From: Pseudomonadota bacterium
GTDB taxonomy: Bacteria; Pseudomonadota; Gammaproteobacteria; Burkholderiales; Rhodocyclaceae
Length of the DNA stretch: 64,000 nucleotides
Reading direction: 5' to 3'
Assembly (NCBI GenBank): GCA_018261905.1
Contig: JAGTRU010000010.1
Span: forward strand, 1-64,000
Shown: in pieces, positions 1-64,000 of the stretch
Layout: each line of letters starts with the position of its first letter
Numbering within the stretch: the first letter of the stretch is position 1
Program-made: the position numbers and the translations under genes
The notes under the pieces: generated by a model
What the model was told of the DNA's origin: nothing
What the model saw: the letters and a program-made list of their open reading frames with translations, nothing else
The model's database searches: none

Positions 1-904
1 TTCGAACTCGTAGATGCGGGCGCGCAGCATCTGCCAGGCTTCGTCGCGGTTGCGGTGCTGCGAACGGTCGTTCTGGCACTGCACGACGATGCCGGTCGGG
101 ATGTGGGTCAGGCGTACCGCCGAGTCGGTCTTGTTGATGTGCTGACCGCCGGCGCCGGAAGCCCGGTAGGTGTCGGTACGCACGTCGGCCGGGTTGATGT
201 TGATCTCGATCGAGTCATCGACTTCCGGGAAGACAAACACCGAGGTGAAGCTGGTGTGGCGCCGGGCGTTGGAGTCGAACGGCGACTTGCGGACCAGGCG
301 GTGGATGCCGGTTTCGGTGCGCAGCGTGCCATAGGCGTAATCGCCGGTGAATTTGACGGTGGCGCTCTTCAGGCCGGCGACGTCGCCTTCCGATTCTTCC
401 ATGACCTCAACCGTGAAGCCTTTCTTTTCGCCGTATTTCAGGTACATGCGCAGCAGCATCGAGGCCCAGTCCTGGGCTTCGGTACCGCCCGCGCCGGCCT
501 GGATTTCCAGGAAGCAGGGCATCGGGTCGGAAGGGTTGTTGAACATGCGGCGGAATTCGAGCGCGGCGACCTTGGCTTCCAGCGCTGCGTTGTCGGCTTC
601 GACGGAGAGCAGGGTCTCTTCGTCGCCGTCTTCCTTGCCCATGTCGAACAGTTCGCGGCCATCGTCGAGGCCGCTTTGGACTTCTTCCAGCACCAGCACG
701 ATGTTTTCCAGGGATTTCTTTTCCCGACCGAGTTCCTGGGCGCGCGCCGCGTCGTCCCAGATCTTCGGGTCTTCCATCTCCTGGTTGAGGAGGGTCAGGC
801 GTTCGCGTTTCTGATCGTAGTCAAAGATACCTCCGCAGCTCGGCGGCGCGCTGCGCCAGATCGTCGAGCTTGTAGGAGATGCTGTTGATGTGTTCGGCTT
901 CCAT
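1..904 (-). CDS. prfB: Peptide chain release factor 2 (RF2), 3' end outside window, programmed +1 frameshift
   Basis: RF2 reads UGA and UAA stop codons and triggers hydrolysis of peptidyl-tRNA on the ribosome. The minus strand starts at ATG 904 (GAGGA ribosome site 5 nt upstream) and encodes [15 protein letters not shown]..., reaching an in-frame TGA at 823-821 after 27 residues. A +1 shift there restores a frame that runs to the window edge. The second frame holds the RF2 tripeptide SPF (in RKSPFDS) and the catalytic GGQ motif ([16 protein letters not shown]), so this is RF2 and not RF1. About 300 of the usual ~365 residues are present; the C-terminus lies before position 1. Expression should be autoregulated through the shift site. 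Identification is certain; only the missing end is unseen. Confidence 0.97.
820..835 (-). promoter_or_regulatory. Programmed +1 ribosomal frameshift site of prfB
   Basis: Read on the minus strand the site is CGG AGG TAT CTT TGA C: an internal Shine-Dalgarno-like CGGAGG (835-830), the slippery CTT (826-824) and the weak UGA-C stop context (823-820). This is the classical RF2 autoregulation signal. When RF2 is scarce the ribosome pauses at UGA and slips +1 to decode GAC. Sequence and spacing match the well-known bacterial arrangement. Confidence 0.95.
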
Positions 905-1169
905 GATTCCTCTGTCTGGCAAAGCAAAAGGCGAATTATACATGGCCGGTCGCTCGGCATTTTCCGCACTAGGCCGGCGCGTTTGCTGTTCGATGGCTGT
1001 GTTTGGTGCGTTGCGCCATTGGTGGGCACAAAAATGGTGCGCGGTTGGTTTTGAATCGGCGTTTGGGCCCGCCTTTTGTGCGGAATGTGGCGAAAATGAC
1101 AAGCTTTGGCGGCTGGCAAGAGTTTTGCTGCACAAGCCAATCTTCAATCCTGATTTTGTCTGGTTCGCT

Positions 1170-3302
1170 ATGACTTCCTCCGCCGGTTTTTTACCCGTTT
1201 TGCGTCGCCGGCGTGCGTCGTCCTGGGAGGATATCGATAGCGAGCGCGTCTTGCAGGTCTTGGTGCACAATCTTGACGGCATGGTTTTCCGTTGCGCCAT
1301 CGACCCGCACTGGACGCTGCATTTCGTCAGCGATGGCAGCCGGGAACTGACCGGCTACTGCCCGGATGAGCTGGAATTCAACAAGGTTATCTCGCTGGAG
1401 GAAATTACCCATGCCGAGGATCGCCTGCGGGTCCGCCAGACGATCGGCGATGCCGGCCGGGAAAATGGCCGCTATCGCGTCCAGTACCGCATCCGGCACA
1501 AGGACGGTAGCGAAAAATGGGTCCTCGAACGGGGCGCCGTGGTGCGCGATGAAAACGGGGCGCGCGTGCTGGAAGGCTTCATCGAAGACATTACCGAACA
1601 ATTGCTCAGCCAGCGTCAGTTGGCCGATGCCGAGCTGCGTTACCGGAGCATCTTTGAAGATTCGGTGATCGGCATGTTCCAGACCTCGATCGACGGCCAT
1701 TACCTGGCCGCCAATCGGGCGCTGGCCCGCCTTTATGGCTACGACTGCCCGGCCTCGTTGATCGCCGGCTTGTCCGACATCGCCAATCGTCTCTACGTGG
1801 CGCCCGGCCGGCGCGAGGAATTCAAGCAGCGCATTCGGGAAACCGGGCGCGTCACCGATTTCGAGTCGGAAGTCTATTGCCGCGACGGCAGTCGCATCTG
1901 GATTGCCGAAAATGCCCACGCCGTGTTCGGTCCCGCCGGCGAGGCGCTGTATTACGAGGGCACGGTCGAGGATGTCACGGTCCAGCACAATTACCGGCGG
2001 CAACTCGAATACCAGGCGACGCACGACCCGCTGACCGGCCTGCCGAATCGCAATCTGTTGCAGGACCGCCTGCAGCAGTTGCTGCGCCTGGCCCAGCGCA
2101 AGGGGACGCACGGCACGCTGGCCTTCGTCGATCTCGATAACTTCAAGTTCGTCAATGACAGTCTCGGCCACGGCGCCGGCGACCAGTTGCTGGTCGAAGC
2201 CGCCAAACGCCTGAAGGCCTGCCTGCGCGAATCGGATACCGTGGCCCGTTACGGCGGCGACGAATTCGTGCTCATTCTCGGTGATTACGGCGGGCTCAGC
2301 GACACCTTACAGATTCTCCACCGCATCCAGGAGTCGATCGCCGAACCGCTTGACCTGGACGGACACGAAGTGCGCGTCAATTGCAGCATCGGGGTCAGTG
2401 TCTACCCCGACGATGGCGAGGATCTCGAAGCCTTGTTGCGCCATGCCGATGCCGCCATGCATCATGCCAAGCAACTGGGCAAGGGGCAGTTCCAGTTCTA
2501 CACCGAGTCGCTCAATGCCGCCGCCCGCGACCGACTGGCGCTCGATTCAGCGCTGCGCCGGGCGGTCGAGCAGGAAGACCTCTATGTCGTCTACCAGCCC
2601 AAGGTCGATGCGCGGGGCCGGGCCTGCGGTTTCGAGGCGCTGCTGCGCTGGGACAGCGAGGAGTTCGGTAGCGTTTCGCCGGTCAAGTTCATTCCTCTGG
2701 CCGAGGAAACCGGCCTGATCACCCAGCTCACCTGGTTTGTCATGCGCCAGGCCTGCCATGAGGCGGCAGGCTGGCGGGAAGCCGGATTTACGCATCTGCG
2801 GGTGGCGGTCAATATTTCGCCCAGCCTGTTCCGCGAAAAAGATCTCGCCGCCCTGGTCCGTTCGGTGCTCGACGAGGCCGGGCTGCCGCCCGGCAATCTC
2901 GAACTGGAAATCACCGAAGGCATGCTGATGGGCGATGTCCAGCGGGCCCTGACCGTGCTGCAGGAGCTGAAGGCGATGGGCATTTATATCGCGATCGACG
3001 ATTTTGGCACCGGCTATTCCTCGCTCGCCTATCTCAAACGCTTCCCGATCGATATTCTCAAGGTCGACCGCTCTTTCGTCATGGAATGCGATAGCGGCGC
3101 CGAGGCGACGGCGATCACCCGGGCCATCGTCTCGCTGGCGCACAGCCTCAATTTGCGGGTGGTGGCGGAAGGCGTCGAGCGCCCCTCGCAGATGGCGGTG
3201 TTGAACGCCCTGGGCTGCGAGGAATTCCAGGGTTACCTGTTTGCCCGGCCGCTGTCGGCCGGCGACGCGGCGGCCTTTCTGGCTGCTCCGCCGCGCCCCT
3301 AG
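1170..3302 (+). CDS. PAS-PAS-GGDEF-EAL cyclic-di-GMP signalling protein
   Basis: A 710-residue cytoplasmic protein with no clear membrane segment. Two PAS/PAC sensor modules (about residues 25-135 and 145-270) precede a diguanylate cyclase domain with an intact RYGGDEF signature (GGDEF at about 362-366) and a phosphodiesterase domain with an intact EAL (about 489-491) and DDFGTGYSS. Both halves look catalytically competent, so it could make or degrade c-di-GMP. The frame stays open back to 879, inside prfB, but I chose ATG 1170 because PAS homology begins just after it and an upstream start would overlap the divergent prfB leader. Its stop codon shares the palindrome CTAG with the stop of the convergent HAD gene. 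The sensed ligand is unknown. Confidence 0.9.
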   Translation: MTSSAGFLPVLRRRRASSWEDIDSERVLQVLVHNLDGMVFRCAIDPHWTLHFVSDGSRELTGYCPDELEFNKVISLEEITHAEDRLRVRQTIGDAGRENGRYRVQYRIRHKDGSEKWVLERGAVVRDENGARVLEGFIEDITEQLLSQRQLADAELRYRSIFEDSVIGMFQTSIDGHYLAANRALARLYGYDCPASLIAGLSDIANRLYVAPGRREEFKQRIRETGRVTDFESEVYCRDGSRIWIAENAHAVFGPAGEALYYEGTVEDVTVQHNYRRQLEYQATHDPLTGLPNRNLLQDRLQQLLRLAQRKGTHGTLAFVDLDNFKFVNDSLGHGAGDQLLVEAAKRLKACLRESDTVARYGGDEFVLILGDYGGLSDTLQILHRIQESIAEPLDLDGHEVRVNCSIGVSVYPDDGEDLEALLRHADAAMHHAKQLGKGQFQFYTESLNAAARDRLALDSALRRAVEQEDLYVVYQPKVDARGRACGFEALLRWDSEEFGSVSPVKFIPLAEETGLITQLTWFVMRQACHEAAGWREAGFTHLRVAVNISPSLFREKDLAALVRSVLDEAGLPPGNLELEITEGMLMGDVQRALTVLQELKAMGIYIAIDDFGTGYSSLAYLKRFPIDILKVDRSFVMECDSGAEATAITRAIVSLAHSLNLRVVAEGVERPSQMAVLNALGCEEFQGYLFARPLSAGDAAAFLAAPPRP

Positions 3303-4069
3303 CCGCCGAGCAGTCTGGCGACGGCCGCCGCGAAGTCATCGACGATGGCCGCCGGCTTGAGCCGCGACTGCGCCTCGTCGGCCGGGCGGAATTTGCCGGT
3401 CCGCACCAGCAGGCCGGGAATGCCGGCGGCCTGGGCGCCGCCGATATCGTCGCTGAGATCATCGCCGATCAGGACGGCGTCTTGCGGCGCGACGCCGAGT
3501 TCGTCGAGGGCGGACAAAAAGAAGGGAGCGGCCGGTTTGCCGACCACTTCCGCCGTGACGCCGCTGCTGTATTCCAGGCCGGCGACGAAAGCCCCCATAT
3601 CCAGCGTCAGGCCGTCCTTTTCCTTGAAGTAGCGATTCCGGGCCATGACGATCAGGGGCAGGCCCTGCATCAGGAGGCGGAAGGCCTCGTTGAGCGCAGC
3701 GTAGGTGAAATGGTGGCCGGCGTCGCCGAGCACCACGGCATCGGGGTGGGCATGGCTGCTGCCGATTTCGTCGGCAATATCGGGATGGACCAGGTAGTGC
3801 GGGTGCAGCCGGCGCTGCTCGACCAGATGCCGGGTGGCGTGCACGGCCGTCTGGATTTCTTGCGGGGCGATCGCGAAACCCATCTGGTGCAGGTTGGCGA
3901 CGATCCGCCGGCGCGGCGAGCGCGTCGTGTTGGTCAGGAAACGCAGCGGCAGAGCGCTGGCGCGCAAGGTGCGCAGCGCCTCGACGGCACCCGGGATGGG
4001 CTGGTCGTCGATGTGCAGCACGCCGGCCAGGTCGATCAGCACGGCTTGTGGAGCAGTGGGCAGGTGCAT
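3299..4069 (-). CDS. HAD-IIA family phosphatase (TIGR01458/LHPP-like)
   Basis: A soluble HAD-superfamily hydrolase of about 256 residues. It has the motif-I region LIDLAGVLHID, where the usual DxDG appears as D-L-A-G, the motif-II TNT (FLTNTTRSPRR) and the C-terminal motif GDDLSDDIGGAQAAG typical of HAD-IIA phosphatases with a C2 cap. The spread of motifs fits the phospholysine/phosphohistidine pyrophosphatase-like branch. The DLAG in motif I means the second Asp, normally the general acid, is replaced, so activity should not be assumed from family alone. Two ATGs are possible: GGGAG lies only 2 nt before ATG 4075 but 8 nt before ATG 4069, so I chose 4069. Convergent with the GGDEF-EAL gene and sharing its stop palindrome. 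Confidence 0.82.
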   Translation of the reverse strand: MHLPTAPQAVLIDLAGVLHIDDQPIPGAVEALRTLRASALPLRFLTNTTRSPRRRIVANLHQMGFAIAPQEIQTAVHATRHLVEQRRLHPHYLVHPDIADEIGSSHAHPDAVVLGDAGHHFTYAALNEAFRLLMQGLPLIVMARNRYFKEKDGLTLDMGAFVAGLEYSSGVTAEVVGKPAAPFFLSALDELGVAPQDAVLIGDDLSDDIGGAQAAGIPGLLVRTGKFRPADEAQSRLKPAAIVDDFAAAVARLLGG

Positions 4070-4307
4070 GGTCATTTCTCCCGCTACGATGGGTTGGCTG
4101 GCGCCGGCGACGGCCTTGGCTGGCGGCCAGCCACCAGGCAAGTCGGGTCCGGCTTGGGCTTGGCCGATATTTTACCTGGCCTGCTGGCGGTTCTTCCGGC
4201 GTAGAATGAAAGTGCTGCGTTGCAGCATCCGGCGTTTCCGGGCCAGACCGGAACAGCGAGCGGCTGCCAGCTTGCGTCGAGGCGTAATCGAACACCAGGA
4301 ACAGAAC

Positions 4308-7926
<3,619 letters not shown>

Positions 7927-7934
<8 letters not shown>

Positions 7935-8937
7935 TCTGTCCACCACCTATCTCGGGTTGCCACTGAAAAACCCCTTGGTCCCCTCATCGACGCCGCTCAG
8001 CCGCCAGCTCGATTCCGTGCTGCATCTGGAAGATGCCGGTGCGGCGGCCATTGTCATGCACTCGTTATTCGAGGAAGAAGTGCGCAATGACGAAAGGATG
8101 ATCGAGCGCTTCCTGATCAATCCCGCCGCCTTCAGCGAGGCGAGCGGATATTTGCCGGGCAGCGCCGGCTATGTCAGCAAGCTTGACGGCTATCTCGAGC
8201 AGATCGCGCGCCTTAAAGGGCGTCTGGAAATTCCCGTCATCGCCAGCCTGAACGGTTCCTCGCTCAACGGCTGGGTCGAGCTTGGTGAGGAAATGCAGGC
8301 GGCCGGGGCCGATGCGCTGGAACTCAATGCCTGGTACATGCCGGGCGATCCGGAAGTGCCGGGCGAAGTGCTGGAAGATCGTTACATCGGTCTCCTCCAG
8401 GAGCTCAAGGCGACGGTGAATATCCCGGTCGCCATGAAGCTTTCGCCCTTTTTCTCGGCCCTGCCCAATTTTGTGCGCCGTGCTGAAAAGGCCGGTGCCG
8501 CTGGCGTCTCGCTGTTCAACCGGTTTTTCCAGCCGGACATCGATCTGGCCACGCTGACGGTCATCGATCGCGTCCAGTTGTCGAGCTCGGCCGATACCTT
8601 GCTCAGCATGCGCTGGATCGCCATCCTGCATGGCCGCAGCAAATTGAGCCTGGCCGCCAGCGGCGGCGTGCATACGGCGGCGGATGCCCTGAAAATGCTG
8701 CTCGCCGGGGCCGATGTCGTACATCTGGCGAGTGCCCTGCTGCAACGCGGACCGTCGGCCCTGAGCGAAGTCCTGGAGGGGATCGGAGAGTGGATGGAAA
8801 AGGGCGAATACAGCTCGCTCAGCCAGCTCAAGGGTTCAATGAGTCAGCAAAAGCTGCCCAATCCGAGCGCTTTTGCCCGGGCCGCCTACCTCAATGCGCT
8901 GGATTCATTTACGCCGCCGCCCGGGGTGCGTTATTGA
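7927..8937 (+). CDS. Dihydroorotate dehydrogenase-like flavoprotein
   Basis: A 336-residue FMN TIM-barrel protein resembling class 1 dihydroorotate dehydrogenases. The N-terminus (STTYLGLPLKNPLVPSSTPLS), the lysine-containing strand PVAMKLSPF and the C-terminal phosphate-binding region AASGGVHTAADALK..LAGADVV follow the family. Genes of this subfamily often sit directly behind nifJ, as here (8-bp overlap). That suggests a role linked to PFOR or low-potential electron chemistry, not simply pyrimidine synthesis. The true substrate is not evident from sequence. Confidence 0.85.
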
Positions 8938-8992
8938 GCCGAGCGCTTCGGGTATATTCGCGCTTTCGCCAATTTCCAAGGGTTGAGGAGCT

Positions 8993-9514
8993 TTGAACAT
9001 CAAAACGATAAGTTTGCTTTTTTTCCTGCTGAGCGGATTCGCCAGCCCTTCGTTTGCCCAGACGGTCGGCGAAGTCGGCGTTGGTCAGGTGCTGCGCGAG
9101 GTCACGATGGACGGTTTGTTGCGTAGCGGCAACCGGCTCTCCGATTTTCGTGGGAAACCCTTGTTGATCAACGTCTGGGCTAGCTGGTGCGGCCCCTGTC
9201 GCGCCGAAATGGGTTCCCTCGAACGCCTGGCCAAGCGTTTTCAGGGCCGGGATTTCAATGTGATCGGGATTTCGACCGATGACGACAGGTCTTCGGCAGA
9301 AGCCTTTCTCAAATTTGCCAAAGTCAGTTTTCCCAACTTCATCGACCACCAGCTGGTTCTCGAAAACATGCTCGGCGCCAACAAGATTCCCCTGACCATC
9401 CTGGTCGATGCCGAGGGTCGGGTGCTCAGGAAAATTTCCGGTTCCCGGGCCTGGGACAGCCCGGAGTCGGTGGACTTGATTGGCCAGGCTTTCCGGCGAA
9501 AAGGCGGCAGCTAA
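8993..9514 (+). CDS. TlpA/ResA-like periplasmic thiol-disulfide oxidoreductase
   Basis: A 173-residue exported thioredoxin-fold protein. A cleavable signal peptide (residues 1-22, ending SFA-Q) is followed by an AhpC/TSA-type fold with the redox motif WCGPC (in NVWASWCGPCRAEM) and the cis-proline region KIPLTILVD. The start is TTG 8993, with GAGGAG ending 2 nt before it; the signal peptide begins exactly there and no better start is visible. Such proteins reduce periplasmic disulfides, including the CxxCH cysteines of apocytochromes, which would suit a neighbourhood this rich in c-type cytochromes. That link is inferred. Confidence 0.88.
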   Translation: MNIKTISLLFFLLSGFASPSFAQTVGEVGVGQVLREVTMDGLLRSGNRLSDFRGKPLLINVWASWCGPCRAEMGSLERLAKRFQGRDFNVIGISTDDDRSSAEAFLKFAKVSFPNFIDHQLVLENMLGANKIPLTILVDAEGRVLRKISGSRAWDSPESVDLIGQAFRRKGGS

Positions 9515-9537
9515 TGCCGGAGCCGGGTGTTCCGGAG

Positions 9538-10296
9538 TTAGAACGTGTGATGCAGGAACACCCCGCCGCCCACATCGGGGCTGGCCGTCGAATAGCCGCA
9601 AACGAGATAGGATTGAATTTTCCAGTGGTCGTCCAAGCGGTGGTTGATGAATACCGTTGATTCGCGAATCGGCGCGCCCTTGTCCTGGATTTTTTGCCGG
9701 TAGTCGTAACTCAGGCCAAGCGAGGTTTGCGCCGAGGTCCGCAGCGACCAGCCCAAAGATCCGTAAATCGGGTCTTTGAGCGAGACGCCGTCCGGGTTTC
9801 CCATTTTTTTGTAACCGACGGTGCCGAACAGGGTGTGCTTGCCAAGAGTTCGATAGACCTCGGTCTGCAGGGCATAGTCGTTCTTTCCGGTGCCCAGGCC
9901 ATCTTCTTCCCGAGCCGTTGCCAGCTTGACCTTGCCGCCCACATCGACCAGCCAATGCTCTTCCTGGAGGGCGGTCCAACTGGCCGAGAGAACGATGTCG
10001 CCCAGGCCGGCGGCGGTTTTCATGGCGTTCGAGCCGTTGTTCAGGGTGACCCGGTCGGCCCCCCGGCCAATGGAACTGGCGGGGCCGCGGGAATGGATGT
10101 AGGGAATAACAGCCCGTAGCGTCCAGTCGGCATTTTCGTACTTTAAGCCGAGTGGAACATACAAGGTTTCGGTACGTTGAGAATCGCCGTATTTGCCGGA
10201 CGAGTAATCAATGCCACTACTGACAGAAATTATGCCGCTGGCTTGAGATTGCGCGGCCAGGCTAAAAAGAGCTAGGGGCAGAAGATAGGGCTTCAA
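9538..10296 (-). CDS. Outer-membrane-type beta-strand protein, signal peptide
   Basis: A 252-residue exported protein of unknown function. Signal peptide (MKPYLLPLALFSLAAQSQA-S), then regularly alternating amphipathic strands with many aromatic residues, ending in GGGVFLHHTF with the C-terminal phenylalanine typical of BamA-inserted outer-membrane barrels. It resembles small transporter-like or porin-like proteins of proteobacteria, but I cannot assign a substrate. The start is TTG: an in-frame TAA only two codons upstream excludes any earlier start. It lies 93 bp downstream of the DUF5666 gene on the same strand and may belong to that operon. Confidence 0.75.
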   Translation of the reverse strand: MKPYLLPLALFSLAAQSQASGIISVSSGIDYSSGKYGDSQRTETLYVPLGLKYENADWTLRAVIPYIHSRGPASSIGRGADRVTLNNGSNAMKTAAGLGDIVLSASWTALQEEHWLVDVGGKVKLATAREEDGLGTGKNDYALQTEVYRTLGKHTLFGTVGYKKMGNPDGVSLKDPIYGSLGWSLRTSAQTSLGLSYDYRQKIQDKGAPIRESTVFINHRLDDHWKIQSYLVCGYSTASPDVGGGVFLHHTF

Positions 10297-10389
10297 ACGG
10301 GTTATCCGACAAGGTGTTTTGAATAACCAATATTCTATCGTCGTTAGCCGGCGGCCGCAGAAAACTTTGGCGGAATCGTCGGTCTTGAC

Positions 10390-11979
10390 TCAGTGCCGAT
10401 GGGATTTCTCGACCTTGTCGACCTTCTCGACCTTGTCGACCTTCTCGACCTTGTCGACCTTCTCGACCTTCTCGACCTTCTCGACCTTGTCGACCTTCTC
10501 GACCTTCTCGACCTTCTCGACCTTCTCCACCTTCTCGACCTTCTCCACCTTCTCGACCTTGTCGACCTTCTCGACCTTCTCAGCCTTCTCAGCCTTCTCA
10601 GCCTTCTCCGACTTCTCCGACTTCTCCGACTTCTCCGACTTCTCCGACTTCTCCGACTTCTCCGACTTCTCCGACTTCTCGGCCTTCTCGGCCTTCTCCG
10701 ACTTCTCCGACTTCTCTGATTGTTCCAATTTTTCCGTCTTGGCGGAATTCTCGGATTTTTCGAGATTTTCGGTTGTTTCAGTCGTCAGGGTTGTTTCAAT
10801 CTGGTTTTCGATTGGCGTTAGCCCCTGAACTGTTTCCAAGGCCGTGCTTTTGTCGGTCTTAATCAGTTCGAGATGTTTGGTCGACAGCTTGCCGTTGGCG
10901 CCAACGTCTGCTTCGATGAAAACGCGCTGGTTGGGTCTGAGATGTTTACTTTGTTCCATCGTCTTGCCAGAAACGGCCAACTCAAGACCGGCCGTTCGGA
11001 TATTCCCGTGACCATCGAGCGATTGAACCAGACCTTCGACCAGGATCTTGCCGACATTTTCTTTGAAGCGATAGGTTGGATCGGCCTGGATGGAACTCGG
11101 GACCAGTTCGTTGCCCTGCCATTTGCCCGATATCATTGCCGACTTGGCATTGGTGATCAGTCCGGCGATGGAAACGCCATTAACCGTCGGCTGGGGCTTG
11201 CCGGTGTTTGCGATCGCGCCGATGACGCTGGCCCGCTGGAGACCGGGGGCCGGTTGAATGCGGGTGGCGAATAGTTTTCCGTTGGCGCCGACCAGCGCGC
11301 TGACCTTGACTTGTTGGCCGAGGGCCAGGGCGTTGCCCGGAATTCGGGTGCCGGGCCCGACGTTGACGGTCTGCCCGAGAACCTGGACGGCACGAGCGCC
11401 GTGCATCAGCTTGGTGATTGGTCCTTCCAGTGCATGGAGCACGGAAATGTCCCGCGCTTGCAGACCTTTTGGCGTATGGAAGGCTTCGATCGAGACGACT
11501 TGGCCGACGGCCAGCATTTCTGCCGAAGACGGGGTGCCGTTGTCGCTGACTGGTGTCCGCTGGTCGAAGTTGATCTCGACGCCATTGACGCAAACCGAAG
11601 CGAAACCGCTGATGACTCCGACGATGCCAATCGAGCCCGCTTCGGCCACCGGCATGCCGGTGCCGCCGATTCCCCCGGTCGCCGCCGGCGACCCAGTGCC
11701 GCCTATGCCGTGTGCGGCCGGGGCGCCGGTGCCGCCTATGCCCCGGATGGCGGGTGCGCCGGTACCGCCAATGCCGCGGACGGCGGGTGCGCCGGTGCCG
11801 CCAATACCGCCGGTATCACCGCTGTTGGCTTGTTGGACCGCTAAAGGACTACCGGTACCGCCAATGCCACCGCGCGCCGGGTGCGTTTTTTCCGGCTGTT
11901 CGGGATCAACGCAAGCTGGGGCTGACCAAGCGATCAACGGCAGGATGGCGAGAAGCAGTGCCCAGAGTCCGCGTTTCAT
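10390..11979 (-). CDS. Exported DUF5666 protein with GIGGTG repeats and an EKx tripeptide tail
   Basis: A 529-residue secreted protein of unknown function. Layout: signal peptide (MKRGLWALLLAILPLIAWSA); residues about 36-112 with six GIGGTG(A/S/M)P repeats; about 115-390 with roughly four consecutive DUF5666-like beta-barrel modules (GVISGFASVCVNGVEI..., AVQVLGQTVNVG..., VIGAIANTG..., ILVEGLVQSLDG...); then a C-terminal tail of about 37 tripeptides of the type EKS, EKA, EKV and DKV ending HRH. The tail is extremely charged and may form a single charged helix or stay extended. The ATG overlaps the stop of the upstream DUF6502 gene as ATGA, implying coupled translation. The DUF5666/DUF6502 pairing recurs in betaproteobacteria as far as I recall. 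No enzymatic motif is visible. Confidence 0.85.
   Translation of the reverse strand: MKRGLWALLLAILPLIAWSAPACVDPEQPEKTHPARGGIGGTGSPLAVQQANSGDTGGIGGTGAPAVRGIGGTGAPAIRGIGGTGAPAAHGIGGTGSPAATGGIGGTGMPVAEAGSIGIVGVISGFASVCVNGVEINFDQRTPVSDNGTPSSAEMLAVGQVVSIEAFHTPKGLQARDISVLHALEGPITKLMHGARAVQVLGQTVNVGPGTRIPGNALALGQQVKVSALVGANGKLFATRIQPAPGLQRASVIGAIANTGKPQPTVNGVSIAGLITNAKSAMISGKWQGNELVPSSIQADPTYRFKENVGKILVEGLVQSLDGHGNIRTAGLELAVSGKTMEQSKHLRPNQRVFIEADVGANGKLSTKHLELIKTDKSTALETVQGLTPIENQIETTLTTETTENLEKSENSAKTEKLEQSEKSEKSEKAEKAEKSEKSEKSEKSEKSEKSEKSEKSEKAEKAEKAEKVEKVDKVEKVEKVEKVEKVEKVEKVEKVDKVEKVEKVEKVDKVEKVDKVEKVDKVEKSHRH
10402..10734 (-). repeat. Tandem 9-bp repeat encoding the (E/D)K(S/A/V) tail
   Basis: About 37 consecutive 9-bp units, variants of GACCTTCTC, GCCTTCTC(A/G) and GACTTCTCC on the plus strand. 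They are ordered in blocks: EKV/DKV units nearest the stop codon, then EKA, then eight EKS, then mixed units. The near-identical block structure indicates growth by slippage or unequal recombination. Because the unit is 9 bp, changes in copy number keep the reading frame. Confidence 0.93.
11652..11876 (-). repeat. Imperfect tandem repeat encoding six GIGGTGxP units
   Basis: Six near-identical GGCATTGGCGG-type segments, read on the minus strand, encode GIGGTG followed by A/S/M and P. They sit just after the signal peptide of the DUF5666 protein. Units are about 33-45 bp apart and differ mainly in the spacer (AVR, AIR, AAH, AATG). The glycine-rich stretch is likely flexible. Confidence 0.85.
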
Positions 11980-12830
11980 GGCTCGGTCGATGACTCATCG
12001 CTGTCAGCACTGTAGAAATAAACGCCACAGGTGAACCGTTTTGCCGGGCCCGGAACATTGCCCTGTTTGCTGTCTGGCTCGGAAAGATCGGGGGGCGACT
12101 GCTCGGCCAGGGTATGTAATTTGGTCAGCAGCTGCATGCCGAGATCGGCGGCGTGCGCTCGCAACTGTTCGAGCTGCGTGGCGGACAGGGCGCTATGATG
12201 CACGCTTCGTTCAAACCACGGGGCGGCGATGCCGAGGACATTGTCGGCGGCGGCGGCGGCGTGGTCGCCAAGGTTGTGCCCGTAGTAGGAGAGCTTTTCT
12301 TCCAGGCCTTCCTTGGGAATGAAGGCATTGGTGACCAGGATGACTTCGTCGGCGGCGTTGACCTGAACGACGCCCAGGCGCAGCCACTCGTCGAGCACCG
12401 AGCGCGGGCGGATGTCCTGGCTGATGCTGGCGACCAGGTTTTCAAAGGAAATTTCCGAGCCGTGGCTGGCCAGGCGCGGCAGGGGGCGGGGAAGGCCTTT
12501 TTCGTCCAGCCATTGGGCATTGGTAATCCAGGTGGCGACGATTTGGGCACTGCGGGAAACCTGTGGCGGCAGGTTGGCGTCTTCTTTGGGCAGTTCGCGC
12601 AAACGTTTGACGTCTTTTCGGTGCACGCCGGTAATCAGGCTGATACGGCTGTCGGTCGATGCCTTGTCGTCAAGACGGAAGTCCCGTTCGGCGACTTCCA
12701 CGAAAACGCGTTTGAGCAATTCAATGGCGGTCGGCAGCGTGATTTCGTGCGCCAGCATGACGCGCACCAGCGGCGCGAGCACCTTGTGCAAGGCGGAGAT
12801 GAGAACTTTACGGAGCGGAGAGTCTGACAT
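11976..12830 (-). CDS. DUF6502 family protein
   Basis: A 284-residue cytoplasmic protein of unknown function. The N-terminal region (KVLISALHKVLAPLVRVMLAHEITLPTAIELLKRVFVEVA) and the SLITGVHRKDVKRLRE segment look like a winged-helix/DNA-binding-like fold typical of DUF6502. There is no signal peptide or membrane segment. ATG 12830 is preferred to the in-frame TTG at 12857, although neither has a strong ribosome site. Its stop overlaps the ATG of the DUF5666 gene (ATGA at 11979-11976), so it may regulate or accompany that exported protein. Confidence 0.75.
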   Translation of the reverse strand: MSDSPLRKVLISALHKVLAPLVRVMLAHEITLPTAIELLKRVFVEVAERDFRLDDKASTDSRISLITGVHRKDVKRLRELPKEDANLPPQVSRSAQIVATWITNAQWLDEKGLPRPLPRLASHGSEISFENLVASISQDIRPRSVLDEWLRLGVVQVNAADEVILVTNAFIPKEGLEEKLSYYGHNLGDHAAAAADNVLGIAAPWFERSVHHSALSATQLEQLRAHAADLGMQLLTKLHTLAEQSPPDLSEPDSKQGNVPGPAKRFTCGVYFYSADSDESSTEP

Positions 12831-12992
12831 CGGCAAAATCTGGTTCGGATGATCCAAAGAGGCGCTATTAGCTGGGTGCTGGAACTATCCATGAAGACTG
12901 ACCGGCACTCTTGGCATCGATCGGTATTGGCTCGGTGACAACCGATGCCATGTCATCAATTTATGTACGGTGGTGCGAAAACGACGTCTATT

Positions 12993-13238
12993 TTACGAGC
13001 TTGGCTGGCGTTTCTGTAACAAATTTAGTGTTTTGTCAGCAGAGCGGCGCCTGATGTTCTGTCCGGCCATGGTTCCTGAAACAACCGAATGTATGGCCGC
13101 TATCCTTTCTCGATCGTCTGTGGGATATCTTCCCCCTTTTGTCATCGGTGGTAAAGAAAAGTTTCCGGCGCCAGACCCGGTTTTCCTGCCGGAGTGGTGG
13201 CCATGACGAAGTTCGATGACCGTCGAAGTGTTGCTCAT
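12993..13238 (-). CDS. Possible small hypothetical protein (uncertain ORF)
   Basis: An 81-codon open frame whose ATG overlaps the stop of the Fe-S/FAD oxidoreductase gene as ATGA (13238-13235), an arrangement common in coupled genes. The product (MSNTSTVIELRHGHHSG...) has no signal peptide, membrane segment or motif I recognise. The surrounding region (12831-13234, about 400 bp) is poorer in GC than its neighbours, and I see no other gene, RNA or clear terminator in it. The frame may be accidental. Confidence 0.3.
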   Translation of the reverse strand: MSNTSTVIELRHGHHSGRKTGSGAGNFSLPPMTKGGRYPTDDRERIAAIHSVVSGTMAGQNIRRRSADKTLNLLQKRQPSS

Positions 13239-14530
13239 TCGCCATAATGGGTTTCGACCTTGACCCCGATTTTTTTCAGCATCGGGGTCGGCAACTCGCC
13301 ACCGGCACAGACAATGATGGCGTCGTTATCCCGTTCCAGCACGGCGTCTCCCTTTTTCAGCAGGACCTTGTCGGCGGTGATTTCCTGCACGGTACTTTCC
13401 ATCAGTTGTTCGATTTGACCGTTGGCTATGGCTTCGGCCAGTCGTGTGCGGTTCTTCGGCTTGACCCGGTCGAAGGCCTTGCCGCGATAGCTCAAGGTGA
13501 CTTTCGTCTCAGCTTCGTTGCTGATGTCGAGCGCCGCTTCGAGCGCACTGTCGCCGCCGCCGACGACCAGTACCGTTTTGCCTTGATACTGCTCGGCCTC
13601 AATCAGTCGGTACACCACTTTCGCCTGTTCTTCGCCCTTGGCGCCGAGTTTGCGCGGTGTGCCGCGCCGGCCGATGGCGAGCAGAATGCTGGCCGCCGTG
13701 TACTTGGCCTTGTTGGTGCGGATCGCGAAGAATTCCTCGCCCGGCACGACTTCTTCCATCCGTTCGCTGAACTTGATATTGGGCTGCGCCTTCTTGAGCA
13801 CGGAGGTCCAGATTTCCATCAGTTCTTCCTTGCTCACCTCCCTGACCTTGATTTCGCCGATCAGTGGCAAGTTCATGGGCGCCGTCATCACCAGTTTGTT
13901 GCGCGGGTAGTGGTAGGTGGTGCCGCCCAGCGAATCTTCCTGTTCGACGGTGACGTATTTCAGGCCGGCCTCCTTGGCCGCCAGCGAGGCGGCGATGCCG
14001 GCCGGGCCGGCGCCGATGATGACGAGATCGAGCTCGGCCTGGCCGCGGGGGCGGGTGGCAATGCTGTTGACGGCCTGGACGCCCTGGCGGATGGCATTGC
14101 GGATGAGGCCCATGCCACCCAGTTCGCCGGCGATGAAGATGCCGGGAATGTTGGTTTCGAAATCGGGATTGACCTGCGGAATGTCCATGCCGCGTTTGGC
14201 GGTCCCGAATACCAGCTTGATGGCGCCGACCGGACAGGCCGGCGCGCAGGCGCCGTGCCCGATGCAGTGCGTCGGATTGATCAGCACCCCCTTGCCTTTG
14301 ATGACGCCCAGCGCATGTTCCGGACAAACCCGGGCGCAGGCGCCGGAGCCCATGCAGATCGAAAGATCGACCACCGGGTGCAGCGAAGGCGGTTCGGTCA
14401 AGCCGGACTCTTGGGCTTCCTTGAGTACGGCGTTGTGTTTCTCCGAGGCCAGCCGCTTGGCGCGCAGGTGAAAGAGCAGGGGAATCAGGATCAGCAGCAG
14501 GGGCGGGAGGTAGTAGATCAGGTCGGACAT
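13235..14530 (-). CDS. Membrane-anchored ferredoxin-domain FAD/NAD(P) oxidoreductase
   Basis: A 431-residue protein likely to carry electrons between NAD(P)H and membrane or cytochrome partners. N-terminal membrane anchor (residues about 4-21). A two-cluster ferredoxin-like segment follows: C59-S62-C65-C69-P and C89-H92-C95-C99-P, in which the usual second Cys of each motif is Ser or His. Then a pyridine-nucleotide-disulfide oxidoreductase fold with the FAD motif VIIGAGPAGIAAS and the NAD(P) motif VLVVGGGDSALEAALD. There is no CxxC redox pair, so it is not a thioredoxin reductase despite the resemblance. It is transcribed away from the cytochrome genes, with a 179-bp divergent spacer. Family resemblance is clear; the electron partner is inferred from context. 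Confidence 0.85.
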   Translation of the reverse strand: MSDLIYYLPPLLLILIPLLFHLRAKRLASEKHNAVLKEAQESGLTEPPSLHPVVDLSICMGSGACARVCPEHALGVIKGKGVLINPTHCIGHGACAPACPVGAIKLVFGTAKRGMDIPQVNPDFETNIPGIFIAGELGGMGLIRNAIRQGVQAVNSIATRPRGQAELDLVIIGAGPAGIAASLAAKEAGLKYVTVEQEDSLGGTTYHYPRNKLVMTAPMNLPLIGEIKVREVSKEELMEIWTSVLKKAQPNIKFSERMEEVVPGEEFFAIRTNKAKYTAASILLAIGRRGTPRKLGAKGEEQAKVVYRLIEAEQYQGKTVLVVGGGDSALEAALDISNEAETKVTLSYRGKAFDRVKPKNRTRLAEAIANGQIEQLMESTVQEITADKVLLKKGDAVLERDNDAIIVCAGGELPTPMLKKIGVKVETHYGE

Positions 14531-14709
14531 CGTGGCGCTATCTGCCTTCTCGGCAAAAAAGGTTGGTGCTCGGCTTAGTGAAATTTGTTATTCTCTGTGC
14601 CGTGTGAAATTTTACCTCGTCACTGGCTCCGGCTGAAAGCTTCATTTGCATCGAGCGGTGTCGAGCATTGCCGATCCTGGGCTGGCCTCAACCTATTTGT
14701 GGGAAATGT

Positions 14710-15624
14710 GTGACGACGGAGACGCTTGATACATTGACGGATATTTCGCTGGAAAGCGAAGCAAAACTCTCGTGGGAGTGGATTCGCCGCTTTCTCGGGC
14801 GTCTTGCCATTCTGCTCTTGTCTGCTCTGCTGCTCTTCCTGGCCTGGCAGGTCAGTGCCGGGCATCTCTACGAGGCCGGTTCCGATTTTGGCTACAACCT
14901 CGGCCTGGTCGGCGGTTTGCTGATGCTCGCCTTGCTCCTCTATCCGCTGCGCAAACGCTGGGTCATTTTTGATGACCGCTTCGGGAAAATGGAGTCCTGG
15001 TTCAAGTTTCACATGGTTGCGGGCATCGGTGGTCCGCTGTTGGTGCTTTTCCATACTACTTTCCGGGTCGGCTCGACCAATGCCGCGGCCGCTCTCTATT
15101 CGATGCTGCTGGTTGCCGGGAGCGGCATTCTCGGGCGCTTTATCTACCGCCACATCCATCACGGATTGTACGGTCGGCAAGTGGCGCTGAGCGAGGCGAC
15201 GGCCGATGTCGAAGCGGCTTCGGAATGCATGGGCTCGATTTACGCCTTGCGGGCCGATATCGAACCACGCATGCGGGATTTTCGCGAAATGGCTTTCGAT
15301 CCGCGCGGCACCCTGTCGGGGCGCGTCTGGAAATTCATGACCCTGCGCTGGCGTAGCCATCGCTTGGCGAAAAGCATTCGCTTTGATGCCAAGACCGAAT
15401 TGGTCAAACGCTGGCGCCAGGAACGCGGTCCGCGCCGCGAACTGGTCCTCAACTACCGTCTGGCCCGCGAGCAAATTGATCATTACCTCGAGTCGGTCGT
15501 CAAAGCTTCGCAACTGACCGTCTGGGAACGGCTGTTTTCCTTGTGGCACCTCGTCCATGTCCCCTTCTTGTATTTGCTCGTTTTCAGTGGAGTCGTTCAT
15601 GTCATCGCGGTCCACATGTATTGA
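14710..15624 (+). CDS. Histidine-rich integral membrane protein, putative b-type cytochrome subunit
   Basis: About 304 residues with four hydrophobic helices near residues 30-49, 61-80, 101-117 and 118-136, a charged cytoplasmic segment (about 145-270) and a last helix at the C-terminus. Histidines cluster in or beside helices: H101 and H115 in the third, RHIHHGLYG after the fourth, and LWHLVH...VVHVIAVH in the last, a pattern expected for heme b ligands. It overlaps the 24-heme cytochrome gene by 26 bp, so it probably passes electrons through the inner membrane to that protein. Start uncertain: GTG 14710 (GGGA 5 nt upstream) is preferred, TTG 14668 is possible. I do not recognise a named family; the heme-binding role is inferred. 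Confidence 0.78.
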   Translation: MTTETLDTLTDISLESEAKLSWEWIRRFLGRLAILLLSALLLFLAWQVSAGHLYEAGSDFGYNLGLVGGLLMLALLLYPLRKRWVIFDDRFGKMESWFKFHMVAGIGGPLLVLFHTTFRVGSTNAAAALYSMLLVAGSGILGRFIYRHIHHGLYGRQVALSEATADVEAASECMGSIYALRADIEPRMRDFREMAFDPRGTLSGRVWKFMTLRWRSHRLAKSIRFDAKTELVKRWRQERGPRRELVLNYRLAREQIDHYLESVVKASQLTVWERLFSLWHLVHVPFLYLLVFSGVVHVIAVHMY

Positions 15625-17437
15625 TCGGCTGTTCCGCAGCTTCTTGCTGTTCGCTTGCCTGCTGGTGGCGGACGGTGCCCGCGCCCAGTTGATCGAAAAG
15701 GTGCTGGCGCCGGGCGAAGTGATTGAAGGTCATGCCAAGTACGAGCATGAATGCAAACAATGCCACCAGAATTTCAACAAGGCCGGGCAGAGCAAGCTGT
15801 GTCTCGACTGCCACAAGGATGTTGCCAAGGACGTTGCGGCCAAGAAGCGTTTGCACGGCAAGCTTGAGGACACGACGTGCAAGACCTGCCATACCGACCA
15901 CAAAGGGCGGAAGGCCAAGATCGCCGTGGTCGACAAGAACAAGTTCGACCACGGGCGGACCGAGTTCCGCCTGAACGGGGCGCATGCCGAGATCCGCAAC
16001 AAGTGCGAAAGCTGCCATAAGCCGAAGGCCAAATTCCGCGAGGCGCCCAAGCTTTGCAACGACTGCCATGCCAAGGTCGACCAGGAAAAAGGCCATAAGG
16101 GCAAGCTCGGTAGCAAGTGCGAGACCTGCCACAACGAGAAGAAGTGGACGGAGACGACCTTCGACCACGAAAAGACCAAATTCCCGTTGGTTGGCGGCAA
16201 GCACTTTGAAGTCAAGTGCAAGGAATGTCATGCCGACAAGACCTACCAGAACACGCCGCTGACCTGCAACGGCTGCCACAAGAAGATCGACCAGGAAAAG
16301 GGGCACAAGGGCCGCTATGGCAGCAAGTGCGAAACCTGTCACAACGACAAGGGCTGGAAGGAGATCGATTTCGATCATGACAAGGACACCAAGTACGCCC
16401 TGAAAGGCAAGCACCGCCAGGCCAAGTGCGATACCTGCCATCTGCCGGAGAAGGGCTTGCTCTATCAGGCGCAGAAGTTGCCGACGCGCTGTGTCGCCTG
16501 TCACAAGAAGGACGACCAGGAAAAAGGGCACAAGGGCGGCCTGGGCGAAAAGTGCGAAACCTGCCACAACGAGCGCAACTGGAAAAATTCCACGTTCGAC
16601 CATGACGATACCAAGTTCCCGCTCCGCGATAAACACAAGGACGCCAAGTGCGACACCTGTCATACGGGCGGGGTTTCCGGTCCGAAGGCCAAGCTGAAGC
16701 TGGAAATGACCTGTATCGCCTGTCACAAGAAAAACGACGATGAAAAGGGTCACAAGGGCCGCTACGGCAACAAGTGCGAAACCTGCCACACGGCCAAGGA
16801 ATGGAAGAAGAGCACCTTCAACCACGACAAGGACACCAAATACCCGTTGCTAGGCAAGCATCAGGAAACCAAGTGCGACGCCTGCCATTTGCCGGCGCTC
16901 GGGCCGATCTACGGCAGCAAGATTGAAAAGACCTGTATCGCCTGTCACAAGAAGGACGACAAGCACAAAGGCCAACTCGGCACTGACTGCGCAAGCTGTC
17001 ACAACGAAAAGCGTTGGCAGGATTCGCCCTACGACCACAACAAGGCGCGTTTCCCGCTAACCGGCAGTCACGCCAAGGTCGAGTGCAAGAAGTGCCACCT
17101 GACGCCGGCTTTCCGCGACGCGCCGCTGACCTGTAACGGTTGTCACGAAAAGGACGACAAGCACAAGGGCCGCTTCACCAAGAAGTGCGAAAGCTGTCAC
17201 TACACCGGGACCTGGAAATCCTGGGACTTCGACCACGCGAAGACGCGCTACCCGCTGGATGGCGCCCACCTCAAGGTCGAGTGCTATGACTGCCACAAGG
17301 AGCCGAAGCCGGGGACGCCGAAGTTGAGTAAAACCTGTGTTAGCTGCCATCTCAAGGACGACGTCCATAACGGCGAGTTCTCGGCGCAGTGCGAGCGCTG
17401 TCATGTGAGCGCCAACTGGAAGAAGGTTAGACGGTAG
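15599..17437 (+). CDS. Periplasmic 24-heme c-type cytochrome
   Basis: A 612-residue exported protein with 24 CxxCH heme-attachment motifs by my count. Start ATG 15599 gives a clean signal peptide (MSSRSTCIDRLFRSFLLFACLLVADGARA-Q); it overlaps the upstream membrane gene by 26 bp. The mature part is built from repeats of about 80 residues with three hemes each (CETCHN..W..T.FDHD.TK(F/Y)PL.GKH...KCDTCH...CIACHKKDD.EKGHKG). Extra histidines (FDH, GKH, KGHKG) occur at about one per heme, consistent with bis-His low-spin hemes. The protein is very rich in lysine, unlike the giant cytochrome downstream. It most likely relays electrons in the periplasm between the membrane subunit and the giant cytochrome. 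Confidence 0.95.
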   Translation: MSSRSTCIDRLFRSFLLFACLLVADGARAQLIEKVLAPGEVIEGHAKYEHECKQCHQNFNKAGQSKLCLDCHKDVAKDVAAKKRLHGKLEDTTCKTCHTDHKGRKAKIAVVDKNKFDHGRTEFRLNGAHAEIRNKCESCHKPKAKFREAPKLCNDCHAKVDQEKGHKGKLGSKCETCHNEKKWTETTFDHEKTKFPLVGGKHFEVKCKECHADKTYQNTPLTCNGCHKKIDQEKGHKGRYGSKCETCHNDKGWKEIDFDHDKDTKYALKGKHRQAKCDTCHLPEKGLLYQAQKLPTRCVACHKKDDQEKGHKGGLGEKCETCHNERNWKNSTFDHDDTKFPLRDKHKDAKCDTCHTGGVSGPKAKLKLEMTCIACHKKNDDEKGHKGRYGNKCETCHTAKEWKKSTFNHDKDTKYPLLGKHQETKCDACHLPALGPIYGSKIEKTCIACHKKDDKHKGQLGTDCASCHNEKRWQDSPYDHNKARFPLTGSHAKVECKKCHLTPAFRDAPLTCNGCHEKDDKHKGRFTKKCESCHYTGTWKSWDFDHAKTRYPLDGAHLKVECYDCHKEPKPGTPKLSKTCVSCHLKDDVHNGEFSAQCERCHVSANWKKVRR

Positions 17438-17463
17438 CCAAATGAAATGGTTGTGTGATAAAT

Positions 17464-17486
17464 TCCCACAAACAAAATTTGTGGGA
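17464..17486 (+). other. Inverted repeat between the two cytochrome genes
   Basis: Perfect 9-bp arms TCCCACAAA / TTTGTGGGA with a CAAAA loop, 27 bp after the 24-heme gene and 115 bp before the giant gene. No T-tract follows, so a simple Rho-independent terminator is unlikely. It could be an mRNA-processing or stabilising hairpin that sets different levels of the two cytochromes. Confidence 0.6.
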
Positions 17487-17601
17487 GTTATTCCCCCGCT
17501 AAGCTGCTGCGCTACTCGATGGTTCCTTCTGGTTTGTTCAGAGTCCGCCGTGGAGTGTGTTCCGGGGCAGCAAGTGATTAATAGAACGGGATGCTGATTC
17601 C

Positions 17602-20600
17602 ATGAAATACATTGCCCGACTCCTCTTTGCATTTATTGCCCTGGCCTTCATTTCTCTTGGGCAATGGGGAGTTGCGTTCGGGCAAGGTGCGGCACAGAGC
17701 CTTAATTTTGACCACAACACGACGGGTTTCATCCTTGATACGCCGCACCGCCTGGTGGCCTGTGAATCCTGTCACACCTCCGGCGAGTTCAGGGGGACGC
17801 CGCGCGTCTGCTCGATTTGCCATGCCGGGGCCGGGGCGCGCGCCCCGGGCAAGTCGGCAATGCATATTCCGACGACGGCAGCCTGCGACTCCTGTCACCG
17901 ACCGGGGGCGGTCAACTGGAGCGAACGGCCGACCGGATTTACGCAGGGCGGCACGGGGCACCCGATCAACCCGCAGTTGGGAGTGACGGCGACCAATTGC
18001 CAGACCTGCCATAACGGGGGCTTTATCGGGGCCAATGCGCTGGCCAAGACGGCGACGCATATCCCGAGTTCGAATACCTGTAGCAACTGCCACGGTACGA
18101 CATCCTGGACGCCGGCCACCGGTCAGCACGAAGGTGTGTTGCCCGGTACTTGTGGGACTTGCCACAATGGCGTTAAAGCGACCGGAAAAAAGGCAGACCA
18201 TATTCCGACGACTAGCGCTTGCGATAGCTGCCACAATAATTATGTCGCCTTCGTGCCGGCCCGGATGAATCACGCCGGGCTTGATGGTCAGTGTTCGACC
18301 TGTCATACCGGGCGCTATTCCTCCCAGAGTGCCCAGAGCAAACCGGCAACCCATATCGTGACGCAGCCCGGCGCGCAGTGCGACAGTTGCCACCACTCGA
18401 CGGTTTCGTGGGCAACCGTGACTTTCGATCACGCCAATCGTCCGGCCGGAAGCAAGTGTACGGATTGCCATAACGGCACCGTAACCGGCTTGGGCAAGCC
18501 GGCCGGTCATGTCCCGACCAGCGCGACCTGCGAAACCTGTCACAGCAATTTTGTCTCGTTCAAGCCGGCGCAGATGAACCATGACAGCACGGCCGGTCAG
18601 TGCTCGACCTGCCACAACGGTGGCTTTGTTTCGATGAATGCTCTCGGTAAATCCGGTCGGCATATTCCCACCACCGTCCAGTGCGACTCCTGTCATACCC
18701 GGGGGTTTGTTTCCTGGACTCCGGCGGTGATGAGTCATGCCGGTCTGGAGGGCGCGTGCGCCAGTTGTCACAGTGGCGGTTACTTGCCGCAGAATGCCCA
18801 AACCAAGCCGGCGACACACATCGCAACGACGGCCCAGTGCGACACCTGTCACAACTCGACATCAACCTGGGCCACCGCAGTCTTCAATCATGCCGCCGCC
18901 AGCCCTCCGGTGGCCGGACGCTGTTCTAGCTGCCATAACGGCACCAATGGTCTGGGCAAGCCAGTTAACCATATTCCGACTGTCGCCCAGTGTGATAGCT
19001 GCCACAACACTACTGTCTTTAAAGCGATTTCGATGAATCACGCCGGCACGGCCGGGAAATGTACGACCTGCCATAACGGCAATTTTGTCTTTGCCAATGC
19101 GCTCGCCAAATCGGGGGTGCATATTCCGACCAGCGCGCAATGCGATACCTGCCACACGGGAGGGTTCACCGCCTGGTCGCCGGCCGTGATGAACCACAGC
19201 GGCCTGAACGGCAAATGCACGGATTGTCACAGCGGGGGCTATACCTCGCAGAACGCGCTGGTCAAGCCGCTGACCCACGTCAGTACGACGCAGCAGTGCG
19301 ACACTTGCCATACCTCTACCAGCAAGTGGGGGATGGTGTCATTTATCCATAGCGTCACGGCGACCGGAACCTGCAATACGTGCCACGGTACGAGCGCCCT
19401 TGGCAAGCCGGCGACGCACATTCCGACGGCGGCCCAGTGCGATAGTTGTCACAATAATTTCGCGGCCTTCAAGCCGGCCCGAATGAATCACGCCGTCAGC
19501 ACCGGTGAGGCCTGCGCCACCTGCCATGGCGGCGCCTATGTCTCGCAGAATGCACTGGCCAAACCGACGACCCATATCCAAACCACGGCCTCCTGCGAAT
19601 CCTGTCACGGCACCGGCTACAGCACTTGGACGACGGTTTCCTTTGACCATGCCGCAGTCACTCCCGCCGTTGCCGGCCGGTGTTCGACCTGTCACAACGG
19701 AACCAGTGCCCTCGGCAAGGCGGCGGGTCATATTCCGACGGCGGCGCAGTGTGATACCTGCCATAAGAATTTCACCGTTTTCAAGCCGGCCCAAATGGAC
19801 CATGCCGGAACCGGCGGGCAGTGCGCGACTTGTCATGACGGCAGCTACGCCGCGGTCAATGCGCAAGGCAAGCCGGCAGCGCACATTCCCGTGACGACGC
19901 AGTGCGATACCTGCCACACCGGTGGTTTCGTCAGATTCTCGCCGGCCACCATGAGTCATGCCGGGCTGACCCAGTGCGCGACTTGCCACAGCGGAACCTA
20001 TGTCTCGCAAAACGCGCAGATCAAGCCGGTCACCCACATCCCGACCACTGCCGAGTGCTCGACTTGCCACAATTCGACCACTTCGTGGGCGACCGGCACC
20101 TTCAATCATGCGACGGCCTCCCCGGCGGTCACCGGGCGCTGCGCGACCTGTCATAACGGGACGACGGCACTGACCAGCAACGGCAGTATCGGCAAGCCGA
20201 CGACGCACATCCCGACCAGCGCCCAGTGCGATACCTGTCATAACAATTTCACCGCCTTCAAGCCGGCCCAGATGAACCATGCGGGGACCGCCGGTCAGTG
20301 CTCGACTTGCCATGGCGGCGGCTATACCGGGATGAACGCGCAGACCAAGTTGCCGACTCACGTCAGCACGACGGCGCAATGCGACACCTGCCATAGTTCG
20401 ACCACGCTGTGGACGGCGGTAACCTTCGTCCATGCCCCGACGGCGTTTGGCAACTGTGCCACCTGCCACAACGGGACCACGGCGCAGGGCAAGACCGTCG
20501 GTCATATTCCGGTCGGGACCCAGCAGTGCAGCAACTGCCACCGCAATTTCAACAGCTTCAAACCGGCGGTGATGAGCCACGTCGGGACGAGCGGAGCCTG

Positions 20601-23600
20601 CACGACCTGCCACAACGGCAATTTTGTTGCCCAGAACGCGCTGTCCAAGCCGGCTATCCACATCCCGGTGACGACGGAGTGCGATACCTGCCACGTCAAC
20701 GGCTTTACCAACTGGGCGCCGGCGGTGATGAGCCACAGCGGCCTGACCGATTGCGCCGGCTGTCATAGCGGTGCCTACCTGGTACAGAATGTGCAAGTCA
20801 AGCCGGCCACCCACCAGGTGACGACGGCGCAGTGTTCGAGTTGCCACAGTTCGACGCTCTCCTGGGCGACGCATACCCAGGATCACGCGGTGTTGAGTCC
20901 GCCGGCCGCCGGGCGCTGCAGTACCTGCCACAATTCGACCATCGCCCTCGGCAAACCGTCGACCCACGTGCCGACGGTCGCCCAGTGTGATAGCTGCCAT
21001 ACCAATTTCGTCGGCTTCAAGCCGGCGCAGATGAACCATGCCGGAACCACCGGCCAGTGCGCCACTTGTCATGCCGGGGCCTACACCGGGCAAAATGCGC
21101 TGGCCAAACCGGCCACCCACATCGCGACCAGCCAGTCGTGCGATGTCTGCCACGCCACCGCCGCCTGGAAACCGACTTCCTTCGGCCACCAGGCCGTGAC
21201 CGCCGGCAGTTGTGCCACCTGCCACAATGGCAGCAGCGCCCGGGGCAAGCAGGCTTCCCATATTCCAACCAGCGCGGCCTGCGATTCCTGTCACAAGAAT
21301 TTCGTTGCCTTCGCTCCGGCCCAGATGAACCACAACGGTACGCTCGGCCAGTGCTCGACCTGTCACAACGGCAGCTATCTCCGGGTCAATGCGCAGACCA
21401 AGCCGACCACGCACGTCCTGACCAGCGTGCAGTGCGATACCTGCCATAGCTCGACGACGAGCTGGGCAACGGCAACTTATGTTCACGATGCCGCTGCGGT
21501 AACCGGCAAATGCAACACCTGTCACGGGACGACGGCGCTCGGCAAGCCGACCAACCACATTCCGACCAGCGCCCAATGCGACACCTGTCACGGCAACTTC
21601 ACGGCCTTCAACCCGGCCCGGATGAACCATGCCGATACGGCCGGAAAATGTACCTTCTGCCACAGCGGCTCCTTCGTGTACGCCAACGCCCTGGCCAAGC
21701 CGGCCGCCCATATTCCGGTCACCGAACAGTGCGATAGCTGCCACAAGAGCGGATTCGTTTCGTGGTCACCGTCGGTGATGGATCACAATGTTGCTTCGGT
21801 CAAGGGGCAGGGGTGTGCCACTTGCCATAGCGGTGCCTATCTGTCGCAGAATGCACAGATCAAGCCGCCGACGCACGTTGTGACCACCGCGCAATGCTCG
21901 ACCTGCCATACCTCGACAAGCAGTTGGGCAACGGCAACCTTCAATCACACGGCCGCGGGTGTCGTCACGGCGAATGTCTGCTCGACCTGCCATGACGGTC
22001 TGCCCGGCCTGTCCCATGGCCTCGGCAAGTCGACCAACCATATCCCGACGACCGCGCAATGCGATACCTGTCACCAGAACTTCGCGGCTTTCGCCCCGGC
22101 GACCATGAATCATGCCGGGACGGCAGGTGCCTGCACAAACTGCCACAGCGGGAAATATACGACCCTGAATGCGCAGGCCAAGCCATCAACCCACATCCCG
22201 ACTGGATCGCAGTCCTGCGATGTCTGCCACTCGACTACGGTCTGGAAGCCAACGACCTTTGCACACGCCGGAGTGACCGCCGGGAGCTGCGCAACTTGCC
22301 ATAACGGGACGAATGCCTCGGGCAAGAAGGTTTCCCATATTCCGACCGCGGCCGTCTGTGATAGCTGTCACAAGAATTTCGTTACTTTCGTGCCGGCCCA
22401 GATGAATCACACCGGAACGGCCGGGCAATGTTCGACCTGCCACAGCGGCGCCTTTGTCGGGGTCAATGCCTTGACAAAATCGGCCAGCCACGTCAGTACG
22501 ACGGCCCAATGCGATACCTGTCACGCCTCGACGACAACCTGGGCCAATGCGACTTTTGCCCACGCGGCAAGCGCTGCCGGGACCTGTTCGACCTGCCATA
22601 ACGGGACGACCGCCTTGGGTAAGTCAGGGACTCACCTCCCGACCAGTCGGCAGTGCGACAGTTGCCATAAGAATTTCCTGGCTTTCAAGCCGGCGCAAAT
22701 GGACCATACCGTCGGTGCAACCGGGCAGTGCTCGACTTGCCACGGCGGAGCCTTTGTTTCCATCAATGCGTTGGCCAAACCCGTCAGCCATATTCCGGTT
22801 ACCGAGCAGTGCGACTCCTGTCACAAGAGCGGATATGTCTCGTGGTCCGCAGCGGGCGTGGATCACACGCTGGCATCCGTTAAAGGTCAGGGTTGTTCGA
22901 CTTGTCACGGCGGCGCCTATGTCTCTCAGAATGCTCTGGCGAAATCGGCAACCCACGTCACCACGACCGCGCAATGCGATACTTGCCACGCCTCGACGAC
23001 CAGCTGGGCAAACGCCAAATATGTCCATGCCACGTCGTCGACCGGCACCTGTTCGAATTGCCACAATGGAACGATTGCCCTCGGTAAGCTGGCGACTCAC
23101 CTGCCGAGCAGTCGGCAATGCGATAGCTGTCACAAGAATTTCCTGGCTTTCAAGCCGGCCCAGATGGACCATACGCTCGGTGTGGCCGGACAGTGTTCCT
23201 CTTGTCACAACGCGACCTACGCTTCGCTCAATGCCCTGGCCAAGCCGGCCGCCCATATCCAGGTCACTGAACAGTGCGATGCCTGCCACAAGAATGGGTT
23301 TGTCTCGTGGTCGCCGTCGGCGATGGATCACAACGTAGCATCCGTCAAAGCGCAAGGCTGTGCGACTTGCCATAGCGGCGCCTATCTCTCGCAGAATGCG
23401 CAGATCAAGCCGCCGACGCACGTTGCGACCACCGCGCAATGCTCGACCTGCCATACCTCGACAAACAGTTGGGCAACGGCGACCTTCAATCACACGGCCG
23501 CCGGTGTCGTCACGGCGAATGTCTGTTCGACCTGCCATGACGGTCTGCCCGGCCTGTCCCATGGCCTCGGCAAGTCGACCAACCATATCCCGACAACCAG

Positions 23601-25947
23601 GCAATGCGATAGCTGCCACAAGAACTTCACGGCTTTCGCACCGGCGACAATGGATCATGCCGGGACGACTGGGGCATGCCTGAGCTGCCACGATGGGAAA
23701 TTCACAAGCTTGAACGCGCTGGCCAAGCCGGCAACGCATATTCCGACGGGTACTCAATCCTGTGATGCCTGCCATGCGACCACGGCTTGGAAGCCCACTA
23801 CCTTTGCTCATACCGGTGTCGTTGCTGGAAGTTGTTCCACCTGCCATAACGGAACCAGTGCGCGGGGCAAGGGGGCAACGCATATTCCGACCTCGGCGCT
23901 TTGCGACTCCTGCCATAAGAGCTTTGCGACATTTGTCGCCCCACCGTCTCAGATGAACCACACCGGTACGGCCGGCCAGTGTTCGACCTGCCACGGTGGT
24001 GCTTATGTTGCGATCAATGCCTTGAAGAAACCGTCCAACCATCTGAGCACGACAGCGCAGTGTGATACCTGTCACGCTTCGACGACCACCTGGGCGGGGG
24101 CAACGTTTGCCCATCCGCCAACAGCGACTGGAACTTGTTCGACCTGCCACAACGGGACCACCGCACTAGGCAAGTCGACCAGTCACATCCCGACAACGGG
24201 CCAATGCGACACTTGCCACAAGACATATACCGCCTTTGTCCCGGCGCAGATGAACCATACGGCGACAGCGGGCAAATGTGCGACTTGTCACAGCGGCGGG
24301 TACACCACCGTGAATGCGCAAGCCAAGCCGGCGACGCACATTGTGACGACGCAGTCGTGCGATGTCTGTCACTCGACCACCGCCTGGAAACCGACGACTT
24401 TCGCCCATACCGGCGTGGTCGCCGGAAGCTGCGCCACCTGCCATAACGGAAGCACTGCCCGGGGCAAGAATGCGACGCACATCCCGACCACGGCCGCCTG
24501 CGATTCCTGCCACAAGAATTTCACGGCTTTCGCGCCCGCCCAAATGAACCATACCGGCACGGCCAGCCAGTGTTCGAGCTGCCACAGCGGGGCTTATGTC
24601 GCGGTCAATGCCCTGGCCAAATCGGCAACCCACGTCAGCACGACGGCCCAGTGCGACACCTGCCACAAGTCGACGACGGTGTGGACCGGTGCCACCTTTG
24701 CCCATCCGGCAACGGCGGTCGGCACCTGTTCGAACTGCCACAATGGGACAACGGCGATCGGCAAGCCGGCGACCGGCACGGGCCATATTCCGACGACCAG
24801 CCAATGCGACACCTGCCACAAGAACTACACGGCATTCGCCCCGGCCCAGATGAATCATGCCGGGATGGCGGGAAAATGTTCGACTTGTCACAGCGGCACC
24901 TACCTGGCACAAAATGCCCTGGCCAAGACGCCGACGCACATTGTGACGACGGCGCAATGTGACACCTGCCATACCTCGACCACCACCTGGGGAAGTGCGA
25001 CTTTCGCCCACCCGGCAAATGCCGCCGGGACCTGTTCGACCTGCCACAACGGGACGACGGCCAAGGGCAAGCCGGCAACCCATGTCCCGACGACCAGCCA
25101 GTGCGATACCTGTCACACCAATACCACGGCCTTCGTGCCGGCCAGGATGAACCACACGGGGACGACCGGCAAATGTGCGACCTGTCACGGCGGCGCCTAC
25201 ACGGCGGTGAATGCGCAAGCCAAGCCGGCAACGCACATCCCGACGACGCAGTCGTGTGACGTCTGCCACCTGACGACGGCCTGGAAACCGACCAGCTTTG
25301 CCCACACCGGGGTGGCTGCCGGTTCCTGCGCGACCTGTCACAACGGCACGGCGGCGGTTGGCAAACCGGCCCTGCACATCCCCACGACGCAATCCTGCGA
25401 CGCCTGTCACCGCACCGGTGTGGCCTGGTTGCCGGTTATTACGCCCTATGCCCACACCGGCGTCGCCGTGGGTTCCTGCGCGACCTGCCACGTCAGCAAT
25501 TATCCGGGGATGGATTACAAGCCGGCCAACCATGTGCCGACGACGGCCAGTTGCGATGCCTGCCATCTGAGGACGGCCTGGACCACTCTTGCTGCCTATA
25601 ACCACGTTGGTGCGGTTAACTGCGAGACCTGCCATACCGGGACTTATCCGGGGGTGCGCGGCAAACACGCTAGCCATATCCCGACAACACTGGCCGGGAT
25701 GCTCGGTAACAAATGTTCAAACTGCCATGTCGGAACGACTACCTTTACTCCGCTCGCCAAGATAAATCACGGAAGCATGCAGACCGGATGCAAGACCTGT
25801 CACAACACCGGGTCGGTATACGATATTGGCAAGGGTGATCGAAAAACGCTCGGTAGCCACGAGGGCTCGAAAGCGGCAGACGATTGTTCGAAGAGCGGAT
25901 GTCATAAGCCTTTGGGGAAAGAGGGCTCGCTCTATACTTCTTGGTAA
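17602..25947 (+). CDS. Giant multiheme c-type cytochrome (106 CxxCH plus one CX4CH)
   Basis: A 2781-residue exported protein made almost wholly of heme-binding repeats. By eye I count 106 CxxCH motifs and a last CSKSGCH (CX4CH) near the C-terminus, about one heme per 26 residues. After the signal peptide (MKYIARLLFAFIALAFISLGQWGVAFG) a unit of about 100 residues and four hemes recurs some 26 times: HIPT..QCDTCH.NF.AF.PAQMNH, then CSTCH.G.Y...NALAKP.TH, then QCDTCH.STT.W..ATF.H, then G.CSTCHNGT.A.GK. Each unit offers four further His (MNH, TH, F.H, HIP), enough for bis-His ligation of every heme. The protein is rich in Thr, Ala, Gly and Asn and poor in charge compared with the 24-heme neighbour. 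No membrane anchor or lipobox is seen. A heme wire in the periplasm or across/outside the outer membrane is inferred. ATG 17602; ribosome site weak. Confidence 0.96.
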   Translation: MKYIARLLFAFIALAFISLGQWGVAFGQGAAQSLNFDHNTTGFILDTPHRLVACESCHTSGEFRGTPRVCSICHAGAGARAPGKSAMHIPTTAACDSCHRPGAVNWSERPTGFTQGGTGHPINPQLGVTATNCQTCHNGGFIGANALAKTATHIPSSNTCSNCHGTTSWTPATGQHEGVLPGTCGTCHNGVKATGKKADHIPTTSACDSCHNNYVAFVPARMNHAGLDGQCSTCHTGRYSSQSAQSKPATHIVTQPGAQCDSCHHSTVSWATVTFDHANRPAGSKCTDCHNGTVTGLGKPAGHVPTSATCETCHSNFVSFKPAQMNHDSTAGQCSTCHNGGFVSMNALGKSGRHIPTTVQCDSCHTRGFVSWTPAVMSHAGLEGACASCHSGGYLPQNAQTKPATHIATTAQCDTCHNSTSTWATAVFNHAAASPPVAGRCSSCHNGTNGLGKPVNHIPTVAQCDSCHNTTVFKAISMNHAGTAGKCTTCHNGNFVFANALAKSGVHIPTSAQCDTCHTGGFTAWSPAVMNHSGLNGKCTDCHSGGYTSQNALVKPLTHVSTTQQCDTCHTSTSKWGMVSFIHSVTATGTCNTCHGTSALGKPATHIPTAAQCDSCHNNFAAFKPARMNHAVSTGEACATCHGGAYVSQNALAKPTTHIQTTASCESCHGTGYSTWTTVSFDHAAVTPAVAGRCSTCHNGTSALGKAAGHIPTAAQCDTCHKNFTVFKPAQMDHAGTGGQCATCHDGSYAAVNAQGKPAAHIPVTTQCDTCHTGGFVRFSPATMSHAGLTQCATCHSGTYVSQNAQIKPVTHIPTTAECSTCHNSTTSWATGTFNHATASPAVTGRCATCHNGTTALTSNGSIGKPTTHIPTSAQCDTCHNNFTAFKPAQMNHAGTAGQCSTCHGGGYTGMNAQTKLPTHVSTTAQCDTCHSSTTLWTAVTFVHAPTAFGNCATCHNGTTAQGKTVGHIPVGTQQCSNCHRNFNSFKPAVMSHVGTSGACTTCHNGNFVAQNALSKPAIHIPVTTECDTCHVNGFTNWAPAVMSHSGLTDCAGCHSGAYLVQNVQVKPATHQVTTAQCSSCHSSTLSWATHTQDHAVLSPPAAGRCSTCHNSTIALGKPSTHVPTVAQCDSCHTNFVGFKPAQMNHAGTTGQCATCHAGAYTGQNALAKPATHIATSQSCDVCHATAAWKPTSFGHQAVTAGSCATCHNGSSARGKQASHIPTSAACDSCHKNFVAFAPAQMNHNGTLGQCSTCHNGSYLRVNAQTKPTTHVLTSVQCDTCHSSTTSWATATYVHDAAAVTGKCNTCHGTTALGKPTNHIPTSAQCDTCHGNFTAFNPARMNHADTAGKCTFCHSGSFVYANALAKPAAHIPVTEQCDSCHKSGFVSWSPSVMDHNVASVKGQGCATCHSGAYLSQNAQIKPPTHVVTTAQCSTCHTSTSSWATATFNHTAAGVVTANVCSTCHDGLPGLSHGLGKSTNHIPTTAQCDTCHQNFAAFAPATMNHAGTAGACTNCHSGKYTTLNAQAKPSTHIPTGSQSCDVCHSTTVWKPTTFAHAGVTAGSCATCHNGTNASGKKVSHIPTAAVCDSCHKNFVTFVPAQMNHTGTAGQCSTCHSGAFVGVNALTKSASHVSTTAQCDTCHASTTTWANATFAHAASAAGTCSTCHNGTTALGKSGTHLPTSRQCDSCHKNFLAFKPAQMDHTVGATGQCSTCHGGAFVSINALAKPVSHIPVTEQCDSCHKSGYVSWSAAGVDHTLASVKGQGCSTCHGGAYVSQNALAKSATHVTTTAQCDTCHASTTSWANAKYVHATSSTGTCSNCHNGTIALGKLATHLPSSRQCDSCHKNFLAFKPAQMDHTLGVAGQCSSCHNATYASLNALAKPAAHIQVTEQCDACHKNGFVSWSPSAMDHNVASVKAQGCATCHSGAYLSQNAQIKPPTHVATTAQCSTCHTSTNSWATATFNHTAAGVVTANVCSTCHDGLPGLSHGLGKSTNHIPTTRQCDSCHKNFTAFAPATMDHAGTTGACLSCHDGKFTSLNALAKPATHIPTGTQSCDACHATTAWKPTTFAHTGVVAGSCSTCHNGTSARGKGATHIPTSALCDSCHKSFATFVAPPSQMNHTGTAGQCSTCHGGAYVAINALKKPSNHLSTTAQCDTCHASTTTWAGATFAHPPTATGTCSTCHNGTTALGKSTSHIPTTGQCDTCHKTYTAFVPAQMNHTATAGKCATCHSGGYTTVNAQAKPATHIVTTQSCDVCHSTTAWKPTTFAHTGVVAGSCATCHNGSTARGKNATHIPTTAACDSCHKNFTAFAPAQMNHTGTASQCSSCHSGAYVAVNALAKSATHVSTTAQCDTCHKSTTVWTGATFAHPATAVGTCSNCHNGTTAIGKPATGTGHIPTTSQCDTCHKNYTAFAPAQMNHAGMAGKCSTCHSGTYLAQNALAKTPTHIVTTAQCDTCHTSTTTWGSATFAHPANAAGTCSTCHNGTTAKGKPATHVPTTSQCDTCHTNTTAFVPARMNHTGTTGKCATCHGGAYTAVNAQAKPATHIPTTQSCDVCHLTTAWKPTSFAHTGVAAGSCATCHNGTAAVGKPALHIPTTQSCDACHRTGVAWLPVITPYAHTGVAVGSCATCHVSNYPGMDYKPANHVPTTASCDACHLRTAWTTLAAYNHVGAVNCETCHTGTYPGVRGKHASHIPTTLAGMLGNKCSNCHVGTTTFTPLAKINHGSMQTGCKTCHNTGSVYDIGKGDRKTLGSHEGSKAADDCSKSGCHKPLGKEGSLYTSW
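21771..22100 (+). repeat. First arm of a recent in-frame duplication inside the giant cytochrome gene (second arm about 23316-23645)
   Basis: The segment around 21841-22072 recurs almost unchanged at about 23386-23617, an offset of 1545 bp (515 codons, 20 hemes, five four-heme units). Both arms carry the otherwise unique protein strings MDHNVASVK and DGLPGLSHGLGKSTNHIPTT. Only a few percent of bases differ over at least 230 bp, much less than between other repeat units, so this is a young duplication that lengthened the gene by whole units. Confidence 0.85.
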
Positions 25948-26082
25948 TTGTTGAGGCTTTATGCAGTGAAAGCCGGATCGGCGTTGTGCGCCGGTCCGGG
26001 TTGTCGGACGCGCCGGGTTAATGGTACAAATCCGCCTGCGGGGCGGGGACAAGAAATCCAGTGCGCCCGACGGAAAAATAGA

Positions 26083-26160
26083 AAAGCGACTGATTGTTCT
26101 TTCACTGGCTGCCATAAACCATCGTGGTCGAATGGCAGGCTCTTTAGCGGTTGGACCTAA
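26083..26160 (+). pseudogene. Remnant of a second giant-cytochrome C-terminus
   Basis: Between the giant gene and the barrel gene a frame encodes KATDCSFTGCHKPSWSNG...W and then stops. This parallels the real C-terminus of the giant protein, KAADDCSKSGCHKPLGKEG...W: same CX4CH, same HKP, same distance to a final Trp and stop. No start or signal peptide belongs to it. The rest of 25948-26174 shows nothing recognisable. It looks like the 3' end of a deleted paralogous or duplicated copy. Confidence 0.65.
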
Positions 26161-26174
26161 TATAGAAAGCTGAA

Positions 26175-28628
26175 ATGGCTGGGCGAATCTTAAAAAATGC
26201 CATGTTTTTGGCGAGGGTGGCGAAATTCGCCCGTTTCATTCTGGTTTTTACCCTGCTGGCCAGCGCCAATGCTTTCGCGAATATCATCGATACGATCGAT
26301 ATCGCCCGGGTTGGCGATCAGGCCGAGGTGACCATCCGCTTCGCAACGGAAATCCAGTACACGCGCCATACGCCGGACGATGAAGGAAAATACCTGCGCA
26401 TCTTCTTTCGGGTAACCAAGCCGGGGTTTTCCGAGAACGAGATCATGCAGGAAATACGGCGTTCGCCCAAAAGCGACCTGATTCCCCCGTTCACCGTCGC
26501 TTATCCCGAACTGGTCAATGGAATGTTGATCACCTTTGCCAAGACGACCAAGTACGCGGTGCGGGCCGGCGAGGATAGTCGAAGCATCATCATCATGGTG
26601 CTGGCGCCGCCCGAGAAGAAGCTTCCGGCGCCTGTCGTCGAATCGGCGCCAGCCGCCGTGGCGGTCGAGCCGGCGCCCAAGGCGGCCGAAGCCAGCGCCC
26701 CGTCGCCAGCCGGCAAGAAGAAGGGCAAGGGCGCCGTTGCCGCCAGTCCGACTCCTGCTCCCGTGGTGGTTACAACGCCTGGCGTGGTGGCGGTGACCGC
26801 TGAACAGCCGGTGCCCGTCGAGGCGGCGGCGAAGCAGATACCGGATGCCGAAAAGCCTGCCGTAGCGGCCGCGCCGCTATCGGCAGAAAAGGTCGAAGAG
26901 ATGGCCCATGCCTTCCTGCTCGACGGCCAGGAGGCCTTCGCCAAGGGCGATTACGCCAAAACCATCAATCGCATGAACCGTATCCTGAGTCTTCCCGGCA
27001 ATGCCCAGACCATGTCGGCCCAGGCCTTGATCGGCGAGGCGCGCGAGAAAAATGGCGAGATCGCCAAGGCGCGGGCCGAATACGATCTTTATCTGAAGCT
27101 TTACCCGACCTCCGGCGATGCGCCTCGCATCAAGGAGCGTCTTGCCGCACTGCCGGCGGTCAATGTCATCAAACGCCCGGTGACGCGGGTGACGCGTGAC
27201 GACAAGCCGGCCGAATGGACGTTTAACGGCAGTCTGTCCGGGTACTTCTTTGCCGGCCAGTCGAAACAGGACGAAGGGCCGATGAAACGGGATCAGGAGT
27301 CGCTGATTTCGTCGTTGAATTTCAATGCCCGGCGCCGCGACTCGGTGACCGATACGCGCTTTGTCTTTCGCGATACCGAAAATCGGAATTTCATGCAGCC
27401 CAGCCGGAATTACAATCGGGTCTATTCCGCCTATGCCGAGCGGACCGATCGCGAGATCGGCTATTTTGTCCGGGCCGGTCGGCAGAACCCTAACGGTGGC
27501 GGTGTGCTCGAGCGCTTCGATGGCATCACCGGCAGTTATAACCTGACCCCCGACTGGAAGGTGGGCGCCGTGTATGGCGATGCCGTCGAATTCGGCTCGC
27601 CATTCAAGAAAAAATTCTACGGGGCCAGTGTCGAACTGGCGCCCCAGGTCTCCCGCCCCGGCGCCAGCCTCTATGCCATCGAGCAGGAAATTGACGGCTT
27701 TCTGAATCGGCGTGCCGTCGGTTCCGAGTTTCGCTACTTCGACGGCCAATTCACCGGCTTCGGCATGCTCGACTACGACCTGCTCTACAAAGGCCTCAAC
27801 ATCGGCATGCTGCAGGCGAATTATCTGGATCAGTGGGGCAATAATTATTTCATGTCCTATGACTACCGGAAGAGCCCGTCCTACAGTCTGACCAACGCGC
27901 TGGCCACGGCCGGCTACACCACGGTGACCGATTTCGTCAATAACGTCGGCATCACGCAGGCCCGGCAACTGGTTTCCGACAGTACCGCCTTGTCTACCAT
28001 GTTCGCGACGGGGGTGACCATTCCGGTGGGCGAAAACTGGCAGTTCGGTGTCGATTACCGGATGTCCCAGATTTCCGGCACCACGTCGACCCTGCCCCTC
28101 AGCCAGATGTGCAAGGAACTGCAGGACGAAGCCAACCCCAACGATCCCCTGTGCGTCGACGGGCCGCGCGGCACCTTGCGGATTTCCGAGATGGGCATCT
28201 GTCAGGTCGATAGCTATGACATCATCACCAAGACCTGCCGGGCCAGTGCGGAAGCTTCCGGGCGGACCAATATGTATTCGGGGCAAGCCATCGGTACCAA
28301 CCTGTTCGTGCCGAATGGCGTGGGCGTGGCCTATTTCGGCTGGGTCGATGGTCCCAACTATACCGGTCAGAACCTTGGCCTGAGTTATATCTACCCCTTC
28401 ATCGAAAGCTGGCGTCTGGAAAACAACGTTCGCTATTACACTCAGAAAAGCGATAACGGGCAGAATACAACCCAGTTTTCGCCGAGCGTAAGGCTGGTCT
28501 ACCAGTGGCGCAGCACCTTGTCCCTGGAGGGGGAGCTGGGCTACAGCGATTCGAAGAATAGCGGGACGACGACGAGCAAAAATACTCGGCAATATCTCTA
28601 TCTCGGTATCCGCTGGGACTATCGCTGA
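26175..28628 (+). CDS. Outer-membrane beta-barrel protein with AMIN-like and TPR periplasmic domains
   Basis: An 817-residue exported protein. Signal peptide (ending ASANAFA-N); residues about 38-145 form a beta-rich AMIN-like domain (VGDQAEVTIRFATEIQYTR..., LRIFFRVTK); a Pro/Ala/Lys-rich linker; about 240-335 carry TPR-like helices (AFLLDGQEAFAKGDYAKTINRMNRIL); from about 350 to the end alternating amphipathic strands with aromatic girdles form a large barrel closing with YLYLGIRWDYR. It has four Cys in one loop region (MCKE...LCVD...ICQV...TCRA) but no CxxCH. Right behind the giant cytochrome it is a natural candidate for an outer-membrane sheath or anchor, comparable in role, not in sequence, to MtrB/PioB. 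Start ATG 26175; ATG 26202 is an alternative. Confidence 0.82.
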   Translation: MAGRILKNAMFLARVAKFARFILVFTLLASANAFANIIDTIDIARVGDQAEVTIRFATEIQYTRHTPDDEGKYLRIFFRVTKPGFSENEIMQEIRRSPKSDLIPPFTVAYPELVNGMLITFAKTTKYAVRAGEDSRSIIIMVLAPPEKKLPAPVVESAPAAVAVEPAPKAAEASAPSPAGKKKGKGAVAASPTPAPVVVTTPGVVAVTAEQPVPVEAAAKQIPDAEKPAVAAAPLSAEKVEEMAHAFLLDGQEAFAKGDYAKTINRMNRILSLPGNAQTMSAQALIGEAREKNGEIAKARAEYDLYLKLYPTSGDAPRIKERLAALPAVNVIKRPVTRVTRDDKPAEWTFNGSLSGYFFAGQSKQDEGPMKRDQESLISSLNFNARRRDSVTDTRFVFRDTENRNFMQPSRNYNRVYSAYAERTDREIGYFVRAGRQNPNGGGVLERFDGITGSYNLTPDWKVGAVYGDAVEFGSPFKKKFYGASVELAPQVSRPGASLYAIEQEIDGFLNRRAVGSEFRYFDGQFTGFGMLDYDLLYKGLNIGMLQANYLDQWGNNYFMSYDYRKSPSYSLTNALATAGYTTVTDFVNNVGITQARQLVSDSTALSTMFATGVTIPVGENWQFGVDYRMSQISGTTSTLPLSQMCKELQDEANPNDPLCVDGPRGTLRISEMGICQVDSYDIITKTCRASAEASGRTNMYSGQAIGTNLFVPNGVGVAYFGWVDGPNYTGQNLGLSYIYPFIESWRLENNVRYYTQKSDNGQNTTQFSPSVRLVYQWRSTLSLEGELGYSDSKNSGTTTSKNTRQYLYLGIRWDYR

Positions 28629-28631
28629 TTG

Positions 28632-28657
28632 CCCGCTCACTAATAGCGGGAATTTTC
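28632..28657 (+). terminator. Possible Rho-independent terminator after the barrel gene
   Basis: Six-bp stem CCCGCT / AGCGGG with a 7-nt loop, followed by AATTTTCT, starting 4 bp after the stop codon. The stem is short, so read-through into the CcmI-like gene is likely. Confidence 0.5.
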
Positions 28658-28704
28658 TGTTGCTCCGGATGCCCAAAAATACGTAGTAGCCCCTTGGAGA
28701 ATTT

Positions 28705-29910
28705 ATGTCTGTTGTTTATATCGGTGTTGCCAGCATCGTTCTTTCGTTGTTTTTGCTCTGGGTCGTGGAGAAGTTTGTCTCGAAAGCGGCCACCAAGACC
28801 GACGTTTCGGCCGAGTTGCGCGAGTTGCTGCTGGCCAAGGCGGAAGGTCGCATTAGCCAGGATGAATACGATGTGCAGCAAGCCGCCCTCCATGCCACCC
28901 TGCTGCAAAGCGCGGCGGCGCCGGGCAGCGCCAAGCCGGCCTATGTGCGCTGGCTGATCCCGGCGCTGGTCGTGCTGGTGGTGGCTGGCGTCTATTGGGG
29001 CATGACTTCCCATGACAGCCCGCCGCTCGGCGGGACTGAGGATTTCTCGAAACTGCCCGGTGCCGAGCCGAAGCCGCAAGCCAATTCCGGCGGCGATCTG
29101 AATACCGTGGTCAAGCGGCTGGCCGACAAGATGGCCAACGATCCGAAGAATGGCGATGGCTGGTTATTGCTGGCCAAGACCTATGGCGAATTGCGGAAAT
29201 TCCCGGAAGCGGCCGCCGCCTATGAAAAAGCCGCGGCGATTCTGCCGGCGGATGCGACGCTGCTGGCCGATTGGGCCGATGCCTATGTGATGTCGAAGGG
29301 CGGCAAATGGGATGAGGCGGCCCGCAAGATCGTCAAGCGGGCGCTGGAGGCCGACGCCAAGCATGTCAAGTCGTTGGCCCTGGCCGGTAGCGAGGCGTTT
29401 GATCGTGCCGAGTACAAGGCTGCGATCGCCTTGTGGAAACGCATGAAGCAAGCGGCGCCGGCCGATTCGATGGATCAGAAGCTGGCGGATGCCAACATTG
29501 AAGAGGCCAATGCCCGTTTGTCCGGCAAGAAGCCCGGCGAAGCGACGGCCGCGGTCAGTCCGGGCGAAGCGCCGGGGGTCGGCGGTCTAATCACCTTGAG
29601 TGCGAAACTCAGTAGCAAGGTGGCGGCCGACGACACCGTGTTCGTCGTTGCCAAGGCCACCGAAGGCGGTGGCCCGCCCTTGGCCGTCAAGCGCTTCAAG
29701 GGGTCGGATTTCCCGATCCGCTTCCGCCTCGACGATAGCGCCGCCATCATGCCCAGCCGGACGATTTCCCAGCATGCCGAGGTGCTCGTTTCGGCGATGG
29801 TTTCCAAGTCCGGGAAGGCTGACGCCAAAGCCGGGGATATTTACGGGACGCCGGTCAAGGTCAAACTGGGCGCCGATAACCTGAAAATGGAGCTCGATCA
29901 GGTGCGCTGA
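28705..29910 (+). CDS. CcmI-like c-type cytochrome biogenesis protein
   Basis: A 401-residue membrane protein of the CcmI/CycH type, which holds apocytochrome c for the heme ligation complex. Membrane helices at about 3-21 and 84-104 flank a short cytoplasmic loop with the typical (L)LL.KAEG.IS..EYD pattern. A periplasmic TPR domain follows (about 135-275: DGWLLLAKTYGELRKFPEAAAAYEKAAAILP), then the C-terminal CcmI domain (VFVVAKA..GGGPPLAVKR...FPIRFRLDDS.AIMP). No other ccm gene is in the window, so this stand-alone copy beside the giant cytochrome may be specialised for it. The specialisation is inferred; the family call is firm. Confidence 0.88.
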   Translation: MSVVYIGVASIVLSLFLLWVVEKFVSKAATKTDVSAELRELLLAKAEGRISQDEYDVQQAALHATLLQSAAAPGSAKPAYVRWLIPALVVLVVAGVYWGMTSHDSPPLGGTEDFSKLPGAEPKPQANSGGDLNTVVKRLADKMANDPKNGDGWLLLAKTYGELRKFPEAAAAYEKAAAILPADATLLADWADAYVMSKGGKWDEAARKIVKRALEADAKHVKSLALAGSEAFDRAEYKAAIALWKRMKQAAPADSMDQKLADANIEEANARLSGKKPGEATAAVSPGEAPGVGGLITLSAKLSSKVAADDTVFVVAKATEGGGPPLAVKRFKGSDFPIRFRLDDSAAIMPSRTISQHAEVLVSAMVSKSGKADAKAGDIYGTPVKVKLGADNLKMELDQVR

Positions 29911-30812
29911 GCAAGCGTCGCAGTGCGCTTCTCAACCAAAACCCCGCGCTGCCCGGCTCGGGGTTTTTTTCTGCCCCGGCGGTTGAGCCACAGCGAGAGC
30001 AGGATGATGCTGCCGCCGGCCGCCAGGCGCGGCAGGTTGGCATCGCGGTTCCAGATCAGGACATTGACCAGCAGGCCGGCCGGGACGTGCAGTTCGTTGA
30101 TGATGGCGAGCGTCCCGGCATCGACCTTGGTGCTGCCCTTGACCCACCAGAACATGCCGAGCGCCGTGGCGAAAATGCCCATCCACAGCAGCACGCCCCA
30201 TTGCACGGCGGTCTGCGGCAGGCGTGCCGGGTTGCCGAACAGCAGGAAGGACGGGATCGCCAGCAGCATGGCGCCAAGGAAGAAATGGCCGAACAGGCGG
30301 TGCAGCGGTTCTTCGGTCGGGTAGCGCATGAGCAGTTGGCGACACAGCACCTGGCCGGCAGCGAAGGCGGCGTTGGCAATCTGCAGCAGGATGAAACCGA
30401 GCAGGTAGTCGCCACTCAGCGGCTGAAAGCGGATCAGGATGCCGCCGCCGACCGCAACGCCGGCGGCGAGCAGCGCCCAGGGGTTGAAGCGGCGGGCCAG
30501 GGCGTCGTCGAGCAGGGTGACGTAGATCGGCGTCAGTACCGTGAATAGCAGCACTTCCGGCACGCTCAGCACGGCAAAACTGCGGTACAGGCAGAGGTAG
30601 GTGACGCCGAATTGCAGCGCCCCGGCCAGCCACAGGCCGCCGAGCAGGCGCCGGGGCAGGGCACGCCAGCGCATGAGCGGCACGAAAATCAACGCGGCGA
30701 TGGCGACGCGCACCAGCACCGCGAAATCGCTGTCTACCTGGCCGGCCAGGTAAACGCCGATCAGGCTGAACGAGAAGGCCCAGAGGACGGTGACGGCAAG
30801 CAGGTAGGGCAC
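29898..30812 (-). CDS. EamA/DMT-family transporter (carboxylate/amino acid/amine type)
   Basis: A 304-residue inner-membrane protein with about ten hydrophobic helices in two EamA repeats (LLAVTVLWAFSFSLIGVYLAGQ..., FALLW-type second half GVLLWMGIFATALGMFWWVKGSTKVDAGTLAIINELHVPAGLLVNVLIW). The second half fits the carboxylate/amino acid/amine exporter group. The last about 30 residues are hydrophilic and encoded across the terminator of the opposite gene. It overlaps the 3' end of the CcmI-like gene by 13 bp. It starts 3 bp after the recJ stop on the same strand, so it is probably in one operon with recJ. Substrate unknown. Confidence 0.85.
   Translation of the reverse strand: MPYLLAVTVLWAFSFSLIGVYLAGQVDSDFAVLVRVAIAALIFVPLMRWRALPRRLLGGLWLAGALQFGVTYLCLYRSFAVLSVPEVLLFTVLTPIYVTLLDDALARRFNPWALLAAGVAVGGGILIRFQPLSGDYLLGFILLQIANAAFAAGQVLCRQLLMRYPTEEPLHRLFGHFFLGAMLLAIPSFLLFGNPARLPQTAVQWGVLLWMGIFATALGMFWWVKGSTKVDAGTLAIINELHVPAGLLVNVLIWNRDANLPRLAAGGSIILLSLWLNRRGRKKPRAGQRGVLVEKRTATLAQRT
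29941..29970 (+). terminator. Rho-independent terminator closing the cytochrome island
   Basis: Stem ACCCCG (29941-29946) / CGGGGT (29959-29964) followed by a run of seven T. It lies 31 bp after the CcmI-like stop and within the last codons of the convergent EamA gene, so terminator and coding sequence overlap on opposite strands. Confidence 0.8.
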
Positions 30813-30815
30813 GGC

Positions 30816-32504
30816 TTATTCCAGGTGCTCGACCATCAGTTGCGGCGTTTCGACGCCCTGGTATTCGTTGATTGTCAGGCGGTAGGCGACGCGGGCGGTG
30901 TTGCCGGGTTGGCTGTTGAAATTGAACTGGATGCCGTCGATGCGCGTGTCGCCCTTGCGTAGGCGCAGCTTGAGGTGCTTTTCCTTGAGCACGCGCTGCT
31001 GCTCGACTTCGAATTGGTCGAGAAACAGCGGCGCCGGGAAACCCTGGCCCCAGATTTCGTTTTCCAGCAGGCGGGCGGTGGCGATCGAGAAATAGGCGCC
31101 TTCCAGCGTGCCGTCGGTTTCCAGCGTGCGGGTCAGGTCGGCGGGCGACAGCAGTTCGCCGGCAACTTTGGCGAACAGTTCGCGGAACTGCTCGAAGTTT
31201 TCGGCGCGCAAGGTGGCGCCGGCCGCCATGGCATGGCCGCCGAAACGCACGAGCAGGCCGGGGGCGCGCTTGGCGACGAGGTCGAGCGCATCGCGCAGGT
31301 GCAGGCCGGGGATCGAGCGGCCGGAACCCTTGATCAGGCCGCCTTCGCCGGGCGCAAAGGCGAACACCGGGCGGTGCAGCTTGTCCTTGATGCGCGAGGC
31401 GAGAATGCCGACCACGCCTTCGTGCCAGGTTTCGTCGAACATGGCGATGCCGGGCGAGGCGTCGTTGGCATCGAGCGATTCGAGCAAAATCAGCGCCTGG
31501 TCCTGCATGCCGGCTTCGATCTCGCGCCGTTCGCGGTTTAGTGCGTCGAGTTCCTGAGCGATCTGCAGAGCGCGGCTGGCGTCGTCGGTGAGCAGGCATT
31601 CGACGCCGAGGCGCATGTCGGCCAGTCGGCCAGCGGCGTTCAGGCGCGGCCCGAGAATGAAGCCGAGATCCATCGCTGTCGCTTTTTTCGGATCGCGGCC
31701 GGCCGCCTTGAACAGCGCGGCGAGGCCTGGTTGCAACTGGCCGGCGCGCATGCGCTTCAGGCCCTGGCTGACCAGGATGCGGTTGTTGCGATCAAGCTTG
31801 ACGACGTCGGCGACGGTGCCGAGCGCGACCAAGTCGAGCAACACGGCGAAATTGGGTTCCGGGTGCTCGACGAAGAAACCGCGTTCGCGCAGTTCGGCGC
31901 GCAGTGCCAGCATGACGTAGAACATCACGCCGACGCCGGCCATGCATTTCGACGGGAAGTCACAGCCCGGCTGGTTAGGATTGACGATGCAATCAGCTTC
32001 CGGCAGCGTCTCGGCAGGTAAATGGTGGTCGGTGATCAGCGTCGCGATGCCATGCTCGCGGGCCCGATTGACGCCCTCGATGCTGGCGATGCCGTTGTCG
32101 ACGGTGATGATCAGGTCGGGCGACTGCTGCGCGGCAAGATCGACGATTTCCGGCGATAAACCATAGCCGAGCTTGAAGCGATCGGGCAGCAGGAAATGCA
32201 CGTCGGCGCCGAGCATTTTCAGGGCGCGCATGCCGACTGCCGTCGCCGTGGCGCCGTCGCAATCGTAGTCGCCGATGATCAGCAGCCGGGCCTCGGCCTC
32301 GATGGCGTCGGCGAGGAGGTGCGCGGCGTCCGTGGCGTGGGTCAGCGAGGCGGGCGGCAGCAGCGATTTGAGCTCGTAATCGAGTTCCGCCTTGTCGGTG
32401 ATGCCGCGCGCCGCGTAGAGGCGGGCGAGCAGCGGATGCAGGCCCTGCTGTTCGAGTTGCCAGGCGGTGCGCGGCGGGCTGGAGCGGGTGATGAGTCTGG
32501 TCAC
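30816..32504 (-). CDS. recJ: Single-stranded-DNA-specific exonuclease RecJ
   Basis: A 562-residue 5'-3' ssDNA exonuclease used in recombination and mismatch/base-excision repair. DHH-superfamily metal motifs are intact: DYDCDG (79-84), VDNG (about 135), TDHH (158-161) and, further on, ALGTVADVV; the DHHA1 domain has RFGGHAMAAG and is followed by the OB-fold. The length matches the family. The order RpfE-like gene then recJ on one strand recalls the rpf region of Xanthomonas, where rpfE lies near recJ. Confidence 0.97.
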   Translation of the reverse strand: MTRLITRSSPPRTAWQLEQQGLHPLLARLYAARGITDKAELDYELKSLLPPASLTHATDAAHLLADAIEAEARLLIIGDYDCDGATATAVGMRALKMLGADVHFLLPDRFKLGYGLSPEIVDLAAQQSPDLIITVDNGIASIEGVNRAREHGIATLITDHHLPAETLPEADCIVNPNQPGCDFPSKCMAGVGVMFYVMLALRAELRERGFFVEHPEPNFAVLLDLVALGTVADVVKLDRNNRILVSQGLKRMRAGQLQPGLAALFKAAGRDPKKATAMDLGFILGPRLNAAGRLADMRLGVECLLTDDASRALQIAQELDALNRERREIEAGMQDQALILLESLDANDASPGIAMFDETWHEGVVGILASRIKDKLHRPVFAFAPGEGGLIKGSGRSIPGLHLRDALDLVAKRAPGLLVRFGGHAMAAGATLRAENFEQFRELFAKVAGELLSPADLTRTLETDGTLEGAYFSIATARLLENEIWGQGFPAPLFLDQFEVEQQRVLKEKHLKLRLRKGDTRIDGIQFNFNSQPGNTARVAYRLTINEYQGVETPQLMVEHLE

Positions 32505-32518
32505 TGGGTGGCCTTGGG

Positions 32519-33544
32519 CTATGTGGTGATCTGGCCGGCGAGTTGTTCGGCGATGGCGGGCAGCGGGCGGGATTTTTTCCAGAATTTCCAGCGCTCGCCA
32601 GCGGTGATGTCGTAATGCAGTTCGCCGTAGACGCAGGGCGCGATCAGCGTGAGGCGCTCGATCTGGCTGCCCAGGGCTTTTTTGAGCGGTGCGAACCAGT
32701 CGCTTTCCATGGCCTCGAAGGCGCTGCGCCAGCCATCGCCATCCTCGTAAAGAACGCGTGGCAGCAACTGGTCGAGGACAACCAGCGGCCGTTCACCGGC
32801 CTCAGGCAGGAATTCGGCGAAGGTCGCCGGGCGCGGCTGCAGCGGCGTGCCGCAGGCCAGGGCGAGGCCGGCAGCCAGCGGGTTGTCGCTCCAGATGCCG
32901 GAAAAAGCCGGTTGCGCAGCCTGCGGCAAACTGCCGCCGCCCCACAGCCACAGGCTGTTGATGGCCGGCTGGCCGGTGGTTTCGCGTTGTTCATTGACCG
33001 GGTGGGCATGCAGGAACATCTGCACTTCGTTGAGCCAGCGGGTCAGGGGCAGGGCGCTGCCGTTCAGTTCGCCGTCGACGCGGCGGCCGGCGATGGCCGA
33101 GAGCGGGGCGACGGGATGCTCAACAGCGGTATTTAGGCGCAGATACCAGCGCCGGGCAGTGCCCAGGCGAAATTCGCCGATGTCGGCAAACTCGGCGTTG
33201 AGGGCGGCGACCAGGCTTTGCGCTTCGGCTTCTTCGATTTCGAAGGCGCCGGCATCGGCCAGGACGATGCGTTCCTGGTGAAAGCGCAGGTGCACCGGGT
33301 CGGCGCACAGCCAGTGACCGTCAGTGTCAGCAATGCCTTCGCCGAGCAGGCGCAGGGCGCCGAAGGGCGCATCGGCCAGGCCGCAGCAGGCGGCGAGACT
33401 GTTTTCGAAGGCGCATGGCGGGCAGCGATCAAGGCGGGCGCGGGCGAGCAGCCATTCCAGCCCGGGCGCGGCGAGCTTGCCGAGGGTGAATTGGTCGGCC
33501 GGTTCGGGCCAGATCAGTTCGGGGACAAGCAGGGTCAGATGCAC
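32519..33544 (-). CDS. RpfE-like protein (phosphoglycerate-mutase-related, COG4255-type)
   Basis: A 341-residue soluble protein resembling the 'regulatory protein, RpfE type' family. Recognisable segments are the N-terminal HLTLLVPELIWPEP, the WL.ARARLDR..P..FE stretch, the central SLWLWGGGSLP and LAAGLALACGTPLQ. The biochemical role is unknown; the family is distantly related to phosphoglycerate mutases. It is 14 bp upstream of recJ on the same strand and divergent from lolC. Confidence 0.78.
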   Translation of the reverse strand: MHLTLLVPELIWPEPADQFTLGKLAAPGLEWLLARARLDRCPPCAFENSLAACCGLADAPFGALRLLGEGIADTDGHWLCADPVHLRFHQERIVLADAGAFEIEEAEAQSLVAALNAEFADIGEFRLGTARRWYLRLNTAVEHPVAPLSAIAGRRVDGELNGSALPLTRWLNEVQMFLHAHPVNEQRETTGQPAINSLWLWGGGSLPQAAQPAFSGIWSDNPLAAGLALACGTPLQPRPATFAEFLPEAGERPLVVLDQLLPRVLYEDGDGWRSAFEAMESDWFAPLKKALGSQIERLTLIAPCVYGELHYDITAGERWKFWKKSRPLPAIAEQLAGQITT

Positions 33545-33575
33545 GGATATTCCAGCCAGCTAAGACGTCAGGGGG

Positions 33576-33601
33576 AAGCGCTTGAGTGTACCATAGCGCT
33601 T
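33576..33601. promoter_or_regulatory. Inverted repeat in the rpfE-like/lolC divergent spacer
   Basis: Perfect 7-bp arms AAGCGCT / AGCGCTT separated by 12 bp, followed by TTTT. It lies in the 78-bp region between the two divergent starts, so it may be an operator or a promoter-proximal attenuator. There is no upstream plus-strand gene for it to terminate. Confidence 0.45.
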
Positions 33602-33622
33602 TTTACGGATTCGCCCCGCCGC

Positions 33623-34870
33623 ATGGCCCTGCCCTACGAACTGCTGATCGGTCTGCGCTACACGCGCGCCAAACGTCGCAACCATTTCATTTCCTTCATT
33701 TCGCTGATTTCCATGCTCGGCATCGGGCTCGGCGTCGCCGCGCTGATTGTCGTGCTGTCGGTGATGAACGGCTTCCAGAAGGAATTGCGCACGCGCATCC
33801 TGGGCGTCGCTTCGCATATCGAAATCGTCGGTATCAACGGCGAACTGCCCGACTGGGCATCGGTCATTGCCCAGACCCGGCAGCATCCGGAAGTTCGGGA
33901 GAGTGCGCCCTTCGTCCAGTCGCAGGGGATGTTCACCTTCGACGGCGGGGTCAAGGGTGCCATGGTGCGCGGCATCATTCCGGACCAGGAAGACCGCGTC
34001 GCCGATTTTCGCAAGACCATCAAGAGCGGCAGCCTCGACGATCTCAGGGCCGGCGAATTCGGTGTCGTGCTCGGCGCCGACCTGGCCCGCTCGCTGCACG
34101 TCTTTACCGGCGACAAGGTGACCCTGATCGCGCCGCAGGGGTCGGTGACGCCGGCCGGCATGATTCCGCGATTGAAGTCCTTCAAGGTGGTCGGCATTTT
34201 CGAGGTCGGCATGTTCGAGTACGACTCCGGCCTCGCCCTGATCAACCTGCAGGACGCCCAGACGCTCTACCAGATGGGCGACAAGGTGAGCGGCATCCGG
34301 CTCAAGGTCGACGACCTGTTCCAGGCGCCGCGCATCGCCCGCGAACTGGCCCGCTACATCAATGCCGACGCCTATCTCAACGACTGGACCAAGAGTCACG
34401 CCAATTTCTTCCGCGCCGTGGCCATCGAGAAAAACATGATGTTCATCATTTTGTCGCTGATCGTCGCTGTCGCCGCCTTCAACCTCGTTTCGACGCTGGT
34501 CATGGCGGTCACCGACAAGCAGGCCGATATCGCCATTCTGCGCACCCTGGGGGCGCGGCCGCTGTCGATCATGGGGGTCTTCGTCATCCAGGGGGCGCTG
34601 GTCGGTTTCATCGGCCTGGGCCTCGGCGTCGCCGGCGGCATCGCGCTGGCTTTGAACATCGACGTCGTCGTGCCCTTCATCGAAAACGTGTTTGGCGTGC
34701 ATTTCCTCGACAAGTCGGTGTATTACATCTCCGATCTGCCGTCCGAACTACAATGGGGCGATGTCTGGGGCGTCACGGCGATTTCCTTCGTGCTGGCGCT
34801 GCTGGCGACGCTTTACCCGAGCTGGCGCGCCTCGCGCGTCAATCCGGCGGAGGCCCTGCGCTATGAGTGA
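33623..34870 (+). CDS. lolC: Lipoprotein-releasing ABC transporter permease LolC/E
   Basis: A 415-residue inner-membrane permease that releases outer-membrane lipoproteins to LolA. The N-terminal cytoplasmic [23 protein letters not shown] precedes the first helix ([22 protein letters not shown]), then a large periplasmic MacB-like domain (about 50-255) and three C-terminal helices ending [17 protein letters not shown]. Only one permease gene is present, as in many betaproteobacteria where one LolC/E serves as a homodimer (inference). ATG 33623 was chosen because the earlier open frame runs into the divergent gene. It overlaps lolD by 8 bp. Confidence 0.95.
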
Positions 34871-35540
34871 AGCCATTCTGCACTGCCAGAGCCTGGGCAA
34901 GGTCTTCAAGGGCGGCGGCCTGGATGTCTCGGTGTTGGCCGACATCAATCTGGCCATCCAGCCGGGCGAAACGGTGGCCATTGTCGGCGCCTCGGGTTCC
35001 GGCAAGAGCACCCTGCTGCACCTGCTCGGCGGCCTCGATACGCCGAGTGCCGGCCAGGTAACGCTGATGGGCCGCGATTTCTCCAGCCTCGGCGAAGCGG
35101 CGCGCGGCGACTGGCGCAATAAGCATCTCGGTTTCGTCTACCAATTCCACCATTTGCTGCCGGAATTCTCGGCCCTGGAAAACGTCGCCATGCCTTTGCT
35201 GATCCGTCGCGTCGAACGCTCGGCGGCGCTGGCCAAGGCGGCCGAGACACTGACCGCCGTTGGTCTCGGTCATCGCCTCGAACACCGGCCCGGCGAACTC
35301 TCCGGCGGCGAACGCCAGCGGGCGGCGATCGCCCGGGCGCTGGTCAGCGAACCTTCATGTTTGCTGGCCGACGAACCGACCGGCAATCTCGACCGGCAGA
35401 CGGCCAACGTCGTTTTCGACCTGTTGCTCGAACGCGCCCGCCTGCAGCAGACCAGCCTCGTCATGGTCACCCACGACGCGCAACTGGCCAGCCGCGCCGA
35501 CCGCATCCTGCATCTCGACGACGGCGTGCTGACCGCTTAG
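34863..35540 (+). CDS. lolD: Lipoprotein-releasing ABC transporter ATPase LolD
   Basis: A 225-residue ABC ATPase energising lipoprotein release. Walker [10 protein letters not shown], the Q-loop region [11 protein letters not shown], signature LSGGERQR, Walker [12 protein letters not shown] and the switch histidine in MVTHD are all present. The start ATG 34863 sits inside the lolC stop region (8-bp overlap), giving tight coupling with the permease. Confidence 0.97.
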
Positions 35541-35579
35541 CGGCGCAGGGTTTTCCCCCTGTTCGCTCCTGAAGGCGCG

Positions 35580-37433
35580 CTAGGTTTCGGCCGGCTCGAA
35601 CAAGTGGCTGGTATTTTGCGTCAGGTAGTCCGGCCATGCCTCGATCGGCATCGGCTTGCCCAGGAGAAAACCCTGGTAGGTCGTGCAGCCGCAGTTTTGC
35701 AGGAATTCGAGTTGGGCCGGCGTCTCGACCCCTTCGGCGACAATTTCCAGGCCAAGCGAATTGGCCATGACGATGATTGCCCTGACGATGGCGCTGTCGT
35801 TCTGGTCGGTGGCGATATCGCGGATGAAGGAGCGGTCGATCTTGATTTGATCGAGGGGCAGTTGCTTGAGGTAAGACAGCGACGAATAGCCGGTACCGAA
35901 ATCGTCGAGCGAGAAGGTGACGCCGAGTTGCTTGATTTGCCTCATGCGGCGGATCGCCTCATCGACTTCCTGGAGGACGATGCTTTCGGTCAGCTCCAGT
36001 TCGAGGCGTGTCGGATCGGTGCCGGTGGCGAGCAGAATGTTGCGCAGATCGTCGACGAATTGCGCCTGGTGGAATTGGCGGGCGCTGACGTTCACCGCGA
36101 TCCGCTGGTCGCGCATGGCCGGTTCGCTGGCCCAGACCTTGAGCTGCTCGCAGGCGGTCTGCAGCACCCAGCGACCGATCGGCAGAATGAGTCCGGTCTC
36201 TTCCGCGAGCGGGATGAACTTGTCCGGGGGAACCGGCGCCAGGCCATGGGGAAACCAGCGTAATAGCGCCTCGGCGCCAAGGAGCTTGCCGCAGTGGTCG
36301 ATCTGCGGTTGGTAGTACAGTTTCAGTTCCTTGCGACTGATGGCTTCGCGTAGCGCGGCTTCCATCGCCAGGTGGGCATCGATGGCCGCCTGCATCTGCG
36401 CATTGAAGAAGCGGACGGCATTCCTGCCGCTGGCTTTGGCCTGGTAAAGGGCCAGGTCCGCCTGTTTCAACAGGACTTCCATCGACAGTTCCTGCCCCCG
36501 GAACAAGGCGATGCCGATACTGGCGGTGCTGTGATGTATCCGGCCGTCCGCGGCGATGACGAAGGGGGCTGTGAAAATGCCGCGGATTTTCTCGGCGACG
36601 ATTTCGGTGCGGTTTGCCGCCTCGGTTTCGTGCTCTCCCATGCCTTCGAGGATGACCACGTATTCGTCGCCGCCCAGGCGGGCAATGGTGTCGTGCTCGC
36701 GGACGGTGTCTTTCAGGCGCTGCGCGACGCCGAGGAGCAATTGGTCGCCGACATCATGGCCCAGCGTATCGTTGAGGATCTTGAAGTTGTCCAGGTCGAG
36801 CAGCAGCAGGGTGCCGTATTCGGCGGTGCGTTCGCTGGCCAGCAAGGCTTGCTCCAGGCGATCCATCAGCAGGCGACGGTTGGGCAGGTGGGTCAGCGGG
36901 TCGCGAAAAGCCAGCTCGACATTGGTGATGCGTGCCTGACGCAGGGGCTGAATGATCCGGTAGTGGAGGATGCGGATCAGCAACAATCCCGCGAGAAGGC
37001 CCAGAATGCCGATCACGGCACTACGAATGACGGTTGGCGTGACCTCGGTTTCGAGGCGTAATTCGCCGACGACACTGCCAAAATCCAGCAGCGGTGCGCG
37101 ATGGGTCAGGCAGAACTGTCGGCATGGGTCACCCACGGGGGGGATCAGCGTCTTGCCTTGGCTGTCGAAGACTGAGCTGCGTTCGCCCGGATGCTGGATG
37201 GCCTCGATTTGGTCAATCAGGCGCTCCTGCGCGAAACGCCAGCCCTCCGGATTGCTGGCGATGACCCGGCTAAGGCGTTCGGCCTGAATCCTGGCATTGT
37301 CTGCCGCCAGTTGGTCAGCGCTGCTCAGGCCGACGAACAGGTAAACCACCGCCGGAAGCAGGGCGATGCCCATCAGTGCCGTACTGGCGAGACGATCGAC
37401 CAGACGTTCATAGCGGGTTTGCGGGGTGGTCAT
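35580..37433 (-). CDS. Membrane GGDEF-EAL cyclic-di-GMP protein
   Basis: A 617-residue inner-membrane protein. Helices at about 18-36 and 137-157 enclose a periplasmic sensor loop of about 100 residues that contains two Cys (GDPCRQFC). The cytoplasmic GGDEF domain has the variant GGDEY (about 254-258), usually still active, and the EAL domain has AEALLRW (388-390), ELTES and DDFGTGYSS. Its ATG overlaps the stop of the PstS-like binding-protein gene (ATGA at 37433-37430), so that periplasmic protein is a likely ligand-carrying partner for the sensor loop. Confidence 0.92.
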   Translation of the reverse strand: MTTPQTRYERLVDRLASTALMGIALLPAVVYLFVGLSSADQLAADNARIQAERLSRVIASNPEGWRFAQERLIDQIEAIQHPGERSSVFDSQGKTLIPPVGDPCRQFCLTHRAPLLDFGSVVGELRLETEVTPTVIRSAVIGILGLLAGLLLIRILHYRIIQPLRQARITNVELAFRDPLTHLPNRRLLMDRLEQALLASERTAEYGTLLLLDLDNFKILNDTLGHDVGDQLLLGVAQRLKDTVREHDTIARLGGDEYVVILEGMGEHETEAANRTEIVAEKIRGIFTAPFVIAADGRIHHSTASIGIALFRGQELSMEVLLKQADLALYQAKASGRNAVRFFNAQMQAAIDAHLAMEAALREAISRKELKLYYQPQIDHCGKLLGAEALLRWFPHGLAPVPPDKFIPLAEETGLILPIGRWVLQTACEQLKVWASEPAMRDQRIAVNVSARQFHQAQFVDDLRNILLATGTDPTRLELELTESIVLQEVDEAIRRMRQIKQLGVTFSLDDFGTGYSSLSYLKQLPLDQIKIDRSFIRDIATDQNDSAIVRAIIVMANSLGLEIVAEGVETPAQLEFLQNCGCTTYQGFLLGKPMPIEAWPDYLTQNTSHLFEPAET

Positions 37434-38260
37434 TTTGATATCGGGACAAAGCCCTGTTGGGCGAGGCTTTTCAGGATTCTGGGCGATTGCAGATAGGCGA
37501 GAAAGGCGCTGGCGGCGGCTGATGGCATTTTTGCAAACACCAGATAGAGCGGCTTCTCGTAAGGATAGCTGCCATTCAGGAGATTCTCCGGGGTGGGGCG
37601 CACGCCGTTAATGGCCAGCGGCTTCAGCGGGCTGGCGGCGAGCAGGAGTTGCCCGAGCCCGACCGCACCGAAGGACGCAGGCACGCTTTCGAGAAGCTGT
37701 TCATTGACCACGTCGTTTTCGGCAAAGGGAATGCCCTTGCGTTGCGTCGCAATGCTGATCGCTTCGTTCATGCCGGGCGACATGGCGCGCAGGGCGCGGG
37801 TGTCGAATTCCCGCTCGGTGCGGGTGATCAGGCGAACGGGCTTGCCATCCGGCCATTCCACGGTGCGGCCGCGATAAATGTCGGCAACCTGTTCCAGCGT
37901 CAGGGATGGCGTATGGCCGAGGTCGCGGCCGGTAAAAACTAAAGGGGTGGTGACCCAGGGAAGGCGTCGGGTATTGGCGGGATCGTCCGGGGCTGGCGGC
38001 AGATCGCGTCGGGCCGCCACGACGGCGATGTCGATGGCTTGCGCGGCCAGTGCCCGGAGACCGCTGCTGCTGCCCAGGGGCGGTTGCATGGTCCTGATTT
38101 GGGCGTCGGGATGGATTTTTCGATAGTCGTCGATCAGGTGTTCGATGAGCAGGGTACCCATGCCGGTTCCGCCGATACGCACCACCTCTTCGGCCGCCAG
38201 GTGCTTGCTGAAAGACAAGAGGATGGCAAGGGTCGTCAGCAATATTCGCCGGTGTTGCAT
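37430..38260 (-). CDS. PstS/PBP-like periplasmic binding protein
   Basis: A 276-residue exported solute-binding protein of the phosphate-binding (PBP2/PstS-like) type. Signal peptide MQHRRILLTTLAILLSFSKHLAA-E; the ligand-site elements are GGTGMGT (about 31), LGSSSGLRAL (about 62) and RTEREFDTRA (about 146), with a second lobe ending FLAYLQSPRILKSLAQQGFVPI. There is no permease or ATPase gene nearby, and the stop is fused to the start of the c-di-GMP gene, so sensing is more likely than transport. The 209 bp upstream, toward pqqE, holds nothing I recognise. Confidence 0.85.
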   Translation of the reverse strand: MQHRRILLTTLAILLSFSKHLAAEEVVRIGGTGMGTLLIEHLIDDYRKIHPDAQIRTMQPPLGSSSGLRALAAQAIDIAVVAARRDLPPAPDDPANTRRLPWVTTPLVFTGRDLGHTPSLTLEQVADIYRGRTVEWPDGKPVRLITRTEREFDTRALRAMSPGMNEAISIATQRKGIPFAENDVVNEQLLESVPASFGAVGLGQLLLAASPLKPLAINGVRPTPENLLNGSYPYEKPLYLVFAKMPSAAASAFLAYLQSPRILKSLAQQGFVPISK

Positions 38261-38469
38261 TTTTGAATCGTTGCCCCAGAGTGCCGCTCAAGCGGCAGAA
38301 GGGATGCATTCTATCGTTACTGTTCACCCCGGCAAGCCGAGCGCATTGCTGCTCTGCGCGGGGCTTCCCGGATTTATGACGAAGTGCGCAGCGGCAATAT
38401 GGCAGATGAATTTGTTGCCGGTGTCGCCGGCGGATGCTGTTCAGCAGCCGTTCTGATTGTCCATCCGTC

Positions 38470-39591
38470 CTAGAAAGCCCGTTCCAGCGCGCGCGAGGTT
38501 TTCGGGTCGCGGAAAACCAGGGGCTGGACGATCTGCCCGTTGCGCACCGCGGCGGCGAGTTTCAGCGCGTCGTCGATCAAGCCATGTTGCGCCGACTTGG
38601 CGCATACCGGGTCGGTGGCGCCGGCGTCGCCGGTCAGCATGAAGGCCTGGCAGCGGCAGCCGCCGTGGTCTTTTTCCTTGTCTTCACATGTGCGACAGGT
38701 GTCCGGCAGCCAGGCGGTGCCGCGAAAGCGGTTGAACAGGTCGGACTCGTACCAGATGGCGGCCAGATCCTGCTTGCGGACATCGGGAAATTCGAAGCCG
38801 GGCAGCATGCGCGCCGTGTGGCAGGGCAGGGCCAGGCCGTCCGGCGTCACCGAGAGAAACACTTCGCCCCAGCCGTTCATGCATTTCTTCGGCTTGTTTT
38901 CCTGATAGTCCGGGGTCACGAAGAAGATTTTCATCTGCTTGCCGAGTCGTGCCCGCCACTGTTCAGTGACCGCTTCGGCGTGACGCAATTGTTTGGCCGA
39001 GGGCATCAGCGCGTGGCGATTCAGGAAGCCCCAGCCGTGGTACTGGGTATTGGCCAGTTCCAGGTATTCGGCGCCGAGTGCGACGGCCATCTCGATGATG
39101 CAGCCGACGTGGTCGATATTGGCGGCGTGCAGCACGCAATTGATCACCGTCGGGTAGTCGTAGGCCTTGGTCAGGCGGGTGACCTGCTGCTTGAGTTCGA
39201 AAGTGCGGGTATTGGTGATCAGGTCGTTGGCTTCACGCGTCGCATCCTGGAAGGAAAGCTGGATATGGTCGAGGCCGGCTTCCTTAAGTGCGGCCAGCCG
39301 TGGCTCGCTGAGGCCGACGCCGGAGGTGATGAGGTTGGTGTAGAAACCGAGGCGGCGGGCTTCGCCGACCAGGATTTCGATATCGTCGCGGAGCATCGGC
39401 TCGCCGCCGGAAATCCCGAACTGCGCGGCACCCATGGCACGGGCCTGGCGGATGACGCTGAGCCATTCGTCGGTGGTCAGTTCCGGCCCGGCCTGGGCGA
39501 AATCGACCGGGTTGTAGCAGAAGGCGCAGTGCAGCGGGCAACGGTAGGTGACTTCGGCGAGCAGCCACAGCGGGTGCGGCGTCTGGCTCAT
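38470..39591 (-). CDS. pqqE: PqqA peptide cyclase PqqE (radical SAM)
   Basis: A 373-residue radical SAM/SPASM enzyme that forms the Glu-Tyr carbon-carbon bond in PqqA, the first step of PQQ synthesis. The SAM-cluster motif CPLHCAFC (residues 18-25) is intact. The SPASM region has the auxiliary-cluster cysteines (KKCMNGWGE, LPCHTAR, CRTCEDKEKDHGGCRCQ, DPVCAKS). It overlaps pqqD by 4 bp, and PqqD is the chaperone that hands PqqA to this enzyme. Last gene of the pqqABCDE operon. Confidence 0.97.
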   Translation of the reverse strand: MSQTPHPLWLLAEVTYRCPLHCAFCYNPVDFAQAGPELTTDEWLSVIRQARAMGAAQFGISGGEPMLRDDIEILVGEARRLGFYTNLITSGVGLSEPRLAALKEAGLDHIQLSFQDATREANDLITNTRTFELKQQVTRLTKAYDYPTVINCVLHAANIDHVGCIIEMAVALGAEYLELANTQYHGWGFLNRHALMPSAKQLRHAEAVTEQWRARLGKQMKIFFVTPDYQENKPKKCMNGWGEVFLSVTPDGLALPCHTARMLPGFEFPDVRKQDLAAIWYESDLFNRFRGTAWLPDTCRTCEDKEKDHGGCRCQAFMLTGDAGATDPVCAKSAQHGLIDDALKLAAAVRNGQIVQPLVFRDPKTSRALERAF

Positions 39592-39887
39592 GCTGCCACC
39601 TCGGCGCCGACATTCCAGTCTATCCAGCCCTTTTCTTCGGCCATACCGAGAAAGGCCGTAACCTCGGCGGCGAGGCCGCTCGTGGCGAAGGTCTGCTCAA
39701 GGTCGGCGACGACGTCGTCGACCGCGCGCCGGCCGTCGCAGCGCTTGAGGATTTCGCCGGCGCTCTGGTTAAGCTTGACCATGCCTTCTGGATAGAGCAG
39801 CACGTAGGCCTGCTGCGCCGGCTCCCACTGGAAGCGGAACAGGCGGGCGATGCGCGGACGGGCGCCGGCCGGCGGCAGCGGTTTCAT
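39588..39887 (-). CDS. pqqD: PQQ biosynthesis peptide chaperone PqqD
   Basis: A 99-residue winged-helix-like RiPP recognition element that binds PqqA. Conserved segments are [30 protein letters not shown] and [15 protein letters not shown] overlaps join it to pqqC upstream and pqqE downstream. Confidence 0.95.
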
Positions 39888-40588
39888 CCGTTAACTCCGT
39901 AGCGCAGGGCCATGGCGTCGTTCATCGACCACAGGATGTCGAGCTTGAATTGCAGGATTTCCAGTGCCCGGGCTTGCAGGGCCGGCGTGTTGAAGTAGTC
40001 GAGGGTGACCTGCAGGCCCTGTTCGACGTCGCGCCGGGCTTGCGTGACGCGGTTGCGGAAATATTGCAGGCCGGACGATTCGATCCACGGGTAATGCTCC
40101 GGCCAGTTGGCCAGTCTTTCCTTGTGGATGGTCGGCGCGAACAGTTCGGTCAGCGAAGAGCAGACGGCTTCCTGCCAGGGCTGGCGGCGGCAGAAATTGA
40201 GATAGGCGTCGCAGGCAAAACGCACGGCCGGGATGACGTGGCGCAGGTCGGTGATTTCCTCGCGGCTCAGGCCGACCGCCATGCCCAGGCGGATCCAGGC
40301 TTCGATGCCGCCGGCGTCGTCGCCGCGGCCGTCGTGGTCGATGACGCGCTGGATCCAGTCGCGGCGCATTTCGCGATCCGGGCAGTTGGACATGATCGCC
40401 GCATCCTTGACCGGGATGATGATCTGGTAATAGTAGCGGTTGGCGACCCAGCCCTGGATCTGCTCGCGGCTTGCCTTGCCCGTGTTGAGCATGACGTTGA
40501 ACGGGTGAAAGATGTGGTACGCGGCGCCCTTGTCGCGCAGTTGGGCTTCGAATTCGGCGTGATTCCAGGGCGTGGTCATGTTGCTCAT
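39884..40588 (-). CDS. pqqC: Pyrroloquinoline-quinone synthase PqqC
   Basis: A 234-residue cofactor-free oxidase that carries out the last oxidation and ring closure to PQQ. Recognisable helices include [38 protein letters not shown] and [22 protein letters not shown]. Start ATG 40588 overlaps the pqqB stop as ATGA; the longer open frame upstream is only the shadow of pqqB. Confidence 0.97.
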
Positions 40589-41502
40589 AGGGTGATCTCC
40601 ATTCCGTCGTAAGCCACTTCGATGCCGGCGGCGTCGAGCAGCGCCCGTTCCGGCGAGGCTTCGTCGAGAATCGGGTTGGTGTTGTTGATATGGATCAGGA
40701 TGCGCCGGTTGCGGCGCGGCAGGCGGTTCAGTTGCGCGATCATGCCGCCGGGGCCGGACTGCGCCATGTGGCCGATTTCGCTGCCCAGCTTGGTCGAGAA
40801 ACCGAGGCGGATCATTTCGTCGTCGGTCCAGAAAGTGCCATCCACCAGCACGCAATCGGCGGCTTCCATCTCGGCCCGCACGGCGGGTGAAATTTCCGCC
40901 AGGCCGGGAGCGTAGAACAGGCGGCCGCCGGTTTCCGGGTCGATCACCGTCAGGCCGATGTTGTCGCCGGCGCTCGGCGCGTTGCGATGCGGCGAGTAGG
41001 GCGGTGCCGCGCTGCTCAGCGGCAGGGCGTGCCAGGCCAGCCGGCCGCTGCCTTGCGGTGCGAATGGCCGGCTGTCGAAGGGCAGCGTCTGCCAGTCCAC
41101 GCCGCAGTAATGTTCGAGCAGGCCAAGAATCGGGTTGCCGCGCGTCAGGTCTTCGTAAACCGGCCCGGTGGCCCAGACTGGCCAGCGCCGGTTGTGCTCG
41201 CGCAGCATGTAGAGGCCGGTGGTGTGGTCGATCTGGCCATCGACCAGGACGATGGACTTGAGGCCGCTGCCGCGCAGTTCCGGCCCCGGCCAGGCGGCGG
41301 GGAAGGCGCGCAGTTGCTGCAGGATGTCCGGCGAGGCGTTGACCAGGATCCAGTCCGTCCCGTCCGGGCTGACGGCAATCGACGACTGGGTGCGCGGCCG
41401 GGCGGTGATGCTGCCGTCGCGCACGCCCCGACAATTGCGGCAGGCGCAGTTCCACTGCGGAAAACCGCCGCCGGCACCGGCGCCGAGAATATGGATTTTC
41501 AT
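40585..41502 (-). CDS. pqqB: PQQ biosynthesis protein PqqB
   Basis: A 305-residue metallo-beta-lactamase-fold protein required in PQQ maturation (hydroxylation of the PqqA-derived tyrosine). The N-terminal [20 protein letters not shown], the site region [15 protein letters not shown] and [11 protein letters not shown] are typical. Start ATG 41502. It is separated from pqqA by 65 bp containing a strong hairpin. Confidence 0.96.
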
Positions 41503-41531
41503 GCGAGCCCGTTCATGATGGGTTGCGGAAA

Positions 41532-41557
41532 GCGGCCGCCAGCGGACCGGCGGCCGC
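41532..41557 (-). other. Hairpin between pqqA and pqqB
   Basis: Perfect 9-bp arms GCGGCCGCC / GGCGGCCGC with an 8-nt loop, 10 bp beyond the pqqA stop. It has no T-tract. It probably protects or partly terminates the pqqA transcript so that the precursor peptide is made in excess over the enzymes, as proposed for other pqq operons. Confidence 0.7.
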
Positions 41558-41567
41558 ACTGGCCGGT

Positions 41568-41642
41568 TTAGCGGGCGGCGACGTACATGGTGATTTCGAA
41601 GCCGAAACGCAGGTCGCAGGCTTGCGGGGTGGTCCAGGTCAT
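41568..41642 (-). CDS. pqqA: PQQ precursor peptide PqqA (24 residues)
   Basis: A 24-codon gene too short for usual gene callers. The ATG at 41642 has AAGGAG seven nt upstream. The peptide begins MTWTTPQACDLRFGFE and ends MYVAAR; Glu16 and Tyr20 have the ExxxY spacing whose side chains become PQQ, and the surrounding GFEITMY matches PqqA consensus. It is the first gene of the pqq operon. Confidence 0.97.
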   Translation of the reverse strand: MTWTTPQACDLRFGFEITMYVAAR

Positions 41643-41852
41643 GGGGTGTCTCCTTGAGGGTTGGATGAAGTAAGGGGGCGTTTCTTGAGCCCGGATTCAT
41701 CGTAGCCAGAGCCTCGGCGATCGGCGTCGCGAAACTCTTGGGAGATGTCTAGCGATTTTCATGAATCGCCCCCGGGGTCCAGGCGACCGCCGGGGGCGAG
41801 GGGGGCTGCCAATAAGCGGGCGGCGTGGGGGGCGCGGGATTTATCTTTGAAG

Positions 41853-41988
41853 CCTTACCGCAGAGGCGCAGAGGCGCAGAGAAATTCGTAAAAGCAGTTG
41901 CCTGACTCGTTTGAGGGGCTCGCCGAAAAGGGGGGGGCGAGTCTTTGCTTTTCCTCTGCGCCTCTGCGGTTCAATTGCGGTTTTAAGG
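41853..41988 (+). repeat. Dispersed terminal-inverted repeat, copy A
   Basis: A 136-bp copy of the CCTTACCGCAGAG family. The left arm at 41857-41874 and right arm at 41953-41970 are perfect 18-bp inverted complements (ACCGCAGAGGCGCAGAGG). The right end is 24 bp from the adhP stop. The rest of the 370-bp gap between pqqA and adhP holds the pqqA promoter region; no gene is seen. Confidence 0.9.
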
Positions 41989-42012
41989 CTTGTTGTTTTG
42001 GAATACCGAGCC

Positions 42013-43035
42013 TTACAGGGTCATGACGATGCGACCGTCGATCTTGCCGGCCCGCATCTGGCCGAAAACGGCGTTGATGTTCTCGATCTTGTCGGTGCTG
42101 TAATGGGCCACTACCTTGCCTTCCGAGGCGAATTCCAGCGACTCCTGCAAATCCTTGCGGGTGCCGACGATCGAGCCGCGCACCGTTTTTGCGTTGAGCA
42201 CCATGTCGAAAATGGGCAGTTCGAAATTTCCCGGAGGCAGGCCGATCAGCGCCATGGTGCCGCGTTTGTGCAACATCTCGACGCCCTGGGCGAAGGCGGC
42301 GCGGGAGGCGGCGGTGATGAGGACGCCGTGCGCCCCGCGAATGGCCGCATGGACTTCCTTGACCGGGTCCTGGGTGAGGGCATTGATGATTTCGTCGGCG
42401 CCCAGGGTCTTGGCCAGGGCCAGCTTTTCGTTGGTGATGTCGACGGCGATGACGTGGTAACCCATCGCCTTGGCGTACTGCACCGCCATGTGGCCGAGGC
42501 CGCCGATGCCGGAGACGACGACCCAGTCGCCCGCCTTGCAGTCGAGCGCCTTGAGTCCTTTGTAGACAGTGACGCCGGCGCACAGGATGGGGGCCGCCGG
42601 GGCGAATTCGAGATTGTTGGGCAACTTGCCGACAAAGGCCGGATCGGCCAGCACGTACTCGGCATAGCCGCCATTGACCGTGTATCCGGTCATTTGCTGG
42701 CTGTCGCAAAGCGTTTCCCAGCCCGTGATGCAATATTCGCAGTGGCCGCAACTGGTGTGCAGCCAGGGGACGCCGACCCGGTCTCCTTCCTTGACCCAGG
42801 TAACGCCGGCGGCGACCTTGGCGACATAGCCGACCCCTTCGTGGCCCGGAATGAAGGGGAGGGTGGGTTTGACCGGCCAGTCGCCGTCGGCGGCATGCAG
42901 GTCGGTGTGACAGACGCCGGAGGCGACAATTTTGACGAGAATCTGGCCGGCCGGGACGGCGGGAACATCAACCTCTTCGACAACGAGCGGCTGGCCAAAT
43001 TGGTGGACGACCGCTGCTTTCATTTTTTCAGTCAT
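42013..43035 (-). CDS. adhP: Zinc-dependent alcohol dehydrogenase, AdhP type
   Basis: A 340-residue medium-chain NAD-dependent alcohol dehydrogenase. The catalytic zinc ligands are in GVCHTD and PGHEGVG, the structural zinc site is CGHCEYCITGWETLC, and the NAD-binding Rossmann motif is GIGGLGHMAVQYA. Length and motifs match propanol-preferring AdhP. The start has AAGGAG seven nt upstream. It lies near pqq genes but is itself NAD-dependent; grouping with PQQ metabolism of alcohols is only suggestive. Confidence 0.93.
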   Translation of the reverse strand: MTEKMKAAVVHQFGQPLVVEEVDVPAVPAGQILVKIVASGVCHTDLHAADGDWPVKPTLPFIPGHEGVGYVAKVAAGVTWVKEGDRVGVPWLHTSCGHCEYCITGWETLCDSQQMTGYTVNGGYAEYVLADPAFVGKLPNNLEFAPAAPILCAGVTVYKGLKALDCKAGDWVVVSGIGGLGHMAVQYAKAMGYHVIAVDITNEKLALAKTLGADEIINALTQDPVKEVHAAIRGAHGVLITAASRAAFAQGVEMLHKRGTMALIGLPPGNFELPIFDMVLNAKTVRGSIVGTRKDLQESLEFASEGKVVAHYSTDKIENINAVFGQMRAGKIDGRIVMTL

Positions 43036-43200
43036 GGCAAACTCCTTGGGGTGAATGCGCAACATCGAAAGACGACTACTGTCCGCGTCGATATCGTGAG
43101 CTCCAGGAAATCGCAATTGCGCCGCGGGGACGCCGACATACTGAGAAAGACAAGGACTTGCCGGGAACGTTCGGCCCGGCGGTTTCTTTCATCCCCAAAA

Positions 43201-43357
43201 CCTTACCGCAGAGTCGCAAAGGCGCAGAGAAGAACGTAAAAACAGTCGCTTGCCTCGTTTGAGGGGGGCGCCGAAAAGGTCTGCCAAATATTCCATGCGA
43301 GTATTTGTTTTTCCTCAGCCTCTCTGCGGCTCTGCGCTTCAATTGCGCTTTCAGGGG
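43201..43357 (+). repeat. Dispersed terminal-inverted repeat, copy B
   Basis: About 157 bp in the 369-bp gap between adhP and comEC. Left end CCTTACCGCAGAGTCGCAAAG, right end CTCTGCGGCTCTGCGCTTC then AATTGCG. The two arms are imperfect complements. Its right end is 47 bp upstream of the comEC start. Nothing else is recognised in 43036-43200 apart from likely promoter DNA of adhP. Confidence 0.85.
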
Positions 43358-43404
43358 ATCTAGGTTTACGGCAAGAAATATCGCATTGGCATTATCATGC
43401 GGCG

Positions 43405-45720
43405 ATGCGCCTCGCCATTCTTGCCTTCGCCGCCGGTGTGCTTGCGCTGCAGATGCAGCCGGCCTTGCCTGCCTGGGAAAATTGGGGGCTGGCCGGCCTG
43501 CTGCTCGGCGGGCCGGCCTTGTTCTGGCCGGCAAAGGTCGGGCGTGGGCTGGTGATCCTCGCCTGCTGCGCGCTGGGTTTTGCCTGGGCCGCCTGGCGCG
43601 CCGAAATTCGTCTGGCCGACGAACTGGGCGCCGACTGGGAAGGGCGGGATATCGAAGTGGTCGGCGTGATCGCCGCCTTGCCGCAGGATTTCAGCCAGGG
43701 CACGCGCTTCGAGTTTGTCGTCGAACAGACCCCGCCGGCCGCCGTGGTGCCTTCGCGTATCGTACTTTCCTGGTATCAGGGGCGGCAGGCTGACGAGAAC
43801 TTTACCCGCCAGCCGGTGCAGCCCGGCCAACGCTGGCGTTTTACGGTGCGCCTGAAACGACCGCACGGCAACGCCAACCCGGCGGCTTTCGATTACGAGG
43901 CCTGGCTGCTCGAGCGTAATCTCCGGGCCAGCGGCTACATCCGTCCGCCAACGCCGGAACGGCTGAGCGACATGGTCTGGCGTCCGGACTTCGTGGTCGA
44001 GCGGCTGCGCCATGGCGTGCGGGCCTCCTTCCTGCAAACCCTTCCGCCGGAACGCTATCCCTGGGTCGGCATCCTGGTGGCGTTGGCGGTCGGCGACCAG
44101 CGGGCGATCGACGGCGATTTATGGACGATCTTCAACCGGACCGGGGTGACGCATGCCCTCAGCATTTCCGGTTTGCACGTCACCATGGTCGCCGCCCTGT
44201 TCGGCTGGCTGGTGAGTGCCGGTTGGCGCCGGGTGCCGCGGCTGGCCCTGCGCCTGCCGGCGCAAAAGGCGGGCCTGCTGGCGGCTTGCCTGGGGGCCCT
44301 GGTCTATGCCCTGCTGGCCGGTTTCGCGGTGCCCGCCCAGCGCACCCTATATATGCTGCTGGTTGCCGCCGCGGCGATGTATGCCGGGCGGCTCACGGCG
44401 CCCAGCCGGACCCTGGCCCTGGCTCTGCTGGTCGTCCTCCTGAGCGACCCTTGGGCCGTCCTGGCGGCCGGCTTCTGGTTGTCTTTCGGGGCGGTCGGAG
44501 CGCTGCTCTATGTTGCTTCGGCCATGGTCGGGGCCGGCCTCGGCTGGCGTTCGAAGCTGCGTAGCTGGGGCACTATCCAGTGGGCCGCGACACTGGCTTC
44601 GCTACCCATCTTGCTGCTGGTTTTTCAGCAATTTTCGCTGGTGTCGCCGTTGGCCAATGCGCTGGCCATCCCGCTGATCAGTTTCGTCATTACCCCGCTG
44701 GCGCTGCTCGGGGCGATCATTCCCTGGTGGCCGATTCTCTGGCTGGCCCATACCGGGCTCGACGGGCTGATGTTTTTCCTCAACTGGTGTGCCGCCTGGC
44801 CGGTCTGGCAGGCGCCGGCGCCGCCCTTGTGGGCGGCCGTGGCGGCTGGGCTGGGGGTGGCCATCTGCCTCTTGCCGCGCGCCTTGCCGGGGCGTCTGCT
44901 GGGCCTTGCGCTGGTCCTGCCGGCAATTTTTTGGCCGGTCGACAAGCCGTTGCCCGGCGAAGCCCGCATCACCGTGCTCGATGTCGGCCAGGGGCTGGCC
45001 ACCGTCATTCGCAGCCGGGAACATACGCTGATCTACGACCCCGGGCCGCTCTACAGTGCCGAGTCCGATGCCGGACAACGGGTGGTCGTCCCTTACCTGC
45101 GAGCCCTCGGCATCAACCGCGTCGATCTGCTGCTGGTGACGCATCGCGACACCGATCACTCGGGCGGCGCGGCCTCGGTTCTGGCCGGGCTGGCGGTCGA
45201 CGAAGTGCGCACCTCGCTGCCCGGATTCGCTGGCGGACGCTGTCTGGCCGGGCAGCGCTGGGATTGGGACGGCGTTTCCTTCGCCGTCCTGCATCCGCCG
45301 GCCGAGGCCTATGCGGCGGCTGGCCAGAGCAATCATCTTTCCTGTGTGCTGCGGGTCGCCACCGGCGGCAAAAGCATGCTGCTGACTTCCGATATCGAGG
45401 CGGCCGACGAGCAGGCCTTGCTGGCGAATGCCGCCGGGCAACTGGCGGCCGATCTGCTGCTGGTCCCGCACCATGGGTCGAAGACCTCGTCGACGCCGGC
45501 TTTTCTCGCCGCCGTCGGGGCTCGGGCGGGGCTCATCCCGGTCGGCTACCGCAACCGCTTCGGTCACCCCAAAGCCGAGGTGGTGGAACGTTACGAAACG
45601 GCCGGCATCCCGCTTTGGCGCACCGATCGTGACGGCGCCCTGGAGGTGGTGTTACGGCCTGACGGGTTCGCTATTTCAGCCTGGCGTAAGGAGCATCGCC
45701 GATATTGGTACGGCCGGTGA
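43405..45720 (+). CDS. comEC: DNA internalization competence protein ComEC/Rec2
   Basis: A 771-residue inner-membrane channel for uptake of transforming single-stranded DNA. N-terminal helices and a DUF4131-type region (about 1-170), the competence domain with many helices (about 215-510; GVTHALSISGLHVTMVAALFGW is a hallmark), and a C-terminal metallo-beta-lactamase-like domain with THRDTDHSGG (579-588) and PHHGSKTSSTPAF. Full length. It suggests natural competence, though no other com gene is in the window. Confidence 0.95.
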   Translation: MRLAILAFAAGVLALQMQPALPAWENWGLAGLLLGGPALFWPAKVGRGLVILACCALGFAWAAWRAEIRLADELGADWEGRDIEVVGVIAALPQDFSQGTRFEFVVEQTPPAAVVPSRIVLSWYQGRQADENFTRQPVQPGQRWRFTVRLKRPHGNANPAAFDYEAWLLERNLRASGYIRPPTPERLSDMVWRPDFVVERLRHGVRASFLQTLPPERYPWVGILVALAVGDQRAIDGDLWTIFNRTGVTHALSISGLHVTMVAALFGWLVSAGWRRVPRLALRLPAQKAGLLAACLGALVYALLAGFAVPAQRTLYMLLVAAAAMYAGRLTAPSRTLALALLVVLLSDPWAVLAAGFWLSFGAVGALLYVASAMVGAGLGWRSKLRSWGTIQWAATLASLPILLLVFQQFSLVSPLANALAIPLISFVITPLALLGAIIPWWPILWLAHTGLDGLMFFLNWCAAWPVWQAPAPPLWAAVAAGLGVAICLLPRALPGRLLGLALVLPAIFWPVDKPLPGEARITVLDVGQGLATVIRSREHTLIYDPGPLYSAESDAGQRVVVPYLRALGINRVDLLLVTHRDTDHSGGAASVLAGLAVDEVRTSLPGFAGGRCLAGQRWDWDGVSFAVLHPPAEAYAAAGQSNHLSCVLRVATGGKSMLLTSDIEAADEQALLANAAGQLAADLLLVPHHGSKTSSTPAFLAAVGARAGLIPVGYRNRFGHPKAEVVERYETAGIPLWRTDRDGALEVVLRPDGFAISAWRKEHRRYWYGR

Positions 45721-45750
45721 TACATTGCCATGGTTGGTGAAGGAGACAAG

Positions 45751-46605
45751 ATGCAATTTACCCAAAAGACGGTGCAATGCCTCAGCCCTTCCGGTCTGCA
45801 CCGGATGGCCTATCTCGAGTGGGGCGAGCGCGATAACCCGCGCCTCCTGGTCTGCGTCCATGGCCTGACCCGCAATGCGCGTGACTTTGACCCGCTGGCC
45901 AAGGCGATGTCGGGCCATTACCGGGTGATCTGCCCGGATGTCGTCGGGCGCGGCCGGAGCGGCCGTCTGCGCGATCCGGCCGGCTACACCGTGCCGCAAT
46001 ACGTCGCCGACATGGTGACGCTGATCGCCCGGCTCGGTGTCGACAGCGTGCACTGGGTCGGCACCTCGATGGGCGGGCTGATCGGCATGGCGCTGGCGGC
46101 GCAGGAATCGACGCCGATCCGCAAACTGCTGCTCAACGACGTCGGGCCGACGATCACTGCCGATTCGCTGGAACGCATCGGCGCCTACGTCGGGAGCGAC
46201 CCGACCTGGGCCAGCTTCGACGAGGCGCTGGCCTACGTCAAAATGACCAGCGCCCCCTTCGGCCCCTTGAGCGAGGCGCACTGGCACCATCTCACCGAAA
46301 CCAGCATCGCCCAGCGGGCCGACGGCCGTTGGGGCTTTCTCTACGATCCGCAGATCGCCGCTCCGTTCCGGGCTGCCTTTGTCGACCAGGATATCGACCT
46401 GTGGCCGATCTACGAGCGCATCGCCTGTCCGACGCTGGTCATGCGCGGCGGCGAATCCGACCTGCTGAGGCGCGATACCTGGCTCCAGATGGGGCAACGC
46501 GGACCGCGCGCCAAGCTCGCCGAGGTACCCGGTGTCGGCCATGCACCGACTTTCTTCAGCGAGGCGGCGATCGACATCGCCCGCGACTTCCTGCTTGCTT
46601 CATGA
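45751..46605 (+). CDS. Alpha/beta hydrolase
   Basis: A 284-residue soluble alpha/beta-hydrolase. Oxyanion region VHGLTRNARDFDPLA, nucleophile elbow GTSMGG (Ser), and a late catalytic His in GVGHAPTF. ATG 45751 is chosen over 45730 because AAGGAG lies five nt before it. Its stop overlaps the next hydrolase start (ATGA at 46602-46605), so the pair is cotranslated. The substrate cannot be read from sequence. Confidence 0.9.
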   Translation: MQFTQKTVQCLSPSGLHRMAYLEWGERDNPRLLVCVHGLTRNARDFDPLAKAMSGHYRVICPDVVGRGRSGRLRDPAGYTVPQYVADMVTLIARLGVDSVHWVGTSMGGLIGMALAAQESTPIRKLLLNDVGPTITADSLERIGAYVGSDPTWASFDEALAYVKMTSAPFGPLSEAHWHHLTETSIAQRADGRWGFLYDPQIAAPFRAAFVDQDIDLWPIYERIACPTLVMRGGESDLLRRDTWLQMGQRGPRAKLAEVPGVGHAPTFFSEAAIDIARDFLLAS

Positions 46606-47363
46606 AACATCTCGTTGTTGACGAGCGGCGGCTCGAATATCGCGATTTTCCGGCCGCCGCAGCCGGCCGTCCCGAACTGCTCCTGCTCCACGAAGGCCTG
46701 GGCTGCGTCGCCATGTGGCGCGATTTTCCGGAAAAACTGGCCAGCGCTACCGGTTGCCGCGTCATCGTCTGGTCGCGGGCGGGCTACGGCGGCTCGCCTG
46801 CCTACGCCGAGCCGCGGACCGCGCGTTACATGCATCGCGAAGCCGAACAAGCGCTGCCCGCCCTGCTTGCCGCGCTGCAGGTCGAACGGCCGGTACTCAT
46901 CGGTCACAGCGACGGCGGCAGCATCGCGCTGATCTTCGCTGGCGCTTTCCCGGAAGTGCCGCTCGGCATTGCGGTGCTGGCGCCGCATGAATTCGTCGAA
47001 GCGGAAACCCTGGCCGGCATCCGCCTCGCCCGAACGGCCTGGGAAAACACCGACTTGCCGAAAAAACTGGGGCGCTACCACCACGCCCAGACCGAACGCG
47101 TTTTCCGCGACTGGAACGATTGCTGGCTATCGCCGTCCTTTGCCGACTGGAATATCGAGGAATACCTGGCGAAAATCCGCTGCCCGCTACTCGCCATCCA
47201 GGGTGTGGACGACGAATACGCCACCCTGCGCCAGATCGACGCCATCGCCGAACAGGTGCCGGGTACGCAATTGCTCAAACTGGAAAAATGCGGCCACACC
47301 CCGCAGCGCGACCAGGAAGCCGCAGTGTTGGCGGCCTTGGCGGGGTTCGTCGGGAAGTTGTGA
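46602..47363 (+). CDS. Alpha/beta hydrolase
   Basis: A 253-residue alpha/beta-hydrolase, distinct from its neighbour: oxyanion region LLLHEGLGCVAMWRDFP, nucleophile elbow GHSDGG (Ser), acid in GVDDEYA and catalytic His in CGHTPQRD. ATG overlaps the upstream hydrolase stop. The HEGLG start resembles small-molecule ester or C-C hydrolases. The long frame upstream of 46602 is a shadow of the first hydrolase. Confidence 0.88.
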   Translation: MKHLVVDERRLEYRDFPAAAAGRPELLLLHEGLGCVAMWRDFPEKLASATGCRVIVWSRAGYGGSPAYAEPRTARYMHREAEQALPALLAALQVERPVLIGHSDGGSIALIFAGAFPEVPLGIAVLAPHEFVEAETLAGIRLARTAWENTDLPKKLGRYHHAQTERVFRDWNDCWLSPSFADWNIEEYLAKIRCPLLAIQGVDDEYATLRQIDAIAEQVPGTQLLKLEKCGHTPQRDQEAAVLAALAGFVGKL

Positions 47364-47387
47364 GCAAGGCCCGGGGGCGGCCGGGTG

Positions 47388-48158
47388 CTAGGTCGCCGGT
47401 ATCCTGGCCGGGCCGCTCCGGCGGGTCAGCGGATCCTGCCGGTAGTAGCGGGTGAACAGCGCGTAGAGGGCCGGGTATTCCCGTTCGAGGACTTCGGGCA
47501 ACTCGAAGAAATTTTCGCTCAGCACGGCGAAAAATTCGGCCGGATGTTCGCTGGCATAGGGGTCGATGATCGTCTCCTCGCCGCTGTCCACCCGTCGGCA
47601 GAAATCGTCGTAGGCGGGGAAAAATATCTTCTCCCATTCGTCTTCGCCGAGCCCCGAGTGCAGGGCCGGGATGCCGTCGGCCTCGCCGTTCAGCATGTCC
47701 AGCTTGTGGGCGAATTCGTGGATGACGACGTTGTAGCCGTCGCCGGCCATTTGCGCGTCGTGCCAGGAAACGATCAGCGGTCCGCCCGGCCAGGCTTCGC
47801 CGGAAAGCACGTCGGTGTAGGCATGGACGACGCCGTCTTCGTCCAGCGTCTGGCGGGGGACGACGAATTCGTCGGGATAGACGATGATGCCGACCCAGTC
47901 GCGATAGGCGGCGAGGCCGAGCTTGAGGATGGGCAGGCAGCCCTGGGCGGCGATGACGACGCAGATTTCGTCGCTCAGTTCGAGGCCGCCGCCGGTGCTG
48001 AATTCCTTTTCGGCGAGAAATTTCTCGACCAGGCTTTTCAGGGCTTTTTGTTCGTCGGCCGGCAGGGCGCCGAGAAAGGGCAGGGCGGCCAGGGTTTTTT
48101 GCCAGAGCGCTTCGGGCACCCGCCTTGTCCGCCCGAACCAGTCGAAGAGTGCCATCAT
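47388..48158 (-). CDS. mtfA: Mlc titration factor A-type zinc peptidase MtfA
   Basis: A 256-residue cytoplasmic M90-type zinc peptidase. The HEFAH motif (137-141), the following KLDMLNGEADG and the downstream EHPAEFFAVLSENFF (third ligand Glu) are typical. In enterobacteria MtfA binds the repressor Mlc and affects glucose uptake; whether Mlc exists here is unknown. Start ATG 48158, with AAGGA seven nt upstream; that ribosome site is formed by the left end of repeat copy C. Confidence 0.92.
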   Translation of the reverse strand: MMALFDWFGRTRRVPEALWQKTLAALPFLGALPADEQKALKSLVEKFLAEKEFSTGGGLELSDEICVVIAAQGCLPILKLGLAAYRDWVGIIVYPDEFVVPRQTLDEDGVVHAYTDVLSGEAWPGGPLIVSWHDAQMAGDGYNVVIHEFAHKLDMLNGEADGIPALHSGLGEDEWEKIFFPAYDDFCRRVDSGEETIIDPYASEHPAEFFAVLSENFFELPEVLEREYPALYALFTRYYRQDPLTRRSGPARIPAT

Positions 48159-48166
48159 CCTGTAAT

Positions 48167-48322
48167 CCTTAGCGCAGAGTCGCAAAGGCGCAGAGAAGAA
48201 CGTGAAAACAGTGGCTTGCATCGATTTTGCAGCTCACCCAAAAGGTGGGCTGAAGAATCCGCGCAAGTCTCTGTTTTTCCTCTGCATCTCCGCGTCTCTG
48301 CGGTTTAATTGGGTTTTCTGGG
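48167..48322 (+). repeat. Dispersed terminal-inverted repeat, copy C
   Basis: About 156 bp filling the whole gap between mtfA (start 48158) and the EamA gene (stop 48324). Left end CCTTAGCGCAGAGTCGCAAAG, right end CTCCGCGTCTCTGCGG then TTTAATTGGGTTTTCTGG. A smaller internal palindrome, AGCTCACCC / GGTGGGCT, is visible in the middle. It directly abuts both genes. Confidence 0.9.
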
Positions 48323-48323
48323 A

Positions 48324-49220
48324 TCATTTCTTCATGGTCAGCCAGATGCCGGTGAAAATCAGGGCGATCCCGAGGTAGTGATACCAGGCGGGGATTTCGC
48401 CGAGAAAAATGGCCGAGAGGATGGTGCCGAAGACCGGCATCAGGTGGATGAACAGGCTGGCCTTGTTGGCGCCGATTTCGCCAACGCCGCGGTTGTAGAA
48501 AATGTAGCCGAGAAAGCTCGGAAAAATGCCGACGTAGGCGAGAGCGCCGAAGGCCGCCGGGTGCAGGTTGATCTGCCGGCCCTGGGCGATTTCCCAGGCG
48601 TAGGCCGGGGCCAGCACGGCCAGACCGACACTGGTCATCGCTGCCAGCATCAGCATCGGATGTACGCCGGCCGGCCGCCAGGCCAGACCGACGGTGTACA
48701 CGGCCCAGATGAGCACGGCGCCGAGCATCCAGACATCGCCGATGTTGAGATTGAGGTGAAAGAGGATATTGAAGTCGCCATGGGCGACGATGGTCAGCGC
48801 GCCGCCCAGCGAAATCAGCACGCCGATGCCTTCGAGCCGACGCAGGTGCTTGCCGAGAAAGGCCCAGGAAATGGCGATGGTGGCGACCGGGATGAAGGAG
48901 TTGAGGAGCACCGCATTGGTCGCCGAGGTGTATTGCAGCGAAACGTAGGCGAAGGTGTTATAGCCGCCGACGCCGAGGATGCCGAGGAGCAGGATGGTTT
49001 TCCAGCCTTTCTTGAGCAGCGGCCATTGCGCCTTGAAATGCGGCGCGGCGAGCGGCAGCACGAAGAGCAGGGCGATCGCCCAGCGCCAGAAAGCCAGCGC
49101 CAACGGCGGCACGTCGCCGCGGATGCCGCGCCCGACCACCATGTTGCCCGACCAGAAGAGGACGGTCAGGGTCAGCAGCAAGTAGGGGTTGGTGAAAAAA
49201 CCGTGGTGTTTTGTGTTCAT
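48324..49220 (-). CDS. EamA/DMT-family transporter
   Basis: A 298-residue inner-membrane protein with about ten helices in two EamA repeats (LLLTLTVLFWSGNMVVGRGIRGDVPPLALAFWRWAIALLFVLP is a typical first repeat; the second contains GEIPAWYHYLGIALIFTGIWLT). It differs clearly from the other EamA protein in the window. Probably a metabolite exporter; substrate unknown. The stop codon is 2 bp from repeat copy C. Confidence 0.88.
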   Translation of the reverse strand: MNTKHHGFFTNPYLLLTLTVLFWSGNMVVGRGIRGDVPPLALAFWRWAIALLFVLPLAAPHFKAQWPLLKKGWKTILLLGILGVGGYNTFAYVSLQYTSATNAVLLNSFIPVATIAISWAFLGKHLRRLEGIGVLISLGGALTIVAHGDFNILFHLNLNIGDVWMLGAVLIWAVYTVGLAWRPAGVHPMLMLAAMTSVGLAVLAPAYAWEIAQGRQINLHPAAFGALAYVGIFPSFLGYIFYNRGVGEIGANKASLFIHLMPVFGTILSAIFLGEIPAWYHYLGIALIFTGIWLTMKK

Positions 49221-49260
49221 TCGGGGATTATGCCTGAGCCGTGCGCTGCCTCTCAGACGG

Positions 49261-49266
49261 TATAAT
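49261..49266 (+). promoter_or_regulatory. Candidate -10 element of relA
   Basis: A consensus TATAAT lies only 7 bp before the relA ATG (49274). Transcription would begin at or within 1-2 nt of the start codon, implying a leaderless or nearly leaderless mRNA. I see no good TTGACA-like -35 at 16-18 bp. Confidence 0.5.
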
Positions 49267-49273
49267 CCGCGTT

Positions 49274-51496
49274 ATGGTTTCCGTCGTTCATTCTGTCGCC
49301 GCCCAGAGCGACTTCGATAAGTTCCTCGTCACCCTTTCTGCAGGGCTCTCCGCCAACGACGCGGAGCGCCTGAAGAAGGCCGTGGAATTTGCCTGGGAAA
49401 GTTACGGCGACAAGGTGCTGGGCAGCGGCGAGCGTATCTGGTCGCATGCTCTTGGCATGGCTGTGATCGTCGCCGGCCTCAAGCTCGATGTCGAATCGCG
49501 CATCGCCGCCATGCTGTTCGCCATCCCGTCCTACGACGAACATGGCGTGGCGCGCATCGAGGAGCATTTCGGCAAGCCGGCGGCGCACCTGGTCGGTGGC
49601 ATTTCCCGCCTCAACCGTTTGCGGCCGATTACCAAGGGCTTCGTGGCGACCAATATCGAAGCCGGCGAGATCAATCCGACCGAGATGAAGGCGCAGATCG
49701 AAGTGCTGCGCAAGATGCTGCTCGCCATGGTCGAGGATATCCGCGTCGTGCTGCTGCGCCTGGCCAGCCGGACGCAGACGCTGCGTTTCTACGCGGCCAA
49801 TCCGGACGACCTGCGCATCCAGGTGGCGCGCGAAACGCTGGAACTCTATTCGCCGCTCGCCAACCGGCTCGGGGTCTGGGAACTGAAGTGGGAACTCGAG
49901 GACTTGTCCTTCCGTTTCATTCACCCGGAGACCTACAAGAAAATCGCCAAGATGCTCGACGAGAAGCGCAGCGAGCGGGAGCAGTTCATCACCGATGCGG
50001 TGGCGAAGGTGCGCGAGGAACTGACGGCGGCGGGCGTCGACAAGGCCGAGATTTACGGCCGGCCTAAGCACATCTACAGCATCTGGAACAAGATGCGCAA
50101 AAAGGGCGTCGAGTTTTCCGAGGTCTATGACGTGCGCGCCCTGCGTATCATCGTCGACGACCTCAAGGATTGCTACACCGCGCTCGGTATCGTGCACAAC
50201 CTGTGGTCGCCGATTTCCAAGGAATTCGACGATTACATCTCGAATCCCAAGGGCAATTACTATCGCTCGTTGCACACCGCCGTGCATTGTCCGGACGGGC
50301 GCAGCCTGGAAGTCCAGATCCGCACCTGGGAAATGCACAAGCACGCCGAACTCGGCGTCGCCGCCCACTGGCGCTACAAGGAAGGCAGCAAGCGGACGAC
50401 CGAGGATGAGTACGACGAGAAAATCGCCTGGCTGCGCCAACTGCTGACCTGGAAGGACGAAGTCGCCGACAGCTCGGACTGGATCAAGCACTACAAGCAG
50501 GCGGCGCTCGACGAAACGCTTTACGTCATCACACCGCAGGGCAAGGTGGTCGATCTGCCGCAGGGCGCAACGCCGGTCGATTTCGCCTACCGCGTGCATA
50601 CCGATCTCGGTCATCGTTGCCGCGGCGCCAAGGTCAATGGCCAGCTCGTCACGCTCAATACGCCGCTCGAAACCGGGCAGCAGGTCGAGATCGTCACCGC
50701 CAAGGTCGGCGGCCCGTCGCGCGACTGGCTCAATCCGACGCTCAACTACATTCACACCAAGAGCGCCCGGGTCAAGGTGCGCGCCTGGTTCTCCAATCTG
50801 GCGCTGGAAGAAACCCTGGCCGAAGGCCGGGCCATCGTCGGCAAGGAATTGCAGCGGGCCGGCCAGACCGGCGCCAATATCGAGGAGCTTTCGCACAAGC
50901 TCGGTTTCTCGCGGGCCGACGACATGTATATTGCCGCCGCCCGCGGCGACATGAACCTGCGCCAGTTCCAGGCCGTGGCGCGCGGCGGCGACCTGCTCGC
51001 CGAAACCCTGCTGCCGGACGCGGTGCAAACCAAGCCGAGCAAGCCGGTCGAAGGCAATCAGGGGATCCTGATCGTCGGCGTCGATAAATTGCTGACCCAG
51101 CTCGCCCGCTGCTGCAAGCCGGCTCCGCCCGACCCGATCCAGGGTTTCGTGACGCGCGGCAAGGGCATCTCCATCCACCGCATGGATTGCTCCAATTTCG
51201 CCAACCTCGCCGCCATGCACCCCGAGCGCGTCATCGAGACCGACTGGGGCATTCAGACGACCGGCGTCTTCGCCGCCGACATCGTGGTCGACGCGCACGA
51301 CCGGCAAGGCCTGCTGCGCGACATCTCCGAAATCTTCACCCGCGAAAAACTCAACGTCGTCGGCGTCAATACCCAGTCCAAACAGGGCAAGGCGCACATG
51401 AGCTTCACCGTCGAAATCACCAACCTGCAGCAGATGCAGAAAACGCTGACCCTGATCCATGAAGTCGAAGGCGTCGTCGGCGTGCGTCGCGCCTAA
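49274..51496 (+). CDS. relA: (p)ppGpp synthetase RelA (GTP pyrophosphokinase)
   Basis: A 740-residue RelA/SpoT-family protein. The HD hydrolase region is degenerate: where SpoT has LLHDVxEDT this protein reads MLFAIPSYDEHG, so ppGpp hydrolysis is unlikely. The synthetase domain is intact (GRPKHIYSIWNKM, EVYDVRALRIIV) and carries the EFDD-type signature (SKEFDDYISNPKGNYYRSLHT) of monofunctional RelA. TGS (LDETLYVITPQGKVVDLPQGATPVDFAY), helical, and C-terminal zinc-finger (LARCCKPAPPD) and ACT domains follow. Start ATG 49274; a GTG at 49241 is in frame but lies upstream of the likely transcription start. Confidence 0.94.
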   Translation: MVSVVHSVAAQSDFDKFLVTLSAGLSANDAERLKKAVEFAWESYGDKVLGSGERIWSHALGMAVIVAGLKLDVESRIAAMLFAIPSYDEHGVARIEEHFGKPAAHLVGGISRLNRLRPITKGFVATNIEAGEINPTEMKAQIEVLRKMLLAMVEDIRVVLLRLASRTQTLRFYAANPDDLRIQVARETLELYSPLANRLGVWELKWELEDLSFRFIHPETYKKIAKMLDEKRSEREQFITDAVAKVREELTAAGVDKAEIYGRPKHIYSIWNKMRKKGVEFSEVYDVRALRIIVDDLKDCYTALGIVHNLWSPISKEFDDYISNPKGNYYRSLHTAVHCPDGRSLEVQIRTWEMHKHAELGVAAHWRYKEGSKRTTEDEYDEKIAWLRQLLTWKDEVADSSDWIKHYKQAALDETLYVITPQGKVVDLPQGATPVDFAYRVHTDLGHRCRGAKVNGQLVTLNTPLETGQQVEIVTAKVGGPSRDWLNPTLNYIHTKSARVKVRAWFSNLALEETLAEGRAIVGKELQRAGQTGANIEELSHKLGFSRADDMYIAAARGDMNLRQFQAVARGGDLLAETLLPDAVQTKPSKPVEGNQGILIVGVDKLLTQLARCCKPAPPDPIQGFVTRGKGISIHRMDCSNFANLAAMHPERVIETDWGIQTTGVFAADIVVDAHDRQGLLRDISEIFTREKLNVVGVNTQSKQGKAHMSFTVEITNLQQMQKTLTLIHEVEGVVGVRRA

Positions 51497-51511
51497 GGGC
51501 GAGGAGGAAGC

Positions 51512-51688
51512 ATGAAGGGAAACTTCGCAGCCATCGTTCTGGTAGTGTTCGGCATCGTCGCCCTGGCCGTCAATCTCGGCTATCTCAGCTTCGACCTCGT
51601 CGTGCTGCTGCGCACCTGCTGGCCGGCGGCGTTGATTGCACTGGGCGTCGCCCTGTATTTCACGCCGGGCGACACGCCGGGGAAGTGA
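51512..51688 (+). CDS. Small membrane protein, LiaF/DUF5668-like transmembrane domain
   Basis: A 58-residue protein with a strong ribosome site (GAGGAGGAAGC then ATG), 15 bp behind relA. Two hydrophobic helices (about 5-23 and 26-50) joined by LGYLSFDLV, then RTCWPAALIALGVALY, a pattern seen in LiaI/LiaF-type N-terminal domains. Function unknown. Cotranscription with relA is likely from spacing. Confidence 0.72.
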   Translation: MKGNFAAIVLVVFGIVALAVNLGYLSFDLVVLLRTCWPAALIALGVALYFTPGDTPGK

Positions 51689-51709
51689 TAGTCGGAAGCC
51701 TGAGCCCCC

Positions 51710-51776
51710 GGCCGAGCGGCTTCAGCCGCGAATGTTCTCTGCACCTGCAGTCTTTTCGCGGCTAAAGCCGCTCCGG
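51710..51776. repeat. REP-like doublet (two palindromes in inverted orientation)
   Basis: The left element GAGCGGCTTCAGCCGCGA (51714-51731) and the right element TCGCGGCTAAAGCCGCTC (51756-51773) are inverted copies with one mismatch, and each is itself a small palindrome (GCGGCT/AGCCGC). The GC-rich skirts CCGG flank both. This matches the layout of a REP doublet or BIME. The rest of 51689-51908 holds nothing recognisable. Confidence 0.78.
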
Positions 51777-51908
51777 GTGGGGAGGATTGAAAGTTTCGGA
51801 AATCGTCGTCAGCCTCGGGGCTTGTGCCGGAAACGGCGCCTTTGCCGGATGTTTTCGTGCCGTAGCGGCTGACAAAAGGCGGTCATGCCACCTTTTGTCG
51901 GCTCCGGT

Positions 51909-53990
51909 TTAGTTGCCGCCCAGCATCAGCATCAGTTCGTCCTGGGCGTTATGCGGTTTGGCGCGGGGCGAACGGCGGCGCTGGTAGACGCCTTCGCTGT
52001 TCATGTCCCAGCCCTGCTGGTTGTCGGCCAGATAGAACTTGAGCCCTTCGGTGATGACTCGCTTTTTCAGTTTCGGATCGAGGATGGGAAAGGCAAGCTC
52101 AATGCGTTTGAAGAAATTGCGGTCCATCCAGTCGGCGCTGGAGAGATAGACGACTTCCTTGCCGGCGGCGTAGAAGTAGAAGACGCGGTGATGTTCGAGG
52201 AAACGGCCGATGATCGAGCGGACCCGGATGTTTTCCGAAAGGCCGGTCACGCCTGGGCGTAGTGCGCAGACGCCACGCACGATGAGGTCGACGGTGACGC
52301 CGGCCTGCGAGGCTTCGTAAAGGGTATTGATGACTTCCGGTTCGAGCAGCGAATTCATCTTGGCGACGATGTGCGCCTTGCCGCCGCTGCGGGCGATTTC
52401 CGTTTCCGCCTTGATCCCGGCCACGACATTCTGTTGCAGCGTGAACGGCGCCTGCCACAGGTGTTTCAGGGTGCGCGCCTTGCCCAGGCCGGTCAGTTGC
52501 TTGAACACTTCGCTGACGTCGAAGGTGATTTCTTCGTTGGCCGTCATCAGGCCGAAGTCGGAATAGAGGCGGGCGGTGCGCGGGTGGTAGTTGCCGGTGC
52601 CGAGGTGGGCATAGCGCTTCAGGCCGCCTTCTTCGCGGCGGACGATGAGTAGTGCCTTGGCGTGCGTCTTGTAGCCGACCACGCCATATACCACATGGGC
52701 GCCGACTTCTTCCAGCTTGGTGGCCCAGCTAATGTTGGCTTCCTCGTCGAAACGGGCCATCAGTTCGACGACGACGGTGACCTCCTTGCCGTTCTGGGCG
52801 GCGCGGATCAGCGACTGCATCAGCACCGAGTCGGTGCCGGTGCGGTACACGGTCATCTTGATGGCCACCACCTGCGGGTCGATGGCCGCCTGGTTGAGGA
52901 ATTCGATGACCGGCGCGAAGGACTGGTAGGGATGATGGAGCAGGATGTCGTTGCGTCGGATGCTGTCGAAAATATTGACGCCCTTGCCGACCGCCTTGGG
53001 AATGCCGGGGGCGAAGGAGGTGAATTTCAGGGGCGGGCGGTCGACCCAGTCCGGCACCTGCATCAGGCGCACCAGGTTGACCGGGCCATGGACGCGGTAG
53101 AGGTCGGCGTCCTTCAGGCCAAACTGGGCGAGCAGGAATTCGGTCATGGCCGGCGAACAATTGTCGGCCACTTCGAGGCGCACGGCGTCGCCGAAATGGC
53201 GGTGCGACAGTTCGCCCTGCAACTTGGTACGCAGGTTGGTGACCTCTTCCTCGTCGACGAAGAGGTCGGAGTTGCGCGTCGCGCGGAACTGGTAGCAGCC
53301 GAGCACGGTCATGCCGGTGAACAGTTCGCCGACGAATTCGTGCAGGATGGAGGAGAGGAAGACGAAACCGTATTCGCAGCCGGCCAGTTCTTCCGGCAAC
53401 TGGATGACGCGCGGCAGGACGCGTGGCGCCTGGACGATGGCGGCGTTCGAACTGCGCCCGAAGGCATCCTTGCCTTCCAGTTCGACGGCGAAATTGAGAC
53501 TCTTGTTGAGCACCTTCGGGAAGGGGTGCGAGGGGTCGAGCCCGATCGGCGTCAGCACCGGCACCATTTCGCGGATGAAATAATTGCGGATCCATTCGCG
53601 CTGCCCCTCGTTCCAGGTCGAGCGGCGCAGGAAGCGGATGCCCTGTTCGGCCAGGGCCGGCAGGATGACTTCGTTGAAATGCAGGTACTGCTCGGTGACG
53701 ATCGCCCGCGCTTCGGCGGCGACCAGCCGGAAGGCTTCCTGCGCCGTCTTGCCGTCGGTGGTGACGACGCGGGCGTTGGCGCGGACCTGCTCCTTGAGTC
53801 CGGCCATGCGGATTTCGAAAAACTCGTCCATGTTGCTGGAAACGATGCACAGGAAGCGCAGGCGTTCGAGCAGCGGCACGCGTTCATCTTGGGCCTGGGC
53901 CAGCACGCGGCGGTTGAAGGCGAGCAGGCCGAGCTCACGGTTGAGATAGTTCTCGGTCGGGAAGCGAAGTTTGGGTAGGGGATGATTCAT
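51909..53990 (-). CDS. ppk1: Polyphosphate kinase 1
   Basis: A 693-residue PPK1 that reversibly makes polyphosphate from ATP. N-terminal domain FPTENYLNRELGLLAFNRRVLAQA and the SSNMDEFFEIRMAG region; phospholipase-D-like catalytic domains with YKTHAKALLIVRRE (catalytic His in THAK) and HLGTGNYHPRTARLYSDFGL; C-terminal LLEPEVINTLYEASQAGV and YLSSADWMDRNF. ATG 53990 is preferred over 54002 because GGAG is six nt before it. Polyphosphate storage fits a Dechloromonas/Rhodocyclus-like lifestyle. Confidence 0.97.
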   Translation of the reverse strand: MNHPLPKLRFPTENYLNRELGLLAFNRRVLAQAQDERVPLLERLRFLCIVSSNMDEFFEIRMAGLKEQVRANARVVTTDGKTAQEAFRLVAAEARAIVTEQYLHFNEVILPALAEQGIRFLRRSTWNEGQREWIRNYFIREMVPVLTPIGLDPSHPFPKVLNKSLNFAVELEGKDAFGRSSNAAIVQAPRVLPRVIQLPEELAGCEYGFVFLSSILHEFVGELFTGMTVLGCYQFRATRNSDLFVDEEEVTNLRTKLQGELSHRHFGDAVRLEVADNCSPAMTEFLLAQFGLKDADLYRVHGPVNLVRLMQVPDWVDRPPLKFTSFAPGIPKAVGKGVNIFDSIRRNDILLHHPYQSFAPVIEFLNQAAIDPQVVAIKMTVYRTGTDSVLMQSLIRAAQNGKEVTVVVELMARFDEEANISWATKLEEVGAHVVYGVVGYKTHAKALLIVRREEGGLKRYAHLGTGNYHPRTARLYSDFGLMTANEEITFDVSEVFKQLTGLGKARTLKHLWQAPFTLQQNVVAGIKAETEIARSGGKAHIVAKMNSLLEPEVINTLYEASQAGVTVDLIVRGVCALRPGVTGLSENIRVRSIIGRFLEHHRVFYFYAAGKEVVYLSSADWMDRNFFKRIELAFPILDPKLKKRVITEGLKFYLADNQQGWDMNSEGVYQRRRSPRAKPHNAQDELMLMLGGN

Positions 53991-54013
53991 CGCGCGCTCC
54001 ATGTTTTTTCTGA

Positions 54014-54056
54014 AGTATATTCTCCAAGCCCATCATTTTGTTGCACTAATGTTGCA
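54014..54056 (-). promoter_or_regulatory. ppk1 promoter with Pho-box-like direct repeat
   Basis: On the plus strand TGTTGCA occurs at 54039-54045 and again at 54050-54056, an 11-bp period with a 4-bp AT-rich gap, the geometry of a PhoB box. A TATACT -10 candidate (minus strand, 54019-54014) lies about 20 bp downstream with no -35, as in PhoB-activated promoters. The base sequence is not the enterobacterial consensus, so this is a suggestion only. Confidence 0.35.
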
Positions 54057-54114
54057 AGCAAATGACCAAAGACGGGTTTGGTGGAGTGTCGAGGGATTCC
54101 CCCCGCCAACTGGC

Positions 54115-54810
54115 CTAAGGCTGCACCACCCCTTCTTCGATGAGGACCTTGTAGCTATACCCCGCTCCGAAATCCTTGTTGGTCCGCACAATGCCCTTGA
54201 AGGTCAACACCTCGCCGATCTTGGCCTGATGGCTGGTAGTGAGCAGAATGTCGTGGCTCCTGTCGGCGGCCGATCCGCTGCCATCCTGCAGATGTAGCCA
54301 GTTTTTCCCCATGATGTCCGGGGTGTATTTGACGACCTGGCCACGGACCAGCACCGGCTTTTCTTTCAGGGTGTCGGCCCGGGTGATGATTTCAGCGATG
54401 GTCCGGGCATTGGCGCCGGTCGCTTTGTCGACCTTGATGGGGCGACTTGCGAGGGCCGGGGCCTCTGCACCGTGCGGCGGCGCCGCCGATTTGTCGGGCC
54501 AGTCCTGGGCCTGGGCGGCACTGCCGCCGAGGCTGCCGAACAGGATGGTGGGGAAGGTCTTCTTCAGCGACTTGCTCTCGAAATTGCTCATGACGGTGAT
54601 GTTTTCTATCGTTACTTCGGCATCCTTCTTGACCGCGGCCTTGCTCACCGCCGCCCAGGTTTCTCCGTCCTTGGTCTGCAGGCGGAGGTAGGTATAACTT
54701 TCGACATCCTTGACTTCGAGGACTTTGCCCTTGACGACCGAGGCCGGGGGCTGGGCGGCGGCTACCAGGCTGGCGGCCAGGAGCAGGGCGATGGCGAACA
54801 GGGTTTTCAT
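54115..54810 (-). CDS. Exported OB-fold protein, NrfJ-like
   Basis: A 231-residue secreted protein with signal peptide MKTLFAIALLLAASLVAAAQ. The N-terminal part (GKVLEVKDVESYTYLRLQTKDGETWAAVSKAAVKK) resembles the small NrfJ family. The C-terminal half (LVRGQVVKYTPDIMGKNWLHLQDGSG...ILLTTSHQAKIGEVLTFKGIV) is an OB-fold nucleic-acid/ligand-binding-like domain. Function unknown. NrfJ accompanies cytochrome nitrite reductases, but no nrfA is in this window. Start ATG 54810; ribosome site weak. Confidence 0.75.
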   Translation of the reverse strand: MKTLFAIALLLAASLVAAAQPPASVVKGKVLEVKDVESYTYLRLQTKDGETWAAVSKAAVKKDAEVTIENITVMSNFESKSLKKTFPTILFGSLGGSAAQAQDWPDKSAAPPHGAEAPALASRPIKVDKATGANARTIAEIITRADTLKEKPVLVRGQVVKYTPDIMGKNWLHLQDGSGSAADRSHDILLTTSHQAKIGEVLTFKGIVRTNKDFGAGYSYKVLIEEGVVQP

Positions 54811-54968
54811 GATTTTGATCTCTCTCTGGCTCGGGGGTTGCAGCATAACCATGGATCGGGCGCTTGAACACTGCCCTGACCAGGCAAAGCCCGGCTCGCC
54901 GTCGAGGCCGGCGGTGAACGGGAAAGGACCGCCACCCGAAGTCGGGCGGTGGTCCTGATCCGGGGCGC

Positions 54969-55060
54969 TTACAGGTTCTTGTGGCTAGCGTCGCACAGGC
55001 TTCCGCGTTGGCTGTTCTTGCAAGCGCAGAAATAGACGGTGCCGCTTTCGGCACCCCCGG
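54969..55060 (-). pseudogene. CDGSH iron-sulfur protein gene, 3' fragment
   Basis: Read on the minus strand, the frame ending at TAA 54971-54969 encodes ...SGTVYFCACKNSQRGSLCDASHKNL, which carries the [2Fe-2S] ligand pattern C-x-C-x2-S...C-D-x-S-H of the second half of bacterial CDGSH proteins. No start codon or first CDGSH motif exists upstream: the frame runs straight into repeat copy D. It seems to be a gene whose 5' part was lost when the repeat arrived. Confidence 0.72.
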
Positions 55061-55142
55061 TAGGGGGGCCGAAGAATTCCGGCAAGCCCTTGCTTTTCCT
55101 CTGTGTCTCGGCGTCTCTGCGGTTCGATTGCGTTTTCTGGAT
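55045..55142 (+). repeat. Dispersed terminal-inverted repeat, copy D (right half only)
   Basis: About 98 bp matching the right half of the family: GAAGAATTCCGGCAAGCCCTTGC..., then CTCTGTGTCTCGGCGTCTCTGCGGTTC and GCGTTTTCTGG. The left arm is absent; its place is taken by the CDGSH gene fragment. The right end abuts the YceI stop codon (55143). Confidence 0.8.
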
Positions 55143-55721
55143 TTATTGCTGCAGGGCTTCCATGGCGATGTCGATGGTCACGTCATCGCCGACATAAGGG
55201 GCGTTCTTGCCGGCATTGAAGTCGGAGCGCTTGACGGTGACCGTCGCATTGGCGCCGATCGCGTCCTTCTTGTACATCGGATGCGGCATGGCCTGGAAGG
55301 AGGTGACGGTCAGGGTGACCGGCTTGGTAACGCCCTTCAGGGTCAGGTTGCCTTCGATCTTGCTCGGCTTGTCGCCATCGAAGACGACCTTGGTCGACTT
55401 GAAGGTGGCGGTCGGGTACTTGGCGGTGTCGAGGTAGTCCTCGCCCTGGATGTGTTCGTTGAACAGGGTCGAGCCGGTATTGACCGACTTGGCATCGATC
55501 ACCACGTCGACCGAACCGGTCTTGGCGACCTTGTCGAAGACGATCTTGCCGGTCGTCTTGTCGAAGCGGCTGAGTTGCACCGAATAGCCGAGGTGGTTGT
55601 AGGAGAAGCGCGGGAAGGTATGGTTGGCGTCGAGGACGTAGGTGGCCGGGGCGGCCAGCGCCGGGGCGGCGGCAGCGGCGGCGAGGACGAGGGCGGCGGT
55701 GAGCTTGCTGAGTTTTTGCAT
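55143..55721 (-). CDS. YceI family periplasmic lipid-binding-like protein
   Basis: A 192-residue exported lipocalin-like protein with signal peptide (MQKLSKLTAALVLAAAAAAPALA-A) and the YceI core TYVLDANHTFPRFSYNHLGYSVQLSRFDKTTGKI...VDVVIDAKSVNTG...LNTLKGVTKPVTLTVT-type strands. YceI proteins bind isoprenoid or quinone-like lipids. AGGAG precedes the ATG. It is last in an operon with a second YceI and a cytochrome b561, a common association. Confidence 0.93.
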   Translation of the reverse strand: MQKLSKLTAALVLAAAAAAPALAAPATYVLDANHTFPRFSYNHLGYSVQLSRFDKTTGKIVFDKVAKTGSVDVVIDAKSVNTGSTLFNEHIQGEDYLDTAKYPTATFKSTKVVFDGDKPSKIEGNLTLKGVTKPVTLTVTSFQAMPHPMYKKDAIGANATVTVKRSDFNAGKNAPYVGDDVTIDIAMEALQQ

Positions 55722-55748
55722 GGTGATTCTCCTGTTGCGGTTGGGGGG

Positions 55749-56309
55749 TTATTTGCCGGCGTTGGCGAGGATGTGGAACTTGATCTGGATTTCGTTGGCG
55801 ACGGTGTCGAAAGCCGCCCAGGCGCCTTCGCCGATCGCGAAGTCGGCGCGCTTGATGGCGAAACTGCCGGCGAAGACGCCCTGGTTGCCCTGGGCGGTGA
55901 AGCTGACCGGGGCGACGACATCCTGCGTGCGGCCCTTGATGGTCAGCTTGCCGGCCACTTCGTAGCGGTTGCCGCCGAGCGCCTTGACGCTGCTCGAGGC
56001 GAAATGGGCGGTCGGGAAAGCCTTGGTGTTGAACCACTGCTTGCCGGCCACTTCGTCGTCGGCTTCGCTGGAACCGGTATCGATACTGGCTAGTTGAACG
56101 TCGAGCGTGGCCTTGGCGGCGGTCGGCTTGGCCGGGTCGAAATTCAACTGCGCGGCAAACTTGCTGAATTTGCCGTCCATGCTGACGCCCATCTGTTTGT
56201 AGGCGAAGTTGATGGCGCTCTTGTCAGCCTGGATCTGGCTGTATTCGACGGCCTGGGCGGCGAGCGGCAGTGCCGCGGCGAGGCTGAGGGCGAGGGTAAA
56301 ACGTTGCAT
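55749..56309 (-). CDS. YceI family protein (second paralogue)
   Basis: A 186-residue exported YceI protein (signal peptide MQRFTLALSLAAALPLAAQA-V; core QIQADKSAINFAYKQMGVSMDGKFSKFAAQLNFDP, GKLTIKGRTQDVVAPVSF, FAIKRADFAIGEGAW). It is quite divergent from its neighbour, so the duplication is old. Start ATG 56309 lies 3 bp from the b561 stop. The longer open frame upstream is a shadow. Confidence 0.92.
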   Translation of the reverse strand: MQRFTLALSLAAALPLAAQAVEYSQIQADKSAINFAYKQMGVSMDGKFSKFAAQLNFDPAKPTAAKATLDVQLASIDTGSSEADDEVAGKQWFNTKAFPTAHFASSSVKALGGNRYEVAGKLTIKGRTQDVVAPVSFTAQGNQGVFAGSFAIKRADFAIGEGAWAAFDTVANEIQIKFHILANAGK

Positions 56310-56311
56310 GG

Positions 56312-56854
56312 TCAGTTCTCCGTGGCGGGGGCGGGCAACATGCGGGCGAGGATGTCGTCCTTGTCGATGAAGTGATGTTTGAGGGCGGCGCCGACATGGC
56401 CGGCAATGACCGCGATGAAAAGCAGGTTGAGGCTTTGGTGGACGGTCAGCAGCAGGTTGCCCAGTTCCTTGTCCTTGGCCAGCAGGTCGGGGATGGGCAG
56501 GATGCCGAACCACACCGTCTGGAAGCCCTTGGCCGAACTCATCAGCCAGCCGGACAGCGGAATGACGATCATCAGCCCGTAGAGCGCCAGATGGCCGGCA
56601 TGAGCGGCGAGTTGCAGCAGTTTCGGCATGCTCTCGGGCAAGGCCGGCGGGCGGTGCGTGACGCGCCACAACAGACGCAGCCAGACCAGCAGGAAGGCGC
56701 TGACGCCGGCCCATTTGTGCCAGGAGTAGAGTTTCAGCTTCTCCGGCGAGAGGGGCAGGCCGCTCATGTAGAAGCCGAGGCCGAGCAGGCCGAAGAACAG
56801 GATGGCCATCAGCCAGTGCAGGCTTTTGGCGGTAGCGGTGTAGTGCGTACTCAC
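56312..56854 (-). CDS. Cytochrome b561 family membrane protein
   Basis: A 180-residue four-helix inner-membrane diheme b-type cytochrome. Ligand histidine candidates are in SLHWLMA (helix 1), YSWHKW (helix 2), AAHAGHLALYG (helix 3) and TVHQSLNLLF/AGHVGAALKHH (helix 4). The start is GTG 56854 with AAGGAG seven nt upstream, overlapping the dioxygenase stop (GTGA). Such proteins oxidise ubiquinol or reduce superoxide, often beside YceI, which may carry the quinone-like lipid. Confidence 0.92.
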   Translation of the reverse strand: MSTHYTATAKSLHWLMAILFFGLLGLGFYMSGLPLSPEKLKLYSWHKWAGVSAFLLVWLRLLWRVTHRPPALPESMPKLLQLAAHAGHLALYGLMIVIPLSGWLMSSAKGFQTVWFGILPIPDLLAKDKELGNLLLTVHQSLNLLFIAVIAGHVGAALKHHFIDKDDILARMLPAPATEN

Positions 56855-57660
56855 GGTTGGACTCCTTCCCGAGTGGTGAATTTGTAGGCATCCATGGCGA
56901 TTACGTAGTCGTCGATGCCGGCGTGGAAGCGTTCGGCCCGCGCTGTGTCGCCGGCCGCTCCGAGTGCGACAAACAAGGGCAGCAAATGTTCATCGCTCGG
57001 ATGCGCTTGTCCTGCTCCCGGCGCCTGTTGGCGGTAATCGAGCAGGGCGGCGAGGTCGCGAGCCTGCAGGCGTTCGGCCAGCCAGTCGGCGAACTGGCGC
57101 ACATAGGCCGGCGTCTGGCCGTTGCTGCGGGCGGCCAACTGGTAGTCGCCCAGGTTGTGGGTCAGGTTGCCGGAAGCGATGACGAGAAAGCCCCGGCCGG
57201 CCAGCGGGGCCAGCGCCCGGCCCAGGGCGTAGGCCTGGGCCGGGCCGCCCCGGCTCTGGATGGAGAGCGGGATGACCGGCACATCGGCCTCCGGGAACAT
57301 CAGGCGCAACGGTACCCAGGCGCCGTGGTCGAGACCGCGGCCGGCATCGGTGGCGACCGGCAGGCCGGCGGCCTCGAGCGCCGCGACCACTTCGCGGGAG
57401 GCTTCGCGGCAGCCGGTGGCCGGGTAGCGCAGGCGGTACAGTTCGTCCGGGAAACCCCAGAAGTCGTGGATGGTTTCCGGCCGCTCGGCAAAGCCGACGG
57501 TCGGCACGGCCGTGTTCCAGTGGGCGCTGATCACGACGATGGCGCGCGGCAGCGGCAGGGCGGCGGCGGCCGCTGCCATGGCGGCGCCGGCGGCGCCCGG
57601 ACGGAGGGCAAAAGTCGGCGCCCCGTGGGGGACGAAGAGCGTGCTGGTGGGCTGGATCAT
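56851..57660 (-). CDS. LigB/DODA-type extradiol dioxygenase family protein (YgiD-like)
   Basis: A 269-residue class III extradiol dioxygenase fold. Metal-ligand histidines are likely in VPHGAP (H12), ISAHWNT and LDHGAWVPL, with ASGNLTHNLG further on, as in YgiD/DOPA-dioxygenase proteins that bind Zn or Fe. First gene of an operon with b561 and two YceI genes, divergent from a LysR regulator. The physiological substrate is not known. Confidence 0.9.
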   Translation of the reverse strand: MIQPTSTLFVPHGAPTFALRPGAAGAAMAAAAAALPLPRAIVVISAHWNTAVPTVGFAERPETIHDFWGFPDELYRLRYPATGCREASREVVAALEAAGLPVATDAGRGLDHGAWVPLRLMFPEADVPVIPLSIQSRGGPAQAYALGRALAPLAGRGFLVIASGNLTHNLGDYQLAARSNGQTPAYVRQFADWLAERLQARDLAALLDYRQQAPGAGQAHPSDEHLLPLFVALGAAGDTARAERFHAGIDDYVIAMDAYKFTTREGVQP

Positions 57661-57755
57661 GGTGCGGACTCGGGAAGTGATGGGCGAACTTTAGTCTCCC
57701 TTTTTGCAACGAAATAGCACACAATGTGCAAATCTTTATTGCGTGATTTGCAACA
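57661..57755. promoter_or_regulatory. Divergent promoter region with nested inverted repeats (LysR operator candidate)
   Basis: This 95-bp AT-rich spacer separates the dioxygenase operon and the LysR gene. GCACA-CAA-TGTGC (57717-57729) is nested in TTTGCA (57703-57708) ... TGCAAA (57727-57732), and TTTGCAAC appears again at 57748, just before the lysR start. Such dyads near a divergent LysR gene are typical regulator sites. Confidence 0.55.
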
Positions 57756-58637
57756 ATGGATAGACTCGATGCCATGCAGATTTTTGTTCGGGTCGCCGAG
57801 CTGGGCAGCTTTTCCGCCGCCGCGCTGCAACTCGGCGTCGCTCGTTCGGCCGTTACCCGGCAAATTGCTGCCCTCGAGGCGCACCTCGGCGTCAAGCTGA
57901 TGGCGCGCAGTACGCGGCGCCTGACGCTGACCTCGGGCGGCACCGCCTACCTGGAAAAATGCCGGGTCATCCTCAATCTGGTCGAAGCCGCCGAAACCGA
58001 TGTCGCGGCCGAACGCCTGACGCCGCGTGGAAATATCCACATCAGCCTGCCGCTCAGCTTCGGCATCAAACGGCTGGCGCCGCTGCTGCTGGATTTCTCG
58101 CAGCGCTATCCGGAGGTCGGTCTCGACATGGATTACAGCGACCGCCGGGTCAAGCTGATCGAAGAGGGCATCGACCTCTCCATCCGCATCACCCGCCGTC
58201 TCGACCCCGGCGATGTGGCGCGCAAGATCGGCACCAGCCGCCTGCTGGTCATCGCCTCGCCAGACTATCTGGCCCGCCATGGACAACCGCAACATCCGGC
58301 CGAACTGGTACATCACGAATGCCTCGGCTATACCGCCGGCGGTGCGGTGCAGAGCTGGTCCTTCATGGTCGACGGCGGGCTGGAAAATTTCCCGGTGCAT
58401 AGCCGGATCCACGCCAACAACGGCGATGTGTTGAGCGAGGCGGCGGCGCAGGGACTGGGCATTACCTGCCAGCCCGATTTCATCATCGAACGCTATCTCG
58501 CCGCCGGCAGCCTGGCTCCTATCCTCGGCGACTTCCCCATTCCCGAACTGGGCATCTACGCCATGCTGCCGAGCAACCGTCACGTGCCGCACCGGGTCCG
58601 GGTGCTGATGGATTTCCTGGCCGCCGGCCTGGCCTGA
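57756..58637 (+). CDS. LysR-family transcriptional regulator
   Basis: A 293-residue LTTR. N-terminal winged helix-turn-helix (MDRLDAMQIFVRVAELGSFSAAALQLGVARSAVTRQIAALEAHLGVKLMARSTRRLTLT) and a C-terminal effector domain (GNIHISLPLSFGIKRLAPLL...DLSIRI...GLGITCQPDFIIERYL) of the CrgA/PA4477-like type. Likely autoregulatory and controlling the divergent dioxygenase-b561-YceI operon. No DNA signal upstream other than the shared spacer. Confidence 0.95.
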   Translation: MDRLDAMQIFVRVAELGSFSAAALQLGVARSAVTRQIAALEAHLGVKLMARSTRRLTLTSGGTAYLEKCRVILNLVEAAETDVAAERLTPRGNIHISLPLSFGIKRLAPLLLDFSQRYPEVGLDMDYSDRRVKLIEEGIDLSIRITRRLDPGDVARKIGTSRLLVIASPDYLARHGQPQHPAELVHHECLGYTAGGAVQSWSFMVDGGLENFPVHSRIHANNGDVLSEAAAQGLGITCQPDFIIERYLAAGSLAPILGDFPIPELGIYAMLPSNRHVPHRVRVLMDFLAAGLA

Positions 58638-58715
58638 GCCGCGGCCAACACGGCACATTGATCTCGGCCGCAAAACGCGCCATGCTGCAAGTTGTCACCA
58701 GCGCTTGGCAAGAAA

Positions 58716-58861
58716 CCTTACCGCAGAGGAGCCGAGAAGTTCGTCAAAACCGACGCTGGCTTCTATTTTGGAGCTGACCGAGTAGGTATGCCGAAGAATC
58801 CGGGCAAGCCTTTGTTTTTCTCTGCCTCTCTGCGTCTCCGCGGTTCGCTTGCATTTTCTGG
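58716..58861 (+). repeat. Dispersed terminal-inverted repeat, copy E
   Basis: About 146 bp between lysR and the cytochrome c4 gene. Left end CCTTACCGCAGAGGAGCCGAG, core CCGAAGAATCCGGGCAAGCC, right end CTCTGCGTCTCCGCGGTTC then GCATTTTCTGG. The right end is 18 bp upstream of the cytochrome ATG, so its termini could affect that gene's translation. Confidence 0.88.
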
Positions 58862-58879
58862 AATAAATTCCGACCTCCG

Positions 58880-59593
58880 ATGAAAGCCCCGATTGTCCTC
58901 CTCGTCCTCCTCGTCGCCTGTCTGGCCCGGGCCGAGCCGCCGGCCGCCGGCTGGGCGCCGGGCCCCGATCAATGGAACGCCGATGACCTTGAAAAGGACG
59001 AAGCCCTGGCCAGAATCGGCGATATCGCCAAGGGGCGGGCGGTGTACGAACTTTGTCGCGCCTGTCACCTGCCTTCCGCGGCCGGTCGTCCGGACGGCTC
59101 GTTTCCCCAGTTGGCCGGCCAGCACAGCACCGTCCTGATCAAGCAGATGGCCGACATCCGGGCCGGTCGCCGCGACAATCCGATGATGTTTCCTTTTGCT
59201 GCCAGCCTGGTCGACCCGCAGGAACTGGCCGATGTCGCGGCCTACATCAACAGCCTCTGTATTCCGCCGGCGCATGGTCGCTATGCCGGGCCCGATGCCG
59301 CCACCGTGGTCGCCACCGGCAAGGTCCTCTACGAGAAGCAATGCATCGGCTGCCACGGGCCAAGCGGCGAGGGCAACAAGGCGAAGTTCTATCCGGTGAT
59401 CGCCGGCCAGCATTACAAATACCTGCTGCGCCAGATGGTGGAAATCCGCGACGGCCGTCGGCGCAACGCCAATCCGGAAATGGTCGCCCGCATCAGGCAT
59501 TACGACGACCCGCAGTTGCTGGCCATTGCCGCCTACCAGGCGAGTCTGGTGATGCCCGGCGCGATGTGCGCCGTCCCGGCGGAGAAAAAATAG
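58880..59593 (+). CDS. Diheme cytochrome c4-like protein
   Basis: A 237-residue periplasmic protein with signal peptide (MKAPIVLLVLLVACLARA-E) and two class I cytochrome c domains, heme sites CRACH (59-63) and CIGCH (155-159). Each domain ends with a conserved Met-containing loop (MMFPFAASL, NPEMVARI) that can supply the distal ligand. The two-domain layout fits cytochrome c4, an electron donor to terminal oxidases. It also has the typical LAGQH and IAGQHYKYL sequences. Confidence 0.93.
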   Translation: MKAPIVLLVLLVACLARAEPPAAGWAPGPDQWNADDLEKDEALARIGDIAKGRAVYELCRACHLPSAAGRPDGSFPQLAGQHSTVLIKQMADIRAGRRDNPMMFPFAASLVDPQELADVAAYINSLCIPPAHGRYAGPDAATVVATGKVLYEKQCIGCHGPSGEGNKAKFYPVIAGQHYKYLLRQMVEIRDGRRRNANPEMVARIRHYDDPQLLAIAAYQASLVMPGAMCAVPAEKK

Positions 59594-59681
59594 TCCCGGG
59601 GGCCGGGGCGGGGCGAACGAAATGGCGCGCCAACGACTCCAACCGGAGTCAGCCCGTCTTTTTACTCGAGGAGTGATTTCC

Positions 59682-60587
59682 GTGCGGCCGCCCTTTGTTC
59701 TTGCCTCGCTACTCTGCAGCATGCTCCTGGCGCTGAATGTCCGCGCCGAGGGCAGTCCGTTGCCGGCGAACGGCAAGCGGGCCGGGCTGGAAATCGTCGT
59801 CGACGAGCAGGGCTGGGGGGCGGTCAATACGCGCGATATCCAGAAAGTGCTCTATTCGGTGGCGGATACATTGCTGCCGCCGACTTCGCCGAAAACCCAG
59901 TTGCGCATCCGGGTCAGTCATACCGACAGCAATCCGATCGCCCTCTACGATCGCGGCCCGACAGGTGAGTACCTGATCCGCCTGCACGCCAACCGGGCTC
60001 GCTGGCATCTTTATGTCTACGAGTTCGCCCACGAGTTGTGCCACGTTCTTTCCAACTACGACCGGGCCGGCGCCGATGTCGTGCGCCGCAACCAGTGGCT
60101 GGAAGAAACGCTGTGCGAAACGGCATCGCTCTATGCCCTGGGCAGTCTCGGGACGCAGTGGGCCGAGGCCTCGGCCGATCCACAACTGGTCAAGCAGGCG
60201 GCCGGTTTGCGGCGCTTCTTCCGGAGCCTGGTCACCGAGGGGCATCGCAATCTTCCCGAGGGCAGCGAACTCGACGACTGGCTGCGGCAACATGTCGCGC
60301 ATCTCTGCGACGACCCCTATCAGCGCGAGATCAACGACCTGCTGGCCAAGTCCATGGTGCCGCTTTTCTTCGCCGATCCCAGCGGCTGGGACGCCATCGC
60401 CTACATGAACCTGCATCCCGACGATGCGACGGCCAGCGTCGACGAGTTTCTCGGGCATTGGCGGGCCAATGCGCCGGAACGGGACCAGGCCTTTGTCGCC
60501 AGACTTTCCAGCCTGTTTGTCGGAGCCCTGGCCAATACCAAGTATTCGCAGGCGGACACCGATCTTCCGGGCTCGGCCGCCCGCTAA
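59682..60587 (+). CDS. Putative exported zinc metallopeptidase, HExxH motif
   Basis: A 301-residue protein of no family I can name. Signal peptide MRPPFVLASLLCSMLLALNVRA-E; HELCH (117-121) in YVYEFAHELCHVLSNYD is a zincin motif, and the following WLEETLCETASLYAL offers Glu ligands as in gluzincin-like enzymes. The start is GTG 59682 with GAGGAG eight nt upstream; an earlier ATG at 59622 would bury the signal peptide. It follows the c4 gene by 88 bp on the same strand. Substrate unknown. Confidence 0.75.
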   Translation: MRPPFVLASLLCSMLLALNVRAEGSPLPANGKRAGLEIVVDEQGWGAVNTRDIQKVLYSVADTLLPPTSPKTQLRIRVSHTDSNPIALYDRGPTGEYLIRLHANRARWHLYVYEFAHELCHVLSNYDRAGADVVRRNQWLEETLCETASLYALGSLGTQWAEASADPQLVKQAAGLRRFFRSLVTEGHRNLPEGSELDDWLRQHVAHLCDDPYQREINDLLAKSMVPLFFADPSGWDAIAYMNLHPDDATASVDEFLGHWRANAPERDQAFVARLSSLFVGALANTKYSQADTDLPGSAAR

Positions 60588-60719
60588 GGCGGGGTTCGGC
60601 CCTTGGCACCGCGGTCGGGGCGGCGGCCAATATATCCGGAAACGAACCGGAACAAGTCCACCGTCGGCGGCGTCTAACCCCTGTCCCGAAGTTTGGGGCA
60701 TTCCCCAAGGAGAATGATC

Positions 60720-61070
60720 ATGAAAAATTCAATCATTGGTAGTCTCGGCCGTGGAATTGCCATAACCACTTTTGCCACGCTCGGCGTGGTCGGCGTTGCC
60801 CAAGCGGATTGGCGCAACAACTATAGCGAAGCCGGGATTTCCGAGCCCGGACATTTTTCCAATTTCGGTGCCAGCGGAATGACGCACGAGTTCGATCAAA
60901 GCCAGTATGACAAGGTAAATACCGGCCCGCTGAGCTCGACCCTGTGGGCTCCCAAGCGGGGAGCACAAGGCCCGATGCGTGATGACGACGAAGCGAGCAG
61001 GATGGCCGCCCAACGGGCGCTCGAAATCGAACGAAGCCTGGGCCCCGTTGGTGGCCGCGGCACCCCGTAA
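60720..61070 (+). CDS. Small exported protein of unknown function
   Basis: A 116-residue protein with signal peptide (MKNSIIGSLGRGIAITTFATLGVVGVAQA-D) and a soluble, acidic mature part (WRNNYSEAGISEPGHFSNFG...) lacking Cys. I recognise no domain. ATG 60720 is chosen because AAGGAG is seven nt before it; the ATG at 60714 abuts that site. It may share the transcript of the metallopeptidase, 132 bp upstream. Confidence 0.7.
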   Translation: MKNSIIGSLGRGIAITTFATLGVVGVAQADWRNNYSEAGISEPGHFSNFGASGMTHEFDQSQYDKVNTGPLSSTLWAPKRGAQGPMRDDDEASRMAAQRALEIERSLGPVGGRGTP

Positions 61071-61107
61071 AACGTCGTAGTTTGACCAAGCAATCGCCGG
61101 AGATGTA

Positions 61108-61131
61108 GAGAGACCACCAGCGTGGTCTCTC
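61108..61131 (+). terminator. Strong hairpin after the small exported gene
   Basis: Perfect 10-bp arms GAGAGACCAC / GTGGTCTCTC with a CAGC tetraloop, 37 bp after the stop. No T-tract follows, so it is either a terminator needing other factors or an mRNA 3'-end stabiliser. The following 61132-61317 holds only short CCCATT repeats and no gene. Confidence 0.5.
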
Positions 61132-61317
61132 GGCCGGCCAGGAAAAGCCCTCTCGGCCGGGTGAGTTGCCTGCCCCGGACTCCAGCGCCGACCCCCTGTT
61201 CCCCATTCCCCATTCCCCATCCTGATACCAGCCGTCCGATGATTTGTCGGGCGTGCGGCATGATCAGATAGCGCCGGCCCAGGGCGCCGCGGGCGAACGG
61301 CGCCGGAAATAAACGCG

Positions 61318-61632
61318 TTGGCTGGGCGTTCCCCGGGTTTGGGAAGGGCTGGCTTGCTACGATGGCGACAATTATTTCTTTATCGTCGATGCCGCCAACC
61401 GCATGGTTCACCACCCGATGAAGCCCGAACTCGACGACAAGGACTTGTCGAACCAGCGCGACCTCAATGGCGTCGCCATCGTCGTCGAGGCGGTCGTTGC
61501 CGCCCGGCGCGGCCAGCACGAGTTCGTGGATTACCTGTGGCCGCGCGGTTCCGGCAGCCAACCGGTGGCCAGGGTGTCGACCAGCGCAGGGTGGTGACCG
61601 CCGGCATCTACGGGACGGCGAGGCTTCATGAT
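61318..61632 (+). pseudogene. Decayed methyl-accepting chemotaxis protein, Cache-domain fragment
   Basis: One frame reads YDGDNYFFIVDAANRMVHHP (from 61358), PELDDKDLSNQRDLNGVA, then EFVDYLWPRGSGSQPVARVS and a stop at 61597. This is the core of a single-Cache chemoreceptor sensor domain (usual form YFFI.D..G..V.HP..PEL.GKDL, FV.Y.WP..G...PV.K.S). The expected end, WVVTAGIY, appears just after in another frame. Both termini and the signalling domain are missing. There is no start codon for this fragment. Confidence 0.72.
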
Positions 61633-61747
61633 GCAGAGAGTCACCGCCCGCGTCGGGCGCGAAGCTCGCGGCGCATTGCCCCACCTCCGAGCAAAAGCAG
61701 TCGGCCACTGATAAGCAGACGGTTCAGGCGAACGGATTTGTCCTAAA

Positions 61748-61904
61748 CCTTACCGCAGAGTCGAAAAGGGGCAGAGAAGAACCTGAAAACAGTGACTTGC
61801 ATCGCTTTTGCAACTCACCCTGAAGGTGGACCGAATAATCCAGGCAAGCCTTCGTTTTTTCCTCAGCATCTCCGCGTCTCTGCGGTTCAATTGCGTTTTC
61901 TGGG
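61748..61904 (+). repeat. Dispersed terminal-inverted repeat, copy F
   Basis: About 157 bp. Left end CCTTACCGCAGAGTCGAAAAG, core CCGAATAATCCAGGCAAGCC, right end CTCCGCGTCTCTGCGGTTC then AATTGCGTTTTCTGG. It lies between the chemoreceptor fragment and the truncated end of the ABC-F gene (stop at 61950). Confidence 0.9.
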
Positions 61905-61949
61905 TTTATTCCTTGCATCCCTATCCGGCGCCGCAGCGCCGGCAGGCGT

Positions 61950-63569
61950 TTATGCCGTCGCGGCTTCGCGCGAGCGCTTGGCCTCGTCGAGCAGGTAGCG
62001 CTGGTAGTCTTCGAGGTCGCCGTCGAACGGCGCGACGCCGCCCTTGGAAACCAGCCAGAATTCGTCGCAGACGGAGCGGAGCAGGGCGCGGTCGTGGCTG
62101 ACCAGCATGACCGTGCCTTCGAACTCGTTGAGCGCGACGGCCAGGGCTTCGCGGGTGTTGAGGTCGAGGTGGTTGGTCGGTTCGTCGAGCAGCAGCAGGT
62201 TGGGGCGCTGCCAGACGATCATGCACAGCACCAGCCTGGCCTTTTCGCCGCCGCTCATGGTGCCGACCGGCTGCTTGACCATCTCGCCGCCGAAATTGAA
62301 GGTGCCGAGGAAATTGCGCAATTCCTGCTCGCGGCCCGGCACGTTGCTGCGGCCGTTGGCGATGGCCTCCTTGGCCAGGCGCACCATGTGTTCGAGCGGC
62401 GTGTCCTGCGGGCGCAGCACATCGAGTTCCTGCTGCGCGAAATAGCCGATGTTCAGGCCCTTGCCTTCGGTGACGTCGCCGGCAATCGCCTGCAGGTCGC
62501 GGGCGATGGTCTTGACCAGCGTGGACTTGCCCTGGCCGTTGGCGCCGAGGATGCCGATGCGCTGGCCGGCCATCACCGAGCGGTTGATGCCGCGCACGAT
62601 GGTCGTCGGCGGCGTGCCGGCCGGCGCGTCTTCGGCCGGCGGGTAGAGGTTCTGCGGTTCCTGGAATTCGAAGGTGAATTCGGCATCGGCCAGCACCGGC
62701 GCGATCTTTTCCATGCGGTCGAGCGCCTTGACCCGGCTCTGCGCCTGCTTGGCCTTGCTCGCCTTGGCCTTGAAGCGGGTGATGAAGGATTGCAGGTGGG
62801 CGATCTTCTCGGCCTGCTTGGCCATGGTCGCCTGTTGCAACAGCATCTGCTCGGCGCGCATGTCTTCGAACTTGCTGTAATTGCCGCCGTAGCGGACCAG
62901 CTTGGCATTGTCGATGTGCAGCGTGACGCCGGTGATGGCGTCGAGAAATTCGCGGTCGTGGCTGATCATGACCAGCGTGCCCTGGTAGCGCTTGAGCCAG
63001 GCTTCGAGCCAGACGAGGGCGTCCAAGTCCAGGTGATTGGTCGGTTCGTCAAGCAGCAGGATATCGGACGGGCACATCAGGGCGCGCGCCAGTTGCAGGC
63101 GCATGCGCCAGCCGCCGGAGAAGCTGTCGACCGGGTTGTGCAGTTCGGACACCTTGAAGCCGAGGCCGAGGATCAGCGACTGGGCGCGCGCTTCGGCATC
63201 GTGCTCGCCGGCATCGTTCAAGGCCATGTAGGCTTCGGCCATGCGCATGCCGTCGTCGCTGGCTTCGGCTTCGAACACTTCGTTGCGGGCGGCGAGCAGC
63301 GGCGTGTCGCCGTCGATGACGAAATCGGTGGCGCTCTGGTCGGTTTCCGGCATTTCCTGCGCTACCTGGCCCATCCGCCATTGCTTGGGAATCGAGTAAT
63401 CGCCGCCGTCTTCGTGCAGCGTGCCGTTCAGTAGTGCAAACAGCGTCGATTTGCCGGCGCCGTTGCGGCCGACCAGGCCGACCTTTTCACCGGGATTGAT
63501 GGTGACCGAGGTCTTGTCGAGCAGCACTTTTGAACTGCGGCGCAGGGTAACGTTCTTGAGGATGATCAT
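61950..63569 (-). CDS. ABC-F family ATPase (YheS/Uup-like), apparently C-terminally truncated
   Basis: A 539-residue soluble protein with two ABC domains and no membrane part. Walker A GRNGAGKST and GANGQGKST, signatures FSGGWRMR and MSGGEKAR, Walker B LLLDEPTNHLD twice, and the interdomain linker (about 235-300) typical of ABC-F ribosome-associated factors. It stops at ...LLDEAKRSREAATA, where relatives continue with a basic linker and coiled coil (total about 630 residues). After the TAA the same frame still encodes a linker-like TPAGAAAPDRDAR before meeting repeat F 45 bp away, so the gene was probably longer once. Confidence 0.9.
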   Translation of the reverse strand: MIILKNVTLRRSSKVLLDKTSVTINPGEKVGLVGRNGAGKSTLFALLNGTLHEDGGDYSIPKQWRMGQVAQEMPETDQSATDFVIDGDTPLLAARNEVFEAEASDDGMRMAEAYMALNDAGEHDAEARAQSLILGLGFKVSELHNPVDSFSGGWRMRLQLARALMCPSDILLLDEPTNHLDLDALVWLEAWLKRYQGTLVMISHDREFLDAITGVTLHIDNAKLVRYGGNYSKFEDMRAEQMLLQQATMAKQAEKIAHLQSFITRFKAKASKAKQAQSRVKALDRMEKIAPVLADAEFTFEFQEPQNLYPPAEDAPAGTPPTTIVRGINRSVMAGQRIGILGANGQGKSTLVKTIARDLQAIAGDVTEGKGLNIGYFAQQELDVLRPQDTPLEHMVRLAKEAIANGRSNVPGREQELRNFLGTFNFGGEMVKQPVGTMSGGEKARLVLCMIVWQRPNLLLLDEPTNHLDLNTREALAVALNEFEGTVMLVSHDRALLRSVCDEFWLVSKGGVAPFDGDLEDYQRYLLDEAKRSREAATA

Positions 63570-63648
63570 GAGCGGAAATTTCGGGGAGGACGCGCATGAT
63601 AGCCAGCCGGGCCTTGCCCGGCCATGACTATTTCGCCAGCGGGGGCTT

Positions 63649-63885
63649 TCAGTCGGCCTTGCTGTTGCGCCGCAACATATACAGGTACAGGGATTCGACC
63701 CGTTCGCGGGCCCATGGCGTGCGTCGCAGAAATTTCAGGCTCGAGGCAATGCTCGGGTCGTGCGTGAAGCAGCGGATGTCGATTTCCTCGCCCAGTCTTT
63801 CCCAGCCGTAATGGGCCTGCAGTTCCTTGATGATGGTTTCGAGGGTGACGCCGTGCAGCGGATTGTTGGCTTGGCTTTGATTCAT
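63649..63885 (-). CDS. VF530/DUF2132 family small protein
   Basis: A 78-residue protein of the VF530 family ([66 protein letters not shown]), an alpha-helical fold with proposed DNA binding. ATG 63885 matches the usual short start; the open frame continues to 63999, but homology begins at NPLHG. No strong ribosome site is seen. The window ends 115 bp upstream with nothing else recognised. Confidence 0.88.
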
Positions 63886-64000
63886 GGCGAGCTCGCGGGG
63901 CGACTGAAGATTGGCCGCCATGATAAGCCGTCGGCCGGAAAATTTGCGCTTGACGCACTGCATCATATTCCGCAAGAATGACGCCATGCTTCTAGCCAAA

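Follow-up and report, generated by a model that had tools for sequence, protein, structure and literature searches.

A giant cytochrome with 107 predicted hemes, probably the outer wire in a porin-cytochrome conduit of the PCC3 type

The DNA analysed here (the window, a stretch of 64,000 nucleotides from a betaproteobacterium) encodes a single polypeptide of 2781 residues with 107 predicted c-type heme sites. We are fairly confident that this giant is the extracellular cytochrome, and thus the outer electron wire, of a porin-cytochrome conduit of the PCC3 type. Its gene is the third of five in a cluster conserved among relatives (Table 1), following those of an inner-membrane protein (IMP) and a 24-heme cytochrome and preceding those of a porin with TPR and beta-barrel parts and of a CcmI/NrfG-like protein. 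PCC3 is a porin-cytochrome gene cluster composed of a porin, a periplasmic multiheme cytochrome (MHC), an extracellular MHC and an IMP (He et al. 2017, PMC5566968). The PCC3 paper proposed a wire role and placed the large cytochrome outside the cell (PMC5566968), and the function of PCC3 in extracellular electron transfer has been described as putative (PMC12442390). All four gene types occur together in the window, with the roles of periplasmic and extracellular MHC assigned by analogy, and judged by gene order and IMP motifs against the published descriptions the cluster is a PCC3 arrangement.

Table 1. Features of the predicted PCC3-type cluster, with positions in the window
Feature	Positions	Strand	Basis
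PCC3-type inner-membrane protein (IMP), 318 aa from TTG	14668..15624	+	motifs, hydropathy
24-heme cytochrome c, 626 aa, putatively periplasmic	15557..17437	+	24 CxxCH, Pfam Cytochrome_C7
Giant 107-heme cytochrome, 2781 aa	17602..25947	+	motif count, repeat analysis, Pfam
Recent internal duplication of the giant, first to second copy	21820..23664	+	offset 1545 nt, 20 hemes
Predicted outer-membrane porin, 817 aa	26175..28628	+	AlphaFold model pLDDT 78, Foldseek
CcmI/CycH/NrfG-like TPR protein, cytochrome c biogenesis, 401 aa	28705..29910	+	Pfam

The giant reading frame runs from an ATG to a single terminal stop. Our motif count of 106 CxxCH sites and one Cx4CH (CSKSGCH, the final heme site) agrees exactly with that of the first-pass annotation, which had been made from the letters of the DNA. 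In residue-shuffled versions of the protein, CxxCH occurred 1.3 times on average and at most 5 times (200 shuffles). All 214 cysteines fall within heme motifs, at 26.0 residues per heme. The calculated mass is 283 kDa for the bare polypeptide and close to 350 kDa once 107 hemes are added. Another 112 histidines lie outside the motifs and alternate with the hemes almost one to one, roughly one spare histidine per heme, so that bis-His ligation, also suggested earlier, is plausible for every heme of the giant. The earlier description of the protein as uncharged was overstated, as it carries 142 Lys and Arg and 88 Asp and Glu, a net charge of +54. The N-terminus is of the Sec type, as judged by eye, and because no cysteine precedes the first heme there is no lipobox and the giant is not a lipoprotein. 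Pfam Cytochrome_C7 matches 48 stretches of the protein. The profile TIGR03508 (DmsE/MtrA-type decaheme) reaches 353.2 when summed over 18 stretches, above its cut-off of 192.2, and the nanowire_3heme domain TIGR04257 also scores above cut-off; we read both scores as a probable effect of many heme repeats rather than as membership of these families. Compared with PDB sequences, the giant has no match at E 1e-5. An AlphaFold model of its last 16 hemes (406 residues, from a 16-row alignment) reached a pLDDT of 37 and a pTM of 0.21 and was not used.

The giant is strongly periodic. Mean similarity between heme segments reaches 1.08-1.74 when they lie an even number of hemes apart, with a peak at lag 4, and falls close to zero at odd distances (lags 1-12). 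The repeats seen by the first-pass annotation are therefore real, and its division into some 26 tandem four-heme units holds as an approximation, the indivisible period being two hemes, or about 52 residues. When the heme segments were clustered into six classes, those between hemes 4 and 105 fell into two strictly alternating classes. In comparisons with four relatives, roughly five segments at the start and seven to eight at the end tend to align with their positional counterparts, cleanly for L036 and L105 but for L023 and L031 with some exceptions; segments farther inside show no such tendency. On these patterns, the giant is a chain of two-heme modules in which recognisable N- and C-terminal caps flank a variable tract. 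This chain includes a recent internal duplication, across which hemes 53-58 correspond to hemes 73-78.

A repetitive gene of this kind could be an artefact of assembly or a gene in decay, a reading to which we give almost no credence. Besides the repetition itself, it draws on one relative, L025, a homologue with 78+3 hemes in a single-contig genome, whose frame is broken near the 5' end at a run of seven G (L025:7560-7820); the break may be either a sequencing error or a switchable tract. Against it stands the sequence of the repeats. The longest exact internal repeat of the window gene is only 68 nt, at 21982 and offset 1545, and collapse is therefore unlikely; at other offsets exact repeats reach 26 nt at most, and repeat lengths of this order are within reach of ordinary short reads. 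The best 300-nt block is 94% identical, again at offset 1545; among the remaining in-frame offsets that were compared, identity is 79.7% at most. The gene sits within a contig of 234,663 bases, and a search of its DNA in the 4.92 Mb, 68-contig draft genome returned its own gene as the sole match. Moreover, the 8.3 kb frame is intact and leaves no cysteine unpaired, and long homologues occur in independent genomes, those of L085, L086, L105 and L107 being intact on megabase contigs. Five 61-heme orthologues have kept 61 of 61 heme columns at protein identities of 77-97% with dN/dS of 0.09-0.12, which points to strong purifying selection on these orthologues. For the last 16 hemes of the window giant, dN/dS against three relatives was 0.15-0.23.

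The neighbouring genes resemble published PCC3 components. The PCC3 IMP is described as a protein of about 300 residues with five transmembrane helices, SGxxG in helix 4 and WX3HX13H in helices 3 and 5 (PMC5566968). The window protein has five transmembrane-like segments by hydropathy (residues 42-60, 74-92, 114-132, 141-159 and 295-313), WX3HX13H at residues 111 and 293 and SGILG, an instance of SGxxG, at 152. Its start is uncertain, with GTG 14710 or TTG 14734 as alternatives, and Pfam gave a sub-threshold match to cytochrome b561 (E 1.1). It adjoins the cytochromes in 13 of 16 relatives' stretches, the remaining three ending too early. The gene of the 24-heme cytochrome overlaps that of the IMP at its start (alternative ATG 15599), and its product has a period of three hemes (lag-3 periodicity) at 26.1 residues per heme, no match to PDB sequences at E 1e-3 and 26.9 bits to TIGR03508, for which the cut-off is 192.2. 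Published PCC3 cytochromes have 22-39 residues per heme and sequence repeats, and their porin has up to 42 strands (PMC5566968); the two window cytochromes, with 26.0 and 26.1 residues per heme and periods of two and three hemes, and a porin modelled with 22 strands accord with this description. Shared with PCC3 as published are thus the IMP with its doubled WX3HX13H and its SGxxG, a periplasmic multiheme cytochrome, a beta-barrel porin and a large repetitive outer cytochrome with few residues per heme that is rich in Thr, Ser, Ala and Gly. The heme numbers differ, however. Published outer cytochromes have a median of 34 hemes and at most 85, where the window's has 107, and the inner one has 24 where the published median is 21 (PMC5566968).

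In the AlphaFold model of the porin, a beta domain (residues 38-143) is followed by a disordered linker (148-232), TPR-like helices (237-325) and a beta-barrel (347-816), whose 22 strands were counted by hand in the predicted secondary structure. Matches to TPR/YfiO profiles are weak. Foldseek returned generic outer-membrane porins with low TM-scores of 0.15-0.30 by query length among the 50 matches listed of 1130, and MtrB is not among these 50. The porin has no match to TIGR03509 (MtrB/PioB) up to E 0.1 and none in a search on plasmids. Its N-terminal domain is possibly AMIN-like and peptidoglycan-binding. We do not claim such a domain, as Pfam found no match in five N-terminal porin fragments including the beta domain (window 26262-26640), and the profile match to PilQ is weak (E 0.35). 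The fifth protein matches Pfam Ig_CycH (E 7e-28) and TPR_CcmH_CycH (E 1.6e-19), and scores 47.5 bits to NrfG and 15.2 bits to CcmI, each under cut-off. Its gene lies downstream of the porin in 15 of 16 relatives' stretches and is absent after the porin in L034. A linked CcmI-like gene is a further difference from PCC3, for which the passages on the cluster in PMC5566968 do not mention one.

Relatives of the cluster show where its variation lies. Within the genus, 16 of 76 genomes have the porin; among genomes sampled more widely it occurs in 22 of 399 for the order and in 6 of 397 for the phylum. The samples overlap, and the genome of the window is part of every count. For a comparison of heme numbers, 40 stretches were examined, 14 of them excluded and the window added, giving 27 loci. 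The exclusions were ten stretches in which the locus is ended by the contig or the stretch (L028, L029, L030, L087, L090, L096, L097, L101, L102 and L104), three repeats of counted genomes (L037, L038 and L106), and L100, an exception to the four-part arrangement in which a porin and an 11-heme gene occur with no adjacent 24-heme gene in the fetched stretch. Outer heme numbers are counts of Cx2-4CH in stop-to-stop frames; L025 was counted as 81 hemes (78 + 3 across the frame break), L088 as 35 (three overlapping ORFs added together) and L034 as 12, with a second, 13-heme gene after its porin, and L094 was kept in the count with a porin interrupted by a stop.

Of the 27 loci, 26 have an inner cytochrome with 24 hemes and one has an inner cytochrome with 27, and the outer cytochrome ranges from 11 to 107. 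Among the 15 nearest loci the outer numbers are 61 (six loci), 63 (three), 77 (two), 81 (the locus with the frame break), 85, 91 and 107, all of them odd. In 11 pairwise heme-level alignments, every one of the 27 internal length differences is even, at 2 to 20 hemes, and the three odd differences are all gaps at alignment ends, in pairs that include L025 with its broken frame. The 11 pairs are not independent and alternating similarity favours alignment in phase, though the alternation is itself the point. Since these changes are even, the length quantum of the outer cytochrome in the near clade is, on these alignments, a two-heme module and not strictly a four-heme unit. In a FastTree phylogeny of inner cytochrome and porin, the sister group of the window locus, with its 107 hemes, is made up of one locus with 91 hemes and six with 61, with local support of 0.99 for the whole group and 0.97 for the sister group, so that by this tree the length of the outer chain has changed repeatedly within the genus.

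How such a conduit may work can be sketched from these parts. The IMP, with its five helices and two predicted b hemes, would exchange electrons with the quinone pool, and the 24-heme cytochrome would carry them through the periplasm into the 22-strand outer-membrane porin. From there, the 107-heme chain would extend the wire beyond the cell, perhaps by tens of nanometres, and its outer end could meet a mineral, a humic substance, an electrode or a partner cell. The large amount of heme attachment that this requires may be the task of the CcmI-like protein encoded in the cluster. Placing the 24-heme cytochrome in the periplasm and the giant outside follows the analogy with the published cluster; for the giant, we infer the extracellular location, conduction, length and substrate alike. 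In known cytochrome filaments the rise per heme is 0.7-0.9 nm, and a chain extended at this rise would measure 75-96 nm for the outer and 17-22 nm for the inner cytochrome. The first-pass annotation had already seen a molecular wire in the giant, a proposed role that gains from gene context, conserved synteny, purifying selection and likeness to PCC3. Its idea that one protein spans the periplasm and leaves the cell is, on the other hand, probably wrong in detail, as the near-fixed 24-heme neighbour appears to be the periplasm-spanning part, with the giant as the outer part.

Two other roles deserve consideration. If the giant stayed within the envelope as a periplasmic bundle or bridge, close to the earlier periplasm-spanning idea, the lack of a cysteine before the first heme, and hence of a lipobox, would be readily understood. 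It would also fit that no type II secretion gene is general among PCC3-positive relatives: within the genus, GspD scores above cut-off in 1 of 16 genomes with PCC3 and in 15 of 60 without it, and type II secretion as a general export route for the giant is accordingly unsupported. We nevertheless regard an envelope-bound giant as very unlikely, given that the adjacent 24-heme protein, near-constant in heme number, already suits that role, that the giant's own count varies almost tenfold, and that the PCC3 paper puts this component outside (PMC5566968). Alternatively, the giant may be mainly an electron store, a capacitor for intermittent acceptors or donors, whose length is not used for reach. 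Its very low residue-to-heme ratio of 26.0 is in line with this, and storage has been proposed in print for such proteins (PMC7399161, PMC11495043, PMC10734462). Storage alone, however, leaves unexplained both the pairing of a near-fixed inner with a variable outer chain and the linkage to a porin; we think it an unlikely main function, and one that could coexist with conduction.

Taking the giant as an outer wire, we tentatively put forward a broader idea, which we believe has a real though less than even chance of being right. The outer cytochromes of PCC3 would be length-adjustable nanowires, each a single polypeptide, in which the 24-heme inner cytochrome and the caps are near-fixed and the reach is set by the number of two-heme modules. 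In this one genus that reach would span 61-107 hemes (about 43-96 nm if extended, at rises per heme of known filaments), tuned to the distance of donor or acceptor.

Comparison with other systems shows what is and is not unusual here. Gallionellaceae PCC3 clusters have the same components, with inner cytochromes of 21, 24 or 27 hemes, but their outer ones have only 10-35 hemes (PMC10734462) against the window's 107. A Hydrogenophaga-type cluster of Burkholderiales likewise has a 24-heme and a larger, variable cytochrome, both before the porin, with heme number varying between close relatives; it differs in that the larger member has 49 hemes and the porin is likened to OmbB, and the unit of variation is not described in the passages on this cluster (PMC7399161). 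The logic of a porin and cytochrome conduit is shared with MtrCAB and MtoAB, whereas the absence of a TIGR03509 match in the porin and of a lipobox in the outer giant sets the window apart from MtrCAB, MtoAB and PioAB. As for filament cytochromes of the OmcS, OmcE and OmcZ type, neither window cytochrome matches PDB sequences (giant at E 1e-5, 24-heme cytochrome at E 1e-3).

The first-pass annotation placed the giant at the extreme upper end for bacterial cytochromes, which is fair, short of a record: 107 hemes lie above the published PCC3 maximum of 85, and 112 motifs are reported in a protein of a Paludibaculum metagenome-assembled genome (MAG), with more than 100 in some Bacteroidota MAGs (PMC11495043). 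An archaeal protein of Methanoperedenaceae has 113 hemes (PMC7082337). These proteins share the extreme heme number per polypeptide and belong to other phyla. Elsewhere, a bacterial protein with 86 motifs has been reported as expressed (PMC12133095) and a putative PCC component has 51 hemes (PMC6344600). Variation in heme number has been published before; new are the two-heme quantum and the contrast between a fixed inner and a variable outer chain, neither of which is stated in the passages of this literature that bear on such clusters.

As a mere curiosity of heme counting, then, 107 is no record. If the wire reading is true, the interest lies in one molecular wire that occurs in nature at a series of lengths, near-constant on the inside and from 11 to 107 hemes on the outside, a single genus covering 61 to 107. 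Such a series would permit tests of the way in which heme number affects conduction and storage, and of selection on cells for reach, and the two-heme brick with its end caps would offer a modular natural design for protein electronics.

The same genome holds a second conduit, in which a porin of the MtrB/PioB family (G000:C55:57611-59686, in L122), matching TIGR03509 unlike the window porin, is flanked by ORFs with 10 and 9 hemes. In another region (L124, G000:C1:130001-148000), a 919-residue frame with 11 hemes clusters with several ORFs of 3 or 4 hemes, and by these heme counts the region resembles the Uet pathway (PMC10734462). Because of these two regions, the organism looks electroactive. 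In the genus, RuBisCO occurs in 14 of 16 genomes with PCC3 and in 38 of 60 that lack it, a difference too slight to make a case for autotrophy.

Scans for promoters and terminators gave no excess over shuffled sequence. Divergent from the cluster and upstream of it lies a gene for a 4Fe-4S/FAD NAD(P) oxidoreductase (13235-14530, minus strand), which is overlapped on the opposite strand by an ORF lacking a Pfam match (13247-14578). Farther upstream, on the strand of the cluster, a pyruvate:ferredoxin/flavodoxin oxidoreductase (3834-7934) is followed by a DHO_dh-like ORF (7522-8937). Between these genes, positions 10406-10716 repeat a 9-bp unit some 35 times (consensus TTCTCGACC, 91% matches) at the 3' end of a minus-strand ORF with DUF5666 domains (10390-11979); the predicted tail of its product is a low-complexity three-residue repeat that could vary in length.
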